Source of the DNA: Marivita sp. GX14005
GTDB lineage: Bacteria > Pseudomonadota > Alphaproteobacteria > Rhodobacterales > Rhodobacteraceae
Reading direction: 5' to 3'
Assembly (NCBI RefSeq): GCF_023370775.1
Contig: NZ_JAMCCQ010000001.1
Coordinates: forward strand, 1,054,001 to 1,118,000
Length of the DNA stretch: 64,000 bases
Notes under the pieces: generated by a model
The model's database searches: none
What the model saw: the letters and a program-made list of their open reading frames with translations, nothing else
Told to the model about the DNA's origin: nothing
Shown here: positions 1-64,000 of the stretch, piece after piece
Layout: every line of letters starts with the position of its first letter
Numbering within the stretch: position 1 is the first letter of the stretch
Position numbers and translations under genes: made by a program

Positions 1-288
1 CCAATCTCGTTGAAGGTTAAGAAAACTCATGAGGCGATGGAGATCAGATTTATCAGCCACGGGCGGGAAGCGCTCGATCAGCTATCGAAAAATTCGGTCC
101 TTCTGAAGGAAGATCTTGCGAAATTGGGCATTGATAACTTCGATTTAAGTTTTTCGCACGATCATGATCGAGCAAATCCGGAAGGATCATCGCATCAGTT
201 TGCAGACCCAGCGCCAGCGGAGAGTGTCGATATCCACGATGTGGGCAACTATCGACCTTTCGAAGATGGCTTGGACATAAGGATATAA
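1..288 (+). CDS. fliK: Flagellar hook-length control protein FliK, C-terminal part (gene cut by window start)
   Basis: The frame is open from base 1 and stops at 286-288, so about 95 C-terminal residues are visible. The first residues (pattern L-K-V-x-x-T-x-E-x-M-E-I-R-F) followed by an acidic, low-complexity tail resemble the end of the Flg_hook domain of FliK, the secreted ruler that sets hook length and switches the export gate from hook to filament substrates. The identification leans heavily on context: flgD begins immediately downstream, a common fliK-flgD arrangement. The apparent TTG at position 10 is internal and should not be read as a start. Confidence 0.7.
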   Translation, partial: PISLKVKKTHEAMEIRFISHGREALDQLSKNSVLLKEDLAKLGIDNFDLSFSHDHDRANPEGSSHQFADPAPAESVDIHDVGNYRPFEDGLDIRI

Positions 289-292
289 GTTG

Positions 293-928
293 ATGGACAT
301 CATGCCGAGATTAGACGGAACGCCGAAACCCGCAAGCCCTGAGCAGAGGGAGGTTTCAGGAGATTTTCAGACGTTTCTCAAAATGCTCACCACTCAGATC
401 CAAAATCAGGATCCCCTCAGCCCAATGGAGGCCGAGCAGTTTGCAAGTCAGCTTGCAACATTTTCCATGGTAGAGCAGCAAACCCTCACGAACGAGAAGC
501 TGGAGGCGCTTCTGGGCGGGACAACTGTCGCATTCTCTGAACTTGCCGCGCTCGTCGGCAGAACAGTTGCCCATACCCAAAGTTTCCAGTTCTCCGGATC
601 GCCTGTCGATTTTGACATTTCAGAACTTGATACCAACGAAGGCGGAAAGCTATTTATTCTCAATTCCCTGGGCGAAACCATATCTAGCCATCCCGTGGAG
701 CAGGGACAAACTCGGGTGACGTGGCAAGGAACCGATAGCGACGGCCGTTTCGCAACGCCGGGGCTCTATTCCGCGGAGATGCGGAACGCCGCGGATGATG
801 CCAAAATCGACGCGACGGTTACGACAGCATCGGTTGTCGAAGAGATACGCGTCGGCGGAAATAGGACGACGCTTCTACTCTCGGACGGAAGCGAGATCGG
901 CGAAACCGATATCGTTGCTCTTCGTTGA
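293..928 (+). CDS. flgD: Flagellar hook-capping protein FlgD
   Basis: This 211-residue protein matches FlgD, the scaffold at the tip of the growing hook that allows FlgE subunits to assemble. The N-terminal third has the typical signature: a D-F-x-x-F-L-K-M-L-T-T-Q-I-Q-N-Q-D-P segment, then M-E-A-x-Q-F-A-x-Q-L-A-x-F-S-x-V-E-Q. The C-terminal part (about residues 105-211) is beta-rich with an internal W-x-G-x-D-x-x-G-R-x-x-x-x-G-x-Y motif of the FlgD Ig-like region. Start: a TTG at 290 and ATGs at 293 and 302 are all in frame. ATG 293, 4 bp after the fliK stop, is chosen. It is probably cotranscribed with fliK. The next gene, carB, converges on it after only 9 bp, so the flagellar operon ends here. 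Confidence 0.93.
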   Translation: MDIMPRLDGTPKPASPEQREVSGDFQTFLKMLTTQIQNQDPLSPMEAEQFASQLATFSMVEQQTLTNEKLEALLGGTTVAFSELAALVGRTVAHTQSFQFSGSPVDFDISELDTNEGGKLFILNSLGETISSHPVEQGQTRVTWQGTDSDGRFATPGLYSAEMRNAADDAKIDATVTTASVVEEIRVGGNRTTLLLSDGSEIGETDIVALR

Positions 929-937
929 AACCTAATG

Positions 938-3900
938 TCAGCCTTGCAAGCTCTTGACGATCAAATCGCCCTCCTGCCGCGCCTGCATCGCCAAAGCGGC
1001 CGCATGGGCACCGGCAGCCGTGGTGAAATAGGGAATCTTGTCGTAAAGCGCGACAGATCGAATTTCGCGAGAATCCTCGACCGCAGCGGCGCCCTCCGTC
1101 GTATTCATCACCAGCGTAATTTCACCGTCTTTCATCAGATCAACGATATTGGGGCGCCCTTCGTAGACCTTTTTCGTCACGCCACAGGAAATTCCGTGTT
1201 GCGACAGGAAAGACGCGGTGCCCGATGTGGCGGTAATTGTGAAGCCAAGATCAATGAGGATTCGAGCTGTATCGACCAATTGATCGGTTTTATCGGAATC
1301 CTTGATCGAAAAGAAAACGGTGCCGGATTCGGGAAGATTATTCCCCGCTCCGATCTGCGCCTTAAGAAACGCGCGGGGAAAAGAGCGATCCCATCCCATG
1401 ACTTCACCGGTCGACCGCATTTCCGGCCCAAGGATCGTGTCCACACCCGGGAAACGGGCGAAGGGCAAAACAGCTTCCTTGACGGAGAACCACGGCATGT
1501 TTGGGTCTGCGAGCGTCATCGGATCGGCCAGCGGCAAGGATTTGTCGTAATCGGTACCTTGCGGATAAGCGTCGCGAAGCGGGAAGTTCGTCAGACTTTC
1601 GCCCGCCATGACGCGCGCAGCGATACTGGCAATCGCCGAATCCGTCGCCTTCGCAACAAACGGAACCGTGCGCGAGGCGCGCGGGTTCACTTCGATCAGA
1701 AAAATCTGGCTATCCTTGATCGCGAATTGAACATTCATCAAACCGCGCACATCAAGCGCCAGCGCCAGCGCTTCGGTTTGCGCCTTGATCTCTGCCAGAA
1801 GTTCGTCGGAAAGCGAATAAGGCGGGAGCGAACAGGCGCTGTCGCCGGAATGAACGCCCGCCTCCTCGATATGCTGCATGATACCGGCAACGTGAACATG
1901 CTCTCCGTCGCACAAGGCGTCTACATCGAGTTCGACCGCGCCCGCGAGGTAACTGTCGAGAAGAACGGGGCTGTCCCCGGAAACGACAACGGCCTCATTG
2001 ATGTATCGCTGCAGATGAGCCTCATCGCGCACGATTTCCATGGCGCGGCCGCCGAGGACATAAGAGGGACGGATCACAAGCGGGAAACCGATCCGCGCCG
2101 CGATCTCCAAGGCCTGTTCGCCGCTGGACGCGATGCCGTTGCGAGGCTGCTTGAGACCCAGTTCATTTACCAGCGATTGAAAGCGCTCGCGATCTTCCGC
2201 GAGATCGATGGCATCGGGCGAGGTTCCGAGGATCGGGATACCCTCTTCCTCAAGCGCGTTGGCAAGCTTGAGCGGGGTTTGTCCGCCGAATTGGACGATC
2301 ACCCCGTGCAACGTGCCGTTTTTCTGCTCGACACGGAGGATCTCCATCACGTGTTCGAAGGTCAACGGTTCGAAATAAAGCCGGTCCGACGTGTCATAAT
2401 CGGTGCTGACCGTTTCCGGGTTGCAATTGATCATGATCGTTTCGTAGCCCGCATCGGACAGCGCAAAACAAGCGTGGCAACAACAGTAATCGAATTCGAT
2501 ACCTTGCCCGATACGGTTTGGGCCGCCACCCAGGATCACGACCTTTTTCTGATCCGACGGTCGCGCCTCGCATTCAACATCGCCCATCATGGGCGCTTCG
2601 TAGGTGGAATACATGTAAGGGGTTTGCGCCTCGAACTCGGCGGCGCAAGTGTCGATGCGCTTGAAAGAGGCATTCACATTCAGATCGAGCCGCTTTGCGC
2701 GAACGTCCTTTTCGCTGACCCCGGTCAGGCTGGCCAAGCGTGCGTCGGTGAATCCCATCATCTTCAACGCGCGCATTCCGGATTCGTCCGTCGGCAGACC
2801 GTGCCGGCGCACCTCTTCCTCGGCCTCGACGATTTCGCGGATGCGGGCAAGGAACCACGGATCGAACATCGTGACGGCATGGATGTCATCGTTGCTCAGT
2901 CCATGGCGCATGGCCTGCGCGATGGTGCGCATGCGGTCCGGCGTTTGCTGGGAAATCGCCTTGATAACGGCGGATGTTTCAGGCGCACCCTCAATATGGA
3001 TCTCGTCGAACCCGGTTAGACCGGATTCCATCGAGGCCAATGCCTTTTGCAGCGATTCGTGAATCGTTCGGCCGATCGCCATCGCTTCGCCCACAGATTT
3101 CATCGCGGTGGTCAGATGCGGTTCGGAGCCGGGAAATTTTTCGAAAGCGAATTTCGGGATCTTGGTGACGACATAATCTATGGTCGGCTCGAAGCTGGCG
3201 GGGGTGACCTTGGTGATATCGTTGTCGAGCTCGTCCAGCGTGTAGCCAACGGCAAGCTTCGCCGCGATCTTGGCGATCGGGAACCCGGTGGCTTTCGATG
3301 CAAGGGCCGAAGACCGGCTGACGCGCGGGTTCATTTCGATGACGACCATGCGCCCGTCCGCCGGATTGACAGCCCATTGCACATTGGACCCGCCGGTTTC
3401 CACGCCGATCTCGCGCAGAACGTCGATGGAGCCGTTGCGCATGATCTGATATTCCTTGTCGGTCAGGGTCAGCGCGGGCGCGACGGTGATGGAATCGCCG
3501 GTATGAACGCCCATCGGATCGACATTCTCGATCGCGCAGACGATGATCGCGTTGTCAGCACGGTCGCGAACGACCTCCATCTCGAACTCTTTCCAGCCAA
3601 GAAGGGATTCGTCGACCAGGATCTGATTCACCGGGGAGGCGTCCATCCCGGATCGGCAGTAGTAAACGAAATCCTCGCGATTGTAGGCTACGCCGCCACC
3701 TGTTCCGCCCAGAGTATAGGCCGGGCGGATGATGGCCGGCAGTCCGATCTCTTCGAGCTCGGCAAGGGCGAGCGCCACACCGGCATCGAGATCGGCTTCG
3801 CCGTTGTCGCCCTTGGGCGCGGTGATGATCGTCGCCTTTGGGTTTTCGAGGCCGATCCGCTCCATCGCCTCGCGGAAAAGTTTGCGATCCTCGGCCATTT

Positions 3901-4270
3901 CGATGGCCTCGCGCTTCGCACCGATCATCTCGACGCCGAATTTCTCCAGCACGCCCATTTCCTCGAGCGCGAGAGAGGTATTCAGACCTGTTTGCCCGCC
4001 CATTGTCGGAAGCAGGGCGTCGGGGCGTTCCTTCTCGATGATCTTTGCGACGATCTCGGGAGTGATCGGTTCGATATAGGTCGCGTCGGCCAGTCCCGGA
4101 TCGGTCATGATGGTCGCCGGATTGGAGTTGACGAGGATGACTCGGTAGCCTTCCTCGCGCAGGGCCTTGCAAGCTTGGGCGCCGGAATAGTCGAATTCGC
4201 AGGCCTGGCCGATAACGATGGGCCCCGCTCCGATGATCATGATGGACTTGATATCGTCACGCTTTGGCAT
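938..4270 (-). CDS. carB: Carbamoyl-phosphate synthase large subunit
   Basis: This 1110-residue protein, the usual length for CarB, makes carbamoyl phosphate from bicarbonate, ATP and ammonia channelled from the CarA glutaminase, feeding arginine and pyrimidine synthesis. Two homologous ATP-grasp halves are visible. The first opens with [20 protein letters not shown] and the second with [19 protein letters not shown], followed by a C-terminal MGS-like regulatory domain of about 140 residues. The open frame extends 63 codons further upstream, but the ATG at 4270 begins the conserved M-P-K-R-x-D-I-x-S-I-M-I-I-G terminus and has a GAGGG ribosome-binding site about 6 bp before it. No carA is nearby. 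It is transcribed divergently from aspS. Confidence 0.98.
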
Positions 4271-4300
4271 CGCTCGACCCTCATTGTGCAAACTGGCGGT

Positions 4301-4328
4301 GTTATAGGCATGGCGCGGGCGACTGCAA
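4301..4328 (-). promoter_or_regulatory. Putative carB promoter
   Basis: On the minus strand, TTGCAG (4328-4323) and TATAAC (4306-4301) are separated by 16 bp and lie about 30 bp upstream of the chosen carB start. Both hexamers are close to housekeeping -35 and -10 consensus sequences. This is a pattern match only, with no mapped start site. Confidence 0.4.
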
Positions 4329-4381
4329 GCGCGGTGCAATCCTTTTTTGCGTCTGCAATCAGGGGCGACGTGGTGCACCGC

Positions 4382-4410
4382 TTGACTTCCAAGGGCCGAC
4401 AGGGTGTATC
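4382..4410 (+). promoter_or_regulatory. Possible aspS promoter
   Basis: TTGACT at 4382-4387 is followed after 17 bp by TGTATC (4405-4410), about 33 bp before the aspS ATG. The -35 match is good and the -10 match is poor, so this is tentative. Confidence 0.28.
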
Positions 4411-4442
4411 GGGCCAAATTTTTCCGCCCGAGGATACCTGTC

Positions 4443-6221
4443 ATGCACGCTTTCCGCACCCATACCTGCGCCGAATTGACGGCCGAGAATGTCGGCCAGA
4501 CGGTTCGCCTTTCGGGCTGGGTTCACCGTATACGCGATCATGGCGGCGTTCTGTTCATCGATCTGCGCGATCATTTCGGCGTCACTCAGCTGCTGTGCGA
4601 TCCTGACAGCCCCGTGTTTTCCGAGGTGGAGAAACTGCGCTCGGAATGGTGCATCCGCATCGATGGCGAGGTGAAGGCGCGCGATGCGAGCCTTGTGAAC
4701 CCGAAATTGCCGACAGGCGAGATCGAGGTTTTCATCCGCGATATGGAGGTGTTGGGCGCGGCAGAAGAGCTTCCGCTCATCGTGTTCGGCGATCAGGAAT
4801 ATCCCGAGGAAACCCGGCTGAAGTATCGTTTTCTCGATCTGAGACGCGAGGCGATGCAACGCAATATGACACTCCGGTCGGATGTCGTTGCTTCGATCCG
4901 CAAGCGGATGTGGGATCAGTCGTTCCGCGAATACCAGACGCCGATCATTACGGCCTCCAGTCCGGAAGGCGCGCGCGATTTCCTTGTGCCGAGCCGTTTG
5001 CATCCGGGCAAATTCTACGCTCTGCCGCAAGCACCGCAGCAGTTCAAGCAGTTGATCATGGTGTCGGGCTTCGACAAGTATTTCCAAATCGCGCCCTGTT
5101 TCCGCGACGAGGATCCGCGCGCGGACCGGTCGCCGACGGATTTCTACCAGCTCGACATGGAGATGTCCTTCGTCACGCAACAGGACGTGTTCGACACCAT
5201 TCAGCCGGTGATCCAGGGCGTGTTCGAAGAGTTCGGAGACGGGCGGAAGGTCGATGCGGTCTGGCCGCAGATTTCCTATCGCGACGCGGCGCTTTGGTAT
5301 GGCACGGACAAGCCCGACCTGCGAAACCCGATCAAGATGCAGATCGTGTCGGATCATTTCCGAGGATCCGGCTTTGCCATCTTCGCCAAATTGCTCGAAC
5401 ACGACGGCACCGAGATCCGCGCGATACCCGCGCCGGGCGGCGGCAGCCGTAAGTTCTGCGACCGGATGAACGCTTTTGCGCAAAAGGAAGGATTGCCCGG
5501 CATGGGATATATCTTCTGGCGCGATCAGGGCGACGGAATGGAGGCGGCCGGCCCGCTTGCGAAGAATATCGGGCCCGAACGGACCGAGGCGATCCGCCTG
5601 CAACTTGGGCTTGGCGTGGGCGATGCGGCGTTCTTCCTTGGTGGGAAGCCGTCGAGCTTCGAAAGCGTCGCGGGCCGGGCGCGGGTCGTGATCGGCGAAG
5701 AATTGGGGCTGACGGAAACCGATCGGTTCGCCTTTGCCTGGATCGTGGATTTCCCGATGTACGAGGCCGATGAGGAAACCGGAGCGATCGATTTCAGCCA
5801 CAATCCGTTCTCGATGCCGCAGGGAGGAATGGATGCGTTGAACGGAAATCCGCTCGATGTGCTGGGCTATCAGTATGATCTGGCCTGCAACGGCTATGAG
5901 CTTGTGTCGGGCGCGATCCGGAACCACAAGCCCGAGATCATGTTCAAGGCGTTCGAGTTGGCCGGCTATGGCGAGGAAGTAGTGCGCAAGCGGTTCGGCG
6001 GGATGGTCAATGCCTTCCGCTTCGGCGCGCCGCCGCATGGTGGTTGCGCGGCCGGCATCGACCGAATCGTGATGTTGTTGGCCGATACTGCGAATATCCG
6101 CGAAGTCATTATGTTCCCGATGAACCAGCGGGCCGAGGATTTAATGATGGACGCACCGTCGCTACCGACCAGCGACCAGCTCATGGAACTGCGCCTGCGC
6201 GTCATACCGGACGAGGATTGA
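4443..6221 (+). CDS. aspS: Aspartate--tRNA ligase
   Basis: This 592-residue class II aminoacyl-tRNA synthetase of the bacterial (long) type charges tRNA-Asp. It has an N-terminal OB-fold anticodon-binding domain (from about residue 17, with G-W-V-H-R-x-R-D-H-G-G and F-I-D-L-R-D), the class II catalytic core with motif 2 ([11 protein letters not shown] near residue 220), the bacterial GAD insertion around residues 290-420, and motif 3 (G-x-A-x-G-I-D-R) near residue 540. The ATG at 4443 begins the conserved M-H-A-F-R-T-H-x-C terminus; the reading frame opens 13 codons earlier without a better site. Whether the enzyme discriminates tRNA-Asp from tRNA-Asn cannot be settled here. Confidence 0.98.
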
Positions 6222-6240
6222 AAGCGGCGGGGATGCGTCC

Positions 6241-6957
6241 CTAAAGCGCGACCGCATCCTGAAGCCGTGCCTCGACTAGCCCGGCGATCCGCATGACCTG
6301 ACCGCGAAGCGGCACACCGCGCGAACGTGCATCGGCCAGATCGGAAGCGGCCGCTTCGAGCGCGTCGTCCTCGGCCGTGCGCGCAACGCCACGCAGGAAG
6401 AGCGCAACGTAATCGATGGTTCGGTCATCGACGGGGCCGCCCAGAACCTCTGCCATATGCGCCATGTCCTCGCGAAACGCGATGGGATCGGGTAGAATCG
6501 GCTCCTTGTGCACCTCGCGCAATCCGAAGGGTTGGCGCTCCTGCGGCAGGTGTTGAAGGATGGCGTTCTGGAACGTCGTCAGATTGGCGACCGGCTTGGC
6601 GATGAAACCATCGGCCCCGGCGGCATAGGCGATATCTTCGGCAAAGCTGTCGCCACTGGTTCCGAGAATGACCGAAATGCGGGGAAGCGCGACCGACAGT
6701 TCGGCGATCAGATCGGCGCCGCTGCCATCGGGCAGACCCATATCGACGATCATGACCGACGGGCGATATACCTGCAGATGCCGGCGAGCCGAAGCGAGAC
6801 AATCGGCCCGCCGCAAGCGCGCCCCGCTGTGTAGACACATCAGCCTGAGTGCGTCGCACGAATAAAGACTATCCTCCACCGCGAGAATCGTCAGCCCGAG
6901 CAATGGCCGGGATACGGTCGGTCTGCGAATGTGGTCCAAAGCCTGATCGTCAGTCAT
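6241..6957 (-). CDS. Response regulator with receiver domain and C-terminal helical extension
   Basis: This 238-residue protein has a receiver (REC) domain at about residues 22-140. The acidic pair is Glu28-Asp29, the phosphoacceptor is Asp72 (in M-I-V-D-M-G-L-P-D-G-S-G) and the conserved lysine is Lys121 (F-I-A-K-P). The rest, about 100 residues, is helical and matches no DNA-binding output domain I recognise, so it may act by protein contact, possibly in phosphorelay. The ATG at 6957 is chosen because GGAGGG lies directly upstream; in-frame ATGs at 6969 and 6990 are alternatives. It converges on aspS after 19 bp. No histidine kinase is adjacent. Confidence 0.8.
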   Translation of the reverse strand: MTDDQALDHIRRPTVSRPLLGLTILAVEDSLYSCDALRLMCLHSGARLRRADCLASARRHLQVYRPSVMIVDMGLPDGSGADLIAELSVALPRISVILGTSGDSFAEDIAYAAGADGFIAKPVANLTTFQNAILQHLPQERQPFGLREVHKEPILPDPIAFREDMAHMAEVLGGPVDDRTIDYVALFLRGVARTAEDDALEAAASDLADARSRGVPLRGQVMRIAGLVEARLQDAVAL

Positions 6958-7080
6958 ATTGCCCTCCATGAGTCGCCTTATCTTGCGCATGGTTGGCTAA
7001 CAGACGGTTAATGGGCCTTGCCGCTTGTGCGCCCGGCGCGCGCGGGGGATAAGAGCGCTGATACCACCGGGAGACAAAGC

Positions 7081-7485
7081 ATGATCGGACGATTGAACCA
7101 CGTTGCCATCGCGGTGCCGGATCTCGATGCCGCGGCCGAGCAATACCGCAGCGCCCTCGGCGCGAAGGTCGGTGAGCCGCAGGACGAGCCGGATCATGGC
7201 GTGACGGTCGTGTTTATCGAACTGCCCAACACGAAGATCGAACTTCTCTACCCGCTTGGCGATTCGAGCCCCATTTCGGGGTTTCTGGAAAAAAACCCAG
7301 CCGGCGGAATCCATCACATTTGCTATGAAGTGGATGACATTATCGCTGCGCGGGACCGTCTTCTGGAAAGCGGCGCCCGTGTTCTGGGTGACGGAGAGCC
7401 CAAGATCGGCGCGCATGGCAAACCAGTGCTGTTCCTGCATCCCAAGGATTTCAACGGATGCCTGACCGAGCTGGAAGAGGTTTGA
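7081..7485 (+). CDS. mce: Methylmalonyl-CoA epimerase
   Basis: This 134-residue vicinal-oxygen-chelate protein starts R-L-N-H-V-A-I-A-V-P-D-L. The metal-binding His of the first half is in L-N-H-V-A, and the second half carries G-G-I-H-H-I-C-Y-E-V-D-D and an F-L-H-P-K-D terminus characteristic of methylmalonyl-CoA epimerase. The enzyme interconverts (R)- and (S)-methylmalonyl-CoA in propionyl-CoA catabolism. The ATG at 7081 is preferred to upstream frame extension because it begins the conserved fold. It precedes a DUF1467 gene by 28 bp, a pairing I associate with Rhodobacterales genomes. Confidence 0.93.
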   Translation: MIGRLNHVAIAVPDLDAAAEQYRSALGAKVGEPQDEPDHGVTVVFIELPNTKIELLYPLGDSSPISGFLEKNPAGGIHHICYEVDDIIAARDRLLESGARVLGDGEPKIGAHGKPVLFLHPKDFNGCLTELEEV

Positions 7486-7513
7486 TCCTCGAAACGGACT
7501 AAAGGAGCGTCAT

Positions 7514-7810
7514 ATGTCCATCACCTCTGCCATCGTGTTGTACGCGGTGATCTGGTTCATGGTGTTCCTCGTCGCCATTCCGATCCGGCTTCAGACGCAA
7601 GGCGACGTGGGCAAGGTCGTGCCCGGCACCCATTCCGGCTCTCCGGAGGTGCATAACCTCAAGAAAAAGGCGCTAATCACGACCGGGGTGAGTTGCGCGC
7701 TCTGGCTGATTATCGCGGGGATCATCCTGTCCGGCTGGATCTCGATCAGGGATATCGACTTCTTCGATCGGATGGGGCCCGCCCCTGAATTCGGTGATAC
7801 AGATGGGTAA
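7514..7810 (+). CDS. DUF1467 family small membrane protein
   Basis: This 98-residue protein has two predicted transmembrane helices (about residues 4-24 and 55-76) separated by a loop containing R-L-Q-T-Q-G-D-V-G-K-V-V-P-G-T-H-x-G-S-P, the signature of DUF1467. Function is unknown. It sits 28 bp after the epimerase gene with an AAGGAG ribosome-binding site and is probably cotranscribed with it. Its last 65 bp overlap the 3' end of the convergent EI24 gene. Confidence 0.85.
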   Translation: MSITSAIVLYAVIWFMVFLVAIPIRLQTQGDVGKVVPGTHSGSPEVHNLKKKALITTGVSCALWLIIAGIILSGWISIRDIDFFDRMGPAPEFGDTDG

Positions 7811-8477
7811 AGGTTGCAGCACCGATGATCGGGACAGCGAGGTTCAGGACCGGAACCGATAGCGGCAGCGCCATCAGGAAACCCGCCCCCCAGATCTTTG
7901 CCAAATGCCGCTTGCGAAGCGCTTTCGCGCCTCGGCGCCCTTCACGCCGAATGGCGGCGAGCGTGAAATACTCGCTACCCAGAAGAAAGCCGTTGAGCGC
8001 CCAGAAGATGAGCGGTGCAAGAGGCGGTGCAAGAAGGTAGAAGATCAGAGCGACGATATTCGCGCCGATCAGAACGCCAAGGAACCCGATCGTGTCGCGC
8101 AGCGCTTCGGCGATAGGCACGTGGTTCGGCGCTGGCAGTTCGGGGTAGTTCCGTTCCTCCACGGCATCCGCCACGGTGTCCAGGAACAGGGACGACATGG
8201 CAGAGGCCACCGGAACCATCAGAAAAACCGACAGCACGATCATCAGCAGCAGCACCGCCCACCCGGCAACATCATCGATCCACGTGACGGGGCCGATGAA
8301 TGGCAGCGTCATTTCCGGGCCAAGAAGGGCGTTCACGAGCCAAACGAAACCGGCGGAAAACCCAGCCAATAGCAAAACGCTTAGCGCGATGCCCAAGAAA
8401 AGGACTTTCCTGAAACGAGGATCGCCGATCTGGTTGAGTGCGAGGAACAGGCTTTGGAAGATCACTCCGAGACCCAT
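7746..8477 (-). CDS. EI24 domain (CysZ-like) membrane protein
   Basis: This 243-residue polytopic membrane protein has about five hydrophobic segments (approximately residues 25-52, 70-95, 128-150, 152-175 and 198-222). Its pattern fits the EI24/CysZ family: an F-x-D-x-V-A-D-A-V-E segment after the second helix pair and a conserved L-N-G-F-L-L-G-S-E-Y-F-x-L-A-A-x-R-R-E-G region. CysZ members transport sulfate, but many alphaproteobacterial EI24 proteins have no proven substrate, so transport of sulfate is not claimed. Its start overlaps the end of the upstream nitroreductase gene by 16 bp. Confidence 0.82.
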   Translation of the reverse strand: MGLGVIFQSLFLALNQIGDPRFRKVLFLGIALSVLLLAGFSAGFVWLVNALLGPEMTLPFIGPVTWIDDVAGWAVLLLMIVLSVFLMVPVASAMSSLFLDTVADAVEERNYPELPAPNHVPIAEALRDTIGFLGVLIGANIVALIFYLLAPPLAPLIFWALNGFLLGSEYFTLAAIRREGRRGAKALRKRHLAKIWGAGFLMALPLSVPVLNLAVPIIGAATFTHLYHRIQGRAPSDRRSRYP

Positions 8478-9040
8478 TCAGTGATTGCATCGAGGTCCGG
8501 TCGCGGGCGTTCCGGCGGTTCGGAGGCGGCGGTACCGATATGGATAAAGCCGGCGACACGTTCGTTTTCGTTCAACCGAAGCTGATCCTGGCAGAACGAT
8601 CGGTCATGCGCCGGCCAACCGGTGAGCCAATTCGCGCCCCAACCGGAGGCGAGGGCGGCGTTGAGAAGCCCAAGGCAAACCGCACCGGTCGAATATGTCT
8701 GCTCGATGGCCGGGATTTTCTCGGAAGGTTTTTGCACTTCGATCACTGCCACGCAAAGTGGACTGTCGTCGAACTGACTGCGCGCCTTCGCAATCTCCTC
8801 ATCGGTGCGGCCGGACGCATCGCCCCGTTCCTGAACGGCTTTGCTCAATCTTTTAAGCGCTGGTCCCTGCAGCACGATGAACCGCCACGGCTCCAGCTTG
8901 CCGTGATCCGGGCTGCGCGCCGCGGCGGTCAGGATCGGTCGCAACGCCTCGGGCGATGGTGCGGGCGCGCGTAGCAGCTTGGCCGGGCGCGAGCGCCGGC
9001 AGAGAAGGAATTGCAGAACCGCGTCATTGGCCTCGGGCAT
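8462..9040 (-). CDS. Nitroreductase family protein (YdjA-like)
   Basis: This 192-residue protein of the FMN-dependent nitroreductase superfamily has the N-terminal R-R-S-R phosphate-binding start and a P-D-H-G-K-L-E-P-W-R-F-I-V segment typical of the short YdjA-type subgroup. The G-W-G-A-N-W-L-T-G-W motif lies in the C-terminal half. Expected activity is NAD(P)H-dependent reduction of an unknown substrate. The ATG at 9040 follows a GGAGGA ribosome-binding site; the frame extends 17 codons further without support. It is translationally linked to the EI24 gene by a 16-bp overlap. Confidence 0.88.
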   Translation of the reverse strand: MPEANDAVLQFLLCRRSRPAKLLRAPAPSPEALRPILTAAARSPDHGKLEPWRFIVLQGPALKRLSKAVQERGDASGRTDEEIAKARSQFDDSPLCVAVIEVQKPSEKIPAIEQTYSTGAVCLGLLNAALASGWGANWLTGWPAHDRSFCQDQLRLNENERVAGFIHIGTAASEPPERPRPDLDAITEWVSE

Positions 9041-9089
9041 ATGTCCTCCGCGATGGATAAAGGCGTTGTCCGCGTGATAGGCGGAAAGC

Positions 9090-9344
9090 ATGATAAAGAA
9101 CAGCCTTGCCGAACTTGCGGTTTCCGGCAGCTCCTACAGCGTCCGCGTCACGCCAAGGGCCCGGCAAAACAGTATCGAGCAGGACGCGGAGTTGATACGA
9201 GTTTCCGTCACTGCGCCGGCGTCGGATGGTGCAGCCAACAAGGCGGTGCGGGACATGCTCGCCAAAGCGCTGGGCGTAGCCAAATCCCGGCTCGTGCTGG
9301 TGCGTGGACCAAAAAGCCGGGACAAGGTTTTTCGGCTGGATTAG
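9090..9344 (+). CDS. DUF167 (YggU) family protein
   Basis: This 84-residue protein has the DUF167 pattern: V-R-V-T-P-R-A-R near residue 20, then A-P-A-S-D-G-A-A-N-K-A-V, then a V-R-G-x-K-S-R-D-K-V-F-R terminus. The biochemical role of this widespread small family is unknown. It starts at an ATG with GGAAAG upstream, divergent from the nitroreductase gene, and ends with a 4-bp overlap with the convergent next gene. Confidence 0.88.
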   Translation: MIKNSLAELAVSGSSYSVRVTPRARQNSIEQDAELIRVSVTAPASDGAANKAVRDMLAKALGVAKSRLVLVRGPKSRDKVFRLD

Positions 9345-9580
9345 TCTTTCGGGTCGGTGCGGGCATAGACACCTTCCGGCAAGGACACCGCCGCCACCAG
9401 ATCGCGCATCTGCGACATCGACAGGGTGATCCGGTTCACTTTGTCGGTGCGCGGGTCGTATTGTTCGACGGTGATACATTCCTCGAAACCATTGACGATC
9501 ACATCCTCCTGCAAAGGAGCCTGACCCTCATCGACCAGGGTCACGACGGTCGAGTCGAATTCGTGTTCGATGCTAAACAT
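9341..9580 (-). CDS. Hypothetical protein, 79 residues
   Basis: This small acidic protein starts M-F-S-I-E-H-E-F-D-S-T-V-V-T-L-V-D-E-G and has no membrane segment or signal peptide. I cannot assign it to a named family. Regular alternation of hydrophobic and charged residues and its tight convergent packing against the DUF167 gene (4-bp overlap) support it as real. No clear Shine-Dalgarno sequence precedes the ATG. Confidence 0.65.
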   Translation of the reverse strand: MFSIEHEFDSTVVTLVDEGQAPLQEDVIVNGFEECITVEQYDPRTDKVNRITLSMSQMRDLVAAVSLPEGVYARTDPKD

Positions 9581-9712
9581 GCCGCCAGCCTAGCGCAGCG
9601 GATTTTCAATGACCACGGGCCATGTGCGGAATAACACTCACGGTAATTGAGGACTGGCCGATCATCGAAAATCGCCTTATTTCTTGAGGCAAAGACGAAA
9701 AAGGACATTCCG

Positions 9713-10438
9713 ATGCGTTGGCTTCTCGTTCTGGCTTTCACCTTGGTCGCGGCCTGCGACGTGACCACCGTGCCCGCACCGTCGCCCAGCCAGCGCCCCC
9801 AAGTCGAAACACGCCCGGCGATGTCAGAGCGTGAGGCGCGAGATCGCGCCGGGATCGCGGCGCGGCAGTTCGTTTCCGTGGTCAAGACGGTCGAGCCGGT
9901 GGCCGAGCGGGAATGCAGACGCCTGGCGCCGCGGGCGAATTGCGATTTCCAGATCGTCGTCGATGACCGGATGGGCCAGGCTCCCAACGCGTTCCAGACG
10001 ATCGACCGCCGGGGCCGTCCGATCCTCGCGTTCAATCTCGCGCTGATCGCTTCGGTCGATAATGCCGACGAACTGGCCTTCGTCATGGGGCACGAGGCGG
10101 CTCATCATGTTCTCGGCCACCTGCGCAGAACACAGCAGAATGCGGCCGTCGGCGCGGTGATCCTGTCCGGTCTGGCCGCTCTTGGTGGCGGCGACGCCGG
10201 AACCGTACAATCGGCCGAGCAGATTGGCGCGACGCTTGGCGCCCGGACCTATTCGAAGGGTTTCGAACTCGATGCAGACCGTCTGGGCACCATCATCACC
10301 GAACGCGCTGGATACAACGCCGTGCGCGGAGCGCAGTTCTTCAACCGCATCCCCGATCCGGGAAACCGCTTCCTTGGCACCCATCCGCCCAATTCGGCGC
10401 GCATGGACATCGTACGGCGCACCGCTGCGCAGCTTTGA
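9713..10438 (+). CDS. M48 family metalloprotease, lipoprotein
   Basis: This 241-residue protein starts with a lipoprotein signal peptide (hydrophobic L-L-V-L-A-F-T-L-V-A-A then Cys, a lipobox at about residues 13-16), so it should be membrane anchored facing the periplasm. The zinc protease motif H-E-A-A-H is at about residue 126, within F-V-M-G-H-E-A-A-H-H-V-L-G-H-L, and the downstream E-L-D-A-D supplies the third zinc ligand. This matches M48-type peptidases (HtpX/BepA/Oma1 relatives) used in outer-membrane or envelope quality control. The ATG at 9713 has AAGGA upstream; the frame opens earlier without a signal peptide. Confidence 0.92.
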   Translation: MRWLLVLAFTLVAACDVTTVPAPSPSQRPQVETRPAMSEREARDRAGIAARQFVSVVKTVEPVAERECRRLAPRANCDFQIVVDDRMGQAPNAFQTIDRRGRPILAFNLALIASVDNADELAFVMGHEAAHHVLGHLRRTQQNAAVGAVILSGLAALGGGDAGTVQSAEQIGATLGARTYSKGFELDADRLGTIITERAGYNAVRGAQFFNRIPDPGNRFLGTHPPNSARMDIVRRTAAQL

Positions 10439-10516
10439 TGCCCCGGGTTGACTTGCATCAAGGATGCGCAGGCCCTCTGTCCCTACGCTTGGACCATCAA
10501 GAAAGGGAGAGAGGGT

Positions 10517-10765
10517 ATGTTCAACGCAACAAGACGCGCAACGCATACGGCGTTGGTGCTAGGCATGGCGGATCGGCAGGGCATTGATCTTGAGGAGAAG
10601 ATCCTGCGCGCCGAGATGTCCGAAAACGAGCTTGAACGCGCGGTGGCGCGATGCGTCGGCTGTACGCGCCCGGACGACTGCAAGGCGAGTCTCGCACAGG
10701 AAAGCACGGGCTTGCCGCCCTACTGCAGAAACTCGATGCTTTTCGATGCGCTGTCGGCCGAATGA
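10517..10765 (+). CDS. DUF6455 family protein, first copy
   Basis: This 82-residue cysteine-containing protein has a conserved C-x2-C-x5-C arrangement near residue 47 and a fourth Cys in a C-R-N motif near residue 71. The pattern is shared with the gene immediately downstream and fits the DUF6455 family of Rhodobacterales. The four cysteines suggest binding of a metal or iron-sulfur cluster, which is an inference. The ATG at 10517 follows GAGAGAGG. The gene precedes its paralogue by 22 bp. Confidence 0.75.
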   Translation: MFNATRRATHTALVLGMADRQGIDLEEKILRAEMSENELERAVARCVGCTRPDDCKASLAQESTGLPPYCRNSMLFDALSAE

Positions 10766-10787
10766 AAGCTTGAGAGGAAGAAAAACG

Positions 10788-11054
10788 ATGCTGGACAGAC
10801 CGATGGGCGATCCCGAATTACATTTCTGGCTGACCCGCAGCGTCGCCAGAACGATGGGGATCAGCCTGTCCGAGGCGATGGCCGCCGGTCAGTTGACGGC
10901 GCAGGATTACGCGCAGATGGTCACGTCATGTCGCGGATGTCCGCTCGTTGCGACGTGCCAACATTGGCTCGGCGCGCAGACCGGAGGCGCAAGAAGCGCA
11001 CCGGAAGGATGTCGCAACGCATCGACTCTGGAAAAACTGGCGCGCCGCCACTGA
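10788..11054 (+). CDS. DUF6455 family protein, second copy
   Basis: This 88-residue paralogue of the preceding gene keeps the C-x2-C-x5-C motif (C-R-G-C-P-L-V-A-T-C) and the later C-R-N. It begins at ATG 10788 with GAGAGGAAG upstream. The pair probably forms a two-gene operon, expressed after a gap of about 78 bp from the M48 gene. Function unknown. Confidence 0.75.
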   Translation: MLDRPMGDPELHFWLTRSVARTMGISLSEAMAAGQLTAQDYAQMVTSCRGCPLVATCQHWLGAQTGGARSAPEGCRNASTLEKLARRH

Positions 11055-11069
11055 CCGCGCGCCCGGATA

Positions 11070-12050
11070 TCAGGCGCGAAGGTTCTTGGCGCTTTTCTTG
11101 ATATCGGAATACTGCCCGGAAGGGCGGAAGCGCCAAAGATATTCCGGCAGAACCGTTTCAAGCGCTGTCGGCGTGATGCCGAGATCGGCGAGTGTCTTGC
11201 AGCGTCCGCTCACCACGTTGTCGTTCCGCAGGTTCTTCACCTGATCACGAGTGATCGCACCGGGAATCAGTCCGAAACTGATCTTGTTCAGAAGATCGAA
11301 TCCGGCTCCCATGACCGACGCGATGGGAAACGGGATGTTCATGACAAGCCGCCGCCGCCGGATCACATCCAGCATCTCATGCATCAACTCGCGGAATGTC
11401 TGGATCTCCGGGCCGCCCAGTTCATAGATGCCCGGGGCCGCTTTGCCATTGACTGCCATCTGCGCGGCCTTGGCCACATCATCGACGTAAACCGGCTGAA
11501 ACTTCGTGTTCGCGCCGACGACAGGCAATACGGGGCCGAACCGCGTCATACCGGCGAAGCGGTTGAAGAACTCGTCCTCAGGGCCGAACACGATAGAGGG
11601 GCGAAGGATCACCGCATCCGGCATGTGATCGCGCACCGCCTGCTCGCCAAGCGACTTGGTGCGTTGATAATCGCTTTTCCCATCGGCATCCGCACCAATG
11701 GCCGAAACATGCACCATCCGTTCGATGCCAAGCTCCGATGCGATCCGCGCGACACGCTCGGCTCCATCGACCTGAATTGAATCGAACGTGTTTTTCCCGG
11801 ATTCCGCCAATAGCCCGACGCAATTCACGACGGCATCCGCGCCGAGCATCGCGGCCCGGACGCTGTCATCGTCGCGGATGTTGCTGAAGATCGGCTCGAC
11901 CTGCCCGACTACGCCGTAGGGCCGTACGAACAATGCCTCGTTCGGACGCCTGACAGCCACCCGCACCCGCCAACCGTCCTTGGCCATACGCCTTGCGATA
12001 TAGCGCCCCACAAACCCCGAGCCGCCGAAAATTGTGACGAGTTTGGACAT
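11070..12050 (-). CDS. Complex I NDUFA9-like NAD(P)-binding protein (atypical SDR)
   Basis: This 326-residue protein has an N-terminal Rossmann fold (V-T-I-F-G-G-S-G-F-V-G-R-Y-I-A at residues 4-18), the extended/atypical SDR core through about residue 220, and the V-H-V-S-A-I-G-A-D motif. It resembles the NDUFA9 accessory-subunit family found in alphaproteobacteria and mitochondria; in bacteria these can also act as NAD(P)H-dependent reductases. The ATG at 12050 is the fold start and the reading frame opens 39 codons earlier without conservation. It is transcribed away from tRNA-Leu. Confidence 0.87.
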   Translation of the reverse strand: MSKLVTIFGGSGFVGRYIARRMAKDGWRVRVAVRRPNEALFVRPYGVVGQVEPIFSNIRDDDSVRAAMLGADAVVNCVGLLAESGKNTFDSIQVDGAERVARIASELGIERMVHVSAIGADADGKSDYQRTKSLGEQAVRDHMPDAVILRPSIVFGPEDEFFNRFAGMTRFGPVLPVVGANTKFQPVYVDDVAKAAQMAVNGKAAPGIYELGGPEIQTFRELMHEMLDVIRRRRLVMNIPFPIASVMGAGFDLLNKISFGLIPGAITRDQVKNLRNDNVVSGRCKTLADLGITPTALETVLPEYLWRFRPSGQYSDIKKSAKNLRA

Positions 12051-12154
12051 GCTGTGCTCCTGGTCAGACCTTGTGCGACCTCTATCCGGCGCGTTCGACA
12101 GGGGCAAGATGCCCGATTGCCGCAAAGGCGGCTTCGGCGCTGCGAAAAAGCCCG

Positions 12155-12182
12155 TTGACACCTCCAAGCCCCCGGATTAAAC
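12155..12182 (+). promoter_or_regulatory. Putative promoter of tRNA-Leu
   Basis: A perfect TTGACA (12155-12160) is followed after 16 bp by TTAAAC (12177-12182), about 18 bp upstream of the mature tRNA 5' end. The spacing and position fit a sigma-70 promoter for the tRNA gene. Confidence 0.5.
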
Positions 12183-12199
12183 GCCAGCCCACGACACCT

Positions 12200-12286
<87 letters not shown>

Positions 12287-12320
12287 TTTTCTTCGCACCG
12301 AATACGCTCTGCATTTCGCT

Positions 12321-13226
12321 TCAGGTATGACCGTAAAGCACGGGCTCGCGAAGTCCGATGCACTTGCCGGCCGCGCCCAAATGCAATGCGCCTCGGATAA
12401 GCCACAGGTTTCTTTGTGATCGATCGAAGGCGTGGAGCGCGGACATTCCTCCGCAATAGATTGCCTTCGCACTGGCTCCCGCCAGAAGTGCAATACGCGT
12501 GCGCATGGGTTTCGAAGAGGTAAGCACCTCGGCGCGTGCATGGCTTTGACCGGCCCGCAGCTTTCGTCTGAGCAACCAGCGCAGCGAAAGTCGGTCGAAC
12601 TCGACCCTTTCGAAAACCAGGGCGTCCTCCGCGAAACGCAGAACGCCGCCGCGGCTGTGGACCTGGCGGAAAAGAACGGTGTCCTCACCGCCTGACCGTC
12701 CCAGAGCCGTGTCGAAGCGAAGCCCCCGAACCGCGGGCGAGGCCAAGCGGATCAGCACATTCGCCGAACACCCGGTTTTGAGCGCGGCGCGCATGGCGGG
12801 TGCCTTTGTCGAATGATAATCCCCGTCAACGAGCCAATGATCGGCCTGATCCGGGTAGATCGCACGCGCCGGGCCGAACACGACATCTGCGCCGGTTGAA
12901 TATGCGGCGGAATAGAGGCGCGCCAGCCATTGCCGCGATACCGTCTCGTCATCGTCCAGAAACGCGAGGAAATCACCTTGCGCCGCATCGAGACCGGCAT
13001 TTCGAGCGATCGAGATGTTGCGCGCCGGTGCGTGAATGTAGGTGACGGGAAACGGCAGAGCAAAGCCTTTCGCCAGCGATTTGGCCGATGGCGTATCGTC
13101 ATTGTCGACGATCAAGAGGCGAACGGCGGTACCTCCGGGGATGTCGATCTCGCGAAGCGATGCAAGCGTGTCTGCCAATCCAGGCCGGCGGAAGGTGCAA
13201 ATGCAGATGTCGATCGCGGCGCTCAT
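12321..13226 (-). CDS. Glycosyltransferase family 2
   Basis: This 301-residue GT-A fold enzyme begins I-D-I-C-I-C-T-F-R-R-P, with V-D-N-D-D-T-P for nucleotide binding, then A-R-N-A-G-L-D-A-A and F-L-D-D-D-E-T-V, which supplies the divalent-metal DxD-like acidic motif, and S-G-G-E-D-T as the probable catalytic acid region. Cytosolic transfer of a sugar from a nucleotide-sugar donor is expected; donor and acceptor cannot be read from sequence. Its start overlaps the stop of the upstream GT2 gene by 4 bp (ATGA), so the two are co-translated. It is the outermost gene of the polysaccharide locus, next to tRNA-Leu. Confidence 0.9.
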   Translation of the reverse strand: MSAAIDICICTFRRPGLADTLASLREIDIPGGTAVRLLIVDNDDTPSAKSLAKGFALPFPVTYIHAPARNISIARNAGLDAAQGDFLAFLDDDETVSRQWLARLYSAAYSTGADVVFGPARAIYPDQADHWLVDGDYHSTKAPAMRAALKTGCSANVLIRLASPAVRGLRFDTALGRSGGEDTVLFRQVHSRGGVLRFAEDALVFERVEFDRLSLRWLLRRKLRAGQSHARAEVLTSSKPMRTRIALLAGASAKAIYCGGMSALHAFDRSQRNLWLIRGALHLGAAGKCIGLREPVLYGHT

Positions 13227-14152
13227 CTGGCATATTCCCGCCTCTGGCCTCCGAAAAGACCGGAAATGACACCCGCCCCCCGCGCGATGAGAGCGATACC
13301 GTCACCAAGACCCGCGCGCCCGCGAACAAGCGCGCGAGGAAGTTGAACGACCCCAAGGCCAATCATGACCATGCCGCGCATCGTGCAATACAGCCCCGCG
13401 AAACCTGTGGATTTGCGCAGCAGCACAACATTCGCGCGGGTGATTCCGTAGCGGTATTGCCGCAGGGTCGCCCATTTCCACGTCAGCCGGTTTTTCTTCT
13501 GTATCTCGTAAACGATGGCTTTCGATGCGAAACGTCCCGTTCCGCCAGCGGCAACCAGATCGGCGAAGAACAGCGTGTCGGATCCGCCGTCGAAGCGGAG
13601 TTGCGGATCAAAACGGCAACCGGCACGAGCGACAAAAGCCAGATCGATCAGGACATTGTTTGTCCAGCTTTCAGAACGGTGGCTGAAGTTGGAAAACTCC
13701 TTTTGGCGAAAGAACCCGCTACGTAGCCACCAGCCATCGCGCGTATCCTCGACCGTCATCAATAGCGGACCTTGCACGAAGGCGGCCCTTGTTTGCAAAG
13801 CGACATTCACCAGTTCGTTGAGCCATTGCGGATCGACCGTCTCGTCGTCGTCCACGAAGGCAAGATAGCCTCCATCGCCCGCTTCGGCGAGCGCGCGGTT
13901 TCGTGCGAAGGGGATACCGGGCTGCGTTTCATGCACATAATGCACGGGGCAAGGCGCGCTATTTCGAAACCTGTCGACCACAGGCTGGGCGGATTTGCGA
14001 ATGTCGTTATCCACGACGATCACGCGGGGTGCGATCCGGTCGTCGATCTCCAGCCCGCGAATCGATGACAGAAGGAGTTCGAGGTCCGTCTGTCTCGCGT
14101 AGGTGCAGATCGCGATGGCAACATCAATTTGGGGAAGCTGCGAATTTCGCAT
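13223..14152 (-). CDS. Glycosyltransferase family 2 with C-terminal hydrophobic region
   Basis: This protein of about 309 residues has GT2 motifs: A-I-C-T-Y-A-R-Q near the N terminus, V-V-D-N-D, A-R-N-R-A-L-A-E-A, F-V-D-D-D-E-T-V and G-G-S-D-T-L-F-F. The last 80 residues are hydrophobic and end in G-V-I-S-G-L-F-G-G. It is a clear paralogue of the gene at 27274-28182 over the whole length, including the W-T-N-N-V-L-I-D-L segment and this tail. Start uncertain: ATG 14152 is chosen because it immediately precedes the fold, though its ribosome-binding site is weak; the frame opens at 14221. Overlaps the next GT2 by 4 bp. Confidence 0.87.
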   Translation of the reverse strand: MRNSQLPQIDVAIAICTYARQTDLELLLSSIRGLEIDDRIAPRVIVVDNDIRKSAQPVVDRFRNSAPCPVHYVHETQPGIPFARNRALAEAGDGGYLAFVDDDETVDPQWLNELVNVALQTRAAFVQGPLLMTVEDTRDGWWLRSGFFRQKEFSNFSHRSESWTNNVLIDLAFVARAGCRFDPQLRFDGGSDTLFFADLVAAGGTGRFASKAIVYEIQKKNRLTWKWATLRQYRYGITRANVVLLRKSTGFAGLYCTMRGMVMIGLGVVQLPRALVRGRAGLGDGIALIARGAGVISGLFGGQRREYAR

Positions 14153-14494
14153 CGTAGGAAAGCCCGGAGTAATTGCCGAAAACAAACAGCGAAAATGCAG
14201 AAAGCCTTTAGAAAACAACAACCGAACCGACGCTGGAGCCGGTGGCCTCTGCTAATACAGGGTGTCGAAACAAAAATAACTTCTGGACGAATGTTTGACG
14301 CAGAAGCCCTGCCTGTCAAGTTTTTGCGTGAAACGAGCATGAAGCGGGCCGGGATACGCTCATTCGGAAAACCGTTTGAACGGGGCGTTGCGCGGCAAAA
14401 ACCTTGATTAGACGCGCGCAATGCGGCAGCGTATTCGCACCACTATATTTGAAGACCAAATTTTATTCGCACGTTTTGTGCCAGAGAGATTGTG
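14153..14494. other. Divergent intergenic region between GT2 and the arabinose operon
   Basis: This stretch of about 340 bp separates the leftward GT2 pair from the rightward HAD-UbiA operon and is noticeably A/T-richer than its flanks near 14260-14290 and 14440-14470. It must hold promoters for both directions, but I see no convincing -35/-10 pair, repeat or small gene. About 70 bp at its left could be coding if the GT2 starts at 14221. Confidence 0.5.
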
Positions 14495-15946
14495 ATGGAT
14501 GATGCACGGTATTTCGAGTCCGTCTCCAAACAGACGACGCTGGTCGTCGATCTTGACGGGAGTTTGATCCGAACGGATTTGCTTTATGAGACCTTTTGGG
14601 CCGCGATATCAAAGCGGTGGCTGAACGTTTTTCCAGCTCTGGGGGCCGTGTTTCGCGGACGGGCTGTGCTCAAGCGGCGTCTGTCCGAGCTGGGGGAAAT
14701 CGACGTTTCCGCGCTTCCCTACAACTCGGGTGTCCTGAAATACGTTGCCGAATGGCATGCACAGGGAGGGCGGACGGCACTCGTTTCGGCGTCGGATCAG
14801 CGCCTGGTGTCCCGCGTCGCGGACCATCTGGGCATTTTCGACGATGCAATCGGTTCGGACGGAAGATCGAATCTCAAGGGCGCAACGAAAGCCGCCCGGC
14901 TGAACGCGGTCTACGGCGATGCCGGCTATGCCTATATCGGTGATTCCAGAGCGGATCTTGCTGTCTGGAAGGATGCCAGCGAAGCCTTGACAGTTGGAAT
15001 CGCACCGAGCCTTGAAAAGCGCGTGAGGCAGGTTTCGCAAGAGGCCACCACGCTCAGCCCGCATGAGGCACGTCTGCCGCATGTCATCCGGGCCATGCGA
15101 CCGCATCAATGGCTCAAGAACGTGCTGGTTTTCCTGCCGCTTCTCGCGGCGCACCAATTCGATTTCGTTACACTGAGCCTTGCGCTCGCAACCTTCATAG
15201 CGTTCAGCCTCATCGCTTCCTCGGTTTACCTGCTGAACGATCTTCTCGATCTGGCTGCGGACCGGGCCCACCCACGCAAGCGGATGCGTCCCTTTGCGAG
15301 CGGCGATCTGCCGTTGTCTTGGGGATCGGTCCTCGCGCCGGGCCTACTGCTGGCCGGTTTCGCGATCGCGGTTGCCATAAGCCCCATGCTGGCTGCGGTT
15401 CTGGCGTTCTACTACCTAGCGACCACGGTTTATTCGTTTTTGCTCAAGCGGAAGCTGATCGTGGATATCTGTGCGCTCGCCGGGCTTTACACCTTGCGGA
15501 TCATCGCCGGTGCGGTGGCAACGGGCATCCCGTTGTCTGTGTGGCTTCTCGCGTTCTCGACCTTCTTTTTCTTCTCCCTCGCGGCCATGAAACGTCAGGC
15601 GGAATTAGCAGCGTCTTCCCATTCCAAAAGCACGATCATCGCCGGGCGGGATTACAAGACAACCGACCTACCCATCGTGGCGAATATGTCCGTGGCGTCG
15701 GGCTATGTCTCGGTTCTGGTCATGGCGCTTTATCTCAACACGCCGGATGTCGAACGCCTCTACTCCTATCCCGCCTCGCTTTGGGGGATTTGCCTCGTGC
15801 TGCTCTATTGGCTGAGCCGGATGGTCATGATCACGCATCGCGGATGGATGCATGACGATCCCGTGGTCTTCGCCGCGCGCGACTACATCTCGATCATCTG
15901 TGCCGGACTGATCCTCGTCTTCGCGCTGGGAGGCGTTTTGCTATGA
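14495..15946 (+). CDS. HAD-UbiA fusion: polyprenyl-phosphate phosphoribosyltransferase with candidate phosphatase domain
   Basis: This 483-residue two-domain protein has a HAD phosphatase-like domain at residues 13-175, with D-L-D-G-S (nucleophile Asp19, acid Asp21), V-S-A-S-D motif II and G-D-S-R-A-D motif IV. Residues 195-483 form a UbiA-type membrane domain with about eight helices, the first Asp motif N-D-x-x-D-x-x-x-D at 248-256 and the second loop D-I-C-A-L-A-G-L-Y-T-L-R-I-I-A-G. The UbiA part resembles Rv3806c, which transfers 5-phosphoribose from PRPP to decaprenyl phosphate in the cytoplasmic membrane. The HAD part could remove the 5-phosphate; that role is inferred. The ATG at 14495 follows AGAGAG; a GTG 3 bp earlier is possible. 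First gene of a four-gene overlapping operon. Confidence 0.85.
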   Translation: MDDARYFESVSKQTTLVVDLDGSLIRTDLLYETFWAAISKRWLNVFPALGAVFRGRAVLKRRLSELGEIDVSALPYNSGVLKYVAEWHAQGGRTALVSASDQRLVSRVADHLGIFDDAIGSDGRSNLKGATKAARLNAVYGDAGYAYIGDSRADLAVWKDASEALTVGIAPSLEKRVRQVSQEATTLSPHEARLPHVIRAMRPHQWLKNVLVFLPLLAAHQFDFVTLSLALATFIAFSLIASSVYLLNDLLDLAADRAHPRKRMRPFASGDLPLSWGSVLAPGLLLAGFAIAVAISPMLAAVLAFYYLATTVYSFLLKRKLIVDICALAGLYTLRIIAGAVATGIPLSVWLLAFSTFFFFSLAAMKRQAELAASSHSKSTIIAGRDYKTTDLPIVANMSVASGYVSVLVMALYLNTPDVERLYSYPASLWGICLVLLYWLSRMVMITHRGWMHDDPVVFAARDYISIICAGLILVFALGGVLL

Positions 15947-16365
15947 CCCGCACGACGCTCGTGACGCGTTATGTCGCCTTCGCGATTCTGGCAACGCTTC
16001 TCAATCTGGCGGTGCAGCGCATGGTTCTGAGTGTGGACGGCGGCGCGGTCGGCTTCGCGGCTGCGGTGGGGCTTGGCACGTTGGCGGGTCTGGCGTTGAA
16101 ATACGCGTTGGACAAGCGCTGGATCTTTGGCGATCTGTCCCGTGGCGTCGCAGCGCATGGCCGCAAATTCTCGATGTATACGGCAATGGGTGTCATAACC
16201 ACGGCGATCTTCTGGGGAACGGAAACGGCGTTCTGGGTGGTCTGGAAAACCGACGGGATGCGCGAACTTGGCGCGGTTCTCGGGCTCGCGGCGGGATACG
16301 TTATAAAATACCGGCTGGACCGCCGCTTCGTGTTTCCCCGGCCGGGGATCGGGCGGCTCGCATGA
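15943..16365 (+). CDS. GtrA family membrane protein
   Basis: This 140-residue protein has four predicted transmembrane helices, spread over about residues 7-132, and the GtrA signature of paired K-Y-x-L-D-K-R-W-x-F and K-Y-R-L-D-R-R-F-V-F segments after helices 2 and 4. GtrA proteins act with polyprenyl-linked sugars in the membrane. In mycobacteria the GtrA protein Rv3789 is encoded beside DprE1/DprE2 and has been linked to arabinan assembly, either as a flippase or as an anchor. Here it overlaps the HAD-UbiA and DprE1-like genes by 4 bp on each side, which argues for the same pathway. Confidence 0.88.
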   Translation: MTRTTLVTRYVAFAILATLLNLAVQRMVLSVDGGAVGFAAAVGLGTLAGLALKYALDKRWIFGDLSRGVAAHGRKFSMYTAMGVITTAIFWGTETAFWVVWKTDGMRELGAVLGLAAGYVIKYRLDRRFVFPRPGIGRLA

Positions 16366-17696
16366 CGCCCTCGGTCGCGCTGTCCGGTTGGGGCCGGTTC
16401 CCGACATGCTGGACAAGGCTCGCCGCGCCGCGCGGCCCGACGGATGTGAAAGCCGAGCTTTCTCCCGGCGGCGTGATCGCGCGGGGCGGCGGGCGCGCCT
16501 ATGGCGACAGCGCGATTGGAAGCTCCCGAACGCTCGACATGGGGCGAATGAACCGGATGCTCGCCTTCGATTACGAGACTGGCACTCTTGTGGCGGAGGC
16601 CGGCGTGCGGCTGTCCGAGATCATCGATGTGTTCCTGCCCCGCGGATTCTTCCCGTTCGTCACGCCCGGCACCAAGTTCGTCTCGCTCGGCGGTGCGATT
16701 GCGGCGGATGTGCATGGCAAGAACCACCACAAGGACGGCTCGTTCGGCGCGTTTGTCGAGTGGATCGACGTGATGGGCGCGGATGGAGAGGTCACGCGCG
16801 CCGGTCCGCGCGACAACGGCGCGCTCTTCGAATGGACACTCGGGGGGATGGGGCTTACCGGAATCATCCTGCGTGCGGCGATCCGGCTGCGGCCGGTTGA
16901 AACCGCTTGGATCAAACAGCAAACCCTCGTGGCACCGGATCTCGATGCAGCGCTTGATGCGTTCGAGCGCGCGGATGAGGCAACCTATTCGGTGGCCTGG
17001 ATCGACTGCCTCGCCTCGGGCAAGGAATTGGGTCGCTCCCTGATCCTGCTGGGGGAACATGCCTCGGCCGAAGATTTGCCGCCGGAGCAGCGCGCGCACC
17101 CGTTCCGTACGGCCCCGAGGCGCAAACGGACCGTTCCTTTCGATGCGCCCAGGTTCACGCTCAACCGCCATACCGTTCGCGCGTTCAACGCCGCCTATTG
17201 GCGCAACGGGTCGAAACGCGAAGGAGAGGCGCTCGTGGATTGGGACAGTTACTTCTACCCGCTCGATGCCATTCTGGGGTGGAACCGGATCTACGGCCGG
17301 CGCGGGTTCGTGCAGTTCCAATGTGTTTTGCCGCTCGACCGGGCGCGTGACGGGCTCGAACGGCTCCTTCTGGAGACGTCGCAGGCAGGACAAGGCTCGT
17401 TTCTTGCGGTGCTGAAACGGCTTGGGCCCGAACGGGGCGGTTTGTCGTTTCCGATGTCGGGATACACGCTGGCGCTCGATTTCCCGGTCAACCGACGCGC
17501 GCTTGCCCTGATCGAAAGGCTGGAGTCCATCGCGATCGAACATGGCGGGAGGTTCTATCTCGCGAAGGACGCGCTGCTCGGCGCGCGCAGCCTGCACGAG
17601 GCTGATCCTCGGGCTGGCCTATTCCGGCAGATGCGTTCGGAACGCGGCATGAACGGGGTGTTCGGGTCACGGCAATCCGACAGGTTGCTGCTATGA
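16362..17696 (+). CDS. DprE1-like FAD-binding oxidoreductase (decaprenylphosphoryl-ribose 2'-oxidase)
   Basis: This 444-residue FAD-binding PCMH-fold oxidase has a flavin-binding R-G-G-G-R-A-Y-G-D-S-A near residue 45 and T-P-G-T-K-F-V-S-L-G-G-A-I-A-A-D-V-H-G-K-N-H-H near 103. The C-terminal region aligns with mycobacterial DprE1: L-S-F-P-M-S-G-Y-T-L-A-L-D-F-P, then Y-L-A-K-D with Lys402 at the catalytic lysine position. DprE1 oxidises decaprenylphosphoryl-ribose to the 2'-keto intermediate. The position of the mycobacterial Cys387, targeted by benzothiazinones, is Ala371 here by my manual alignment. It overlaps GtrA and the DprE2-like gene by 4 bp each. Substrate is inferred from operon content. 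Confidence 0.88.
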   Translation: MTPSVALSGWGRFPTCWTRLAAPRGPTDVKAELSPGGVIARGGGRAYGDSAIGSSRTLDMGRMNRMLAFDYETGTLVAEAGVRLSEIIDVFLPRGFFPFVTPGTKFVSLGGAIAADVHGKNHHKDGSFGAFVEWIDVMGADGEVTRAGPRDNGALFEWTLGGMGLTGIILRAAIRLRPVETAWIKQQTLVAPDLDAALDAFERADEATYSVAWIDCLASGKELGRSLILLGEHASAEDLPPEQRAHPFRTAPRRKRTVPFDAPRFTLNRHTVRAFNAAYWRNGSKREGEALVDWDSYFYPLDAILGWNRIYGRRGFVQFQCVLPLDRARDGLERLLLETSQAGQGSFLAVLKRLGPERGGLSFPMSGYTLALDFPVNRRALALIERLESIAIEHGGRFYLAKDALLGARSLHEADPRAGLFRQMRSERGMNGVFGSRQSDRLLL

Positions 17697-18439
17697 GCGA
17701 GACGGGGAAACAGCGCGTGCTTATCCTGGGCGGGCGGTCCGATATCGGGCTCGCGATCGCCCGGCGCTTTGCGGCGGACGGCCATCCGATCACGCTCGCC
17801 GCGCGCAATGCCCAAACGCTCGAGGACGACAAGGCTGATATTGCGTTGAGAAACGCGGTGGAGGTTTCGGTCGAAGAACTCGATGTGCTCGACACCGAAG
17901 CTATGGCAGCATTTGTCGCGAAAGGCGCGGCGCCGCCGGGCATCGTGGTGTCGGTGATCGGCGTCATGGGCGATCAGCACGAAAACCAGCGCGTGGCAGA
18001 GCAGGCGGCCCTGGTCATGCGCACGAATTACGAGGCGCCGGCGCTCGCTCTCGGTCTTTATGCGGAGCTTATGGAAGCGGCGGGAGAGGGCGTGCTTGTC
18101 GGTGTCAGCTCGGTCGCCGGGGATCGCGGGCGTGGCTCGAATTATGTCTACGGCTCGGCCAAGGCCGGTTTCACCGCATATCTGTCGGGATTGCGCAATC
18201 GTCTGAGCGGGAAAGGCGTTCACGTCGTCACGGTCAAACCGGGGTTCGTTGCCACGCGGATGACGGACGGCATGGACCTGCCGCAGCGTCTGGTGGCCCA
18301 ACCCGAGGAGGTGGCGGAAGCGATCTGGCACGCTGTCGAGAAGCGGCGCGATGTTGTCTATGTAAAACCGGTTTGGCGGTGGATCATGGGCATCATCGGC
18401 ATGCTGCCGGAACGCGTTTTCAAGAAAACCAGCCTCTAG
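17693..18439 (+). CDS. DprE2-like short-chain dehydrogenase (decaprenylphosphoryl-2-keto-pentose reductase)
   Basis: This 248-residue classical SDR has the cofactor motif L-G-G-R-S-D-I-G-L-A-I-A near residue 12, a conserved serine in V-S-S-V-A-G-D-R-G-R-G-S-N and the catalytic Y-G-S-A-K, followed by K-P-G-F-V-A-T-R-M-T. This D-R-G-R-x-S-N-Y-x-Y-G-S-x-K pattern is that of DprE2, which reduces the keto intermediate made by DprE1 to decaprenylphosphoryl-arabinose using NADH. It overlaps the DprE1-like gene by 4 bp and is followed 15 bp later by a GT2 gene. Confidence 0.88.
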   Translation: MSETGKQRVLILGGRSDIGLAIARRFAADGHPITLAARNAQTLEDDKADIALRNAVEVSVEELDVLDTEAMAAFVAKGAAPPGIVVSVIGVMGDQHENQRVAEQAALVMRTNYEAPALALGLYAELMEAAGEGVLVGVSSVAGDRGRGSNYVYGSAKAGFTAYLSGLRNRLSGKGVHVVTVKPGFVATRMTDGMDLPQRLVAQPEEVAEAIWHAVEKRRDVVYVKPVWRWIMGIIGMLPERVFKKTSL

Positions 18440-18454
18440 CGGAAGATAGGGCGG

Positions 18455-19453
18455 ATGGTGGAGCAAAGAGCGCAGATTGAAGAAAGACCGCCGAAAGTCA
18501 GCGTCGTCATTCCTGCGTTCAATGCAGAAAACACGCTGGAACGCGCGGTTCTATCGGCGTTGAACCAGACTGCGTCCGTCGAGATCGTCATCGTCGATGA
18601 CGCCTCTAGCGATGGCACAGCCGCCTTGGCGGAAACACTCTGCGCGCAAAGCCCATCTGCGAAGCTTCTTCGGCAGCCGGTGAATGCCGGTCCGGCGGCC
18701 GCGCGAAACCGGGCGATTGACGAGAGCGGCGCGCCGTGGATTGCGTTGCTGGATGCGGATGATTTCATGGCATCGGATCGGATCGCCCTTTTGCTTGCAC
18801 GCGCGGAATCGGGCGAGTTCGATTTTCTCGCCGATGACATCTACCGCGTGACTGAAGAAGATCTGCTCGCAACGAACCGAAGGCTTTGGAGCGATGATGA
18901 TTTCGGGTTCATGGACGTGACCTTTCTGGAGTTCGTCACCGGGAACCTGCACGGCAACCGGGGTCAACGGGGAGAGCTTGGGTTCATCAAGCCATTGATC
19001 CGGCGCGCATTTCTTGAAACGCATGGGCTGCGCTATTGCGAAGAGCTACGGCTTGCGGAAGATTACGTCTTCTATTCCGAGGCGCTTCTGGCCGGAGCCA
19101 AGTTCGGGCTCTCGGACCCTTACGGCTATTTCGCCGTGCATCGCGCCCGCTCGATCAGCGGTCAGCACGGAACGCGCGATCTCGGGGCCCTCGTCAGGGC
19201 GGATCGACGCTTGATGCGTAAGCCGGGCCTTACCCCAGCGGATACTCGCGCGCTGCGCACGCATTGTCGGCGCACGCATCGGGAATGGGCATGGCGGCGG
19301 TTGATCGATGCCGTGAGGATGCGGGATCTGCGTCAGATCGCGGCGTTCTGGAAGGAGCCACCGCATGTGTTAATGTCTCTGGCCGGGAAACTGGCTGCCG
19401 AGGCGCGGCTCCGGTCGCTTCGGATGATCGACCGACGCCTTGGATCGCGGTAA
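18455..19453 (+). CDS. Glycosyltransferase family 2 (ExoU/ExoW-like)
   Basis: This 332-residue GT2 has V-S-V-V-I-P-A-F-N-A-E-N-T-L-E-R-A, I-V-D-D-A-S-S-D-G-T, A-R-N-R-A-I and L-L-D-A-D-D (metal-binding) in the expected order, then L-A-E-D-Y-V-F as the probable catalytic acid region. The architecture resembles succinoglycan side-chain glucosyltransferases of the ExoU/ExoW type and the gene at 29008-29970, of which it is a paralogue. Placed 15 bp after the DprE2-like gene, it is probably the fifth gene of that operon. Sugar specificity unknown. Confidence 0.88.
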   Translation: MVEQRAQIEERPPKVSVVIPAFNAENTLERAVLSALNQTASVEIVIVDDASSDGTAALAETLCAQSPSAKLLRQPVNAGPAAARNRAIDESGAPWIALLDADDFMASDRIALLLARAESGEFDFLADDIYRVTEEDLLATNRRLWSDDDFGFMDVTFLEFVTGNLHGNRGQRGELGFIKPLIRRAFLETHGLRYCEELRLAEDYVFYSEALLAGAKFGLSDPYGYFAVHRARSISGQHGTRDLGALVRADRRLMRKPGLTPADTRALRTHCRRTHREWAWRRLIDAVRMRDLRQIAAFWKEPPHVLMSLAGKLAAEARLRSLRMIDRRLGSR

Positions 19454-19465
19454 GAGCGGGCGGTC

Positions 19466-20656
19466 TTACCAGTCATAGGCATCCAGCCGGATTTCCTGCC
19501 GTTCCTGAACACGGTCGGTTGCGTGACGCGGGCGCATCCGCAGCCGCGTTTTCGAGACGAGATGCGCCATTTGCAGTGTCTTGCGCCGATTTCCGGTCTG
19601 CAATGCGCGGCGCAGGGACCAGATAAGACCCCTGCCCAGGCTCGCGGCAATATCGCGGCCCGCGGGCGAGATGCGGCGCAAGCGAACGAGGCGGGCAATT
19701 TGAGCTTCGGTCAGGCGAACGCCATGCTTTCCCGAAACCGCCCGGCGGCAAATGTTGGCGGAACAGGGACCAAGAGCGCGTTCCGGTGAAATCCTTGCGG
19801 CGAGTTCGAAATCGTCGAGCGCCCTGTCCCAAAGGTGATGGCGCGCAAAAACGCCTCCGCGCTGCAGCAAGGCCGCGCGGCATATACCAAGGCGATCGCC
19901 CTCGAACATGGCTTGCATCAGAGACAGCGGCAAATGTCGGTGAAGCCTTTCGAATACGATTTGGTCATGCGTCGCCCACACGGTTTCGGAGTCCTCGGCT
20001 GAGTGCCGATGACCGAGGGGGCCACGATCTCCATCATGTTTGCGCTGAAGAAAAAGCGTGTCGCTGAGCATGCGCACGGGATAGCGCGTCGCGAGTCGCA
20101 CGATCATGTCGTAATCGATCGAACGGGGAAGATCCTCGCGGAACGGACCGACCCGATCGTAGCAACGCCGCCGCACGAGAGTCGCGTTCTGAAAGAGAAA
20201 AATATCCTCAAGCAGATGGCGCAGCGGAGTGCCTTGGTTCAGATCGGGCCAGTACCCGGCATCGAAGTATTTTCTGCCGCCAGCGCCTGTATCGCGAAAC
20301 CGCTTGTAGGTGCCCCCGGCAATGCCGGTTTCCGGCTCGCGTTCCAGCACGGCCGCCATTTTCTCGGCTGCGTCGGGAAGCGCAATGTCGTCGTCATCGC
20401 AAATCCAGATGTAATCGCCCCGCGCCAATTGCATGGCTTGATTGAGAGCCGCCGCTTTGCCGGCGTTTCCGGCGCGACGATACTCGATTCGCGGATCGTT
20501 CAGACGGCTCATCGTTTCACTGGTGCCATCGGTCGATCCGTCATCCCAGACGATGATCTGCTCCACCTCTCGTGTCTGCCCAAGCAAGGCGTCGAGCGCC
20601 TGCTGCAAATAGGCGCTGCGATTGAATGTGGGAACAATGGCCGAAATGCCGGGCAC
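19466..20656 (-). CDS. Glycosyltransferase family 2
   Basis: This 396-residue protein has an N-terminal GT-A domain (residues 1-235): S-A-I-V-P-T-F-N-R-S-A-Y, V-W-D-D-G-S-T-D-G-T, K-A-A-A-L-N-Q-A, I-C-D-D-D-D with the metal-binding aspartates, and R-S-I-D-Y-D-M-I near residue 175. The C-terminal 150 residues are basic and helical and not recognised. It is transcribed opposite to its neighbours, converging on the GT2 gene at 19453 with 12 bp between, and divergent from a sulfotransferase gene across about 140 bp of A/T-rich sequence. Confidence 0.86.
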   Translation of the reverse strand: MPGISAIVPTFNRSAYLQQALDALLGQTREVEQIIVWDDGSTDGTSETMSRLNDPRIEYRRAGNAGKAAALNQAMQLARGDYIWICDDDDIALPDAAEKMAAVLEREPETGIAGGTYKRFRDTGAGGRKYFDAGYWPDLNQGTPLRHLLEDIFLFQNATLVRRRCYDRVGPFREDLPRSIDYDMIVRLATRYPVRMLSDTLFLQRKHDGDRGPLGHRHSAEDSETVWATHDQIVFERLHRHLPLSLMQAMFEGDRLGICRAALLQRGGVFARHHLWDRALDDFELAARISPERALGPCSANICRRAVSGKHGVRLTEAQIARLVRLRRISPAGRDIAASLGRGLIWSLRRALQTGNRRKTLQMAHLVSKTRLRMRPRHATDRVQERQEIRLDAYDW

Positions 20657-20796
20657 GGGAATACCTTAAACGGAAAAACGAAATTAAATAATTGCATGGA
20701 TTTAACCGCAAAGCGGTGTGATTCGTCCAGTTTTCCGAGCGCTGGGAAACGTCGGTCGGTTCAGGGTTTTCCAATTTCATTGCTTGAAACGGAATC

Positions 20797-21876
20797 ATGC
20801 ACTATCCTCGATCCTATTCGTTGAAGCGCATGATTTCGCGCAAAAATTATTTTCATATTGCTTGGAGATCGTTTCCGGTGAACAAGATTGCTGTGCACGA
20901 AGGATCGCAGAGCCTTCGCGTCAAAACCCAGCCAGTTGCGGATGGCCCTGATTTCATCATCGGCGGCGCACCGAAATGCGGAACGACATCGCTTCACTTC
21001 ATACTCGATCAGCATCCCGACATTTCATTGCCAGAAGACGAGGTTCACTACTTCGACGCGGACGATCCGATTGCCCATCCCGATTTTCTTCATGTGAACC
21101 GGCGCGCGCTGCGATGGTGGGATCCGGGGCCGACGGCTTTCGAAAATCGCGAATGGTATGGCGGGCGTTTTCCCGAAAGACCGAATGGCGGTCTCATCGG
21201 AGAAGATTCGACGACCTATCTCATGTCCGAAACGGCGGCCTGTCGTATTGCTGCGCGGCTACCGAAAGTGCGGATGATCTTCATGCTGCGCCATCCCGTT
21301 CGGCGGGCGTATTCGCAATATTGGCACCTTGTCAAAACATCCCGCGCTGTCGAGAGCTTCGAAAAGGCGATCCTGCGGTATCCGCATATCTTGCTCGGAT
21401 CGAGCTACCTTTCGGGTTTGCGGCGATTTCAGAATGCGCTGGGATCCGAGCGCGTTCATATCTGCATCTTCGAGGATTTTCTCGACGATACCCAAGGCGC
21501 CATCGACGCGGTTACGCAGTTCCTTGAGATCGGGCCAATGCGTGTCAATCCGCAGCGTGCTTGGTTCAACCGCACATTGTATTCCGGCTATCCAAGGCTA
21601 CACCGGGCCGCCAATCACGTTGGCCGCCGATTGGTTGCCGGACGCTATCGGCATCACATGGGCGACAGCGACAGCGCGGCACGGCGGATCGAAAACAAGC
21701 TTCACTACTGGTGGTTCCGGCACATAAACCCGCGCTTCATGAACGCGACGCGGCCGCCGGCAATGCGCGATACGACACGAGCCTATCTCGAACAGCATCT
21801 GTCCGCCCGGAACGCCGGGCTGTCGGACCTCCTCGATCGCGATCTTTCTAAGATTTGGCCGGGAATGGAGTGCTGA
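20797..21876 (+). CDS. Sulfotransferase
   Basis: This protein of up to 359 residues has the two PAPS-binding motifs of the sulfotransferase fold. The 5'-phosphosulfate loop is in F-I-I-G-G-A-P-K-C-G-T-T-S-L near residue 50, and the 3'-phosphate motif is R-M-I-F-M-L-R-H-P-V-R-R-A-Y-S near residue 158. Expected reaction: transfer of sulfate from PAPS to a carbohydrate hydroxyl. The start is uncertain: ATG 20797 and ATG 20830 are in frame, but GTG 20878 with GGAG about 12 bp upstream would give a start closer to the fold. The gene is followed 51 bp later by the chain-length gene. Confidence 0.85.
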   Translation: MHYPRSYSLKRMISRKNYFHIAWRSFPVNKIAVHEGSQSLRVKTQPVADGPDFIIGGAPKCGTTSLHFILDQHPDISLPEDEVHYFDADDPIAHPDFLHVNRRALRWWDPGPTAFENREWYGGRFPERPNGGLIGEDSTTYLMSETAACRIAARLPKVRMIFMLRHPVRRAYSQYWHLVKTSRAVESFEKAILRYPHILLGSSYLSGLRRFQNALGSERVHICIFEDFLDDTQGAIDAVTQFLEIGPMRVNPQRAWFNRTLYSGYPRLHRAANHVGRRLVAGRYRHHMGDSDSAARRIENKLHYWWFRHINPRFMNATRPPAMRDTTRAYLEQHLSARNAGLSDLLDRDLSKIWPGMEC

Positions 21877-21927
21877 TATGTCGCTCTGCACCGCCATCCG
21901 GCTACTTTCCGCACAAAAGGTGTTCCA

Positions 21928-24252
21928 ATGAATCGCCGCGGGACGTTTTCCAGTTTCATGGTTGATGATCCGCTCGATTCAACCCCGCGTCAGGGGGGCG
22001 TCACATTTTCGGACGTTTACCAGTTCATCCTCCGGCGTTGGACGTTGATCGCACTGGTTTTCATTGTGACGATCGTCATCAGTGGCGCGATGCTTTCAAA
22101 GATCGAACCCCGTTTCACAGCCACCGCTGAATTGACCTTGGTTGATCCGCGTCAGCAGAGTTCGCCCATCGCGGATTTGCTTACGGGCGTGCCCCTCAGC
22201 CGTCAGGTCGTCGAGCAGGAAATCGCAACGATGCGCTCTCGGTCCTTCATGATCGAGGTCGTCAAGCGTCTGGAGACGGACGGTCTCGATCTGGCGCAAC
22301 AGAGAGGCGGTCCTCCCGCTTGGCCCGTTCGCGCGTTCAGAACGGTAAAGCGGTATGTCTCCGGTCTGATTACGCCGCCGCCGGAACCGGTTCAGCTCGA
22401 TCCTCAAGAGCTATCGACAGACGGCGGCGCCACAGCGACCGGGGCAACAGCCTCCGGGGATCTGACAGAGTCCGACGCCAATCTCGCCACACTGGCCGAT
22501 GAGACAGTCCAATATGGTCCATTGGCCGATCTGCTTGCCGCTCTCCTTCAGATCAGCCAGCGGGGAAACGGATATGTTATCTACGTGACCGCTGAGGCGA
22601 AGGATCCGGACATCGCCGCCGCAATCGCGAATGCGACCGCTACGGAATACACCCGATTCAGCCTCGAACTGCGCAGCCAAGCGATAGAGGAGCAGGTGGA
22701 ACTGCTCACCGGGCGGGTCGATGAACTGGGTCGAAATCTCGAAGACGCGGAAACGGCGGTCGTTGATTTCCAGGTCCGCGTGACAGAGGCGAACGAAGCC
22801 AATGCCGATCAGTTGACGCGGCAGATCGAGGATTTGGGCCGTTCGCTGATCGCCGCGCGCACCGAAATTGTCGAGGCCGATGCGCGCCGGGGCAGGGTGC
22901 TCGAACTCGTTGCGCTCGATGGCCCCGTCGCGGCGTCCGATGTGCTGGAATCCCCGATCCTGATCGATCTGCGCCGCCAACTTTCGGAATACCGGATCGA
23001 ACGCAGCCGGGCAGTCGAGCAATTCGGAGAGGCATCACCTCAAGCCTCGGCGCTGGATGCGGTGATCGACAGGGTGGAACAGGAAGCGGTGATCGAAACC
23101 GACCGTATCGTGAGGCAGTATCAGACCCGTGCGAACACCGCGCGCGCGGTTGTGGCGTCGATCGAAAAGGAGCTTGCCTCGCTGGAGGAGAAGGTTAATG
23201 CGCGTTCGCGCGTGACCGTCGAGCTGGCCAAGTTGCGTCGTATCGCCGACGCGAACCGGATCGCCTATCAGGAATTCCTGAACGCGGCGACGGAATCGGC
23301 GCAGCTCAAGGCCCTGCAGCAACCCTCCGTCCGGCTGCTGTCCTTCGCCGAAACCCCGCGATCCCCAAGTTCGCCGCGAACCTTGATGCTTCTGGCGACG
23401 GCCGGTCTCGCAGGGCTTACCATCGGTTTCGGGCTGGCGCTGCTGCTCGAACTCACGAGCAACACCGTGAAAACCGCGCGCGAGATGCGCGATCTGACTG
23501 GCCTGCCGGTGATCGGAAGCTTCAGCCATATCCCCCGTCGCGGCCATTCCAGCCTGCAGACCAAGCTGGTTCAGGCACCGCAACTGCTCTCGAACCGGGA
23601 GCAGAAATTCATCGAGGAAGGACGCAGGCTTGCGCTGTTCCTCTCGGGCATCGCCGACCGCAATCGCGGAACGATCGTCTTCACGTCTGCGGTTTCCGAA
23701 GAGCGCACGGAAACTGCCGCGATGCTTTCGGCCTATGCGCTTGCCGGATGTCGCCATTCGGTGATCCTGATCGATGCGGCGAATGGACTCGCCAAGACAA
23801 AGCCCGACATCGGCGCACAGGACAATCTTGAAACGGCCGATTTGTCGATCAACGGTGGTTTCGAAGGAAGTATCGTTCGGACGAAAGGCGGGTTCGATCT
23901 GCTCTCGATCTCCAAAACTTCCGGCACGGATCTCGGCCAGATGTCCAACCGGTGGACCGAGGCGATGATGCAGAAGCTCAAGGATCGTTACGATTACATC
24001 ATCATCGAGACGACACCGGTGCTATCGCTCGGGAACGCGATCCGTTTTCTTCCCTATGCCGATACGGTTGTTGTCGCTTCTCGCTGGAACGCGACGGCGC
24101 GTCAGACCGTGGAATCCTGCATCCAGAGATTACACGATCTGCGCGCTCCGAACCTTTATGTCGTGATGACAGATGTGCGCCGCCGGATCGAGCGGAAATA
24201 CGAATATCGCGGGTTCGACAAGACCATGTCCGCGGGTTGGAGACGGTCATGA
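21928..24252 (+). CDS. Exopolysaccharide chain-length determinant, Wzz domain plus degenerate tyrosine-kinase domain (ExoP/GumC-like)
   Basis: This 774-residue inner-membrane protein has a cytoplasmic N terminus of about 40 residues, TM1 near 38-58, a Wzz-type periplasmic region with long coiled-coil stretches (about 60-475), TM2 near 485-505 with the P-rich S-F-A-E-T-P-R-S-P-S-S-P segment before it, and a C-terminal BY-kinase-like domain from about 570. In that domain the Walker A region reads F-T-S-A-V-S-E-E-R-T-E-T with no lysine, and Walker B-like Y-D-Y-I-I-I-E-T has Glu instead of Asp; there is no tyrosine-rich tail. It should control polymer length without kinase activity. Overlaps the OPX gene by 4 bp. 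Confidence 0.9.
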   Translation: MNRRGTFSSFMVDDPLDSTPRQGGVTFSDVYQFILRRWTLIALVFIVTIVISGAMLSKIEPRFTATAELTLVDPRQQSSPIADLLTGVPLSRQVVEQEIATMRSRSFMIEVVKRLETDGLDLAQQRGGPPAWPVRAFRTVKRYVSGLITPPPEPVQLDPQELSTDGGATATGATASGDLTESDANLATLADETVQYGPLADLLAALLQISQRGNGYVIYVTAEAKDPDIAAAIANATATEYTRFSLELRSQAIEEQVELLTGRVDELGRNLEDAETAVVDFQVRVTEANEANADQLTRQIEDLGRSLIAARTEIVEADARRGRVLELVALDGPVAASDVLESPILIDLRRQLSEYRIERSRAVEQFGEASPQASALDAVIDRVEQEAVIETDRIVRQYQTRANTARAVVASIEKELASLEEKVNARSRVTVELAKLRRIADANRIAYQEFLNAATESAQLKALQQPSVRLLSFAETPRSPSSPRTLMLLATAGLAGLTIGFGLALLLELTSNTVKTAREMRDLTGLPVIGSFSHIPRRGHSSLQTKLVQAPQLLSNREQKFIEEGRRLALFLSGIADRNRGTIVFTSAVSEERTETAAMLSAYALAGCRHSVILIDAANGLAKTKPDIGAQDNLETADLSINGGFEGSIVRTKGGFDLLSISKTSGTDLGQMSNRWTEAMMQKLKDRYDYIIIETTPVLSLGNAIRFLPYADTVVVASRWNATARQTVESCIQRLHDLRAPNLYVVMTDVRRRIERKYEYRGFDKTMSAGWRRS

Positions 24253-25472
24253 TCAGAATGGTCAAAACTCGACTGGCTGCCCTGACAATAAGCCTGATCG
24301 CGCTATGCGGAGTTGCGTTTGCAGAGAGCTACCGGCTCGGTCCCGAGGACGTTGTTTCACTACGCGCCGTCGCCTGGAACGACAGGACCGCATCGTTCGA
24401 GGCGATGGATGCGCTGATCGGCGACTATGTCGTTTCGTCCGATGGGTCGATCTCTATTCCCTTCGCCGGAACGGTGATGGCGCGCGGTGCCACGGTGAAA
24501 GAGCTTGGAGAAACGATCGCCGCGCGATTGCAGGCGGCGACCGGGCTTTATCAGCCGCCTCAGGTCTGGTTGCAGATCGCCGCCTATCGGCCGTTCTACA
24601 TGCTTGGCGATATCGCCAATCCCGGCGCTTATCCCTGGCGTCCGGGTCTGACGGCAAGCAAGGCGCTCGCGCTGGCCGGCGGACTCTATCGAACGCGCGG
24701 CGATGCGGCGGGCGATGTTTCGGAATATCGCCAACTAAGTTCGCTGCGCGGCGTTCAGGTGGATTTGGTGCGTTTGCGCGCGCGGCAGGCGCGTCTGGAA
24801 GCAGAGCAGCGGGAAGCGGACGCGATTGATTTTCCTGAAACCCTCGTTCACCCGGACGGCCCGGCGGCAATAGCGCGTATCAAGGCCGAAGAGCGCGCGA
24901 TTTTCGGCATCAGGCGCGAATCCGAAGCACGGGATATCGAATCAAACAAGGCGTTGATTGCACTCTATCGAACCGAGCTCGCCGCGCTCGAAGCCAAGCT
25001 GATCGGCGTGCGCCGGCAACTCGAAGGCGCTCGGGAGCGTGTCGAGAACCTTCGTGTTCTGGTCGAGCGCGGAACGGTCGTCACGACGCAGCTGATCAAT
25101 GCCGAGCGAACCCTGACCGATCTCAGCGCCGAGGAACTCGATCTGAATACTGCGATCTTTCGTGCTCGGCAGGGAATTGGCGAAACGGAACGCGACGTGT
25201 TGCAGGCTGCTGACAGGCGCCAACACGAGATTGTCACGCAATTGCAGGACACTAGGCACAAAACGGAGCTTGCGACAAAACGCGAGGCGATGTTCCTCAG
25301 TCTTGCGGCCGCGACTGGGCTGAGCGCGCTCGACGGACCGGTTCAAACGGTTCTGCAAGTGCGCCGCGAGATCGATGGCGAGATCGAGGTGATCCGACTG
25401 GCATCCGACGATCCCATCGAGCCCGGCGATGTTTTTGAAGTCTCCTTCGATCTGGCTATCGCGAGCCAGTAG
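24249..25472 (+). CDS. Polysaccharide export protein, OPX family (ExoF/Wza-like)
   Basis: This 407-residue protein has a Sec signal peptide (about residues 1-25, cut after A-F-A). It then has the Poly_export domain, beginning Y-R-L-G-P-E-D-V-V-S-L and including D-G-S-I-S-I-P-F-A-G-T-V, and a SLBB-like segment with F-Y-M-L-G-D-I-A-N-P-G-A-Y-P-W-R-P-G-L-T near residue 115. The second half (about 165-355) is a long coiled coil, as in ExoF/GumB-type periplasmic adaptors, and not the outer-membrane helix barrel of Wza. The ATG at 24249 overlaps the upstream stop (ATGA). With the chain-length protein it should form the trans-envelope export conduit. Confidence 0.9.
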   Translation: MIRMVKTRLAALTISLIALCGVAFAESYRLGPEDVVSLRAVAWNDRTASFEAMDALIGDYVVSSDGSISIPFAGTVMARGATVKELGETIAARLQAATGLYQPPQVWLQIAAYRPFYMLGDIANPGAYPWRPGLTASKALALAGGLYRTRGDAAGDVSEYRQLSSLRGVQVDLVRLRARQARLEAEQREADAIDFPETLVHPDGPAAIARIKAEERAIFGIRRESEARDIESNKALIALYRTELAALEAKLIGVRRQLEGARERVENLRVLVERGTVVTTQLINAERTLTDLSAEELDLNTAIFRARQGIGETERDVLQAADRRQHEIVTQLQDTRHKTELATKREAMFLSLAAATGLSALDGPVQTVLQVRREIDGEIEVIRLASDDPIEPGDVFEVSFDLAIASQ

Positions 25473-25484
25473 GCGGGGTTTTCC

Positions 25485-26345
25485 TCAATTGGTGTGCATA
25501 AGATCGCTGCATTGCGGAGTATTCTTGTCCGGCGGCGTGTAGGACACGCATTGCACGCTGGCCTGTGCGCGACTGTGCGGCGGGGCCTCTCCCGACCAGC
25601 CCGCCTGTTGCGGGCCACCGGCCCAGAGATCGACATATATTTTCATCGGCGGCTGGGGCAGGTTCTCTTTGCCTGTCAAACGGAAAATCTCTGCTTCGCC
25701 GGCTGTCCATACGATCGACTCTTCGGACCATTCTATTGCATAAAGCATGGGCGCGTCGGACGCATCGAAACCCAGATCGATCCAGGGCGGCTGCGCGAGG
25801 GGTTCGCCATCATCATAGCGATTGATCTGAACCTTGGTCGTATCCTTTCCCAGAAACTCGATGTCGATCTCATCGTGTTCATCGCCGAAATGTGGACCGG
25901 TATAGAGATAGAACGCGCTGATCAGACCTTCGCCCTTCGCCGGGCGCATGACGATCTCATAGCGGCCATGACCATACCATTTGCGCCGCTGAAGCTGCGC
26001 ACTGAAAAAGTCTTTCGATGTTTTTCCCGCTTCTTTCAGAGAGCCGTTATCCTCTTTCATGTCCGCGCGCGAGACACGCGCGTCCTCCGGCACCGGAGAA
26101 AGCGCGAAGAGTGCGCCGGCATCACCGGTCTCGAACGCGCTCTTGCGCCATGCGGTGCCGAACCAACCGGCCGGATGGTCGTAATCGGCGATCCACCATT
26201 GATCGCCAAGCCCGCTAAGCGCAAAGACCGTGCGAAACGGAACGCCTTCAGCTTTCTCTTTCGCCGACGCATCGGGGGGTGTTGCGAAAATGCCGACGGC
26301 GAGCGCCGCGCCTGACATCAAAATTCTGCCGACACCGTTTGGCAC
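25485..26345 (-). CDS. Secreted glycoside hydrolase family 16 (ExoK-like endoglycanase)
   Basis: This 286-residue protein has a signal peptide (core I-L-M-S-G-A-A-L-A-V-G-I-F-A) and a GH16 jelly-roll domain. The catalytic signature E-I-D-I-E is in D-E-H-D-E-I-D-I-E-F-L-G, with nucleophile and acid/base glutamates four residues apart. Y-G-H-G-R-Y-E upstream and W-T-A-G-E-A-E-I-F downstream are also typical. Rhizobial ExoK cleaves nascent succinoglycan, so trimming of the local polysaccharide is likely. The GTG at 26345 is preferred: it has GGGAG 7 bp upstream, lies 1 bp after the upstream sulfotransferase stop and leaves a clean signal peptide. ATG 26363 is an alternative. Confidence 0.88.
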   Translation of the reverse strand: MPNGVGRILMSGAALAVGIFATPPDASAKEKAEGVPFRTVFALSGLGDQWWIADYDHPAGWFGTAWRKSAFETGDAGALFALSPVPEDARVSRADMKEDNGSLKEAGKTSKDFFSAQLQRRKWYGHGRYEIVMRPAKGEGLISAFYLYTGPHFGDEHDEIDIEFLGKDTTKVQINRYDDGEPLAQPPWIDLGFDASDAPMLYAIEWSEESIVWTAGEAEIFRLTGKENLPQPPMKIYVDLWAGGPQQAGWSGEAPPHSRAQASVQCVSYTPPDKNTPQCSDLMHTN

Positions 26346-26346
26346 A

Positions 26347-27036
26347 TCAATACTCCCAACCATGCAGCGCAATCTCATGCGTAAAGGCTCTGGCGATTTC
26401 GCTGGCCTGCTTTTCGGTCAACACATCCTTATACTTCCGCCCATCCCTGCGCAGATCCCCTTTGGCGTGGGGTAGGCCGCCGAACGGCAGTCCGATCTCA
26501 TCGCAAAGCTCCGCCAGATCATCGTTCAATCGGTCGAAACGCAGAACCCGATCGACCAGCGGCTTGCCGGACGCATCGCAGTAAAATGGCGCGTTATGGC
26601 ACAGGATGCCGTTTGCGAGGTACCGATCCAGGGTCAGCTCGGGATCATGGTGGCGGTGCCAGGCCGCATTTCTGAACATATGATAATGCGATAGCGTCTT
26701 GTCCCAGGGATTCCGTTCGACACAGACTTTGAGATAGGAAATCCAGATCTTCGGCGGCATACGCGCTTTCGCGAAGCGGGCCGGAATATGGTTGTAGAAC
26801 CTGTCGCGTCGCACGCATTCACGCACGTTCTTGCGCAGATCGGCTGCGGAGCGCACTTCGCGCCAGGGAGGAAACACGCCGCGCCAGTTCTGCGATACAT
26901 GACCGTCGATCTTTGGGAAAATCGGGGTGATAATATCGGTGGGGCCGCAATGACGCGACAGCTCCAACTCGATACTGGTGCCCGCCGACTTCAGCGTTTT
27001 GATGAATATCAGTCGGTAGCGATGCGAAACAATCAT
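26347..27036 (-). CDS. Sulfotransferase family protein
   Basis: This 229-residue protein has a PAPS-type loop, R-L-I-F-I-K-T-L-K-S-A-G-T-S-I-E, at residues 8-23, with later V-C-V-E-R-N-P-W-D-K-T-L-S as the second nucleotide-binding motif (about residue 125). This layout matches the short sulfotransferase families that act on carbohydrates. The ATG at 27036 is chosen because it begins the fold and has AGGCG upstream; the frame is open 30 codons further. It is probably cotranscribed with the GH16 gene, which starts 1 bp downstream. Confidence 0.8.
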   Translation of the reverse strand: MIVSHRYRLIFIKTLKSAGTSIELELSRHCGPTDIITPIFPKIDGHVSQNWRGVFPPWREVRSAADLRKNVRECVRRDRFYNHIPARFAKARMPPKIWISYLKVCVERNPWDKTLSHYHMFRNAAWHRHHDPELTLDRYLANGILCHNAPFYCDASGKPLVDRVLRFDRLNDDLAELCDEIGLPFGGLPHAKGDLRRDGRKYKDVLTEKQASEIARAFTHEIALHGWEY

Positions 27037-27273
27037 TCGCCTGAAACCCGCATTTGCAAATATGACTTGATGGGCGAACGTGCCCGATAATACGCCGATG
27101 GTAAGAGGCGCAGGGCCATTTCGCAATCTTTCTGTGGACTACCGTCCATTCGAGCCGGACCGCGCCTGCTATTCTGCCTTCGCGCTTGCCACACGAGCCT
27201 GTTCACGAGTAACCTAAGGTCATGTGCTGCAGATTTTTTGGCACGGATATTTTTTTGAACCGAGGCTCGATCA

Positions 27274-28182
27274 TTGAAAATCGCTATTTGTGCCTGCACG
27301 TTCAATCGCCCGGACGGTCTTGCTCAACTTCTGAGATCCATTCGCGCTATTGAAACGCGACCGGATATGGATATCCGGCTCATCATCGTGGACAATGACG
27401 ACACACCTTCCGCATACGGGGTGTTTGCGGTGGAGACCCGTGATTATCCATTCGCCTGCAGGTATGTGCATGAAACCGTGCCCGGCATTCCGGCCGCACG
27501 GAACCGTGTCCTGGACGAGGTCGGCTCCGAGGGTTTCGCCGTCTTTATTGATGACGACGAGGTCGTCTCACCCCGCTGGGTTCTCGAACTGGTGCAGGTT
27601 GCGGAGCGCACCGGAGCGACATTCGTTCAGGGACCGGTTGAGATGCGCGTGGAAGATGAGCGCGATCAGTGGTGGTTGCAGACCCTTTTCTTTTTGCAGC
27701 GCCGCTTCTCGGACGGGGAAGGGCGAAGCGAAAGCTGGACGAACAATGTCCTCGTCGATCTGAAGGAATTGAATCGGTTGGGATGCAGGTTCGACGAAGG
27801 GCTGAGCTTCTATGGCGGTGAAGACACGCTGTTCTTTCAGGATATCATCCGCGCGGGCGGTCGCGGTGCCTATGCGGCCAACGCTTGGGTGTACGAGATT
27901 CAGCAAACGAATCGTCTTACATGGAGATGGGCCGTCAGCCGCCAGTTCCGCTGCGGAACGACGCGGGCAATGACCGTGCTCATGCGACGCCCGAAAGCGC
28001 AGAGTGTCGTCTACTGCGTGGTGCGCGGAAGCGGCATGGTTCTTGTCGGTCTGGGATGGCTCGCCAGTTCCATTCTTCAGGGCCGTCGTGGATTTGCGAA
28101 TGGCATTGCGATGCTCTCACGTGCTGCGGGGGTCCTTTCCGGTCTCGTCGGCGGACGCGGGCGGCTGGAGTATATGAGGTGA
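27274..28182 (+). CDS. Glycosyltransferase family 2, paralogue of 13223-14152
   Basis: This 302-residue GT2 begins at TTG with C-G-A-G-G-type Shine-Dalgarno sequence upstream; no ATG lies near the fold start. Motifs: A-I-C-A-C-T-F-N-R-P, V-D-N-D-D-T-P, A-R-N-R-V-L, F-I-D-D-D-E-V-V, W-T-N-N-V-L-V-D-L, G-G-E-D-T-L-F-F. The C-terminal 80 residues are hydrophobic and end G-V-L-S-G-L-V-G-G. Full-length similarity to the GT2 at 13223-14152 indicates duplication inside the locus. First gene of a four-gene run (27274-31201) with overlaps at every junction. Confidence 0.88.
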   Translation: MKIAICACTFNRPDGLAQLLRSIRAIETRPDMDIRLIIVDNDDTPSAYGVFAVETRDYPFACRYVHETVPGIPAARNRVLDEVGSEGFAVFIDDDEVVSPRWVLELVQVAERTGATFVQGPVEMRVEDERDQWWLQTLFFLQRRFSDGEGRSESWTNNVLVDLKELNRLGCRFDEGLSFYGGEDTLFFQDIIRAGGRGAYAANAWVYEIQQTNRLTWRWAVSRQFRCGTTRAMTVLMRRPKAQSVVYCVVRGSGMVLVGLGWLASSILQGRRGFANGIAMLSRAAGVLSGLVGGRGRLEYMR

Positions 28183-29027
28183 CGGTCGCGCCTGTCATTC
28201 GCGTGCCGACAAAGCCGGCGATGTTCGACAACAGGACGGCGATCGATCGCGTCGGCCTGACCGGATTGCAAAGGAGGATCGACGGCGTGCGTGGGCTTGG
28301 GCGAAATCACTTCGCGCTCGAGATCGAAGGACGCCGGATCGGTTACTGCTATATTCGCAAAAACGCGTGTTCCAGCTTCAAGAAGCTGTTCCTCGACCAT
28401 TCTCCACATCGCTCCCGGATACAGCAAAACGAGCGCCCCATTGATTTCATACGGAGGTTCCACCGGCTGCCCGTAGAGGAGCTTTTTCGTTGTGACGATC
28501 TGATTTTCGTCTATCGCGATCCTGTTGCGCGGGTGCTGTCGATGTTCCGAAACAAGTTCATCGCGCGAAACGGCGCAACGGACATTTTGGCTGGCTTCCG
28601 GCGGATAACCGGACGGGACCCCGAGCGCGCAAGTTTCCAGAGTTTTGTAGAAGCCTATCTCGGCCAGGATCCGGGCTACCTTGACCGCCATGTCCAGCCC
28701 CAGCGAATGCACTTGCAGCGAGTCGTCTATACCCACGCCATTCCGATTGACGGTTTGCATGGCGCTATGAGCGCGCTTCTTGGTGCCCCGCTCGCAGATC
28801 GCTACTTTCTGAAACCTGTCAACCGAACATCGAACGCAACGCTCGTTCACCTTCCCGGCGGCGCCGTGCGACCGGTACGGGAATGGCAGAACCTCTTCGA
28901 TTTGCGTGCGGAAATGCCCGACGATGCGAGTTTGCTGAGCGATGCGCTTGTTGCTCGGTTGCGAAGAATTTACGCGATGGATTACGCGATGCTGGATGCG
29001 GTCAAACATGCTTCCCGGTGCCACTGA
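28179..29027 (+). CDS. Sulfotransferase family 2-like protein
   Basis: This 282-residue protein has R-I-G-Y-C-Y-I-R-K-N-A-C-S-S-F-K-K-L near residue 60 as the PAPS 5' loop and D-L-I-F-V-Y-R-D-P-V-A-R-V-L-S-M-F near residue 110 as the 3' motif, the pattern of Sulfotransfer_2 (carbohydrate) enzymes. Start: GTG 28179 overlaps the upstream GT2 stop by 4 bp (GTGA), consistent with translational coupling; ATG 28221 is the alternative. It ends 20 bp inside the following GT2 gene. Confidence 0.8.
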   Translation: MTVAPVIRVPTKPAMFDNRTAIDRVGLTGLQRRIDGVRGLGRNHFALEIEGRRIGYCYIRKNACSSFKKLFLDHSPHRSRIQQNERPIDFIRRFHRLPVEELFRCDDLIFVYRDPVARVLSMFRNKFIARNGATDILAGFRRITGRDPERASFQSFVEAYLGQDPGYLDRHVQPQRMHLQRVVYTHAIPIDGLHGAMSALLGAPLADRYFLKPVNRTSNATLVHLPGGAVRPVREWQNLFDLRAEMPDDASLLSDALVARLRRIYAMDYAMLDAVKHASRCH

Positions 29028-29970
29028 CCTTCCTTCCGTCTCCGTCATTGTAGCGGCGTATAATTCCGCCCTTTCGCTGGAGCGTGCGATCGACTCGGCC
29101 CTTTGCCAAAACGGCGTTTGCGTCGATGTCATCGTGTCGGATGACGCGTCAAGCGATGACACCGCTGAACTCGCGGAAAAAATCGCGGCATGCGATCCTC
29201 GGGTGTCCATTATGCGCTCTTCGGTCAATCGCGGACCGGCCGGTGCAAGAAACGCCGCCCTGCGCATTGCGCGCGGCGATTGGATCGCTGTTCTTGACGC
29301 CGATGACAGCTATGAGCCCGGCAGGCTTGCCTGCATGATCGAGGCGGCGCAGCGGTTTAGCGCCGATCTGGTGCTCGATGATTTCGTTTCGGTCGATGAT
29401 AAAGGCGCGCCGCTAAATAGCCCGTCTTTGAGCGCCGCACAGCCGGTCGGGCTTATCGACTTGCAGGACTGGCTGCGCGGCAACGCGTTCAGGTATGGCG
29501 AAGTCAGCTTCGGATATGCCAAACCGATCATAGCGCGCCGTTTCGTAGAACGTATCGGGCTGAAGTATGATGAGAGGTTGCGGAATGGCGAGGATTTCCA
29601 TCTGGTTCTCGGCGCTTTGACTGAAGGAGGCCGTGTGGCGTTCACGGCACAGCGAGGCTATCGCTACACGCGCCGCGACGGCTCTGTTTCTGGCAAGGCG
29701 AAAGCCGGGGACATGCGCGCGTTACTTGCGGCCGATCTTGAGGCAATTCAGCGGTTGGACCCAGCTCAAGCGGCAGTTGCCACGCCCCATTTCGCCGCCC
29801 GCCACCGAAATCTTTCGCGGCTCATGACGACGGAAAAGGCTTTGGGGGCCGTGCGAAATGGGAAGCCTGTTGAAGCGCTTTCGGCTCTTGCCAAGCGCCC
29901 GGACGCAATTGCCCGGTTAATTGCGCATCTTGCCGAGGCGCTGCGTAAGCGGATCGGCACCCATGCCTGA
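29008..29970 (+). CDS. Glycosyltransferase family 2, paralogue of 18455-19453
   Basis: This 320-residue GT2 has V-S-V-I-V-A-A-Y-N-S-A, V-S-D-D-A-S-S-D-D-T, A-R-N-A-A-L-R-I-A, V-L-D-A-D-D-S-Y for metal binding and R-N-G-E-D-F-H-L as the likely catalytic acid site. It is similar along its length to the GT2 after the DprE2-like gene, so both may attach sugars to related acceptors. The start at ATG 29008 overlaps the upstream sulfotransferase by 20 bp; it ends 8 bp inside the GT4 gene. Confidence 0.87.
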   Translation: MLPGATDLPSVSVIVAAYNSALSLERAIDSALCQNGVCVDVIVSDDASSDDTAELAEKIAACDPRVSIMRSSVNRGPAGARNAALRIARGDWIAVLDADDSYEPGRLACMIEAAQRFSADLVLDDFVSVDDKGAPLNSPSLSAAQPVGLIDLQDWLRGNAFRYGEVSFGYAKPIIARRFVERIGLKYDERLRNGEDFHLVLGALTEGGRVAFTAQRGYRYTRRDGSVSGKAKAGDMRALLAADLEAIQRLDPAQAAVATPHFAARHRNLSRLMTTEKALGAVRNGKPVEALSALAKRPDAIARLIAHLAEALRKRIGTHA

Positions 29971-31201
29971 CCGCGATGAAAAGGACGCGCGATCGGCCAC
30001 CTTGATCGTCGCGCGCCGCCTTGACCGGATGCGCTCTGGCGACAACGCGTTTCTTGCGGCTTATCTGCTGCTTTGTAGGAAAGCCGGTTTTCGAACGCGG
30101 CTGGTCTTCGCGCCGAAACGGTCGTTCGGAAACAAGGCTTGGGCGCGTATTGCACCCGAACTGCGAGAACTGATTGACGAAATCGACTGGTCGCACGCCT
30201 TCGAAGTGAACGGGATCTGGATTTCTGGATCACCGTCGGTTTGGGTCAATTTCGGCCGGCGCATGGTGGTCGAAGTTGGCCGAAAGCTCATCGGACGTGC
30301 TGACAGACCATATCCCAGCCTTCTCGGCGCTACGTTGACCGGAACCGAAGCCAAAGCGACAGTGGAGCGCGTCAATCGACATCCATCATCTTTGCTTACA
30401 GTCGAATACAGCAGTCTCGGTCCGCTCTTGGCAGGTTGCAAGGCCGGCACGAAGGCTGTGTTTTTGCACGATCTGTTTTCAATGCGTGCGGGCACATTCG
30501 AGGCCGGCGGGCGCACGCCGGACCATGTTGTCATCTCCATCGAAGACGAGGCAGCGCGGTGTCGCCACGCCGATTTTCTTATCCACGCCAGCTGCGTCGA
30601 GCAGCAGGTTTTCGCACGCCATCTTCCAAAAGCCGCGCATATCTGGATGCGACCCGATGTACCGCGCTTTTCGCAGCCCGGAGGATCGAAACCGGTTCCG
30701 CGTGCTGTCTTCATCGGCTCAATCCATTCGGGAAACGTTGCCGCGCTCGAAAAACTGCGTTCGGCGATCTGGCCGAAAGTGCGTGCACGGGTTCCGGGGG
30801 TCAAGCTGGTCATCCTCGGTGCCATCGCAAGGACAATCGCTACCATCGACGCGCAGGATGAAGGATTGATCCTCGTCGGACAGGTCGACCGCCTGGAGGA
30901 GTTCGGCGGAAAGCAGGCGATCGGACTGGCGCCGATTCAGTTCGGAAGCGGAGTTCCTATCAAGATCGTCGATTACCTATCTCTCGGCATGGCGGTGGTG
31001 GCAACGAAGGAGGCTATTGCACCATTCGGTTCGTCTCTGAATGGCGTGGTGGTATCGGCGCAAAGCGATTCTGACTTCGTTGAAAAGGTCTGTGATTTGC
31101 TTCTTAGCGAATCACATAGGCAACATATGACCACCGACCATGCGGAACTTTCGCGCCGGCTCGACAATTCCGAGCTGGTGGAGGCGTTATTTCGCGCATG
31201 A
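29963..31201 (+). CDS. Glycosyltransferase, GT4-like (GT-B fold)
   Basis: This 412-residue protein has a C-terminal Rossmann-type half (about 250-405) with A-V-F-I-G-S-I-H-S-G-N, V-K-L-V-I-L-G-A, G-L-I-L-V-G-Q-V, and a donor-binding region I-Q-F-G-S-G-V-P-I-K-I-V-D-Y-L-S-L-G-M-A, which is the retaining GT4/Glyco_trans_1_4 signature. The N-terminal acceptor half is divergent. It closes the overlapping run 27274-31201 and is followed by the longest non-coding stretch of the window. Confidence 0.85.
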   Translation: MPDRDEKDARSATLIVARRLDRMRSGDNAFLAAYLLLCRKAGFRTRLVFAPKRSFGNKAWARIAPELRELIDEIDWSHAFEVNGIWISGSPSVWVNFGRRMVVEVGRKLIGRADRPYPSLLGATLTGTEAKATVERVNRHPSSLLTVEYSSLGPLLAGCKAGTKAVFLHDLFSMRAGTFEAGGRTPDHVVISIEDEAARCRHADFLIHASCVEQQVFARHLPKAAHIWMRPDVPRFSQPGGSKPVPRAVFIGSIHSGNVAALEKLRSAIWPKVRARVPGVKLVILGAIARTIATIDAQDEGLILVGQVDRLEEFGGKQAIGLAPIQFGSGVPIKIVDYLSLGMAVVATKEAIAPFGSSLNGVVVSAQSDSDFVEKVCDLLLSESHRQHMTTDHAELSRRLDNSELVEALFRA

Positions 31202-31790
31202 TATCCATGGCTTGACCCAGCGTTATTCTTGCCAGAATGCGGGTATCCGTCGGGATACAAGCCAGCCGAATACAATGAAACTCAACTGTCAGGTGTGATT
31301 CCAACGCGTCATATGACTTAGCGCGATTGGCAAAACCTTGCTTGCGGTTCGGCGGAATCGAGAGGAAGGAGCGGTGCCCTACTGGTCAAGAATGTACCGG
31401 ATATGGATAAGACGGGGCACCGAGATGAGGAAAACCAAGGAGGCGCCAGCGGGAAACAGACAATTTCTCTGATGTTGTGTCGGGTGCGATGCGTAAGCCC
31501 TGACTCAGTGTTGAACGAACGGGACAGTAGACCATAAACCGCGATACGGTCAGGCAAAAAGCGGGACGCGCCGAAAGGCTCCGGCCCTCTGCACTGCATC
31601 CGATTGCGGGCAACTGACTCATGCGCAGCGATCAAGCTGCCCGATCCACGCCGGATTCTCGCCCGAAAGCGAAAATACCGAAGCGTGAGTAAGTCATTGG
31701 TAACGAACTGCCCTTAAAGGTCACGTCGCATTACGCGTCGTAGAGAAGCCCGAGGTGCACTTCAGGAACAAAGAATACAGAAAGAACACT
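31202..31790. other. 589-bp intergenic region upstream of the G8-domain protein
   Basis: This is the longest stretch without a supportable gene. Its sequence is visibly less G/C-rich than the flanking genes. A short hairpin (GTATCC/GGATAC, 31243-31258, four-base loop) follows the upstream gene but lacks a T-run. Open frames of about 80-105 codons on the minus strand (31318-31635) show no domain, no convincing start and irregular composition, so they are not called. Most likely a long 5' regulatory region for the exoprotein gene, or decayed sequence. Confidence 0.5.
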
Positions 31791-34700
31791 ATGAAAAACG
31801 CACACAACTCCGGGAAGCATGCTGGTATGGTATCAGCACTTCTAGACGCCTCCGACGCCACTCATATCGCAATAAGTTCAGGCAATTGGAGCGATTCGTC
31901 AACGTGGAAAGGCGGCGAAATCCCCGGAAAGAATGCGAAAGTCCATATCGCGGAAGGCGTTGATGTCACCTATGACGTTCAGTCCGACGCGCGGCTGGAA
32001 TGGGTCAAGGTCGATGGCGGTCTGCATTTCGCGACGAACAAGGACACGCATATCCTCGTCGAAACGATGACGACCGGACATATGTCTCATCTGACCGTCG
32101 GCACGGCAGACAAGCCGATGAACGCCGGCGTTCAAACCCTGATCGAGTTCGCCGACGGCCCGTTCGATACCAAGGCCGATCCGGCCTATCTCGGGCACGG
32201 GTTGATCACCGATGGCAAGGTCGAAATCCACGGGGCCGAGAAATCGCCCTACGCGGCGCTCATCGGTGACGCGAAGGCCGGTTCGAAAACGCTGACCTTC
32301 GAAAAGGGAACAGATGGATGGCAGGTGGGCGACAAGATTGTCGTCATGGGCACGCAGCTCAACAAATTTCAGGACGAAACGCGCACAATCGTCGATGTCA
32401 AGGAGACATCCAAAGGTCTTCTCGTCACCTTCGACAAGGCGCTGAGCCACGATCACACGACGCCGCCGGGCCATGATCTGAAGATCTATGCCGGGAACGA
32501 GACCCGCAACATCAAGTTCACTTCCGAAAATCCCGATGGGATCCGCGGGCATGTCATGCTTCACAACGCGGATGTTTCCGTGCAGTTCGCCGAATTCGGC
32601 GATCTTGGCCGGACCGACAAGTCGAAGCCGCTCAATGTCGGAACGAATGTCGAAGCGCGCTACCCATTGCATCTGCACGAGACCGGAACGGTCGCCGGAA
32701 GCGACATGGCTGTTCTGAATGGCAATTCGGTGCATGACGGCCCCGGTTGGGGAATCGTACAACACTCGAGCAATGCGGCTGTTGATTTCAACTTCGTGCA
32801 TAGCATCGCCGGCGCGGGTATCGTCTCGGAGGACGGCGATGAAACCGGACAATGGATCGGCAATTTCGTCACCAACATTCCCGGCGCGGGCGACGATTTC
32901 TCGATTGAACGCGACGAGCTGAAGGCTGATTTCGGCCATAGCGGTGTGGCCTATGAAAATCAGGCGCGCCAGATTATCCAGCAGGACAACATCGCCGCCA
33001 ATTCGAACACCGGCTGGATGTTCCGCGGCGCGGAGACAAGCGTAGACAACCCGGACCGTGACGCGATCCAGTTCGACCCAGCGCCGCTCAGCCTGCAACT
33101 CAATAACGAAGAGCCTGCGATCATCGGCTTTCACGACAATATCGCCGCCGCAGTCGAAACCGTGCTGGACACGGGCCACCGTCAGGATGCCGTGACCACG
33201 ACTGACCTGCGCAGCGATATGGTCGGCATGACGGCATGGGAAGTCGATCGCGTGTTCGATATTTTCAGCTATACCGGCGAATACGTCATCCGCGACGGGC
33301 TTTTCATCGGCGACGATGATGGTGCGGGCCGTGCGATCGTGATGCCGGAAAAACATGAAGGCACGTCGATCATCGACAGTCATTTCGAGGGATTCAAAAC
33401 CGCAATCTACGATCGCGGCCTGAACAATGACGGCGTTTACATCGGCAACACCTTTAAGGACGTCAAGAAAAAGGTCGATGCCAAGTTCTACAACGAGAGC
33501 CGACTGGACTCGTCCCCATCCTCCTCTCTCAAGCCGCTGGACAAGCCGATCGTCAAAATCGACTCCTATGCCGACCTGACGATGGGGCCGCACAATCACG
33601 AATTGCTGATCTGTGGCACGATCACCGATACCGCCGGCACGCTGCGTCTCGGGTCGAACAAATGGACGTCGACGACGACATCCGACCATGACGGTATCGA
33701 AACCAGTGACGATCATCTCGGCCACCCCGAGCCCGAGCAACTGATCGAAATGCACGGAGCGATGCGCGACGGCGAAGGCGGCTGGACCATGCCCTTCGCC
33801 CTTTGGGTGACGGACCGCGTGACCGGTGAACATTTTGCTTATCGCATCGATATCAAACTTGTGGGTTATTCGGACGAGTACTTGGAACAATACGAGATCA
33901 AATCGTTCGATCTGCCAACCCATGATGTCGAGATTTTTGACGACTATGCCGGCGGCGCGGGAAATCACGGCGGTGGACACGGAAGTGGCGAAGGCCATAA
34001 TCCGAAGCCCGAGCCTACGCCCGAGCAGCCCGAGGTAACGCCCGATACGCCCGATACGTCCGATGACATGCCTGACACCGGCGAGGACACGAACCCGCCG
34101 GCCGACGGTGGTTCGGGCGATGTGCCCGCCAGCGGAGATGGCGGAACGAGCGCCGGCAAGGGCAAGGCGCTGGAATTCAAGAAGACAGGCTTCGCAATCG
34201 ATGATATCAAGCTGAGCGGCGATTTTACACTCGAGGCATGGGTGCAACTGGCTGAAAACAAGAATATTTCGGCGGCCGACGCAATCCTGAGTGGCGAAGG
34301 CTTCGAGGTCAATTTCCGCGGCGGGCAACTCACCGTGGAAGCCGACGGCGACATCATTGCCAAGGCCTCCGTCGATGCCGTTGACGGCGCATGGACACAT
34401 TACGCCGTTGTTCGCGATGATGGGCAAATCCGCATTCTGGCCGACGGCAAGGAGGTCGGAACTTCGAAATCCGGTTGGAACAAGGATGTCGTGATCGATA
34501 CTCTGGCAGACGGGCAAAACTATAGCCGCGGTCTTGTTGGAACGCTCGACGAGGTGCGTGTCTGGGATAGCGCCCGGACGAACTCCGAGATCGACGCGCT
34601 TCGATTCAGCGGATCGACCGCTTCGGAAGCAACACAGCCCGTAAAGGTGTTCTCCTTCGAGGATGGTGCCTCTTACGGACCCAACACCAACTACGTCGAC

Positions 34701-35549
34701 TCCCCGCTGGCATTGGGCAATGGCGACGGTGAGCCGCCCACACCCGATACCGCGCCGAAATCGGTCATGGAGATCGGCACAACGACCTTTGACCAGACCG
34801 ATCCGGATGGTTGGTTCAAGGCGAATTTCGGTGAAGCCATCGACGATGCGATCGTCGTGGCCGGTCCGCTTTCCAACAACGGATACCAAGCAGCGTTCGC
34901 CCGTATACAGAACACAACCGACAAGGGCTTTCAGATCCAGATCGAGGAATGGGATTACCTCGACGGTCGTCATGCAGCTGAAACGGTCAGCTGGATGTCC
35001 GTCAGCGAGGGGAGCCATACGCTCGAAGACGGTCGCCAAATCATCGCGCAGAGCGTTCAGACCAACAAGTCAGGCGAGGCGACGCTCGACCTGTCAGGGC
35101 TCGATGGCGATTTCGCGTTCTTCACTCAGATCGCGAGCCATGAGAACGATCAGGCCGTCACGGCACGCACCGACGTGGACGCCAACGGCATCATAGAGAT
35201 CGACCTGCAACGCCAGGAAGGCATGGGCGGCAAGTTTGCCCAGGAGACTGTGAATATCATCGCCGTCGAGCTTGGCGGAAAAGGCACCGGTTTCCATGTC
35301 GGCGAAGGATCGGCCAACCACGAGGCAAGCAAGGTCGGTTTTAATGTTCCGTTCGAGGAATTTGCGTTCATCGCGTCGATGACCTCGATGAAAGGAGGCA
35401 ACACCGCCACCCTGCGGATGGATGGGCTCGACGATGGATCGGCGTCACTCTTCGTGCAGGAGGAGCAGGCCCGCGATGCCGAGATCGCCCATACCTACGA
35501 AGATCTCAGTTGGTTCATTGCTGAAAACGGAGTTTACGATCTGTTCTAG
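31791..35549 (+). CDS. Large modular exoprotein: G8 domain, beta-helix, LamG and three C-terminal repeats
   Basis: This 1252-residue protein has a G8 domain at about residues 22-135 (A-I-S-S-G-N-W-S-D-S-S-T-W opening), then a region to about 620 with parallel beta-helix character (H-L-H-E-T-G, G-P-G-W-G-I-V, repeated short strands), as in G8/CEMIP-type carbohydrate-active proteins. A Pro/Asp-rich linker (about 725-787), a LamG/concanavalin-like domain (about 790-940) and three related repeats of about 85 residues (about 990-1252) follow. No Sec signal peptide is visible, so type I-like secretion is possible, but no RTX repeats are seen. ATG 31791 is chosen; GTG 31755 is in frame. Ends 7 bp before the convergent ligase gene. 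Confidence 0.82.
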   Translation: MKNAHNSGKHAGMVSALLDASDATHIAISSGNWSDSSTWKGGEIPGKNAKVHIAEGVDVTYDVQSDARLEWVKVDGGLHFATNKDTHILVETMTTGHMSHLTVGTADKPMNAGVQTLIEFADGPFDTKADPAYLGHGLITDGKVEIHGAEKSPYAALIGDAKAGSKTLTFEKGTDGWQVGDKIVVMGTQLNKFQDETRTIVDVKETSKGLLVTFDKALSHDHTTPPGHDLKIYAGNETRNIKFTSENPDGIRGHVMLHNADVSVQFAEFGDLGRTDKSKPLNVGTNVEARYPLHLHETGTVAGSDMAVLNGNSVHDGPGWGIVQHSSNAAVDFNFVHSIAGAGIVSEDGDETGQWIGNFVTNIPGAGDDFSIERDELKADFGHSGVAYENQARQIIQQDNIAANSNTGWMFRGAETSVDNPDRDAIQFDPAPLSLQLNNEEPAIIGFHDNIAAAVETVLDTGHRQDAVTTTDLRSDMVGMTAWEVDRVFDIFSYTGEYVIRDGLFIGDDDGAGRAIVMPEKHEGTSIIDSHFEGFKTAIYDRGLNNDGVYIGNTFKDVKKKVDAKFYNESRLDSSPSSSLKPLDKPIVKIDSYADLTMGPHNHELLICGTITDTAGTLRLGSNKWTSTTTSDHDGIETSDDHLGHPEPEQLIEMHGAMRDGEGGWTMPFALWVTDRVTGEHFAYRIDIKLVGYSDEYLEQYEIKSFDLPTHDVEIFDDYAGGAGNHGGGHGSGEGHNPKPEPTPEQPEVTPDTPDTSDDMPDTGEDTNPPADGGSGDVPASGDGGTSAGKGKALEFKKTGFAIDDIKLSGDFTLEAWVQLAENKNISAADAILSGEGFEVNFRGGQLTVEADGDIIAKASVDAVDGAWTHYAVVRDDGQIRILADGKEVGTSKSGWNKDVVIDTLADGQNYSRGLVGTLDEVRVWDSARTNSEIDALRFSGSTASEATQPVKVFSFEDGASYGPNTNYVDSPLALGNGDGEPPTPDTAPKSVMEIGTTTFDQTDPDGWFKANFGEAIDDAIVVAGPLSNNGYQAAFARIQNTTDKGFQIQIEEWDYLDGRHAAETVSWMSVSEGSHTLEDGRQIIAQSVQTNKSGEATLDLSGLDGDFAFFTQIASHENDQAVTARTDVDANGIIEIDLQRQEGMGGKFAQETVNIIAVELGGKGTGFHVGEGSANHEASKVGFNVPFEEFAFIASMTSMKGGNTATLRMDGLDDGSASLFVQEEQARDAEIAHTYEDLSWFIAENGVYDLF

Positions 35550-35556
35550 GCGGAAT

Positions 35557-36840
35557 TCAAACCCCCGCACCGGCGCCGGCACCCGTTTCGTACGGATGCC
35601 GGCGCTTTCGTCTGTCACCGTGCATCGATCGATGCTTCGACAGAAAGCAGCTTCCCATCCAGATCAGCATGTGCGCCAACACGAAAGGGCGCATCAGTTC
35701 GCTTTCGACAAAGGCCCGGATCAGTTCGATCGACGCGATGGTCAGGAAGAATATGAACGGCAGCCCGCCTCGTTGGACAAGCTGTCCGACGAGGCGGACA
35801 CCTGCCCAGACAATGGTCACAATGGCGAAAACAAGCCCGATCAACCCGAAATGAACGGCAATTTCGTAAAATGAGCTGTGAAAGGAAAAAACCTGGTTCG
35901 GGCTCTTGTGAAACTCGGCGAAGATTTGGCGCACGAGATCGTTTTCCTGATAACGCCAGAACCCGCCGCTGCCGTGACCGATCAGCGGCCTTTGCCGAAT
36001 GACATCCTCGGCATAGGCCCAAAGCTCTGTCCGGCCCGTAAGCGTTCGGCTTTTCCCAAGGTTTTCGAGGAGATAATCCAAAAGGGATACCTGGCCCACG
36101 GGAAGTAGTGGTATGAGAAACGCCAACACGCCCAAGGTGATGAATGCGCCGGCCAGCCGGTCAGCAGGCGTTCTTTGTCCGCCGCCTGCAAAGAAGGCGA
36201 AACCGCCGACAAGCGCAATCGTCACGCTTGCCAGAACGAGAGCGGTTGCCGACTGACTGGCGAGGATCAGGAACAGCGCCAGTGCGGCGAACCCGAGTGC
36301 GACCGCACGCAGCCAAATCCGAATCCATGGATCGAACGCGATGCAAAGCGCGGCGGCCCACAGCAACAGCATCTTGGCGCCAAGCATGTTCTTATGCGCG
36401 AAAATCCCTGTCATCGCGCCGGAATGGTAAGAGGTGATAAAAAGGCTCAATACACCGCAAAGCCCGGTTGCGAAAAACGCGGTCAGGACGATGCGTCTGG
36501 GCGACATCCATGCGACGAAAAGAACGCTGATGAGCATGGTCATTGCCATCTGAACGCCAGAACGGAAGGCGGTTTGCGGGATGACAGCGAGCGGCGATGT
36601 GAGGATCGCCCACGCCGGCAGCAAGAGCAAAGGCCAACAATCGGCGAGGATCGGAATGGTGGCGCGGCGGTCGCGGTATAGCGCGTAAGTAAAATACAGG
36701 GCGAGGGGGTAGAGAATCAGTTCGTCATGCGGAAAGACGGTGAAGGTGACCAAAAACCACAAGACCGCCATCACCAGTTCAATTTCTCGCGCCGGGGTTG
36801 CGAGGGCCGAGGAGTGATGAAGGCCCGACGGCAGTGTCAT
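35557..36840 (-). CDS. O-antigen ligase / Wzy-type polymerase family protein
   Basis: This 427-residue polytopic membrane protein has about ten hydrophobic helices and the Wzy_C (O-antigen ligase) signature: G-R-T-E-L-W-A-Y near residue 262, then R-P-L-I-G-H-G-S-G-G-F-W, a periplasmic H-S-S-F-Y-E-I-A-V-H-F-G-L-I-G-L, and several arginines facing the presumed active site. It should polymerise or ligate undecaprenyl-linked repeat units on the periplasmic side. The C-terminal tail is a short Gly-Ala repeat. The ATG at 36840 overlaps the GMC gene stop by 4 bp and has GGAAAGGG upstream; a 54-codon upstream extension is not supported. Confidence 0.88.
   Translation of the reverse strand: MTLPSGLHHSSALATPAREIELVMAVLWFLVTFTVFPHDELILYPLALYFTYALYRDRRATIPILADCWPLLLLPAWAILTSPLAVIPQTAFRSGVQMAMTMLISVLFVAWMSPRRIVLTAFFATGLCGVLSLFITSYHSGAMTGIFAHKNMLGAKMLLLWAAALCIAFDPWIRIWLRAVALGFAALALFLILASQSATALVLASVTIALVGGFAFFAGGGQRTPADRLAGAFITLGVLAFLIPLLPVGQVSLLDYLLENLGKSRTLTGRTELWAYAEDVIRQRPLIGHGSGGFWRYQENDLVRQIFAEFHKSPNQVFSFHSSFYEIAVHFGLIGLVFAIVTIVWAGVRLVGQLVQRGGLPFIFFLTIASIELIRAFVESELMRPFVLAHMLIWMGSCFLSKHRSMHGDRRKRRHPYETGAGAGAGV
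35573..35608 (+). terminator. Hairpin inside the 3' end of the convergent ligase gene, likely terminator
   Basis: GCGCCGGCA (35573-35581) pairs perfectly with TGCCGGCGC (35597-35605), with an inner CCG/CGG pair in the loop, followed by TTT. It lies 24 bp past the G8-protein stop, so it could end that transcript. On the other strand it encodes the Gly-Ala repeat tail of the ligase. The T-run is short. Confidence 0.45.
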
Positions 36841-38435
36841 TGAACCGCCCTTTCCAAGCTTGGAGCGCGTCCGGTTGACGCGAGATGGTCGGCCAGTTTC
36901 ATCGAAAAGGCGACGATCGAAAGGGTCGGTTGCGGGGCGCCGCTGGTCCGAAACACAGCGGCTCCCGCCAAGTACAGACCATCGATGCCGTGAACCTTGC
37001 AATCCCTGTTGACGACGCTGTCCTTCGGGCCGTCGCCCATACGCGCGAGACCTGACTGATGAAACCCGTCACAGGCTTTTTCTTGAATGAGACCGTCGCG
37101 CGCTTCTGGTTCGGCATCGTAAGCCAGTTGCGCGATCCCGGACGTTTTGAGTGACTGTTCGAGAAGTTCGTGCCCCCGAATGACCCGAGAGATATCGGCC
37201 TGTGAAAAATCATAGCGGATACGAAGTCGCGGAAGCCGGTTCGGTTCTACGTGATCGTCGACGACGATACGGTTCTCGGCGTGCGGCTCTTGTTCGGCAT
37301 GGTAACTGAGCCGGAAACAGTTCGTGCGGTTCGGAATGAGGTAATCCAGTCCGGCGCGCTGTGTGTTGAACCTTGCGTGCCAAAGCTGTGCGGCGGCGCG
37401 TATCCCGGGGCCGATATCACGAACGACATTGCGAAGGTGATGACGAGCCGGCGATCCCTTGCTCGCGATCCTGCCCTTTCGAAAAGCGTTCGACAAGTGT
37501 TTGGCCGACAGGATCCCGGACCCGTGATCCGCATTCCATTCGGGCCAGTTGCGCGCCCAGAAAAACAAGTTGGCATCCTGCTTTGCGCCGGAAGATGTCG
37601 TGCGGAAAATGCGCCGTGTGAAGCCTCTGTCGTTCAACGGGCGCCATGTAAATTCCTCTGCATCCGCGCGTTTCGCAAAGGTGATGCTGGCGATATCCCC
37701 GGTCAGATGACCCGCGTAGTAGCGTCCGATAGCCCTCAGATGACCAAGCTTTTCAGGCCGCCGGGCCTGCTCCGCCAGAAGAAGCCGACTCGTTTCGATC
37801 CCGCCCCCGGCAAGTATCGTCGTCCGGGCGCGCAGCGTCACCGCCTCGTCCTTCGTGCCTGCCGCGATGCGGACGCCGGTGCAAATGGAGGCTCCATCAT
37901 CGGAATGCTCGATCTCCAGCCCAACGACCTGAGCCGAAATCACGACATCAGGGCCGGTCGCAGCATCTAGGCTGGCTCTATGCCACTGCATGAGTGATCC
38001 CGAAGCGGCCAGCATTTCGACCGCTTCGCAATCGAATGACTCTTTTGCGTCTTCCTGAATGAACGGCTTTTCGAGGGGTGACGCGCCCAAAAACGTGGCA
38101 GCCCTGCCATAATAATTCGAAAGGCCATCACCGCCTGACGGCCAGCCACCGAATTGGAAATCGGTGTCGAGATATGGAATGATGCGCCCGCCCCAGATGG
38201 GGGACGTTCCGCCGAGGCTCTGGCAATGCGTCTCAGACAATGGTCGATGCGTGCCGTCTACTTCGAACACGGCGGGAGGCGGCGGTGTATGGTCGAGCCC
38301 GCCTGCTTCGAGAACGAGAACGGAAGCGCCGCGTTCTGCGAGGGACATTGCGCAGGCCAGACCGGCCGGCCCGGATCCGACGACGCAAAGGCTGTAGTCC
38401 TTTTGCAACGCTACGCGAAGCGAGATCACGGGCAT
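36837..38435 (-). CDS. GMC-type FAD-dependent oxidoreductase
   Basis: This 532-residue protein has an N-terminal dinucleotide-binding motif, V-V-G-S-G-P-A-G-L-A-C-A (about residue 17-28), E-A-G-G, and the L-G-G-T-S-P-I-W-G-G-R substrate/FAD loop. The C-terminal GMC_oxred_C part has the catalytic histidine in F-H-Q-S-G-L-A-R-M-G and ends G-L-Y-L-A-G-A-A-V-F-R-T-S-G-A-P-Q-P-T-L. Similar oxidoreductases occur in polysaccharide loci, where they may oxidise a sugar or lipid-linked sugar; the substrate is unknown. It lies in a likely three-gene operon with the AftB-like gene upstream and the ligase downstream (4-bp overlap). Confidence 0.87.
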   Translation of the reverse strand: MPVISLRVALQKDYSLCVVGSGPAGLACAMSLAERGASVLVLEAGGLDHTPPPPAVFEVDGTHRPLSETHCQSLGGTSPIWGGRIIPYLDTDFQFGGWPSGGDGLSNYYGRAATFLGASPLEKPFIQEDAKESFDCEAVEMLAASGSLMQWHRASLDAATGPDVVISAQVVGLEIEHSDDGASICTGVRIAAGTKDEAVTLRARTTILAGGGIETSRLLLAEQARRPEKLGHLRAIGRYYAGHLTGDIASITFAKRADAEEFTWRPLNDRGFTRRIFRTTSSGAKQDANLFFWARNWPEWNADHGSGILSAKHLSNAFRKGRIASKGSPARHHLRNVVRDIGPGIRAAAQLWHARFNTQRAGLDYLIPNRTNCFRLSYHAEQEPHAENRIVVDDHVEPNRLPRLRIRYDFSQADISRVIRGHELLEQSLKTSGIAQLAYDAEPEARDGLIQEKACDGFHQSGLARMGDGPKDSVVNRDCKVHGIDGLYLAGAAVFRTSGAPQPTLSIVAFSMKLADHLASTGRAPSLERAVQ

Positions 38436-38481
38436 AGGCCAACGCCCCCCGGGTGATCCGGCGATGGATGACTGCCGATGA

Positions 38482-40161
38482 TCATGGGACGATCGTTACC
38501 TTGTCCCAACCGAGCCGAACGACCCGCCCATCATTGATCTGTTCCAGCCAGGCGTTGGCCGCGAAGGCATTCGTGCACACGTCGCCGCGTTCGAGAAGGA
38601 TGGGGCTGTATGTTTCCTGAAATCGCTCCTGAACGAAAAGCTGCTTGACCCCGGTGTCCTTGGCGGTTGCCTTTTCTGTCCAGTCTTCCCGCTGGCAACC
38701 GGGTTTGTGGAACTGGGGAAGAAGATCGGGAGGGTGAGCCCAGAAAGTATCGACATCGAAGCTCGCGTGGTTGCGGAAACCGATTTTCACGGGTTTGGCA
38801 TGGGCCATTTCGACCCAATTCAGCCCCATGAGATCGCGCAGCTCGCCTTGATAGGTCAATGCAATGCCGCCCGCTGCCACGACACCCATGCTGGGGCGCG
38901 GGGCAAGTCCGTTGGCAAACATTCCGAACACCTCGCCGCGATGGGATAGCTGAAATTCTCGGGCTATACGGAACCGCTCCTGCCGATAGTCATAGGCATT
39001 GACGGCGATCCAGAACATCGCGGCAATTAGGCCAAGGCCGACCGCTTCGCGGCGCCGGGCAAGCGGGATCACGCGGCTGATCTGCAGTGATAGAAGGACA
39101 AACGGCAGGGTGAGAATGGGCATCACCGGCTGATAAAAGCGCCAAAGCGCGAAATGATCCCCGCCCAGCATCATGTAAGTGAACAGGACGCCCAAAACCA
39201 GCGCGCTTGCCAGAATCGCGGTTCGTTGTCCGGGAGTGGCTTTGCGAACCACCCCGACGAGGGCAACCGGTGCCAAGATGAGCCAAGACAGGACGATAAC
39301 CTCCGCGAAGGGCTGAGCTGTCACGAAACTCATCAGGTATTTTGCGCCGTCGATCGCGTTTTGCAATCGATCGACGGACACTTTGGCATAGTAGGTGTTC
39401 GGAAACGGAAAGCCGAAATACAGCATCCGAAACGTAACCAACGCCCCGAATGCGAATATCGCGGCGGCGATCCCGCAGATGGCGGGTTTCCATATCGAGG
39501 GGCGAAGCGCCACGGCGAGGAGGCACAAACCGAGGGTGATGGCGATGCCTTCCGGGCGTGTGAGAGGCAACGCAACGCTGACGCCGAGCAAGAGTGTATC
39601 GAGCGGCTGCCCTGCGCGGGGCTCTTCGGCGACCAACGAAAGCCGGTCGAGCAGCAGCATGAGAAGCGCGGACCAAAGTGCGATCTCCATCATCGACCAA
39701 ACCGACCAGATAAAGAATCCCGGAAAGCCGACCAGCAGAAGCGCCGCCAACAGGACGGCACCGCCGTGCCCGGAAGCGGCGCGGCGCGTGATCCGGAACG
39801 CAAGGAACACCGAAGCTGCCGTCAATACGCTGGAAATCAATAGGATTGGCACTTCCGGGGTCTCGTTGAAAAAGTAGGGAACAGCGAGAATTAGTGTCCA
39901 AAGGAAGGATGTTGCGCCTTCGACCCGCTCTCCGCCGATATTGTAGACGAAGCCATGACCGCTTGCGATATTGTCCGAATAGGATCGCGTAATCGCAGCA
40001 TCGTCGATACCGTTGATGCCGGGCGCGCCAGCTAGAACATAGGCGATCGCAGCCATGATCGTGACAAGACCGACGGCGAGAAACAGATCGAATGGCAGGC
40101 GGCTTCTCTGAATTGTGTCAAGAAACCGGCCTGCGGAATGTTCGGCGGAATAAGCAGCCAT
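38482..40161 (-). CDS. AftB-like membrane arabinofuranosyltransferase (GT-C fold)
   Basis: This 559-residue protein has about ten transmembrane helices and a C-terminal soluble part of about 150 residues, the GT-C layout. After the first helix it has I-D-D-A-A-I-T-R-S-Y (Asp53-Asp54, the likely catalytic loop acids), then G-H-G-F-V-Y-N-I-G-G-E-R-V-E-G-A-T-S-F-L-W at residues 68-88, and later P-N-T-Y-Y-A-K and G-G-D-H-F-A-L-W-R-F-Y-Q-P-V. The E-R-V-E-G/A-x-T-S pattern is that of mycobacterial AftB (Rv3805c), which uses decaprenylphosphoryl-arabinose, and of related ZomB-like proteins. The donor inference rests on the DPA gene block in the same locus. Confidence 0.72.
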   Translation of the reverse strand: MAAYSAEHSAGRFLDTIQRSRLPFDLFLAVGLVTIMAAIAYVLAGAPGINGIDDAAITRSYSDNIASGHGFVYNIGGERVEGATSFLWTLILAVPYFFNETPEVPILLISSVLTAASVFLAFRITRRAASGHGGAVLLAALLLVGFPGFFIWSVWSMMEIALWSALLMLLLDRLSLVAEEPRAGQPLDTLLLGVSVALPLTRPEGIAITLGLCLLAVALRPSIWKPAICGIAAAIFAFGALVTFRMLYFGFPFPNTYYAKVSVDRLQNAIDGAKYLMSFVTAQPFAEVIVLSWLILAPVALVGVVRKATPGQRTAILASALVLGVLFTYMMLGGDHFALWRFYQPVMPILTLPFVLLSLQISRVIPLARRREAVGLGLIAAMFWIAVNAYDYRQERFRIAREFQLSHRGEVFGMFANGLAPRPSMGVVAAGGIALTYQGELRDLMGLNWVEMAHAKPVKIGFRNHASFDVDTFWAHPPDLLPQFHKPGCQREDWTEKATAKDTGVKQLFVQERFQETYSPILLERGDVCTNAFAANAWLEQINDGRVVRLGWDKVTIVP

Positions 40162-40210
40162 GAAAAGCCTATAAACTGTGTAAAATCAGCGTATTAAATT
40201 CGAACAATGT

Positions 40211-40230
40211 CAGCGGGTAAAATTCCGCTG
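40211..40230. promoter_or_regulatory. Short perfect inverted repeat in the AftB-like/exoprotein intergenic region
   Basis: CAGCGG (40211-40216) and CCGCTG (40225-40230) form a perfect inverted repeat around GTAAAATT in the 199-bp A/T-rich gap (40162-40360) between two divergent transcription units. It could be an operator or a hairpin of the exoprotein leader; there is no T-run. I see no confident promoter hexamers. Confidence 0.3.
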
Positions 40231-40360
40231 AATGCACTCGAAAGAGGCAAGTCTTGCAATTTTCGTTGTAAAGCGTCTAACTTTTAGAAAATAGAATCAA
40301 GACTTTTTATATTTTCCATTTCAGATCCCGCGCATTTCCGCGCGAGAGAACAGGTTTGCC

Positions 40361-43300
40361 ATGTCCCTCGTTTTTCAGACCAATGGTCAGGGCGTTGATA
40401 TTCAGGATATCTCTCTGCCCGGCGATTTCACGATTGAATTCAACATTTTCTTCGATCCTCTGGACACCCTGTCCAAGGCCGATGGTGCCGTCTCATCCGG
40501 CACGAACGCGAGCGGGCAGGATATAAATTTTCACCAAGGTCGCCCAAGATTGTTCGATTCGACTGAAGGCGATGTCGTTGTCGGTGCGGAAACGTTGAGC
40601 CCGGGTGAATGGAACCACGTCGCCTTCGTGAGGGAGGATGGTTTCGTCCGCCTTTACCTGAACGGTGTGAACGACGCGACGTCTTTCCATACCTTCGACG
40701 AAACCTTCACCATCGAGAGTTTCGCCAGCAGCGTGACGGGCGCGCTCGACGGTGCGATAGACGAGCTGCGGATCTGGACCGTTCCGCGCACATCGGCCGA
40801 AATTCAGGAATTCGCCGCGCGCACAATCGACATGACATCCGGCGGTCCGGTGGGGCTGGAGCGATACTACCGCTTCGACGAGGATACGGATCACATTGTC
40901 GATGCAACCGGAAATGCCGAGACCGGGCATGATCTGCACCTGCCCGCCGGCACCTCGATCATCGAGGATGACACCGTGTTCGATGTCAATATCGGGGACG
41001 CCGGGAATCTGATCGACACAAAAGTCGTTTCGGGATTGCAGCTCCCGACCGATATGGCGTTCCTGCCCGATGGGCGACTTCTGGTGATCCAGAAAGACGG
41101 CATCATCCGCATTTACGAAGATCCCACCGCGGCGAACAGCGCCAATTCGGTTTACATGGACTTGTCGGCGCAAGTGCTGAACGACCGGGAGGCCGGGCTT
41201 CTTAACATCGAGATCGACCCCGATTTCGAAACGAACGGCCATTTCTACCTGTTCTACTCGAACTCCGACGAACAGCGCACGACGGTCTCGCGCTTCACAC
41301 ATCAGGAAAATAGCGGCGGGGCCACCAGCACCGGAAACCTGGCAAGCGAGCAAGTGCTCTGGCGCGAGTTCGACACCTATTCCGGTGAGGATCACCAGGG
41401 CGGGGGGCTGGCCATCGCTCACGAGCCGTCAGGGCCGGGTGATCCGAGCCCCTACAAGCTCTACATCACCATCGGAGAGGAGTTCCATGCCGAGAACGCG
41501 CAGGACCTGACGCATGATGACGGCAAGGTTCACCGGATCAACCTGACCGACGGGTCCGTGCCGGAGGACAATCCGTATTACGATGCTGCAGTTGCTGCGA
41601 GCTATACCCCCAGCGTGCATACGCAATCCGCGATTTCCACCAGCGCGGCGAACCTTGCGATCGATCCCGAGGGCGTTATCACTACGATCTACAGCTATGG
41701 CCTGCGCAACCCGTTCCGGGCGGAATATGATCAGCAAAGCGGAACGCTCTGGGTCGGCGAGGTCGGGGGAAATTTCCGCGGTGCGTCGGAGGATATCCAC
41801 ATTGCGGCGCCCGGTGCCAATCACGGCTGGCCGGATTTCGAAGGATACCTGCCCGACCCGGACGATCCGGGCAGCCCGATCCATTCCTATTTCCACGCCT
41901 CTGGTCCCGGGCAGGATCAGTTGCCGCAATTCGGCGATGCCGGGGCATCGGTCTCGGGCGGGATCGTCTATCGCGGTGATTTGCTGCCTTCCGAATACGA
42001 AGGCGCGTATTTCTATGGCGATTGGGTGCGCAACTGGATTCGCTATCTCGAGCTCGATTATTCCAGCGGCGAGCCCGAGGTTGTCGCGGACCGGCATTTC
42101 AAGAATGCAAGCGGTCAGGTGCTGACCTTCGCCGAGGGCCCGGATGGCGCGCTATATTACATCACGACCTTCTCGACGGGCACGCTTTTCACCTTCGAAG
42201 GTGCGGTCAACCGGATCACCTTTTCGGCAGACAACCAAGCTCCCGGCGGCGAGGGCATCATTCTCGACCCCGGCGAGGATGCGAACCTGACCGCGCCGCA
42301 TACGGTCACCTTCGACACCGATGCGTTCGATCCCGATGGCGACGATCTGTTCTACACCTGGTCATTCGGAGACGGCGTCGATCTGGACGGGGACGGCGTC
42401 GGCGATACCGCCACATCCACGGAACGTTCGCCAACCTACACCTATACCGAGGAAGGTTCCTACGTCGTCGAGTTGATCGTGGAAGACGAGCATGGCGCGC
42501 AAACGGTCTACAACGCCCGCACGATCACGGTGGGCGAGGCGCCATCGGTCACAATCGACACGCCCAGCGCCACCGACGGATTCCGCGGGGGCGATACGAT
42601 CTTCCTGACGGGCAGCGCGTCGGATCCAAGTGATGGGGTGCTGACGGGGCCGGATGTGTTCTGGTCCATGGTACTCAATCACAACGAACATTCGCACCCT
42701 GAATTTGCCGGCTTGGAGAACGTGCCCGGGGGCATCTCCTTTACCATACCCGATACAGGGCATGATTATTTCGGCGATGTCGGCTTCGAGATCTTCCTGA
42801 CCGCCATCGACAGCGACGGGCTCGCGACAACGGAATCCGTCCAGATCAGGCCCGATGAATCCATCACCACGTTCGACAACCCGGATGTGGACGGGTTTAC
42901 CTTCACAATCGATGGCGTCGCGTTTCAGGGCGATCTTGTCTATGACAACATGATCGGCTTCAACCACCAGATCGGTGTTCAGCAAAGCTATCAGGATGCC
43001 GGGTTCCAATGGGATTTCTCGCATTGGGAAGACGACCCGAACATCACTACCGCGATGCGGCAGTTCATCGTGCCGGAAACCGACACGGTGCTACGGCCTA
43101 TCTATACCCAGGGCGCGCCGGTGGGGCCGGTCGATGCGGTTGCGGACAATCTCACCGTCAGCGTTGCGGAACTGGCCAGTGGCAAATGGGTCGCGCTTCC
43201 GGTGAACGCGCTTGCCAATGACACGAACCCGAGCGGCGACCCGTTCGAGATTGTAGGGCTCGATGGGTTCAAGGTTACGGGCCAGCCGAAGTCCACCGGC

Positions 43301-45547
43301 AACTTCGATTCCTCAGACCGGCTCAAGATCTGGGGCGATGGCGGTGGGCAATTCCGGGTATCGAAGGACGGCGAGATCGAGTTTCGCGATCGCGACGGTG
43401 TATTCGCCGGAATCGCAGCCGGCGAGACCGTGACGACCGCGATAGACTACCGCATCAGCGACGGCGATGATGTCGATGCCGCGCCGATCACCCTGGCGAT
43501 CTCGCAAGGCGGGGTGCCGAATACCGCGCCGACGGGAGCGGGTATCTTGCTCGATCCGGGCGAGGACAGCAGCGATACGGCGCCCTACACGGTGACGTTC
43601 GAGTCCGACGTTTCGGATGCCGAGGGTCATGCCCTGAGCTATCTGTGGGAGTTCGGCGATGGCGCCACCTCGACCGAGGCTGCGCCTTCGCACACCTATG
43701 GCGCGATCGGCTATTACGATGTGAGCCTGACCGTGACCGATGAACTCGGCGCCGCGACGCTGTTCGCCGGCGTTGCCATCGATATCGGAAATGCGCCGCC
43801 CGTGGCTGTTGATGACATGATCGAGTTGCCGGTCGGGTTCGATCCGGTGGCCAGCCACCTGCACATTCTCGACAATGACAGCGATCCCGACGGGATGCTA
43901 AACATGCAGGTTGTGGAAATCGTGACCGGGCCGACCGCCGGCACCGTCGAGATCATGGATACCGAGGCCGAACTGCTCGCGCGGGGATTGCCGCCGGGGC
44001 ATTACGGTCATGCGGAATATGTGCCGAACACCCCCGGTGTTCCGCTGACGGATAGTTTCACCTACCGCGTTCAGGACAATGAAGGCGCGTGGTCGAACGT
44101 TGCTACGGTCTCCATCAATGTGACCGATACGCCGACCGAACCGCTCGATGCCGTGGACGACATGATCGCGATCAGCACCGATGTGGTGGCGGGGCGCGGT
44201 TGGGTGACCCTGGCCGTCAATGCGTTCGCCAACGATACGAGCCAGAGCGGTGGCGCCTTCGACCTGCTGAGGCTGGACGGTTTCAAGGCGAACGGTCAGG
44301 CCAAATCCACCACGAACCAGGATTCGACCGGACGGATCAAAAGCTGGGGCGATGAGGGCGGCCAATTCCGTATCGGGCAGGATGGAACGATTGAATTTCG
44401 TGATCGGGACGGCGATTTCGCCGGTCTTGCGGCGGGTGAAACCATCACGACCGGGCTGTCCTATCTGATAGGCGATGGCGCGAACGAGGACACGGCGGCG
44501 ATCCTGCTCGCGATCTCGCGTGATGGCAGCGGCACCCCGACCGGTCCGGGCAATTCCGCTCCGGTCACGCAGGACGACAACGCCGTTCTCGCCGTCGGCT
44601 TCGTGCCAGCCGACAATCTGATGACCGTTCTGGGCAACGACAGCGATGCGGATGGCACCATCGATCCCCAGACCGTCGAGATCGTGACCGGGTCGACAGG
44701 CGGCACGCTCGAGGTGATAGATACCGAGGCCAAATTGCTCGCGCGTGGTTTGACGGCTGCGGATTACGGACGCATCGAATACACCTCCGCGACGCCGGGC
44801 GTCGCAGGGACGGACAGTTTCACCTACCGCGTCCAGGACGACGACGGCGCGTGGTCGAACGTTTCGACCGTTTCGATCACCGTCACTGATGGCCCGCCGC
44901 CAAGCTCCGGCAATGGCGCGCTGGCCTCGTCACCGAACCAGAAAGGTGCGGATATTATCGATTTCACCCTTTCGGGAGATTTCACAATCGAGTTTCTGGC
45001 ACGTTTCGACGCTGGCCGCCCGATCAACAATGACGATGCCATCTTCGGCGCGGGACTCTTTCAGGGTGCCGGATCAAATGACCTGAACTTCCACTCCGGC
45101 AACCTGCGGCTCTATGCCTTTGACGATGGCGGAGATCAGGCGGTATCCGCCTATCAGGCGCAGGCCGACGATGCATGGCATCACTATGCCGTGGTGCGCG
45201 AGAACGGAGCGCTCAGCGTCTATGTAGACGGTCAGCCGGACGCCGCGCAGAGCTCGCAATTCCTGTCGGATGTGGTTGTCGAAAGGCTGGCCGCGGGCGT
45301 TCAGGACCAGGAATCGCTGGGAGGCGGGATCGATGAGCTCCGGTTCTGGGACGTGGCGAGAACCATGGCCGAGATCGATGCGGGCCGGGGCGGGACAATC
45401 GATCCGGGTGCTGCCGGACTGGTCCGCTACTATCGGTTCGACGATCCCGATTTCATTGTGGACGAGACAGGCAATGGCGAAGCCTATGGCGCACTGGCCT
45501 GGTCCTCCACCGATGTCGAGTATTCGTCGCAAGGCCTGTTCTGGTGA
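40361..45547 (+). CDS. Giant modular exoprotein: LamG, PQQ-dependent sugar dehydrogenase, PKD and repeat modules, LamG
   Basis: This 1728-residue protein has, in order: a LamG/concanavalin-like domain (about 1-190); a glucose/sorbosone dehydrogenase beta-propeller (about 214-616) with D-M-A-F-L-P-D-G-R-L-L-V, H-Q-G-G-G-L-A-I, Y-S-Y-G-L-R-N-P-F-R and A-N-H-G-W-P; PKD (627-725, F-G-D-G); an Ig-like region; module A (924-1051); a second PKD (about 1060-1142); module B; module A again; module B again; and a second LamG (about 1540-1728). The propeller family uses PQQ to oxidise sugars outside the cell. No signal peptide is seen, so secretion route is unknown. It heads a run of overlapping genes: its stop overlaps the acyltransferase GTG by 4 bp. 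Confidence 0.87.
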   Translation: MSLVFQTNGQGVDIQDISLPGDFTIEFNIFFDPLDTLSKADGAVSSGTNASGQDINFHQGRPRLFDSTEGDVVVGAETLSPGEWNHVAFVREDGFVRLYLNGVNDATSFHTFDETFTIESFASSVTGALDGAIDELRIWTVPRTSAEIQEFAARTIDMTSGGPVGLERYYRFDEDTDHIVDATGNAETGHDLHLPAGTSIIEDDTVFDVNIGDAGNLIDTKVVSGLQLPTDMAFLPDGRLLVIQKDGIIRIYEDPTAANSANSVYMDLSAQVLNDREAGLLNIEIDPDFETNGHFYLFYSNSDEQRTTVSRFTHQENSGGATSTGNLASEQVLWREFDTYSGEDHQGGGLAIAHEPSGPGDPSPYKLYITIGEEFHAENAQDLTHDDGKVHRINLTDGSVPEDNPYYDAAVAASYTPSVHTQSAISTSAANLAIDPEGVITTIYSYGLRNPFRAEYDQQSGTLWVGEVGGNFRGASEDIHIAAPGANHGWPDFEGYLPDPDDPGSPIHSYFHASGPGQDQLPQFGDAGASVSGGIVYRGDLLPSEYEGAYFYGDWVRNWIRYLELDYSSGEPEVVADRHFKNASGQVLTFAEGPDGALYYITTFSTGTLFTFEGAVNRITFSADNQAPGGEGIILDPGEDANLTAPHTVTFDTDAFDPDGDDLFYTWSFGDGVDLDGDGVGDTATSTERSPTYTYTEEGSYVVELIVEDEHGAQTVYNARTITVGEAPSVTIDTPSATDGFRGGDTIFLTGSASDPSDGVLTGPDVFWSMVLNHNEHSHPEFAGLENVPGGISFTIPDTGHDYFGDVGFEIFLTAIDSDGLATTESVQIRPDESITTFDNPDVDGFTFTIDGVAFQGDLVYDNMIGFNHQIGVQQSYQDAGFQWDFSHWEDDPNITTAMRQFIVPETDTVLRPIYTQGAPVGPVDAVADNLTVSVAELASGKWVALPVNALANDTNPSGDPFEIVGLDGFKVTGQPKSTGNFDSSDRLKIWGDGGGQFRVSKDGEIEFRDRDGVFAGIAAGETVTTAIDYRISDGDDVDAAPITLAISQGGVPNTAPTGAGILLDPGEDSSDTAPYTVTFESDVSDAEGHALSYLWEFGDGATSTEAAPSHTYGAIGYYDVSLTVTDELGAATLFAGVAIDIGNAPPVAVDDMIELPVGFDPVASHLHILDNDSDPDGMLNMQVVEIVTGPTAGTVEIMDTEAELLARGLPPGHYGHAEYVPNTPGVPLTDSFTYRVQDNEGAWSNVATVSINVTDTPTEPLDAVDDMIAISTDVVAGRGWVTLAVNAFANDTSQSGGAFDLLRLDGFKANGQAKSTTNQDSTGRIKSWGDEGGQFRIGQDGTIEFRDRDGDFAGLAAGETITTGLSYLIGDGANEDTAAILLAISRDGSGTPTGPGNSAPVTQDDNAVLAVGFVPADNLMTVLGNDSDADGTIDPQTVEIVTGSTGGTLEVIDTEAKLLARGLTAADYGRIEYTSATPGVAGTDSFTYRVQDDDGAWSNVSTVSITVTDGPPPSSGNGALASSPNQKGADIIDFTLSGDFTIEFLARFDAGRPINNDDAIFGAGLFQGAGSNDLNFHSGNLRLYAFDDGGDQAVSAYQAQADDAWHHYAVVRENGALSVYVDGQPDAAQSSQFLSDVVVERLAAGVQDQESLGGGIDELRFWDVARTMAEIDAGRGGTIDPGAAGLVRYYRFDDPDFIVDETGNGEAYGALAWSSTDVEYSSQGLFW
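43130..44890 (+). repeat. Duplicated module pair (A-B-A-B) inside the PQQ-dehydrogenase exoprotein
   Basis: Module A, about 128 residues, occurs at 43130-43512 and 44144-44527 and shares L-D-G-F-K, K-S-T, W-G-D, G-G-Q-F-R, I-E-F-R-D-R-D-G and A-A-G-E-T. Module B, about 112 residues, occurs at 43793-44128 and 44558-44890 and shares V-E-I-V-T-G, L-L-A-R-G-L and D-S-F-T-Y-R-V-Q-D. A PKD domain lies between A1 and B1 only, so the unit duplicated as A-B with an insertion or loss of PKD. Confidence 0.85.
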
Positions 45548-47616
45548 AACCCACCGGGCACATCGCCTATCGTCCCGATATCGACGGGCTGCGAGCGCTT
45601 GCGGTGCTGCCTGTCGTGCTGTTCCACGCCGATGTCAGCGGCCTGTCGGGCGGTTTCGTTGGGGTGGACATCTTCTTCGTCATTTCCGGCTTTCTGATCA
45701 CATCGATCATTCACCGCGAGATCGCGGCCGGCACATTCTCGATCCGGCGCTTCTATGAACGCCGGGCGCGACGCATCCTGCCGGCGCTGACCGTCGTGAT
45801 GGCAGCGACCTTGGCGCTGGGCTACTGGCTTCTTATGCCATCTGAATACGAAGACACCGCGCGCGCTGCGATTTCGGCATCGCTCTTCGTTTCGAATATC
45901 CTCTTCTGGACCGAAACCGGATATTTCAGTCCGGGGATCTACGATCAGCCGCTGCTTCACACATGGTCGCTGGCCATCGAGGAGCAGTTCTACATCTTCT
46001 TTCCACCGCTGATGATGCTGCTTGCCGCGTTCAGACGCGGCGCGTTGCGCTGGATCGCGGCATTGACGATCCTGTCCTTCGCGCTAAGCGCGCTGACCAC
46101 GCAGATGCGGCCCGATATGGGATACTACCTCTTGCCCTGGCGCGCGTGGGAGCTTGGCGTGGGATCGCTGATCGCGCTTTCGATTGCCGATATGCGCTTT
46201 TCCCGCAAAGTCCTGGAGGTGATGGGTTTCGTCGGTTTCGGGCTCATCGCCTATGCCGTTTTCATCTTCGACAAAACGACCGTCTTTCCCGGCGCCGCGG
46301 CAATGATCCCGGTGGCGGGAGCGGCGCTCTTGATCGTCGCCGGAAAGGAACGGGATACGTTATCGTTCCGGCTTTTGTCTCTCGCTCCGCTCGTCTGGAT
46401 CGGGCTGATCTCCTATTCGCTCTACCTCTGGCACTGGCCGGTGATCGTCTTCTATCAACAGATCACGCTCGATCGGCCCGACCTGGCCGGGTGCCTGATC
46501 GTTTTTTCGGTGTCGATCTTACTAGCTTGGGCAAGCTGGGCTTTTGTCGAGCGTCCTTTCCGCAAGCCTGTCGGTCGGGGCTTGGCCGGATGGGAGTTGG
46601 GGCGGCCCGAATATGTCCTGGGTGCCGGTGTGCTATCGGTTCCCGCGCTGTCTCTGATTATCCTTCAGTCAGCCGGGCTTCCGGGGCGCCTGCCTGCCGA
46701 AGCCGTGCGACTGGCCAGCTTCAGCCAGGATCGCCACCCGAGCCTGCGCGACTGCACCGCGCGCTGGGATGCATGGCGTGCGCCGTCCGATCCATGCCTT
46801 TTCGGAGCGTCGGGCGACGCAGGCCCGGATATCGCGATCTGGGGAGATAGCCACGCCGCCGCCTTGCTCCCCGAAGTCGAGGCCGCCGCAATCCGCAACC
46901 AGCGGCGTCTGGCATATCTGTCGCGGTCGGGATGTTTGCCTGTTCCCGATACCGAACGCCTCGACGGGAAAACGGGACGATGCAACGAATACGGCACCGG
47001 CGCACTCGACTATCTCATACGGACCGACAGCATCGGGACCGTCATTCTCGTGTCGCGATATGCGATGGCATCGCGCGGCTATCTTACCGATTACGGGCTG
47101 GCCGAACGCGATTGGGGACCGACGGTTTTCGCCGATGCGCAAACCGGGCGCTGGCCCGAAGACCGTCGGCTCGAACGCCTGATGGACAAGTTCGACAGCA
47201 CGGTCGCCCGTTTGCGAGCGGCGGGTCGCGACGTTGTGATCGTTTATCCTGTCCCCGAAATCGGACATAAGGTTCCTGAAACGCTCGCCAAGCTGAGCCT
47301 GCATGGCCGCACGCCGGAACGCTTCGGATTGAGCCAAGCAGCTTTCGACGCGCGCAATGCCGATGTCATCGCCGCGCTCGATACCATTTCCGCGCGCTAC
47401 GATGCAGAGCGGATCGTGCCGCACGACGCGCTGTGTTCCGAAGGCCATTGCGCCGTGATCAGAAACGGGATTCCGCTCTATTACGACGACGATCATCTAA
47501 GCTCGGCAGGTGCCGCGCTCTTCGGTCCGCAGTTCGACCGGATCATGGCGCGCCCGCGCACGGACACCCTGGCAGAGGAGCGGTGTGGCGATGCACGATG
47601 TCGTTTGCGTCATTGA
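45544..47616 (+). CDS. Acyltransferase 3 with C-terminal SGNH domain (OafA/YrhL-like)
   Basis: This 690-residue protein begins Y-R-P-D-I-D-G-L-R-A-L-A-V-L-P-V-V-L-F-H, the acyltransferase-3 signature with the catalytic His, followed by ten or so membrane helices to about residue 380. The periplasmic SGNH hydrolase-like domain has I-W-G-D-S-H-A near residue 430 (Ser nucleophile) and D-D-H-L-S near 650 (Asp/His). Such fusions move acetyl or other acyl groups onto extracytoplasmic sugars. The GTG start at 45544 overlaps the exoprotein stop (GTGA). Its 3' end overlaps the next gene by 26 bp. Confidence 0.92.
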   Translation: MKPTGHIAYRPDIDGLRALAVLPVVLFHADVSGLSGGFVGVDIFFVISGFLITSIIHREIAAGTFSIRRFYERRARRILPALTVVMAATLALGYWLLMPSEYEDTARAAISASLFVSNILFWTETGYFSPGIYDQPLLHTWSLAIEEQFYIFFPPLMMLLAAFRRGALRWIAALTILSFALSALTTQMRPDMGYYLLPWRAWELGVGSLIALSIADMRFSRKVLEVMGFVGFGLIAYAVFIFDKTTVFPGAAAMIPVAGAALLIVAGKERDTLSFRLLSLAPLVWIGLISYSLYLWHWPVIVFYQQITLDRPDLAGCLIVFSVSILLAWASWAFVERPFRKPVGRGLAGWELGRPEYVLGAGVLSVPALSLIILQSAGLPGRLPAEAVRLASFSQDRHPSLRDCTARWDAWRAPSDPCLFGASGDAGPDIAIWGDSHAAALLPEVEAAAIRNQRRLAYLSRSGCLPVPDTERLDGKTGRCNEYGTGALDYLIRTDSIGTVILVSRYAMASRGYLTDYGLAERDWGPTVFADAQTGRWPEDRRLERLMDKFDSTVARLRAAGRDVVIVYPVPEIGHKVPETLAKLSLHGRTPERFGLSQAAFDARNADVIAALDTISARYDAERIVPHDALCSEGHCAVIRNGIPLYYDDDHLSSAGAALFGPQFDRIMARPRTDTLAEERCGDARCRLRH

Positions 47617-48757
47617 TCCGCGATTTTCCGGCGGAACCGCCGCAGCGCTCGCAGAGGATATGCGCGCGTTTCTTGGCGCGGGCTTGTCCGTCGGGCTGGT
47701 AGAGGTGTTCAGCGCCTATCTTTCCGGTGGCCGGCGCCGCAGCAAGGTTATCTCCGACATGCTGATCGATCCGCGAATCGAGGTGATCGATACGTCAGGC
47801 GGCACGCCGCTGCGTGCGCGGGCGGTGTTCCTGCACCATCCGATGACGTTCTTTTTCGGCGCGCGCCCGGAGGTGCGGATCGACGCGGAAAAGTGCTTTG
47901 TCGTGGCGCATCATCTTCCGTTTCGCGGTGACGGATCGCTGCAATATGATCCTGTCGCCACGACGTTGCGGATCAAGCGAATGACGGGGGCGTGGCCCGA
48001 ATGGCTGCCCGTTTCGGGCGTATGCCGGTCGCAGCTTCGGTCCTTCGCACCTTGTATCCGCCTTGCCGAACACGATTGGCCGAATGTTTTCGATCCCTCA
48101 GAATGGAAGGCGGATCGGACGGTCTTTTCAGAGCCGAAACTTGTCATCGGGCGGCATGGTCGGCCCGATCCGTTGAAATGGCCGGACACGGCTGCGCAGA
48201 TCAGTGCAAGCCTGCCTTCGCTTGGCGATACCGAAATTCGGGTGATGGGATGCCCCCGCGAGACTTTCCGAGAGATGGGCGTATGCATGTCGGACTGGCA
48301 CATTCTGGAGTTCGATGAACGCCCGGTTCCCGATTTTTTGGCGGAGCTCGATGTGTTCGTGTATCATTTTCACTCGACGTTGAGCGAGAGTTTCGGGCGA
48401 ACGGTTGCCGAGGCCATGCTCGCCGGGGCGGTTTGCGTTCTCGACCCACGGCTTGCCCCCACATTCGGCAAGAATAACGCAATCTATTGCCGGCCGGAGG
48501 AAACGAAATCGGCTATCGAGGCCCTGCGGGGCAATCCCGAGAAAGCCCGAGCGATGGCGCGGCGAGCATCTGCGATGATCGCCGAACGGCATGCCACGGA
48601 CACGGTTGCCGCGCGCTTGGAGCGTTTGCTCGCCGCCGGCAGAAAACGCTCTGCAGAACCCGAGCGCGCGGTCTCTCCGATGGTCGCGGCGCGTAAGGTG
48701 GTCGGGATGATCCGCCGCGGCGAATATTTCCCCCGATCCGGTCCGACGCGGAATTGA
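47591..48757 (+). CDS. Glycosyltransferase, GT4-like (GT-B fold)
   Basis: This 388-residue protein begins V-V-C-V-I-D-P-R-F-S-G-G-T-A-A-A-L, a GT-B acceptor-domain opening. The C-terminal half has K-L-V-I-G-R-H-G-R-P-D-P-L-K-W, V-F-V-Y-H-F-H-S-T-L-S-E-S-F-G-R-T-V-A-E-A-M-L-A-G, where S-E-S-F-G-R-x-x-x-E-A-M is the E-x7-E donor-binding motif of retaining GT4 enzymes. ATG 47591 is used; GTG 47585 is better spaced from AGAGGAG and is a real alternative. Overlaps the upstream acyltransferase and lies next to the PIG-L gene. Confidence 0.85.
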   Translation: MHDVVCVIDPRFSGGTAAALAEDMRAFLGAGLSVGLVEVFSAYLSGGRRRSKVISDMLIDPRIEVIDTSGGTPLRARAVFLHHPMTFFFGARPEVRIDAEKCFVVAHHLPFRGDGSLQYDPVATTLRIKRMTGAWPEWLPVSGVCRSQLRSFAPCIRLAEHDWPNVFDPSEWKADRTVFSEPKLVIGRHGRPDPLKWPDTAAQISASLPSLGDTEIRVMGCPRETFREMGVCMSDWHILEFDERPVPDFLAELDVFVYHFHSTLSESFGRTVAEAMLAGAVCVLDPRLAPTFGKNNAIYCRPEETKSAIEALRGNPEKARAMARRASAMIAERHATDTVAARLERLLAAGRKRSAEPERAVSPMVAARKVVGMIRRGEYFPRSGPTRN

Positions 48758-48759
48758 TC

Positions 48760-49641
48760 ATGGTTGACACGGCACCTTCCATTTCAGCCAAGCCCGCCCC
48801 TGCAATCAGGCAGCGGGTGTGGAGCGCTTTGGAGCGAAACACCTGTCGGCTATGGCATTCCGCGCTGCGTATGCGCGCGCGGGATATCACGGTCGAGACT
48901 GCACGTAGACCTGCCGTAATTCTTGCGCCCCATGCCGATGACGAAACACTTGGGTGCGGCGGGGTCATTGCGCTCAAGCGCGCGTCCGGCACCGCCGTTA
49001 CGATATTCATGGCCACGGACGGTTCGGCATCGCATCGGTTTGAGCAGAGCTTGGCGACAAGCCGGGAAGCGCTGGTCAGGCTTCGGGAAGATGAGACGCG
49101 AAAGGCGTGCGCGACACTGGGAGTGGACAGAGCTTCGGTAGAGTTTGCGCGTTTGCCGGATGGACGGCTCGAAGATCATATCGCAGCGCTTGCGCAATCG
49201 ATCCGGATGGTGATCGAGCGCGTCGATCCGGCGGAGATCTTTGTTTGCGCCGAGCGCGATGGGCACCCGGATCACCAAGCTCTTGCAAAGGCGGCGCGGC
49301 GTGCGCTTCGGTACGGTTCGTACAGTCGTGCCGTACTGTTCGAATATCCCGTCTGGAGCTACGATTTCCGATCATGGCGTCCGCATGGAATGTCGAACCG
49401 CCGGGGCTATCTGAAGGCGCTTGAAGCGATGATCGGGTCGGCGAAAACCTGGCGAATGCGGTCGGTCGATATTTCCTCGGTTCAGGCGCAAAAGGCCGAG
49501 GCGCTGGCGGCGCACCGGTCGCAGCTTGGCTCATACCCGCCGGAGCCGTATTGGACGGGTTTGCCCGCGTCATTCCTGCGCCATTTTCAAATGGATCACG
49601 AACTGTTCCGTGAGATCAGGCCGGAGGAGTTCGGCAGATGA
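48760..49641 (+). CDS. PIG-L family deacetylase
   Basis: This 293-residue protein has the LmbE/PIG-L zinc site: I-L-A-P-H-A-D-D-E-T-L-G-C-G-G (P-H-x-D-D-E, residues near 53) and the second ligand region C-A-E-R-D-G-H-P-D-H-Q-A-L. Members remove acetyl from N-acetylglucosamine-type amino sugars. Start: ATG 48760 lies 2 bp past the upstream stop; a TTG at 48754 overlapping it is possible. Its stop overlaps the formyltransferase ATG by 4 bp (ATGA), which suggests the two act on the same amino group. Confidence 0.92.
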   Translation: MVDTAPSISAKPAPAIRQRVWSALERNTCRLWHSALRMRARDITVETARRPAVILAPHADDETLGCGGVIALKRASGTAVTIFMATDGSASHRFEQSLATSREALVRLREDETRKACATLGVDRASVEFARLPDGRLEDHIAALAQSIRMVIERVDPAEIFVCAERDGHPDHQALAKAARRALRYGSYSRAVLFEYPVWSYDFRSWRPHGMSNRRGYLKALEAMIGSAKTWRMRSVDISSVQAQKAEALAAHRSQLGSYPPEPYWTGLPASFLRHFQMDHELFREIRPEEFGR

Positions 49642-50471
49642 CACCGAGAACCGAACCGGGCGGCGTGGTTCTGATCTGCCACAATTCCGGTTTTGGCCGC
49701 GCGATGGCGCGCGCGATGCAGGCAGGGCTGGGCCGCGATTTCGCCGGCGTGCTCGCGATCCACCGCCCGCAATCGCGGCTCAAGGCGTGGACGGCAAGGT
49801 TACGGTTCGCGCTGCGTGCTTCGCGTATGGAACGGCGGATTCGGAGAATCGAAACGCGGCTTGCGCATGAGGCGGAACACGCATTCGACATCGCCGTCGA
49901 TCCCCCACGAGGCTGGCCGGATGGCTTGGACGTGCATTACACCCCCGATCCGAACGGGAGCGAATGCGTGGATTGGCTATCGGCACGCGCACCGGACCTG
50001 ATCGTCGTCACCGGCGCGCCGCTCTTGTGCGAAGCGGTGTTCGGGCTACCGCGCCTCGGAACGATCAACATGCATTCCTCGCTCCTACCGCATTACAGAG
50101 GCACGCAGGCCGAATTCTGGCAGGTGTTGGAGGGTGCGTGGCACACATGCGGAATCACCGTGCATTTTATCGATGCCGGCGTCGATACGGGCGGCATACT
50201 TGCACAGGTACCTGCCAAGGTGACGGGTTCGGTAACGCCGCAGATGTTGCGGTCAAGGAACCTGATTCAAGCGCTTCATACCGTGCCGGATACCGCGGCG
50301 CGTGTTTTGCAGGGCGATGTCCACGTCCAACCGCAAACCGGGGGCGGGCGGCCCCGGCGCAGTCGTGATCGAACGCTTGAACTGCGCACCGAACTGCTGG
50401 CCAAGCTCGGCTATCTCGGCCCCCAGGCCCCGCGAAACCCGAGCAACGTGCATGCGGGGCAGGCGCGATGA
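49638..50471 (+). CDS. Formyltransferase family protein (sugar N-formyltransferase-like)
   Basis: This 277-residue protein has a formyl_trans_N-type core with I-N-M-H-S-S-L-L-P-H-Y-R-G-T-Q-A-E-F-W near residue 145 (catalytic Asn and His, S-L-L-P motif for 10-formyl-tetrahydrofolate) and H-F-I-D-A-G-V-D-T-G-G-I-L with the catalytic Asp. The C-terminal region is short and basic, without the tRNA-binding domain of methionyl-tRNA formyltransferase, which favours a sugar amine as acceptor. It is embedded between the deacetylase and a sulfotransferase with 4-bp overlaps on both sides. Confidence 0.85.
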   Translation: MTPRTEPGGVVLICHNSGFGRAMARAMQAGLGRDFAGVLAIHRPQSRLKAWTARLRFALRASRMERRIRRIETRLAHEAEHAFDIAVDPPRGWPDGLDVHYTPDPNGSECVDWLSARAPDLIVVTGAPLLCEAVFGLPRLGTINMHSSLLPHYRGTQAEFWQVLEGAWHTCGITVHFIDAGVDTGGILAQVPAKVTGSVTPQMLRSRNLIQALHTVPDTAARVLQGDVHVQPQTGGGRPRRSRDRTLELRTELLAKLGYLGPQAPRNPSNVHAGQAR

Positions 50472-51409
50472 AACAGGTTTTGCGATCCAGCTTCATCGCG
50501 GCAACCTTACGCTATCGCGGGTTCGAGCCCGAGGACGCGCTTTTGCTTTCCTGCGATCCGCGCAGCGGATCGACCTGGCTGAGCGAAGTGCTCTGTGCCG
50601 CCCGCCCAAGCGCCGTGATCTGGGAGCCGTTTCACCTCGATAACGCGCCAAAGGTGCGTGAGCTTGGCTTTGCGTGGCGGCAGATCATTCCCCCCGATGC
50701 CGAATGGCCAGAAGCCGAAGCCTTGATCCGCGAGATCCTGTCGGGCCTGCATATCAACCGATGGACCGGTTGGGCCAGCCGTGTGGCAGAGTTTCAACGG
50801 GCCGAGCGCCTGATCGTGAAATGCTGTCGTGCAAATGGCTTTCTGCCGTGGCTCTTGAGACGCATCGAATTTCGCCGCCGCCCCGTTCATTTCCTGCGCC
50901 ATCCGTTCGCGATTGCAGCGTCGCAACTTCGCATGGGAAATTTCGGAACTTCCGGAATGTCGGACGATCTGGAGCGCGGCCCGTATGCGGCCGATCTGGC
51001 GGACTCCGCGGCCTATATCCGCGCTCTGACCAGCGATGAGGAGCGTATCGTCGCGATGTGGTGCCGGGTCCAGAAGCCCGCCCTCGACGATCCGGTGACT
51101 GCAAGGCGTGCCGTCAGGATGCACTATGAAACGCTCACGCTGAATCCCGAAGCGGAGCTTGTTCGCCTTTTCGCGGCTTGGGGAGAACCTTTGCCGACAA
51201 GCGCGCTCGACGCGATTGAAACGGCCAGCCGGATGACCGAGGACGCGAGCAAACTGGGCGATGCGGAGGCGCAAATCGGCAAATGGCAGCAGCAATTTTC
51301 GGATCGGCAGATCAACCGAATGGCGGATGTGCTCAGACAGTTCGAGGTGGACGTCTATGATGACTCGCCAATGCCGGTGGATCGGCGACCTATGCCCCAA
51401 CTGCAGTAG
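50468..51409 (+). CDS. Sulfotransferase
   Basis: This 313-residue protein has a PAPS 5' loop L-L-S-C-D-P-R-S-G-S-T-W-L-S-E near residue 28 and a 3' motif P-V-H-F-L-R-H-P-F-A-I-A-A-S near residue 140, with W-E-P-F-H between, as in sulfotransferases acting on carbohydrates. It overlaps the formyltransferase stop by 4 bp and ends the six-gene run that starts with the PQQ exoprotein. A 171-bp gap to the next gene follows. Confidence 0.87.
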   Translation: MKQVLRSSFIAATLRYRGFEPEDALLLSCDPRSGSTWLSEVLCAARPSAVIWEPFHLDNAPKVRELGFAWRQIIPPDAEWPEAEALIREILSGLHINRWTGWASRVAEFQRAERLIVKCCRANGFLPWLLRRIEFRRRPVHFLRHPFAIAASQLRMGNFGTSGMSDDLERGPYAADLADSAAYIRALTSDEERIVAMWCRVQKPALDDPVTARRAVRMHYETLTLNPEAELVRLFAAWGEPLPTSALDAIETASRMTEDASKLGDAEAQIGKWQQQFSDRQINRMADVLRQFEVDVYDDSPMPVDRRPMPQLQ

Positions 51410-51580
51410 GGCGCGCGATTTGCTTAGTGCTGTGCGAACGCGGCAGTCGAAGAAATGGCTTTGATGAATCCGGGGCTTACCGTAAACTTGTATGAAGAAT
51501 CAATTTTTTGAAAAGGCGTCCCTTTTTATCAGGCGCCGCAAGTCAATTTTTAAGCACGTTCATTTTGCCTTTGGGGGGCG

Positions 51581-52276
51581 ATGTTTATGGCGCGGTCTCA
51601 TGTCGCATTCGGATTTGAAAGAGAAATTTCAACCGAAGGTGTAAGTTCCTGGAACAGCAATTCGAAAGGAAAGCGGACGTTCGACCTCGCGGTCGGCGTT
51701 GTGATGTTGATTGCATTCGCGCCGGTCATGCTTTTTCTCAGTCTTTTGTTATTCGCCTGCGACCGCGGTCCGATCTTTTTTAAGCATACACGCATAGGAC
51801 GCAATGGTCGGGAGTTCGCCTGCCTGAAATTTCGCACCATGGTGATCGATGCGGATGAAAGGCTCGAAGCGATGCTCGCGCGCGATCCGCGTTTGCGGCA
51901 GGAATGGAATGCCACCCGGAAGCTGAAGAAAGACCCTCGAATCGTTCCGGGAATCGGGGCACTCCTGCGTAAATCGAGTCTCGATGAATTACCGCAAATC
52001 TTTAACGTGATCCGGGGCGACATGACGATTGTCGGACCGCGGCCGGTGGTGCGCGAGGAACTGGAATATTACGGCATGGCGCGGGCGCTTTATCTACAGG
52101 TTTTGCCGGGCCTAACCGGTCCTTGGCAAGCGAACGAGAGGTCCGACAGCAGCTATCGCGACCGCGTGGAGCGGGATGTCGAGTATATTCAGAACGGGAA
52201 CATGGCCGATGACCTAAGACTGGTGGCAAAGACCGCGACAATGCTTTTGATGCAGCCCGGAAAAGGCACGTATTGA
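51581..52276 (+). CDS. exoY: Initiating sugar-phosphate transferase (ExoY/WcaJ type)
   Basis: This 231-residue protein has one N-terminal membrane helix (about 37-60) and the bacterial sugar transferase domain: K-R-T-F-D-L-A-V-G near 30, F-K-H-T-R-I-G-R-N-G-x-x-F, L-K-F-R-T-M, R-K-S-S-L-D-E-L-P-Q-I-F-N-V, G-D-M-T-I-V-G-P-R-P. It lacks the large N-terminal region of WbaP/WcaJ, so it is of the short ExoY size. It transfers hexose-1-phosphate from a UDP-sugar to undecaprenyl phosphate, starting each repeat unit. The ATG at 51581 follows GGGGGG; ATG 51587 is possible. The gene symbol is a best fit by family. Confidence 0.9.
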   Translation: MFMARSHVAFGFEREISTEGVSSWNSNSKGKRTFDLAVGVVMLIAFAPVMLFLSLLLFACDRGPIFFKHTRIGRNGREFACLKFRTMVIDADERLEAMLARDPRLRQEWNATRKLKKDPRIVPGIGALLRKSSLDELPQIFNVIRGDMTIVGPRPVVREELEYYGMARALYLQVLPGLTGPWQANERSDSSYRDRVERDVEYIQNGNMADDLRLVAKTATMLLMQPGKGTY

Positions 52277-52284
52277 TCAGCTCG

Positions 52285-52506
52285 TCAGTCGATCGAGACC
52301 CGTTGCGCCTTCGCGGCATCGTATTCCGCCGATTTGCGGGCTGCGCGTTTGGCACCATAGGTGCGATACGCCGCATCGGCGATTACGATCGGGCCACTGA
52401 GAACCCAGCCGCCAAGCAGCCACAGAAGGATTGAACCGCCAAATATCGCATAAAGCAGAAGCGACACCGCCAGCGTGGCCAGTATGATAAAGAACCCTCT
52501 AAACAT
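52285..52506 (-). CDS. Small membrane protein, 73 residues
   Basis: This protein has two closely spaced hydrophobic segments (about residues 5-20 and 24-44) followed by a basic/helical tail containing Y-R-T-Y-G-A-K-R-A-A-R. I do not recognise a family. It lies between the initiating transferase and the flippase, on the opposite strand, so it may be unrelated to export or regulate it. Confidence 0.6.
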   Translation of the reverse strand: MFRGFFIILATLAVSLLLYAIFGGSILLWLLGGWVLSGPIVIADAAYRTYGAKRAARKSAEYDAAKAQRVSID

Positions 52507-52557
52507 CGAAACTCAACGCTGCCATAGCCTGCCCGGTTCCCAGAACATATTTACGTG

Positions 52558-54081
52558 ATGGGTTCCATGCAATCGAAAACCCGTCCGACCCTTCGTTTGT
52601 GGGGCAGGCAGGAAGTCCGCCGCGGCGCGAGCTTCTTTGCGAGCGTGCGTTCGCTGATCGGCGCGCGCGCCCTCTTGGCGGTTTTGCAGTTTCTCAGTCT
52701 GCCTCTGCTTGCCCGTCTTCTGGACGTTCGTGATTTTGCCATCATGGCGCTGGCCATGGCGATCCCGCTATTCGCCAACACGTTCAGCGATGCCGGCCTC
52801 GGCAGATCACTGGTGCGCCGGGATCATTTCGATCCGGCGGAATGGAGCACGGTGTTCTGGTTCCTGGCGGCGGTCGGGACCGCGCTGGGCCTGCTCGTTA
52901 TCGCGAGCGCGCCTGTTTACAGCGCTGTCATGGGAGAGCCTGACCTGGTGGCGGTGGTCATCGTTCTCGCCTCGGTTCCGTTTCTGCAAGCGTTGGTCTC
53001 CCCGCATCAGGCGAAGCTCGAACGGGATTACCGCTTTCACGAAATTTCGGCGATTTCGGTTGCTTCCGGGGTGATCGCGCTTGGCGTCGCTTTGGCCTTT
53101 GCATTGGTCGGGGCCGGATATTGGGCTTTGGTTGCGCAGCAGGTGGCGCTGGCGGGGGCGCGGGCCGCCGGCTTTCTCTGGCTTTCGCGCTTCAGGCCCG
53201 GGCTTGCCTTTGACTGGCCGCTTCTGAAGCCGCATCTGAACTTCGGCAAGAACACGTTGCTTTTCTCCGGCGTGATGACGGCGCAAAGCCAGGTGGTGAT
53301 TCTCGCGTTCGGGCAGGTGTTCGGAACCTCGGCGGTCGCGCTCTGGTCCATGGCCGAGCGCGCCTCGCGGCTCGCGCGAACGGGCCTTGCCGGGCCGGTG
53401 TCCCAGGTGACCCTGGTGTCGATGTCTCGCCAGTGGCGGCAGGGTGACGGCGCGGCCGAAGTGGCCGATATCTATCTTGCTTCCAGCCGCGTGCTGGCGA
53501 CCGTCCTGGTCCCGGCGTTCGTTGCGGTCGCATTGTCTGGCGACGCGATTTTCGTCTGGTTCCTGTCGGAACCCTGGCGTCCGGTGGCCTGGGTTTTCGC
53601 GCTTGCGGTGCCGGCTTTCCTTGTCGAGGCGTTGACCTCCGCCGGAGGCCGGGTTTTCATGGTTTCGGACAGAACCGACCTGCGCTTGCGCATGTCCGTC
53701 GAGCGTTTCAGTCTTGGGCTGGTGGTTTTCCTTGGCGCTTTTCCGTTCGGTGTCGGGCCCGCCATTCTGGCGCGCAGTGTGTTCGCGGTTCTTTATTTGC
53801 CGCGGTACTGGTCCTATCTGCGCCGCTGCGTTCCGCTCGACCGGATGGTCGCGGCGCGGTTGCTCGTTGCACCGGTGATGGCCGGGATCGGCTGCGGATT
53901 GGTGCAGCGATACGGGCTGAACCCCTTGGCCGGGTCATCCACGTTTGCGGCGTTTTCGACCCTCGCAATGGCTGTTCTGGCAATCTGCGCAGCCGGCGTC
54001 TTCACGCGGCGCGAGTTGCGATCGGACATCGCTTTGCTCAGACGCTCGGCTCATAGGCCCGGAGAGACCGGATCGCCTTGA
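52558..54081 (+). CDS. Oligosaccharide flippase (Wzx/WzxC-like)
   Basis: This protein of about 507 residues belongs to the MATE/MVF-like polysaccharide transporter superfamily, with about 12-14 hydrophobic segments and a WzxC-like opening: F-F-A-S-V-R-S-L-I-G-A-R-A-L-L-A-V-L-Q-F-L-S-L-P, with F-S-D-A-G-L-G-R-S-L-V-R after helix 2. It should flip undecaprenyl-linked repeat units across the inner membrane for the O-antigen ligase/Wzy-type polymerase at 35557. Candidate starts are GTG 52555, ATG 52558 and ATG 52567; the choice is not decided by a clear Shine-Dalgarno sequence. Confidence 0.88.
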   Translation: MGSMQSKTRPTLRLWGRQEVRRGASFFASVRSLIGARALLAVLQFLSLPLLARLLDVRDFAIMALAMAIPLFANTFSDAGLGRSLVRRDHFDPAEWSTVFWFLAAVGTALGLLVIASAPVYSAVMGEPDLVAVVIVLASVPFLQALVSPHQAKLERDYRFHEISAISVASGVIALGVALAFALVGAGYWALVAQQVALAGARAAGFLWLSRFRPGLAFDWPLLKPHLNFGKNTLLFSGVMTAQSQVVILAFGQVFGTSAVALWSMAERASRLARTGLAGPVSQVTLVSMSRQWRQGDGAAEVADIYLASSRVLATVLVPAFVAVALSGDAIFVWFLSEPWRPVAWVFALAVPAFLVEALTSAGGRVFMVSDRTDLRLRMSVERFSLGLVVFLGAFPFGVGPAILARSVFAVLYLPRYWSYLRRCVPLDRMVAARLLVAPVMAGIGCGLVQRYGLNPLAGSSTFAAFSTLAMAVLAICAAGVFTRRELRSDIALLRRSAHRPGETGSP

Positions 54082-54082
54082 G

Positions 54083-55132
54083 TCAGCTGCGCCGGATATG
54101 CGTCAGAACTTGCCAGACAAACCCGGCACCCCAAGCGTTGTGCATGATCCCCAGCGCCGGGCCCGCCCAGACGCCGGCCCAATCGCCGAGCCGTAGCGCG
54201 GCCGTGGCGGAAACGACGATCAAAGCCGTCAGGTAGAGCGCCGGCCAGAGCCAGGCCCACGGCCAGATGAGGCCGAGGCACATGCAAGCGGCGATCCCGA
54301 GGAGATTGGCCACAGGAACGATCTGGCGAAGGCGAGGGCGCATGTGGTGCTTCAGGATCGTCCGGGCGCGGCCTTTGCCATAGCGCCAGTATTGCCTGGC
54401 CAACGCAAGCGGCGTGGGGCGCATGACGTATTGCATGCGGATCGACGCATCCAGCCAGACGCGGCCGCCCGCCAGCGCGAGACGCCGGTCGTATTCGGCA
54501 TCCTCGTTGTGGCTGAAATCGGGGTCATAGCCACCGATCTTACGGAACCATTTGATCCGAAACCCGGCATGATGCCCATGATCGACCCAGCCGGATCGCG
54601 TGCCCGCGCGGTGCGCCGACCAGCCGGAGCCCAGCTTGGTATCGACGACCCAGGCGCTTGCTTTCTGGAAAGGAAGGGAGCCTGTCGCGTCCATGACGGT
54701 CGTGACGGATGCGGCACCCTCGTGACGCGCAAGCGCTTCGGCCACGCGCCTGACATAACCCGGCGGATAGATCGCGTGCGCGTCGCAACGAACGAGAAAC
54801 CGATGCTGCGGCTCGGCGGTCTCTACCGCCAGATTGATACCCGCCGATTGCAGGCGCGCCGGATTGTTGATTAAAGCCAGATAAGGGTCGCGTCGCATCA
54901 TGGCGGTCACGATGGATTGCGTGCCGTCATCGCTACCGCCATCGACAACCGTGATCTGCACCGTTTCCATGAACGGATCTTCGCGGCGCAGCGAGGTCAG
55001 ACACTCGGCAATGAAAGACGCTTCGTTGAGCGCAGGCACGACGACGAGAACGGCATCGGGTGGACACAGGTATCGCGTTTCCGGCAATGCCGGTTCCGGC
55101 TCGATGGCTTGGTGTTCCCCTGGGGCAACCAT
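54083..55132 (-). CDS. exoA: ExoA-like glycosyltransferase family 2
   Basis: This 349-residue GT2 has V-V-P-A-L-N-E-A-S-F-I, V-D-G-G-S-D-D-G-T, R-C-D-A-H-A-I-Y-P-P-G-Y-V (metal site), D-P-D-F-S-H-N-E-D-A-E-Y-D-R-R-L and a Q-Y-W-R-Y-G-K-G-R-A motif corresponding to the Q-x-x-R-W type, followed by three or four C-terminal helices. This is the succinoglycan ExoA pattern (beta-1,3 glucosyltransferase for the second sugar). Converges on the flippase gene after 1 bp. It is the last clearly polysaccharide-related gene. Confidence 0.85.
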   Translation of the reverse strand: MVAPGEHQAIEPEPALPETRYLCPPDAVLVVVPALNEASFIAECLTSLRREDPFMETVQITVVDGGSDDGTQSIVTAMMRRDPYLALINNPARLQSAGINLAVETAEPQHRFLVRCDAHAIYPPGYVRRVAEALARHEGAASVTTVMDATGSLPFQKASAWVVDTKLGSGWSAHRAGTRSGWVDHGHHAGFRIKWFRKIGGYDPDFSHNEDAEYDRRLALAGGRVWLDASIRMQYVMRPTPLALARQYWRYGKGRARTILKHHMRPRLRQIVPVANLLGIAACMCLGLIWPWAWLWPALYLTALIVVSATAALRLGDWAGVWAGPALGIMHNAWGAGFVWQVLTHIRRS

Positions 55133-55164
55133 GACCCAGCTTAGACCGAAAGCCGCGTTTCATC

Positions 55165-56073
55165 CTAGCACCGATCTCGGGATCGGGCTTTGTCGATCAC
55201 GTCTTTGACCAATGTGGCGAAGACGCGCAGATCGTCTTCCTGCGGCGTGTTCTTTCGCCAGATGAGGCCAAGCGTGCGTGTCGGTTCCGGTGCGGGAAAC
55301 CGATCGACGATCACATCGGCCGAATGGATTTCGACCGGAATGGCGATCTCGGGGATCAGGGTGACGCCGAGCCCGGCGCCGACCATCTGAACGAGGGTCG
55401 AGAGTGAGCTGCCATCCAGCCCTTCCCATTGCGTTTCCGGCCTCGCGTTGCAGAAGGACAGCGCCTGATCTCGAAAGCAATGGCCCTCCTCGAGCAGCAG
55501 GAGCCGCATCTTCGGCAGCGCATCGAGGCTCGGCACCGGCTGCCCGGAGGCGCTGCGCGGGCGTACGAGCATCATTGGTTCGGTGCAAAGCGGCACCTCT
55601 TCCAGCCCCGGTTCGGAAACCGGCAGGGCGACAAGGGCGCAATCGAGCCGCCTTTCCGACAGCTCATAAATCAGGCGCGACGTGATCGTTTCACGCACCT
55701 GAACATCGGTCTCGGGATGGCTTCGCGCGAGGGCCGCGAGAATGCCCGGCAGAAGATAAGGGGCAATCGTCGGAATCACGCCAAGACGCAGACGCCCGAA
55801 AAGCCGGCCCTGGACGGTGTTCGCCAGTTCCTCCAGATCGTTCATCGCGCGAAGGATACCATCGACACGCGGCAGGAGCGTTTCGCCGAAGGCGGTCAAT
55901 CGAACGGATCGCGGGGCGCGTTCGAAAAGCGCGGTGCCGAGTTCGCGCTCCATCTCCCTGATCTGGACGGACAGGGCCGGTTGCGACACGGAGCAGCGAT
56001 CCGCGGCACGGCCGAAATGGCCCTCGCGGGCCAGTGTCGAGAAATAGCGCAGCTGTTTCAGTGTGATATTCAT
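55165..56073 (-). CDS. oxyR: LysR-type hydrogen-peroxide sensor OxyR
   Basis: This 302-residue LysR regulator has an N-terminal winged helix-turn-helix (L-R-Y-F-S-T-L-A-R-E-G-H-F-G-R-A-A-D) and a C-terminal sensor domain with G-H-C-F-R-D-Q-A-L-S-F-C. The redox cysteines are Cys199 and Cys208, exactly the E. coli numbering. Peroxide oxidation of this pair switches OxyR to an activator. It is transcribed divergently from katG, its usual target, with a matching operator in the 119-bp gap and likely autoregulation. Confidence 0.95.
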   Translation of the reverse strand: MNITLKQLRYFSTLAREGHFGRAADRCSVSQPALSVQIREMERELGTALFERAPRSVRLTAFGETLLPRVDGILRAMNDLEELANTVQGRLFGRLRLGVIPTIAPYLLPGILAALARSHPETDVQVRETITSRLIYELSERRLDCALVALPVSEPGLEEVPLCTEPMMLVRPRSASGQPVPSLDALPKMRLLLLEEGHCFRDQALSFCNARPETQWEGLDGSSLSTLVQMVGAGLGVTLIPEIAIPVEIHSADVIVDRFPAPEPTRTLGLIWRKNTPQEDDLRVFATLVKDVIDKARSRDRC

Positions 56074-56074
56074 T

Positions 56075-58400
<2,326 letters not shown>

Positions 58401-58436
58401 CCGCAGACCGATCCTTCGGGATCGCAGCACTGCATA

Positions 58437-58468
58437 GGGGGCGGCCGACATGGCCGCCCCCTTTTTTT
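58437..58468 (+). terminator. Rho-independent terminator after katG
   Basis: GGGGGCGGCC (58437-58446) pairs perfectly with GGCCGCCCCC (58452-58461) around the five-base loop GACAT and is followed by seven T residues (58462-58468). A textbook intrinsic terminator, isolating katG from motB. Confidence 0.93.
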
Positions 58469-58492
58469 GCGCAAGAGACACGGAGAAGCGTC

Positions 58493-58540
58493 TCGAATTT
58501 TAAGTGTTAAGAAAAGGTTCACGTCCGCCTGCTAGTCTTG
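58493..58540 (+). promoter_or_regulatory. Flagellar-type regulatory/promoter element upstream of motB
   Basis: This 48-bp segment aligns without gaps to 59413-59460 upstream of flgE. Shared blocks in order: TCGAATTTTA, TGTTA, GTT, GCTAG and a terminal TG. Within it TTAA-N7-TTCA (58507-58521) resembles the CtrA TTAA-N7-TTAA site. GCTAG lies 37 bp before the motB ATG. Confidence 0.6.
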
Positions 58541-58567
58541 GAACCGGGTGTTAGGAAAGGTAGGGAT

Positions 58568-59395
58568 ATGACGACGCGCAGGAATGCCGCGCCGGTCATC
58601 ATCAAGCGAAAGAAGATCATCAACGAAGCGGGGCATCACGGCGGCGCCTGGAAGGTCGCCTACGCCGATTTCGTGACCGCGATGATGGCTTTTTTCATGC
58701 TGATGTGGCTGTTGAACGCGACCACGGAGAAGCAGCGCAAGGGCATCGCCGATTACTTCAGCCCGACCGCCCCGATCAGCCGGTTGTCGAGCGGATCCGA
58801 CGGGATGATGATGGGTGAAAGCGTATTCGCGGCCGACGTTCTGCCGCGCATGGGCGTCGGCGCAAGCTCGCTGCACGAAAGCACCGGGGACGCATCCGGC
58901 GGCGGTCTCGAAAAGGCCGACGATACGGATGAGCAAACACAGGCGTTCCAGAAGGTCGAGGATGTTCTTCTCGGGCTAGGCGGCGAGACCATGCTGGAGG
59001 ACAACTGGCTCCGCCATGTCGTCACACGCATTACCGATGAAGGACTTGTTCTGGAGTTTTTCGACACTCCGGGTGAGCCCCTTTTCTCAGACGGTGCCGA
59101 ACCGACGGAACTGACGCACCAGATTGCCTATGCCGTGCGCGAGGCGAGCCGCATGTTGATTAACGAGGTCGCGGTGGAAGGGCACGTTGCCGAGGTGCCT
59201 ATCATTCGACTTGTCGATCCTGTCTGGGACTGGTCCTCTGACCGCGCCTTCGTATTTGCCCAACTCCTTGAGGATTATGGATTTTCAGAGGATCGCATCC
59301 GCCGCGTAACGGCTTATGGCGATAGGGAGCCGCTTGTGGATAACACGATGTCGGAACGGAACAACCGGCTCGAGGTCATCTTTTTGAGATACTGA
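58568..59395 (+). CDS. motB: Flagellar motor stator protein MotB
   Basis: This 275-residue protein has a single N-terminal membrane helix starting W-K-V-A-Y-A-D-F-V-T-A-M-M-A-F-F, where the Asp is the proton-binding stator residue, a variable linker, and a C-terminal OmpA-like domain (about 160-275) with S-S-D-R-A and E-R-N-N-R-L-E-V. The usual G-H-T-D of the peptidoglycan-binding loop is G-H-V-A here. The ATG at 58568 is the fold start; the frame is open ten codons earlier. No motA is in the window. First gene of the right-hand flagellar block, after the katG terminator. Confidence 0.93.
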   Translation: MTTRRNAAPVIIKRKKIINEAGHHGGAWKVAYADFVTAMMAFFMLMWLLNATTEKQRKGIADYFSPTAPISRLSSGSDGMMMGESVFAADVLPRMGVGASSLHESTGDASGGGLEKADDTDEQTQAFQKVEDVLLGLGGETMLEDNWLRHVVTRITDEGLVLEFFDTPGEPLFSDGAEPTELTHQIAYAVREASRMLINEVAVEGHVAEVPIIRLVDPVWDWSSDRAFVFAQLLEDYGFSEDRIRRVTAYGDREPLVDNTMSERNNRLEVIFLRY

Positions 59396-59412
59396 CGGGT
59401 GTTGAAAGAAGG

Positions 59413-59460
59413 TCGAATTTTATCTGTTAGGGTATCGTTAAATCCATCGCGCTAGACCTG
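59413..59460 (+). promoter_or_regulatory. Flagellar-type regulatory/promoter element upstream of flgE
   Basis: This is the second copy of the element at 58493-58540, with identical spacing of TCGAATTTTA, TGTTA, GTT and GCTAG. The CtrA-like pair here is TTAG-N7-TTAA (59427-59441), closer to consensus than upstream of motB. GCTAG is 46 bp before the flgE ATG. Confidence 0.6.
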
Positions 59461-59496
59461 TCGAGGCAAAAAGCCAATACAAGCGAAAGGCGCTAT

Positions 59497-60798
59497 ATGT
59501 CGATTTCTTCCTCTCTCAGCGCAGGCGTTGTGGGTCTTGCGTCCAACGCGACCCGTCTGGCCACGATTTCGGACAATATCGCGAATTCGCAAACCCCAGG
59601 ATACAAGCGGGTGGAGGCGAATTTCCATTCAATGGTCGTCACCTCCGGGGGCGGCGCCTACACGGCGGGCGGCGTTCGCACCACGACCCAGCGCTATATC
59701 GATCAGAACAGCGCTGTGACGACGACATCGAACCCGACCGATCTGGCCGTGAGCGGGCGAGGCTTTTTGCCGGTGGCCCAGGCGACCGAGGTTCTCGCGG
59801 GCGCCGAATCGCCGCAGATGTACCTGACGACGACCGGCTCGTTCCGGACTGACGCCAACGGGTACCTGCGCACCGCTTCGGGGCAGATGCTTCTTGGATG
59901 GCCCGCGGACCTGGACGGGAGCATACCGGATTATCCCCGCGCGACGAACGAGGCGCTTGAGCCTGTCCGCGTTAATGTCAATCAGTTCAGCGGGGAGCCG
60001 ACCACCCGAATCGAGCTTGGGATCAATCTGCCCGCAACGGAAACGCAGAACGGCGCGTCCGGTGATCCGTTGACCCAATCCATCGAATATTACGACAACT
60101 TGGGGCGCGCCGAAACGCTGGAATTCACGTTTACTCCCAATGTGACGGCCCCCGGAACATCGAACCAGTGGACGATCCAGATCGCCGACAGCTCTGATCC
60201 CGCGACAGTCATCGGCGAATACACGCTGCAATTCGACGATGCGCGCACCCTTGGCGGAACCCTTCTAAGCGTGACCGACACCACGGGCGGACCTTATGAT
60301 CCGGCAACCGGGACGCTGACCGTGACAACGCCGAGCGGTCCGATCGACATCGATATCGGGCGCCCCGGCGCGAATGAAGGCCTTTCTCAACTTTCCGACA
60401 TTTTCGCGCCCTTCAACATCAGCCGCGATGGCGCGCCGGTTGGCAAGGTCACATCGGTCGAGGTGGATGAAACCGGGCTCGTCAACGCCTTCTACGATAC
60501 CGGAACGACCCGCACGCTCTATCAGGTACCGCTGGTCGATATTCCCAATCCGAATGGCATGGCCGCTGTCGGAAGCCAGCTTTACATGCCGACGCCGGAA
60601 AGCGGCAGCTATTTCCTGTGGGATGCCGGGAACGGCTCTACCGGTGACATTCTGTCATTCGCGCTGGAAGAGTCTGCAACCGATATCGCCAATGAGCTGA
60701 CGGAACTGATTCGCACGCAGCGCGCCTATTCCTCCAACGCGAAAGTTATCCAGACCGTTGATGAGATGTTGCAGGAAGCAACGAACATCAAACGGTAA
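59497..60798 (+). CDS. flgE: Flagellar hook protein FlgE
   Basis: This 433-residue axial protein has the flagellar rod/hook N terminus, A-G-V-V-G-L-A-S-N-A-T-R-L-A-T-I-S-D-N-I-A-N-S-Q-T-P-G-Y-K, a FlgE D2-like middle region, and the conserved C terminus A-T-D-I-A-N-E-L-T-E-L-I-R-T-Q-R-A-Y-S-S-N-A-K-V-I-Q-T-V-D-E-M. It polymerises into the hook under the FlgD cap. It is followed by flgK after 24 bp and probably shares its transcript. Confidence 0.96.
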   Translation: MSISSSLSAGVVGLASNATRLATISDNIANSQTPGYKRVEANFHSMVVTSGGGAYTAGGVRTTTQRYIDQNSAVTTTSNPTDLAVSGRGFLPVAQATEVLAGAESPQMYLTTTGSFRTDANGYLRTASGQMLLGWPADLDGSIPDYPRATNEALEPVRVNVNQFSGEPTTRIELGINLPATETQNGASGDPLTQSIEYYDNLGRAETLEFTFTPNVTAPGTSNQWTIQIADSSDPATVIGEYTLQFDDARTLGGTLLSVTDTTGGPYDPATGTLTVTTPSGPIDIDIGRPGANEGLSQLSDIFAPFNISRDGAPVGKVTSVEVDETGLVNAFYDTGTTRTLYQVPLVDIPNPNGMAAVGSQLYMPTPESGSYFLWDAGNGSTGDILSFALEESATDIANELTELIRTQRAYSSNAKVIQTVDEMLQEATNIKR

Positions 60799-60822
60799 TC
60801 CAATGGCTGAAAAGGAAACCTC

Positions 60823-62262
60823 ATGAGCCTTTCCGGTGCACTTTCCAACGCGATCAGCGGACTGACCGCGAACGCGCGCGGCACGAGCGTCATTTCCGCG
60901 AATATCGCGAATGCGCTGAACGAGGGATACGCGCGTCGCGACGTCGTTTTAGCGACCGATGCCAACCAATCTTCGGGCGGTGTGCGAGTGGTGGATGTCC
61001 ATCGCAACGCCAATCCCGTATTGGCCCATGAAAAACGCCTGGCTCTCGCGGAAAAGGCCGGAGCCGGCGTTTCCAGCGCCTTCGCGACAGGGTTGGAACG
61101 CCTTTGGGGCAGCGTGGATCAGCCCGGATCGGTCGCCGAAAAACTCGTTCGCTTCGAAACGGCGATCCTGTCGGCGGCCGCGGACCCATCCGCATCGGTT
61201 CGGCTGCGAAATGTGGGGCATGCGGCTGAAGCATTCGCGGGCGCGTTGCGAAATGTCAGTAACGGGATCGCGCAGGCCAGAACGGATGCCGACAACCATA
61301 TCGCCGATGCCGTGGATCAAATGAATCGCGCGCTTTCCAACATCGATGATCTGAATGATAGTATCATGTCGGCGCGGCATCAGGGCCAGGATACTCTGGG
61401 CCTGATGGACCGTCGCGAGGCCGAGCTGGAAAAGCTCTCGCAATTTGTTCCGCTTCACGTTGTCGAACGCGACAGCGGCGCGGTCGCGGTGTTTTCGTCA
61501 AACGGCCGCACGCTTCTCGACACGCGCGCCGTGGAAGTGAGTTTCGAAAAGCAAAGTGCCGTTCTTCCGCATATGACGCTGGGGAACGGCCTTCTGTCCG
61601 GTCTCAGGATCGACGGTAAACCCGTGGATGTACAAAAGCTGCAGGGCGGATCCTTGTCTGCTCATTTCGATCTGCGCGACAATCAAGCCGTGAAAGCGCA
61701 AGCGACGGTTGACGCGATCGCGCGCGACGTTATCGAACGTTTCGGCCCGGGCGGACCTGATCCCACCGTAGCTACCGGAATACCGGGGATCTTCACAGAC
61801 CAAGGGGGCATTTTCGTTCCCGCAAGCGAACCCGGACTGGCAGGCCGCATCGAACTCAATGCGAATCTAAGCGCGACCGGCTCTGACCCGTGGCGCTGGA
61901 GGGATGGATTGAATGCGCCGGGTCAGGGCGACGTCGGAAACTCCGATCTTCTTCTGGCGCTGAAGGCACAGATAGATGTCCCGCGAACGCCGGGTTCCGG
62001 ATCTCTGCCAGCCTCAGCCGTTTCACTTACCTCTCACGTTCACAACACGTCGACAGCGGTCGCGGCTGAACGTGTGAGGGCGATCGATGATGCCGGGGCG
62101 GCGGAACAAAAACTGGATATCGCCCGCCAGGCGGTCGCGTCGAATGGCGTAAACACGGATCAGGAGCTGCAAAAACTGATCGAGCTCGAAAAATCCTATG
62201 CAGCCAATGCGCGCGTCGTTCGGGTCGTCGACGATATGCTTTCGGAACTGCTTGGAATATAG
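60823..62262 (+). CDS. flgK: Flagellar hook-associated protein 1 FlgK
   Basis: This 479-residue protein has the axial N-terminal signature S-G-L-T-A-N-A-R-G-T-S-V-I-S-A-N-I-A-N-A, coiled-coil flanks, and a C-terminal I-E-L-E-K-S-Y-A-A-N-A-R-V-V-R-V-V-D-D-M-L-S-E-L-L. FlgK is the first junction protein between hook and filament. It is shorter than enteric FlgK (about 550), typical of Rhodobacterales. Its stop is 11 bp from flgL. Confidence 0.95.
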   Translation: MSLSGALSNAISGLTANARGTSVISANIANALNEGYARRDVVLATDANQSSGGVRVVDVHRNANPVLAHEKRLALAEKAGAGVSSAFATGLERLWGSVDQPGSVAEKLVRFETAILSAAADPSASVRLRNVGHAAEAFAGALRNVSNGIAQARTDADNHIADAVDQMNRALSNIDDLNDSIMSARHQGQDTLGLMDRREAELEKLSQFVPLHVVERDSGAVAVFSSNGRTLLDTRAVEVSFEKQSAVLPHMTLGNGLLSGLRIDGKPVDVQKLQGGSLSAHFDLRDNQAVKAQATVDAIARDVIERFGPGGPDPTVATGIPGIFTDQGGIFVPASEPGLAGRIELNANLSATGSDPWRWRDGLNAPGQGDVGNSDLLLALKAQIDVPRTPGSGSLPASAVSLTSHVHNTSTAVAAERVRAIDDAGAAEQKLDIARQAVASNGVNTDQELQKLIELEKSYAANARVVRVVDDMLSELLGI

Positions 62263-62273
62263 GGAGAATATCG

Positions 62274-63278
62274 ATGCGCGCAATCGGAGATCTAGCATCC
62301 TTCATCATAAAGAGCAGGTTTCAAACGAACTTGCAGAATGCTGCAGAGACTTCAGCCAAAACTGCAACAACCGGTATCGTCGAAGACAAGGCCAAACATC
62401 TCGGTGGTGCGACGCTGTCATTATCGCTACTGGAGAGAAAGTCGACGCTTCTGCAGCAACACAAACGAGGCATTGACGAAGCGAATGTCATTGCGTCGGC
62501 GACCCAACTGGTCATGGGGAAAATTCAGGACCGAACGGAAAACCTTGTGAATTCCCTGAGTCTGGAGTCGCAGCTTCAGACTGACAATGGGGTCAAGGCA
62601 CTGTCACGCGACGCAAAAAGTGTTTTTCTAGACACCGTCGCGAATTTGAACACCGAAATTGGGGGTCGTTATTTGTTCGCGGGAACGGCCACGAACCGGC
62701 CTCCATTGATTGACGGCGCCGCGCTTCTATCCAACGTTCAATCTTCCTTGGGCGGTGTCGCAACCGCAAATAACGTCAGTCTTGCGGTCGACAATTGGTT
62801 CGACTCGGTCGGCGGCGGCTTCGAGGTCTCGGCCTATACAGGATCCACTATCGGTTATCTTACCATACCTCTGGGCGACGACGGCAAAGCGACTTTCGGA
62901 TTTCGTGCGGATGACCGGACCATTCGTGACAATCTTAAGGCACTGGCGAAAGCCAGCTTGGCTTCGGATCCCGCGCTCGGGTTGAACATCGAAGATCAGA
63001 AAGCTCTCCTCGGGCAGGCGCGAGCGGAACTTATTGTCGCAAAGGACAACCTGGTTGCCGAGCGGGGAACGCTTGGCCTGACGGAATCGCGGATTGCCGA
63101 AGCGTCCTCTACCGTAGACGAGGAATTGGCGCGATTGGAAATCGACCGCCTGACCCTCGTCGGAGTTGACCAGTTTGAAGAGGTTTCGAAATTCGAGGCC
63201 GCGCAAAGCCAACTCGACATCTTTTACCGGGTCGCCGCACGCCAAGGCCGCGCATCGCTTGCGGAGTATCTAAGATGA
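62274..63278 (+). CDS. flgL: Flagellar hook-associated protein 3 FlgL
   Basis: This 334-residue flagellin-like protein has N- and C-terminal amphipathic helices. An internal N-x-E-I-G-G-R-Y-L-F-A-G motif (about 124-135) is diagnostic of FlgL, the second hook-filament junction protein. The C terminus (about 270-334) includes the heptad-rich L-A-R-L-E-I-D-R-L-T-L. Begins at ATG 62274 with GGGAG upstream and overlaps flgI by 4 bp (ATGA). Confidence 0.93.
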   Translation: MRAIGDLASFIIKSRFQTNLQNAAETSAKTATTGIVEDKAKHLGGATLSLSLLERKSTLLQQHKRGIDEANVIASATQLVMGKIQDRTENLVNSLSLESQLQTDNGVKALSRDAKSVFLDTVANLNTEIGGRYLFAGTATNRPPLIDGAALLSNVQSSLGGVATANNVSLAVDNWFDSVGGGFEVSAYTGSTIGYLTIPLGDDGKATFGFRADDRTIRDNLKALAKASLASDPALGLNIEDQKALLGQARAELIVAKDNLVAERGTLGLTESRIAEASSTVDEELARLEIDRLTLVGVDQFEEVSKFEAAQSQLDIFYRVAARQGRASLAEYLR

Positions 63279-64000
63279 AACCATTCATTGCTGCCGTGGC
63301 ATTCGCGCTTGTCGCAACCCTGTCGCAGGCTCAGGGCGTGCGCCTCAAGGATTTAGCGAGTTTTGAGGGCGTGCGGGGGAATGATCTTGTCGGGTACGGC
63401 TTGGTTGTCGGGTTGGACGGAACCGGTGACGGGCTGCGAAATTCGCCTTTCACCGAAGATATGATGTCGAATGTACTGGAAAGACTTGGCGTTAACGTCA
63501 CGGGAGAGCAATTTCGCGCCAAAAACGTCGCTGCCGTCATCGTGACCGGACAGTTGCCACCTTTCGCACGCGCCGGCAGCAAACTTGATGTCACAGTCTC
63601 GGCGATCGGCGATGCATCAAGCCTTCGTGGCGGAACACTTGTGATGACACCCATGAACGCCGCGGATGGCAAAATCTATGCGGTTGCGCAGGGTTCGATT
63701 ATCGCCGGTGGCGTGGTTGCGGAAGGGGATGCCGCCAAGGTCGTGCAAGGTGTTCCCACCGCCGGGAGCATCCCCTCAGGCGCGACTGTGGAACGGGAGG
63801 TCGCCTTCCAGTTCGACGAATTGGCGTCCTTGACCATCGCGTTGAAATCTCCTGATTTCTCTACGGCATCCCGCGTGGAAAGGGCGGTCAACACCGCGAT
63901 CGGTTCACCTATTGCGAGAATGCTGGACTCTGGGACGATTTCAGTCGCTCTGGAAAGGGTCGCGGCCAGCACGCCCGCCCACCTGATTGCGCGAATTGAG
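63275..64000 (+). CDS. flgI: Flagellar P-ring protein FlgI, N-terminal part (cut by window end)
   Basis: This protein runs off the right edge; 242 residues are visible of an expected 365 or so. A Sec signal peptide (about residues 1-20, after A-L-V-A-T-L-S-Q-A-Q) is followed by the conserved R-L-K-D-L-A-S-F-E-G-V-R-G-N-D-L-V-G-Y-G start, V-V-G-L-D-G-T-G-D-G, and T-P-M-N-A-A-D-G-K-I-Y-A-V-A-Q-G. FlgI forms the periplasmic P ring around the rod. ATG 63275 overlaps the flgL stop. Confidence 0.95.
   Translation, partial: MKPFIAAVAFALVATLSQAQGVRLKDLASFEGVRGNDLVGYGLVVGLDGTGDGLRNSPFTEDMMSNVLERLGVNVTGEQFRAKNVAAVIVTGQLPPFARAGSKLDVTVSAIGDASSLRGGTLVMTPMNAADGKIYAVAQGSIIAGGVVAEGDAAKVVQGVPTAGSIPSGATVEREVAFQFDELASLTIALKSPDFSTASRVERAVNTAIGSPIARMLDSGTISVALERVAASTPAHLIARIE

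Follow-up and report, generated by a model that had tools for sequence, protein, structure and literature searches.

The locus described here lies in a 64,000-nt stretch of DNA (the window) from Marivita sp. GX14005 and raises the question of whether this bacterium could make the lipid-linked D-arabinofuranose (D-Araf) donor known from mycobacteria and, if so, which enzyme would transfer the sugar and to what acceptor. The first-pass annotation had described four consecutive genes with 4-bp overlaps, encoding HAD-UbiA, GtrA, DprE1-like and DprE2-like proteins, as an arabinose donor route. The open reading frames bear out this arrangement, with 4-base overlaps at all three joints on one strand (14495-18439), while Pfam and NCBIfam agree on the four protein families and the pathway reading holds by homology of all four proteins. 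The same genes were found in the same order, on one strand and within 7 kb, in 29 of the nearest 80 of at least 587 DprE1 loci, hence their association is not due to chance. The four genes very likely specify a lipid-linked D-arabinofuranose donor module, because by homology the UbiA half of the first protein is of the Rv3806c type and its HAD domain fits the 5-phosphatase step.

The HAD-UbiA protein was compared with family models, structures and ligand-binding residues. The data showed an N-terminal HAD domain (about residues 8-190; PF12710, E 7e-12) with intact motifs, followed by a UbiA domain (about residues 190-483; PF01040, E 1e-18), and the whole protein reached the cut-off of the PRK08238 (NF006088) HAD-UbiA model in NCBIfam (615 bits versus 351). 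Phosphoribosyltransferase models of NCBIfam scored 135-172 bits, as compared to at most 37 bits for heme O and quinone models. Two structures of Rv3806c were the sole sequence matches in PDB at E 0.001, and Rv3806c was also the top fold match, ahead of quinone, heme and archaeal lipid enzymes. Eleven of the 13 contacts to PRPP and polyprenyl phosphate named for Rv3806c (PMC10994848) are identical in the UbiA half, the exceptions being Gln135 and Lys208, and with the two motif aspartates, which are also identical, 13 of the 15 mapped ligand or motif residues are kept; these 13 are invariant across 27 relatives. The UbiA domain had been likened to Rv3806c before, with quinone and heme prenyltransferases and the PRPP residues named as the comparison by which to check it, and in this comparison Rv3806c remained the best match in sequence and fold, with its residues mostly kept. 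Hence, the UbiA half is predicted to be an Rv3806c-type phosphoribosyltransferase and not a quinone or heme enzyme, and the fused HAD half would fit the 5-phosphatase step. The use of the HAD domain as a phosphatase was not part of the first-pass annotation.

The GtrA protein matched PF04138 with 37.6 bits (cut-off 26.1, E 3e-9) and the NCBIfam model gtrA_1 with 162 bits (cut-off 50), and it was the only GtrA match in the whole genome. In a control set of 14 named genomes, which included C. glutamicum, gtrA_1 had no matches, while PF04138 was matched above its cut-off in seven; the PRK08238 cut-off was passed in none of the 14, with ten matching below it. Weak matches to PRK08238 or PF04138 are thus non-discriminating. 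The role of mycobacterial Rv3789 is described as disputed between donor flipping and partner recruitment (PMC7389260). The DprE1-like oxidase contains the FAD_binding_4 domain (E 3e-17) and is homologous to M. tuberculosis DprE1 over its full length (residues 3-442, E 7e-77). It scored 402 bits (E 3e-120) against the DprE1 equivalog NF053785, below the cut-off of 500, which was passed by none of the 289 genomes of the class. Nine of 12 presumed DprE1 pocket positions are kept and three differ. There is one DprE1 in the genome, the second match being 25% identical and confined to residues 54-216. The DprE2-like protein matched adh_short (E 2e-25) and reached 194 bits (E 3e-57) against the DprE2 equivalog NF053786, below the cut-off of 250, and its best model was the general SDR NF005489 (334 bits).

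Table 1. Features assigned in the window, with their positions, strands and the basis of each assignment.
Feature	Position	Strand	Basis and remarks
GT2 glycosyltransferase, left end of island	12321..13226	-	Pfam
GT2 glycosyltransferase (ORF extends to 14221)	13223..14152	-	Pfam
HAD-UbiA fusion	14495..15946	+	Pfam, NCBIfam, PDB, fold; a GTG just upstream at 14492
Membrane protein of the GtrA family, candidate flippase for the donor or partner protein	15943..16365	+	Pfam, NCBIfam
DprE1-like FAD oxidase	16362..17696	+	NCBIfam, MtDprE1 homology
DprE2-like short-chain dehydrogenase/reductase	17693..18439	+	Pfam, NCBIfam; YxxxK at residue 153
GT2 glycosyltransferase, 15 bases past dprE2, likewise next in Salipiger locus	18455..19453	+	Pfam, synteny
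GT2 glycosyltransferase	19466..20656	-	Pfam
Sulfotransferase	20797..21876	+	Pfam
Wzc-like chain-length/tyrosine-kinase-type (BY-kinase-like) protein	21928..24252	+	Pfam, NCBIfam
Wza-like polysaccharide export protein, start inferred	24246..25472	+	
GH16 glycoside hydrolase	25485..26378	-	
GT2 glycosyltransferase	27274..28182	+	
Sulfotransferase (Sulfotransfer_2), start inferred	28170..29027	+	
GT2 glycosyltransferase, start inferred	28999..29970	+	
GT1/GT4-type glycosyltransferase	29921..31201	+	
LamG gene	at 31755		
Wzy/O-antigen-ligase family membrane protein	35557..36966	-	
AftB-like GT-C glycosyltransferase, 559 aa, proposed D-arabinofuranosyltransferase	38482..40161	-	family profile, residues, Foldseek, co-occurrence
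Sulfotransferase	50468..51409	+	
Priming sugar transferase (Bac_transf)	51581..52276	+	
Wzx-type flippase	52555..54081	+	

A candidate for the transferase, a GT-C protein that the first-pass annotation had missed, was picked out on the basis of a DD motif and its membrane profile. Used as a single query, it matched no Pfam or NCBIfam family, did not hit NF041481, the equivalog model of AftB, up to E 1, and gave one chance-level match in PDB (E 2.1). The profile of its family reached mycobacterial AftB (E 7e-40), whereas other GT-C chains gave no match up to E 10, and NF041481 was matched by four of ten family members (best E 1.7e-15). AftB was the top Foldseek match of the protein, and it was not ranked first by VIA-align. 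In AftB, Asp62 is described as catalytic and T91, E172, R221, T274 and R372 as donor contacts (PMC12041299); in the HMM alignment all six are kept, as D54, T84, E159, R202, T256 and R341. In single-query searches of two genome samples DprE1 was present in all GT-C-positive genomes (6/6 and 8/8; p 2e-5 and 6e-4 with the own genome left out). A profile built from ten seed proteins (A1) gave 16 of 18 matches in DprE1-positive genomes, a count that is biased because three of the seeds had been found beside DprE1; without the eight seed genomes it was 8 of 10. The orthologue in Shimia begins 16 bases past dprE2 and is followed by Wzx- and Wzc-like genes, and another is present in the syntenic Salipiger island. 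No PMT_2-type GT-C was matched in the whole genome at E 0.001. These data suggest that the GT-C is probably an arabinofuranosyltransferase using the donor. A retaining transfer giving beta-D-Araf is predicted only within the AftB-like reading of this protein.

The first-pass annotation had also placed the genes in an exopolysaccharide export setting, and this agrees with the presence of Wzc, Wza, Wzx, Wzy, a priming transferase, glycosyltransferases and sulfotransferases. The island spans 43 kb (12321-55132). For 28 of its 30 tested genes, among them the four donor genes and the GT-C, plasmid unnamed3 of Salipiger sp. CCB-MM3 has distinct counterparts that are 50-69% identical; the exceptions are one gene of the PIG-L family and one that is formyltransferase-like. 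Island and plasmid share their gene order from the four donor genes up to the LamG gene, while the remainder is rearranged. The sulfotransferases, GH16, Wzx, Wzy, priming transferase and Wzc- and Wza-like genes suggest that the island product could be a sulfated Wzx/Wzy-type exopolysaccharide. A polymer of D-Araf is described as proven in one alphaproteobacterium, Devosia submarina (PMC8707391). In Yangia sp. ND199, which is related to the Salipiger strain, the exopolysaccharide is reported to contain glucose, fructose and galactose, with acidic sugars as minor components (PMC7892980); this composition would count against arabinose if ND199 carries the island, although the standards given there were only glucose, galactose and fructose. 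A tRNA-Leu that borders the island on the left was considered as an attachment site and rejected, as none of its 14-base stretches recurs in the window.

Sequence and model comparisons establish the families of the proteins, the order of their domains, the catalytic residues, the conservation of the operon and the co-occurrence of the GT-C with DprE1. We infer from them how the reactions could proceed in Marivita sp. GX14005, including how the donor is flipped, which acceptor is used and how the sugar is linked to it. In the cytoplasm, phosphoribose would be moved by the UbiA domain from PRPP to polyprenyl phosphate, expected to be undecaprenyl phosphate, and the fused HAD domain would then strip the 5-phosphate. 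DprE1 (FAD) and DprE2 (NAD) would invert C2 to give polyprenyl-phosphoryl-D-arabinofuranose, which GtrA may take to the periplasmic side, unless it anchors the machinery there, and the AftB-like GT-C would add D-Araf to the sulfated exopolysaccharide of the surrounding locus. We consider it likely that the whole chain of donor module, GT-C and acceptor serves in this way to decorate a Wzx/Wzy exopolysaccharide with D-Araf from the lipid-linked donor.

Homologues of the four genes had been noted in a few alphaproteobacteria, but their distribution is wider. DprE1 was present in 37 of 289 genomes of the class (E 1e-40) and, with E 1e-60 as threshold, in 105 of the 295 family genomes. Among 72,556 plasmid records, 68 carried it, and the collection of named genomes contained it at 587 places at least. 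Among the nearest 80 of these, which were used for the gene-content counts, UbiA was found in 69, HAD-UbiA in 40, GtrA in 38 and a DprE2-like gene in 77; these 80 are mostly alphaproteobacterial, and records titled Nocardioides, Thermosynechococcus, Granulosicoccus and Rugamonas are included. A search for phage copies gave one partial match with 29% identity in 50,697 phage records.

A Gram-negative route to the D-Araf donor is already known in print (PMC11127046, PMC5080398, PMC12369383). HAD-UbiA donor synthases and arabinofuranose systems containing DprE1/E2 have been published for Gram-negatives, with biochemistry for a HAD-UbiA homologue (Kelly et al. 2024, PMC11127046). The three-component pentofuranose system of Citrobacter youngae O1/O2, as described there, has in common with this locus a HAD-UbiA polyprenyl phosphoribose synthase, a membrane carrier and a GT-C, and for its Araf versions DprE1/E2 homologues are reported, as here. 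On the other hand, in that system a MATE flippase lies beside the synthase, while here it is GtrA, with a Wzx-type flippase elsewhere in the island; its GT-C belongs to GT136, from which the AftB-like protein is set apart by description; and its setting is an O antigen and not a sulfated Wzx/Wzy exopolysaccharide island. Pseudomonas paraeruginosa also combines a D-arabinofuranose pathway with a GT-C transferase (TfpW), likened here by description, but the acceptor is type IV pilin (PMC12369383) instead of the exopolysaccharide proposed here.

The mycobacterial pathway (Rv3806c, Rv3789, DprE1, DprE2) with AftB shares the homologous phosphoribosyltransferase, oxidase and reductase, and a GT-C with the AftB residues. 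It differs in that the phosphatase is a separate protein, Rv3807c, and not a fused HAD domain, while in Marivita the genes form one compact operon, the acceptor would not be arabinogalactan or LAM, and decaprenyl is not expected. The noe operon, of which the acceptor is the Nod factor in Azorhizobium and Rhizobium sp. IRBG74 (PMC5080398, PMC2443382), has the same order of UbiA, GtrA, DprE1 and DprE2 on one strand, identical in the plasmids of Rhizobium sp. IRBG74 and Sinorhizobium alkalisoli, where a fifth gene for a further protein lies past DprE2 and the cluster adjoins nod genes. In contrast to the HAD-fused protein of the window, no HAD domain was detected in the noe UbiA protein, and the fifth gene is noeP, undetected by the GT-C profile, instead of one for a GT2 glycosyltransferase.

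Several other explanations of these data should be considered. The UbiA gene could belong to an ordinary quinone or heme prenyltransferase, with unrelated oxidoreductases as neighbors, as membership in the UbiA superfamily and weak matches to heme O and UbiA models would allow, but these scores are far below those of the phosphoribosyltransferase and PRK08238 models, and this reading, ruled out by model scores, PDB matches, PRPP residues and fold, has a negligible probability. It is also quite unlikely that the pathway ends in another pentofuranose, either ribofuranose or a different epimer. HAD-UbiA systems without DprE1/E2 are reported to make Ribf, and one SDR alone leads to Xylf in Citrobacter (PMC11127046), and the DprE1 and DprE2 scores are under the curated cut-offs. 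However, homologues of both enzymes are present here side by side, and, of the operons whose product is known, the closest yield D-Araf. The presumed DprE1 pocket, mostly kept, likewise argues for D-Araf.

With the donor module granted, the acceptor could instead be LPS, a glycoprotein or a glycolipid, the genes being merely located in an exopolysaccharide island. The same donor genes elsewhere serve Nod factors and pilin (PMC12369383), and the GT-C is 20 kb away from them; on the other hand, the donor genes, GT-C and exopolysaccharide genes recur jointly on the Salipiger plasmid, and in Shimia Wzx- and Wzc-like genes come after the GT-C. This makes an alternative acceptor improbable, and it is slightly less probable still that the exopolysaccharide is arabinosylated by another enzyme of the island while the GT-C adds something else. 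The GT-C of the window has no family match alone, 21 of the 37 DprE1-positive genomes of the class are without a match to its profile, NoeP escapes this profile, and weak profile matches occur in two DprE1-negative genomes. Against this, the GT-C occurs exclusively with DprE1 in single-query searches, the AftB residues are kept, the Shimia orthologue has an operon position, and the genome lacks a PMT_2-type match. The preferred reading thus remains transfer by the AftB-like GT-C to the exopolysaccharide.

Three elements look new: the AftB-like GT-C, the coupling of its gene to the donor cassette, and the sulfated exopolysaccharide island as a conserved unit. Among the papers listed by literature searches, none beyond PMC11127046 was recognized as describing an AftB-like GT-C or the four-gene operon in Gram-negative exopolysaccharide loci, and the supplementary system lists of PMC11127046 may hold one. 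It is tempting, although speculative, to view the four genes as a portable D-Araf donor cassette paired with interchangeable GT-C enzymes; the partner here would be AftB-like and retaining, therefore the polymer would bear beta-D-arabinofuranose, which is the linkage of mycobacterial arabinan ends. An unannotated GT-C family is in this way tied to a lipid-linked arabinose donor outside mycobacteria, and the five genes offer a concrete set for testing the addition of D-arabinofuranose to Gram-negative exopolysaccharides. A harmless bacterium from the environment whose island combines an AftB relative, GtrA and the donor pathway could be a handy model for donor flipping and retaining GT-C chemistry, which are debated in mycobacteria.

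The gene order in IRBG74 and S. alkalisoli also fits noeCNHOP, for which it has been described that deletion of noeP abolishes arabinosylation, while deletion of noeN only reduces it, and that noeN could encode a phosphatase (PMC5080398). The position in this order suggests that noeN may be the GtrA gene, an assignment that rests on gene order because the IRBG74 record carries new locus tags. If it is true, noeN, in print a proposed phosphatase gene, may instead encode a GtrA protein.

The genes of the EPS island that encode very large proteins or that may decorate the polymer, together with the tRNA gene at its edge, are compiled below, and the island was compared with its syntenic counterpart on plasmid unnamed3 of Salipiger sp. 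CCB-MM3. For the PIG-L deacetylase-like and formyltransferase-like genes no counterparts were found in the Salipiger island, so a single decoration may distinguish the two polymers. None of the 14-base stretches of the tRNA-Leu(CAG) gene is repeated elsewhere within the window.

Features within and at the edge of the EPS island
Feature	Window position	Relation to the islands
tRNA-Leu(CAG)	12200-12286	directly adjoins left edge of EPS island
Very large protein, G8/CEMIP-like and LamG domains	31755-35549	kept in Salipiger island
Very large protein, sugar-dehydrogenase, PKD and LamG domains	40361-45547	kept in Salipiger island
PIG-L deacetylase-like gene and formyltransferase-like gene	48754-50471	

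The Salipiger island contains two AftB-like GT-C proteins, one of which is the orthologue of the window protein, while the other is encoded at 801-2426 of locus L086 (137 bits). On plasmid pORIO1 of Cereibacter azotoformans a hypothetical protein (L083:13712-15013) is encoded with gtrA on one side and dprE1 on the other. This protein weakly matched the profile of the AftB-like GT-C family (E 4.5e-13), which suggests that in this replicon a transferase gene may be located inside the donor operon.

The noe-type operons of Nod-factor arabinosylation were also considered. In PMC5080398, noeN was proposed to encode a possible phosphatase. The gene at the noeN position of the IRBG74 plasmid (NC_022536.1, L082:8582-9004) is annotated as a member of the GtrA family, and also matches this family. 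In these operons, no HAD domain was detected on the UbiA protein (L082:7413-8582 and L085:7416-8585), whereas the UbiA protein of the window is fused to one. The UbiA-fused HAD domain of four Bradyrhizobium loci (L119, L123, L124 and L127) lacks several motif residues, as if the phosphatase of these copies were decaying.

Among 50,697 phage records, the UbiA-type protein of the window had a single match, which was an unannotated record from human faeces (MT837543.1), where a UbiA-type stretch at 4883-5746 covers 59% of the window protein with 29% identity.
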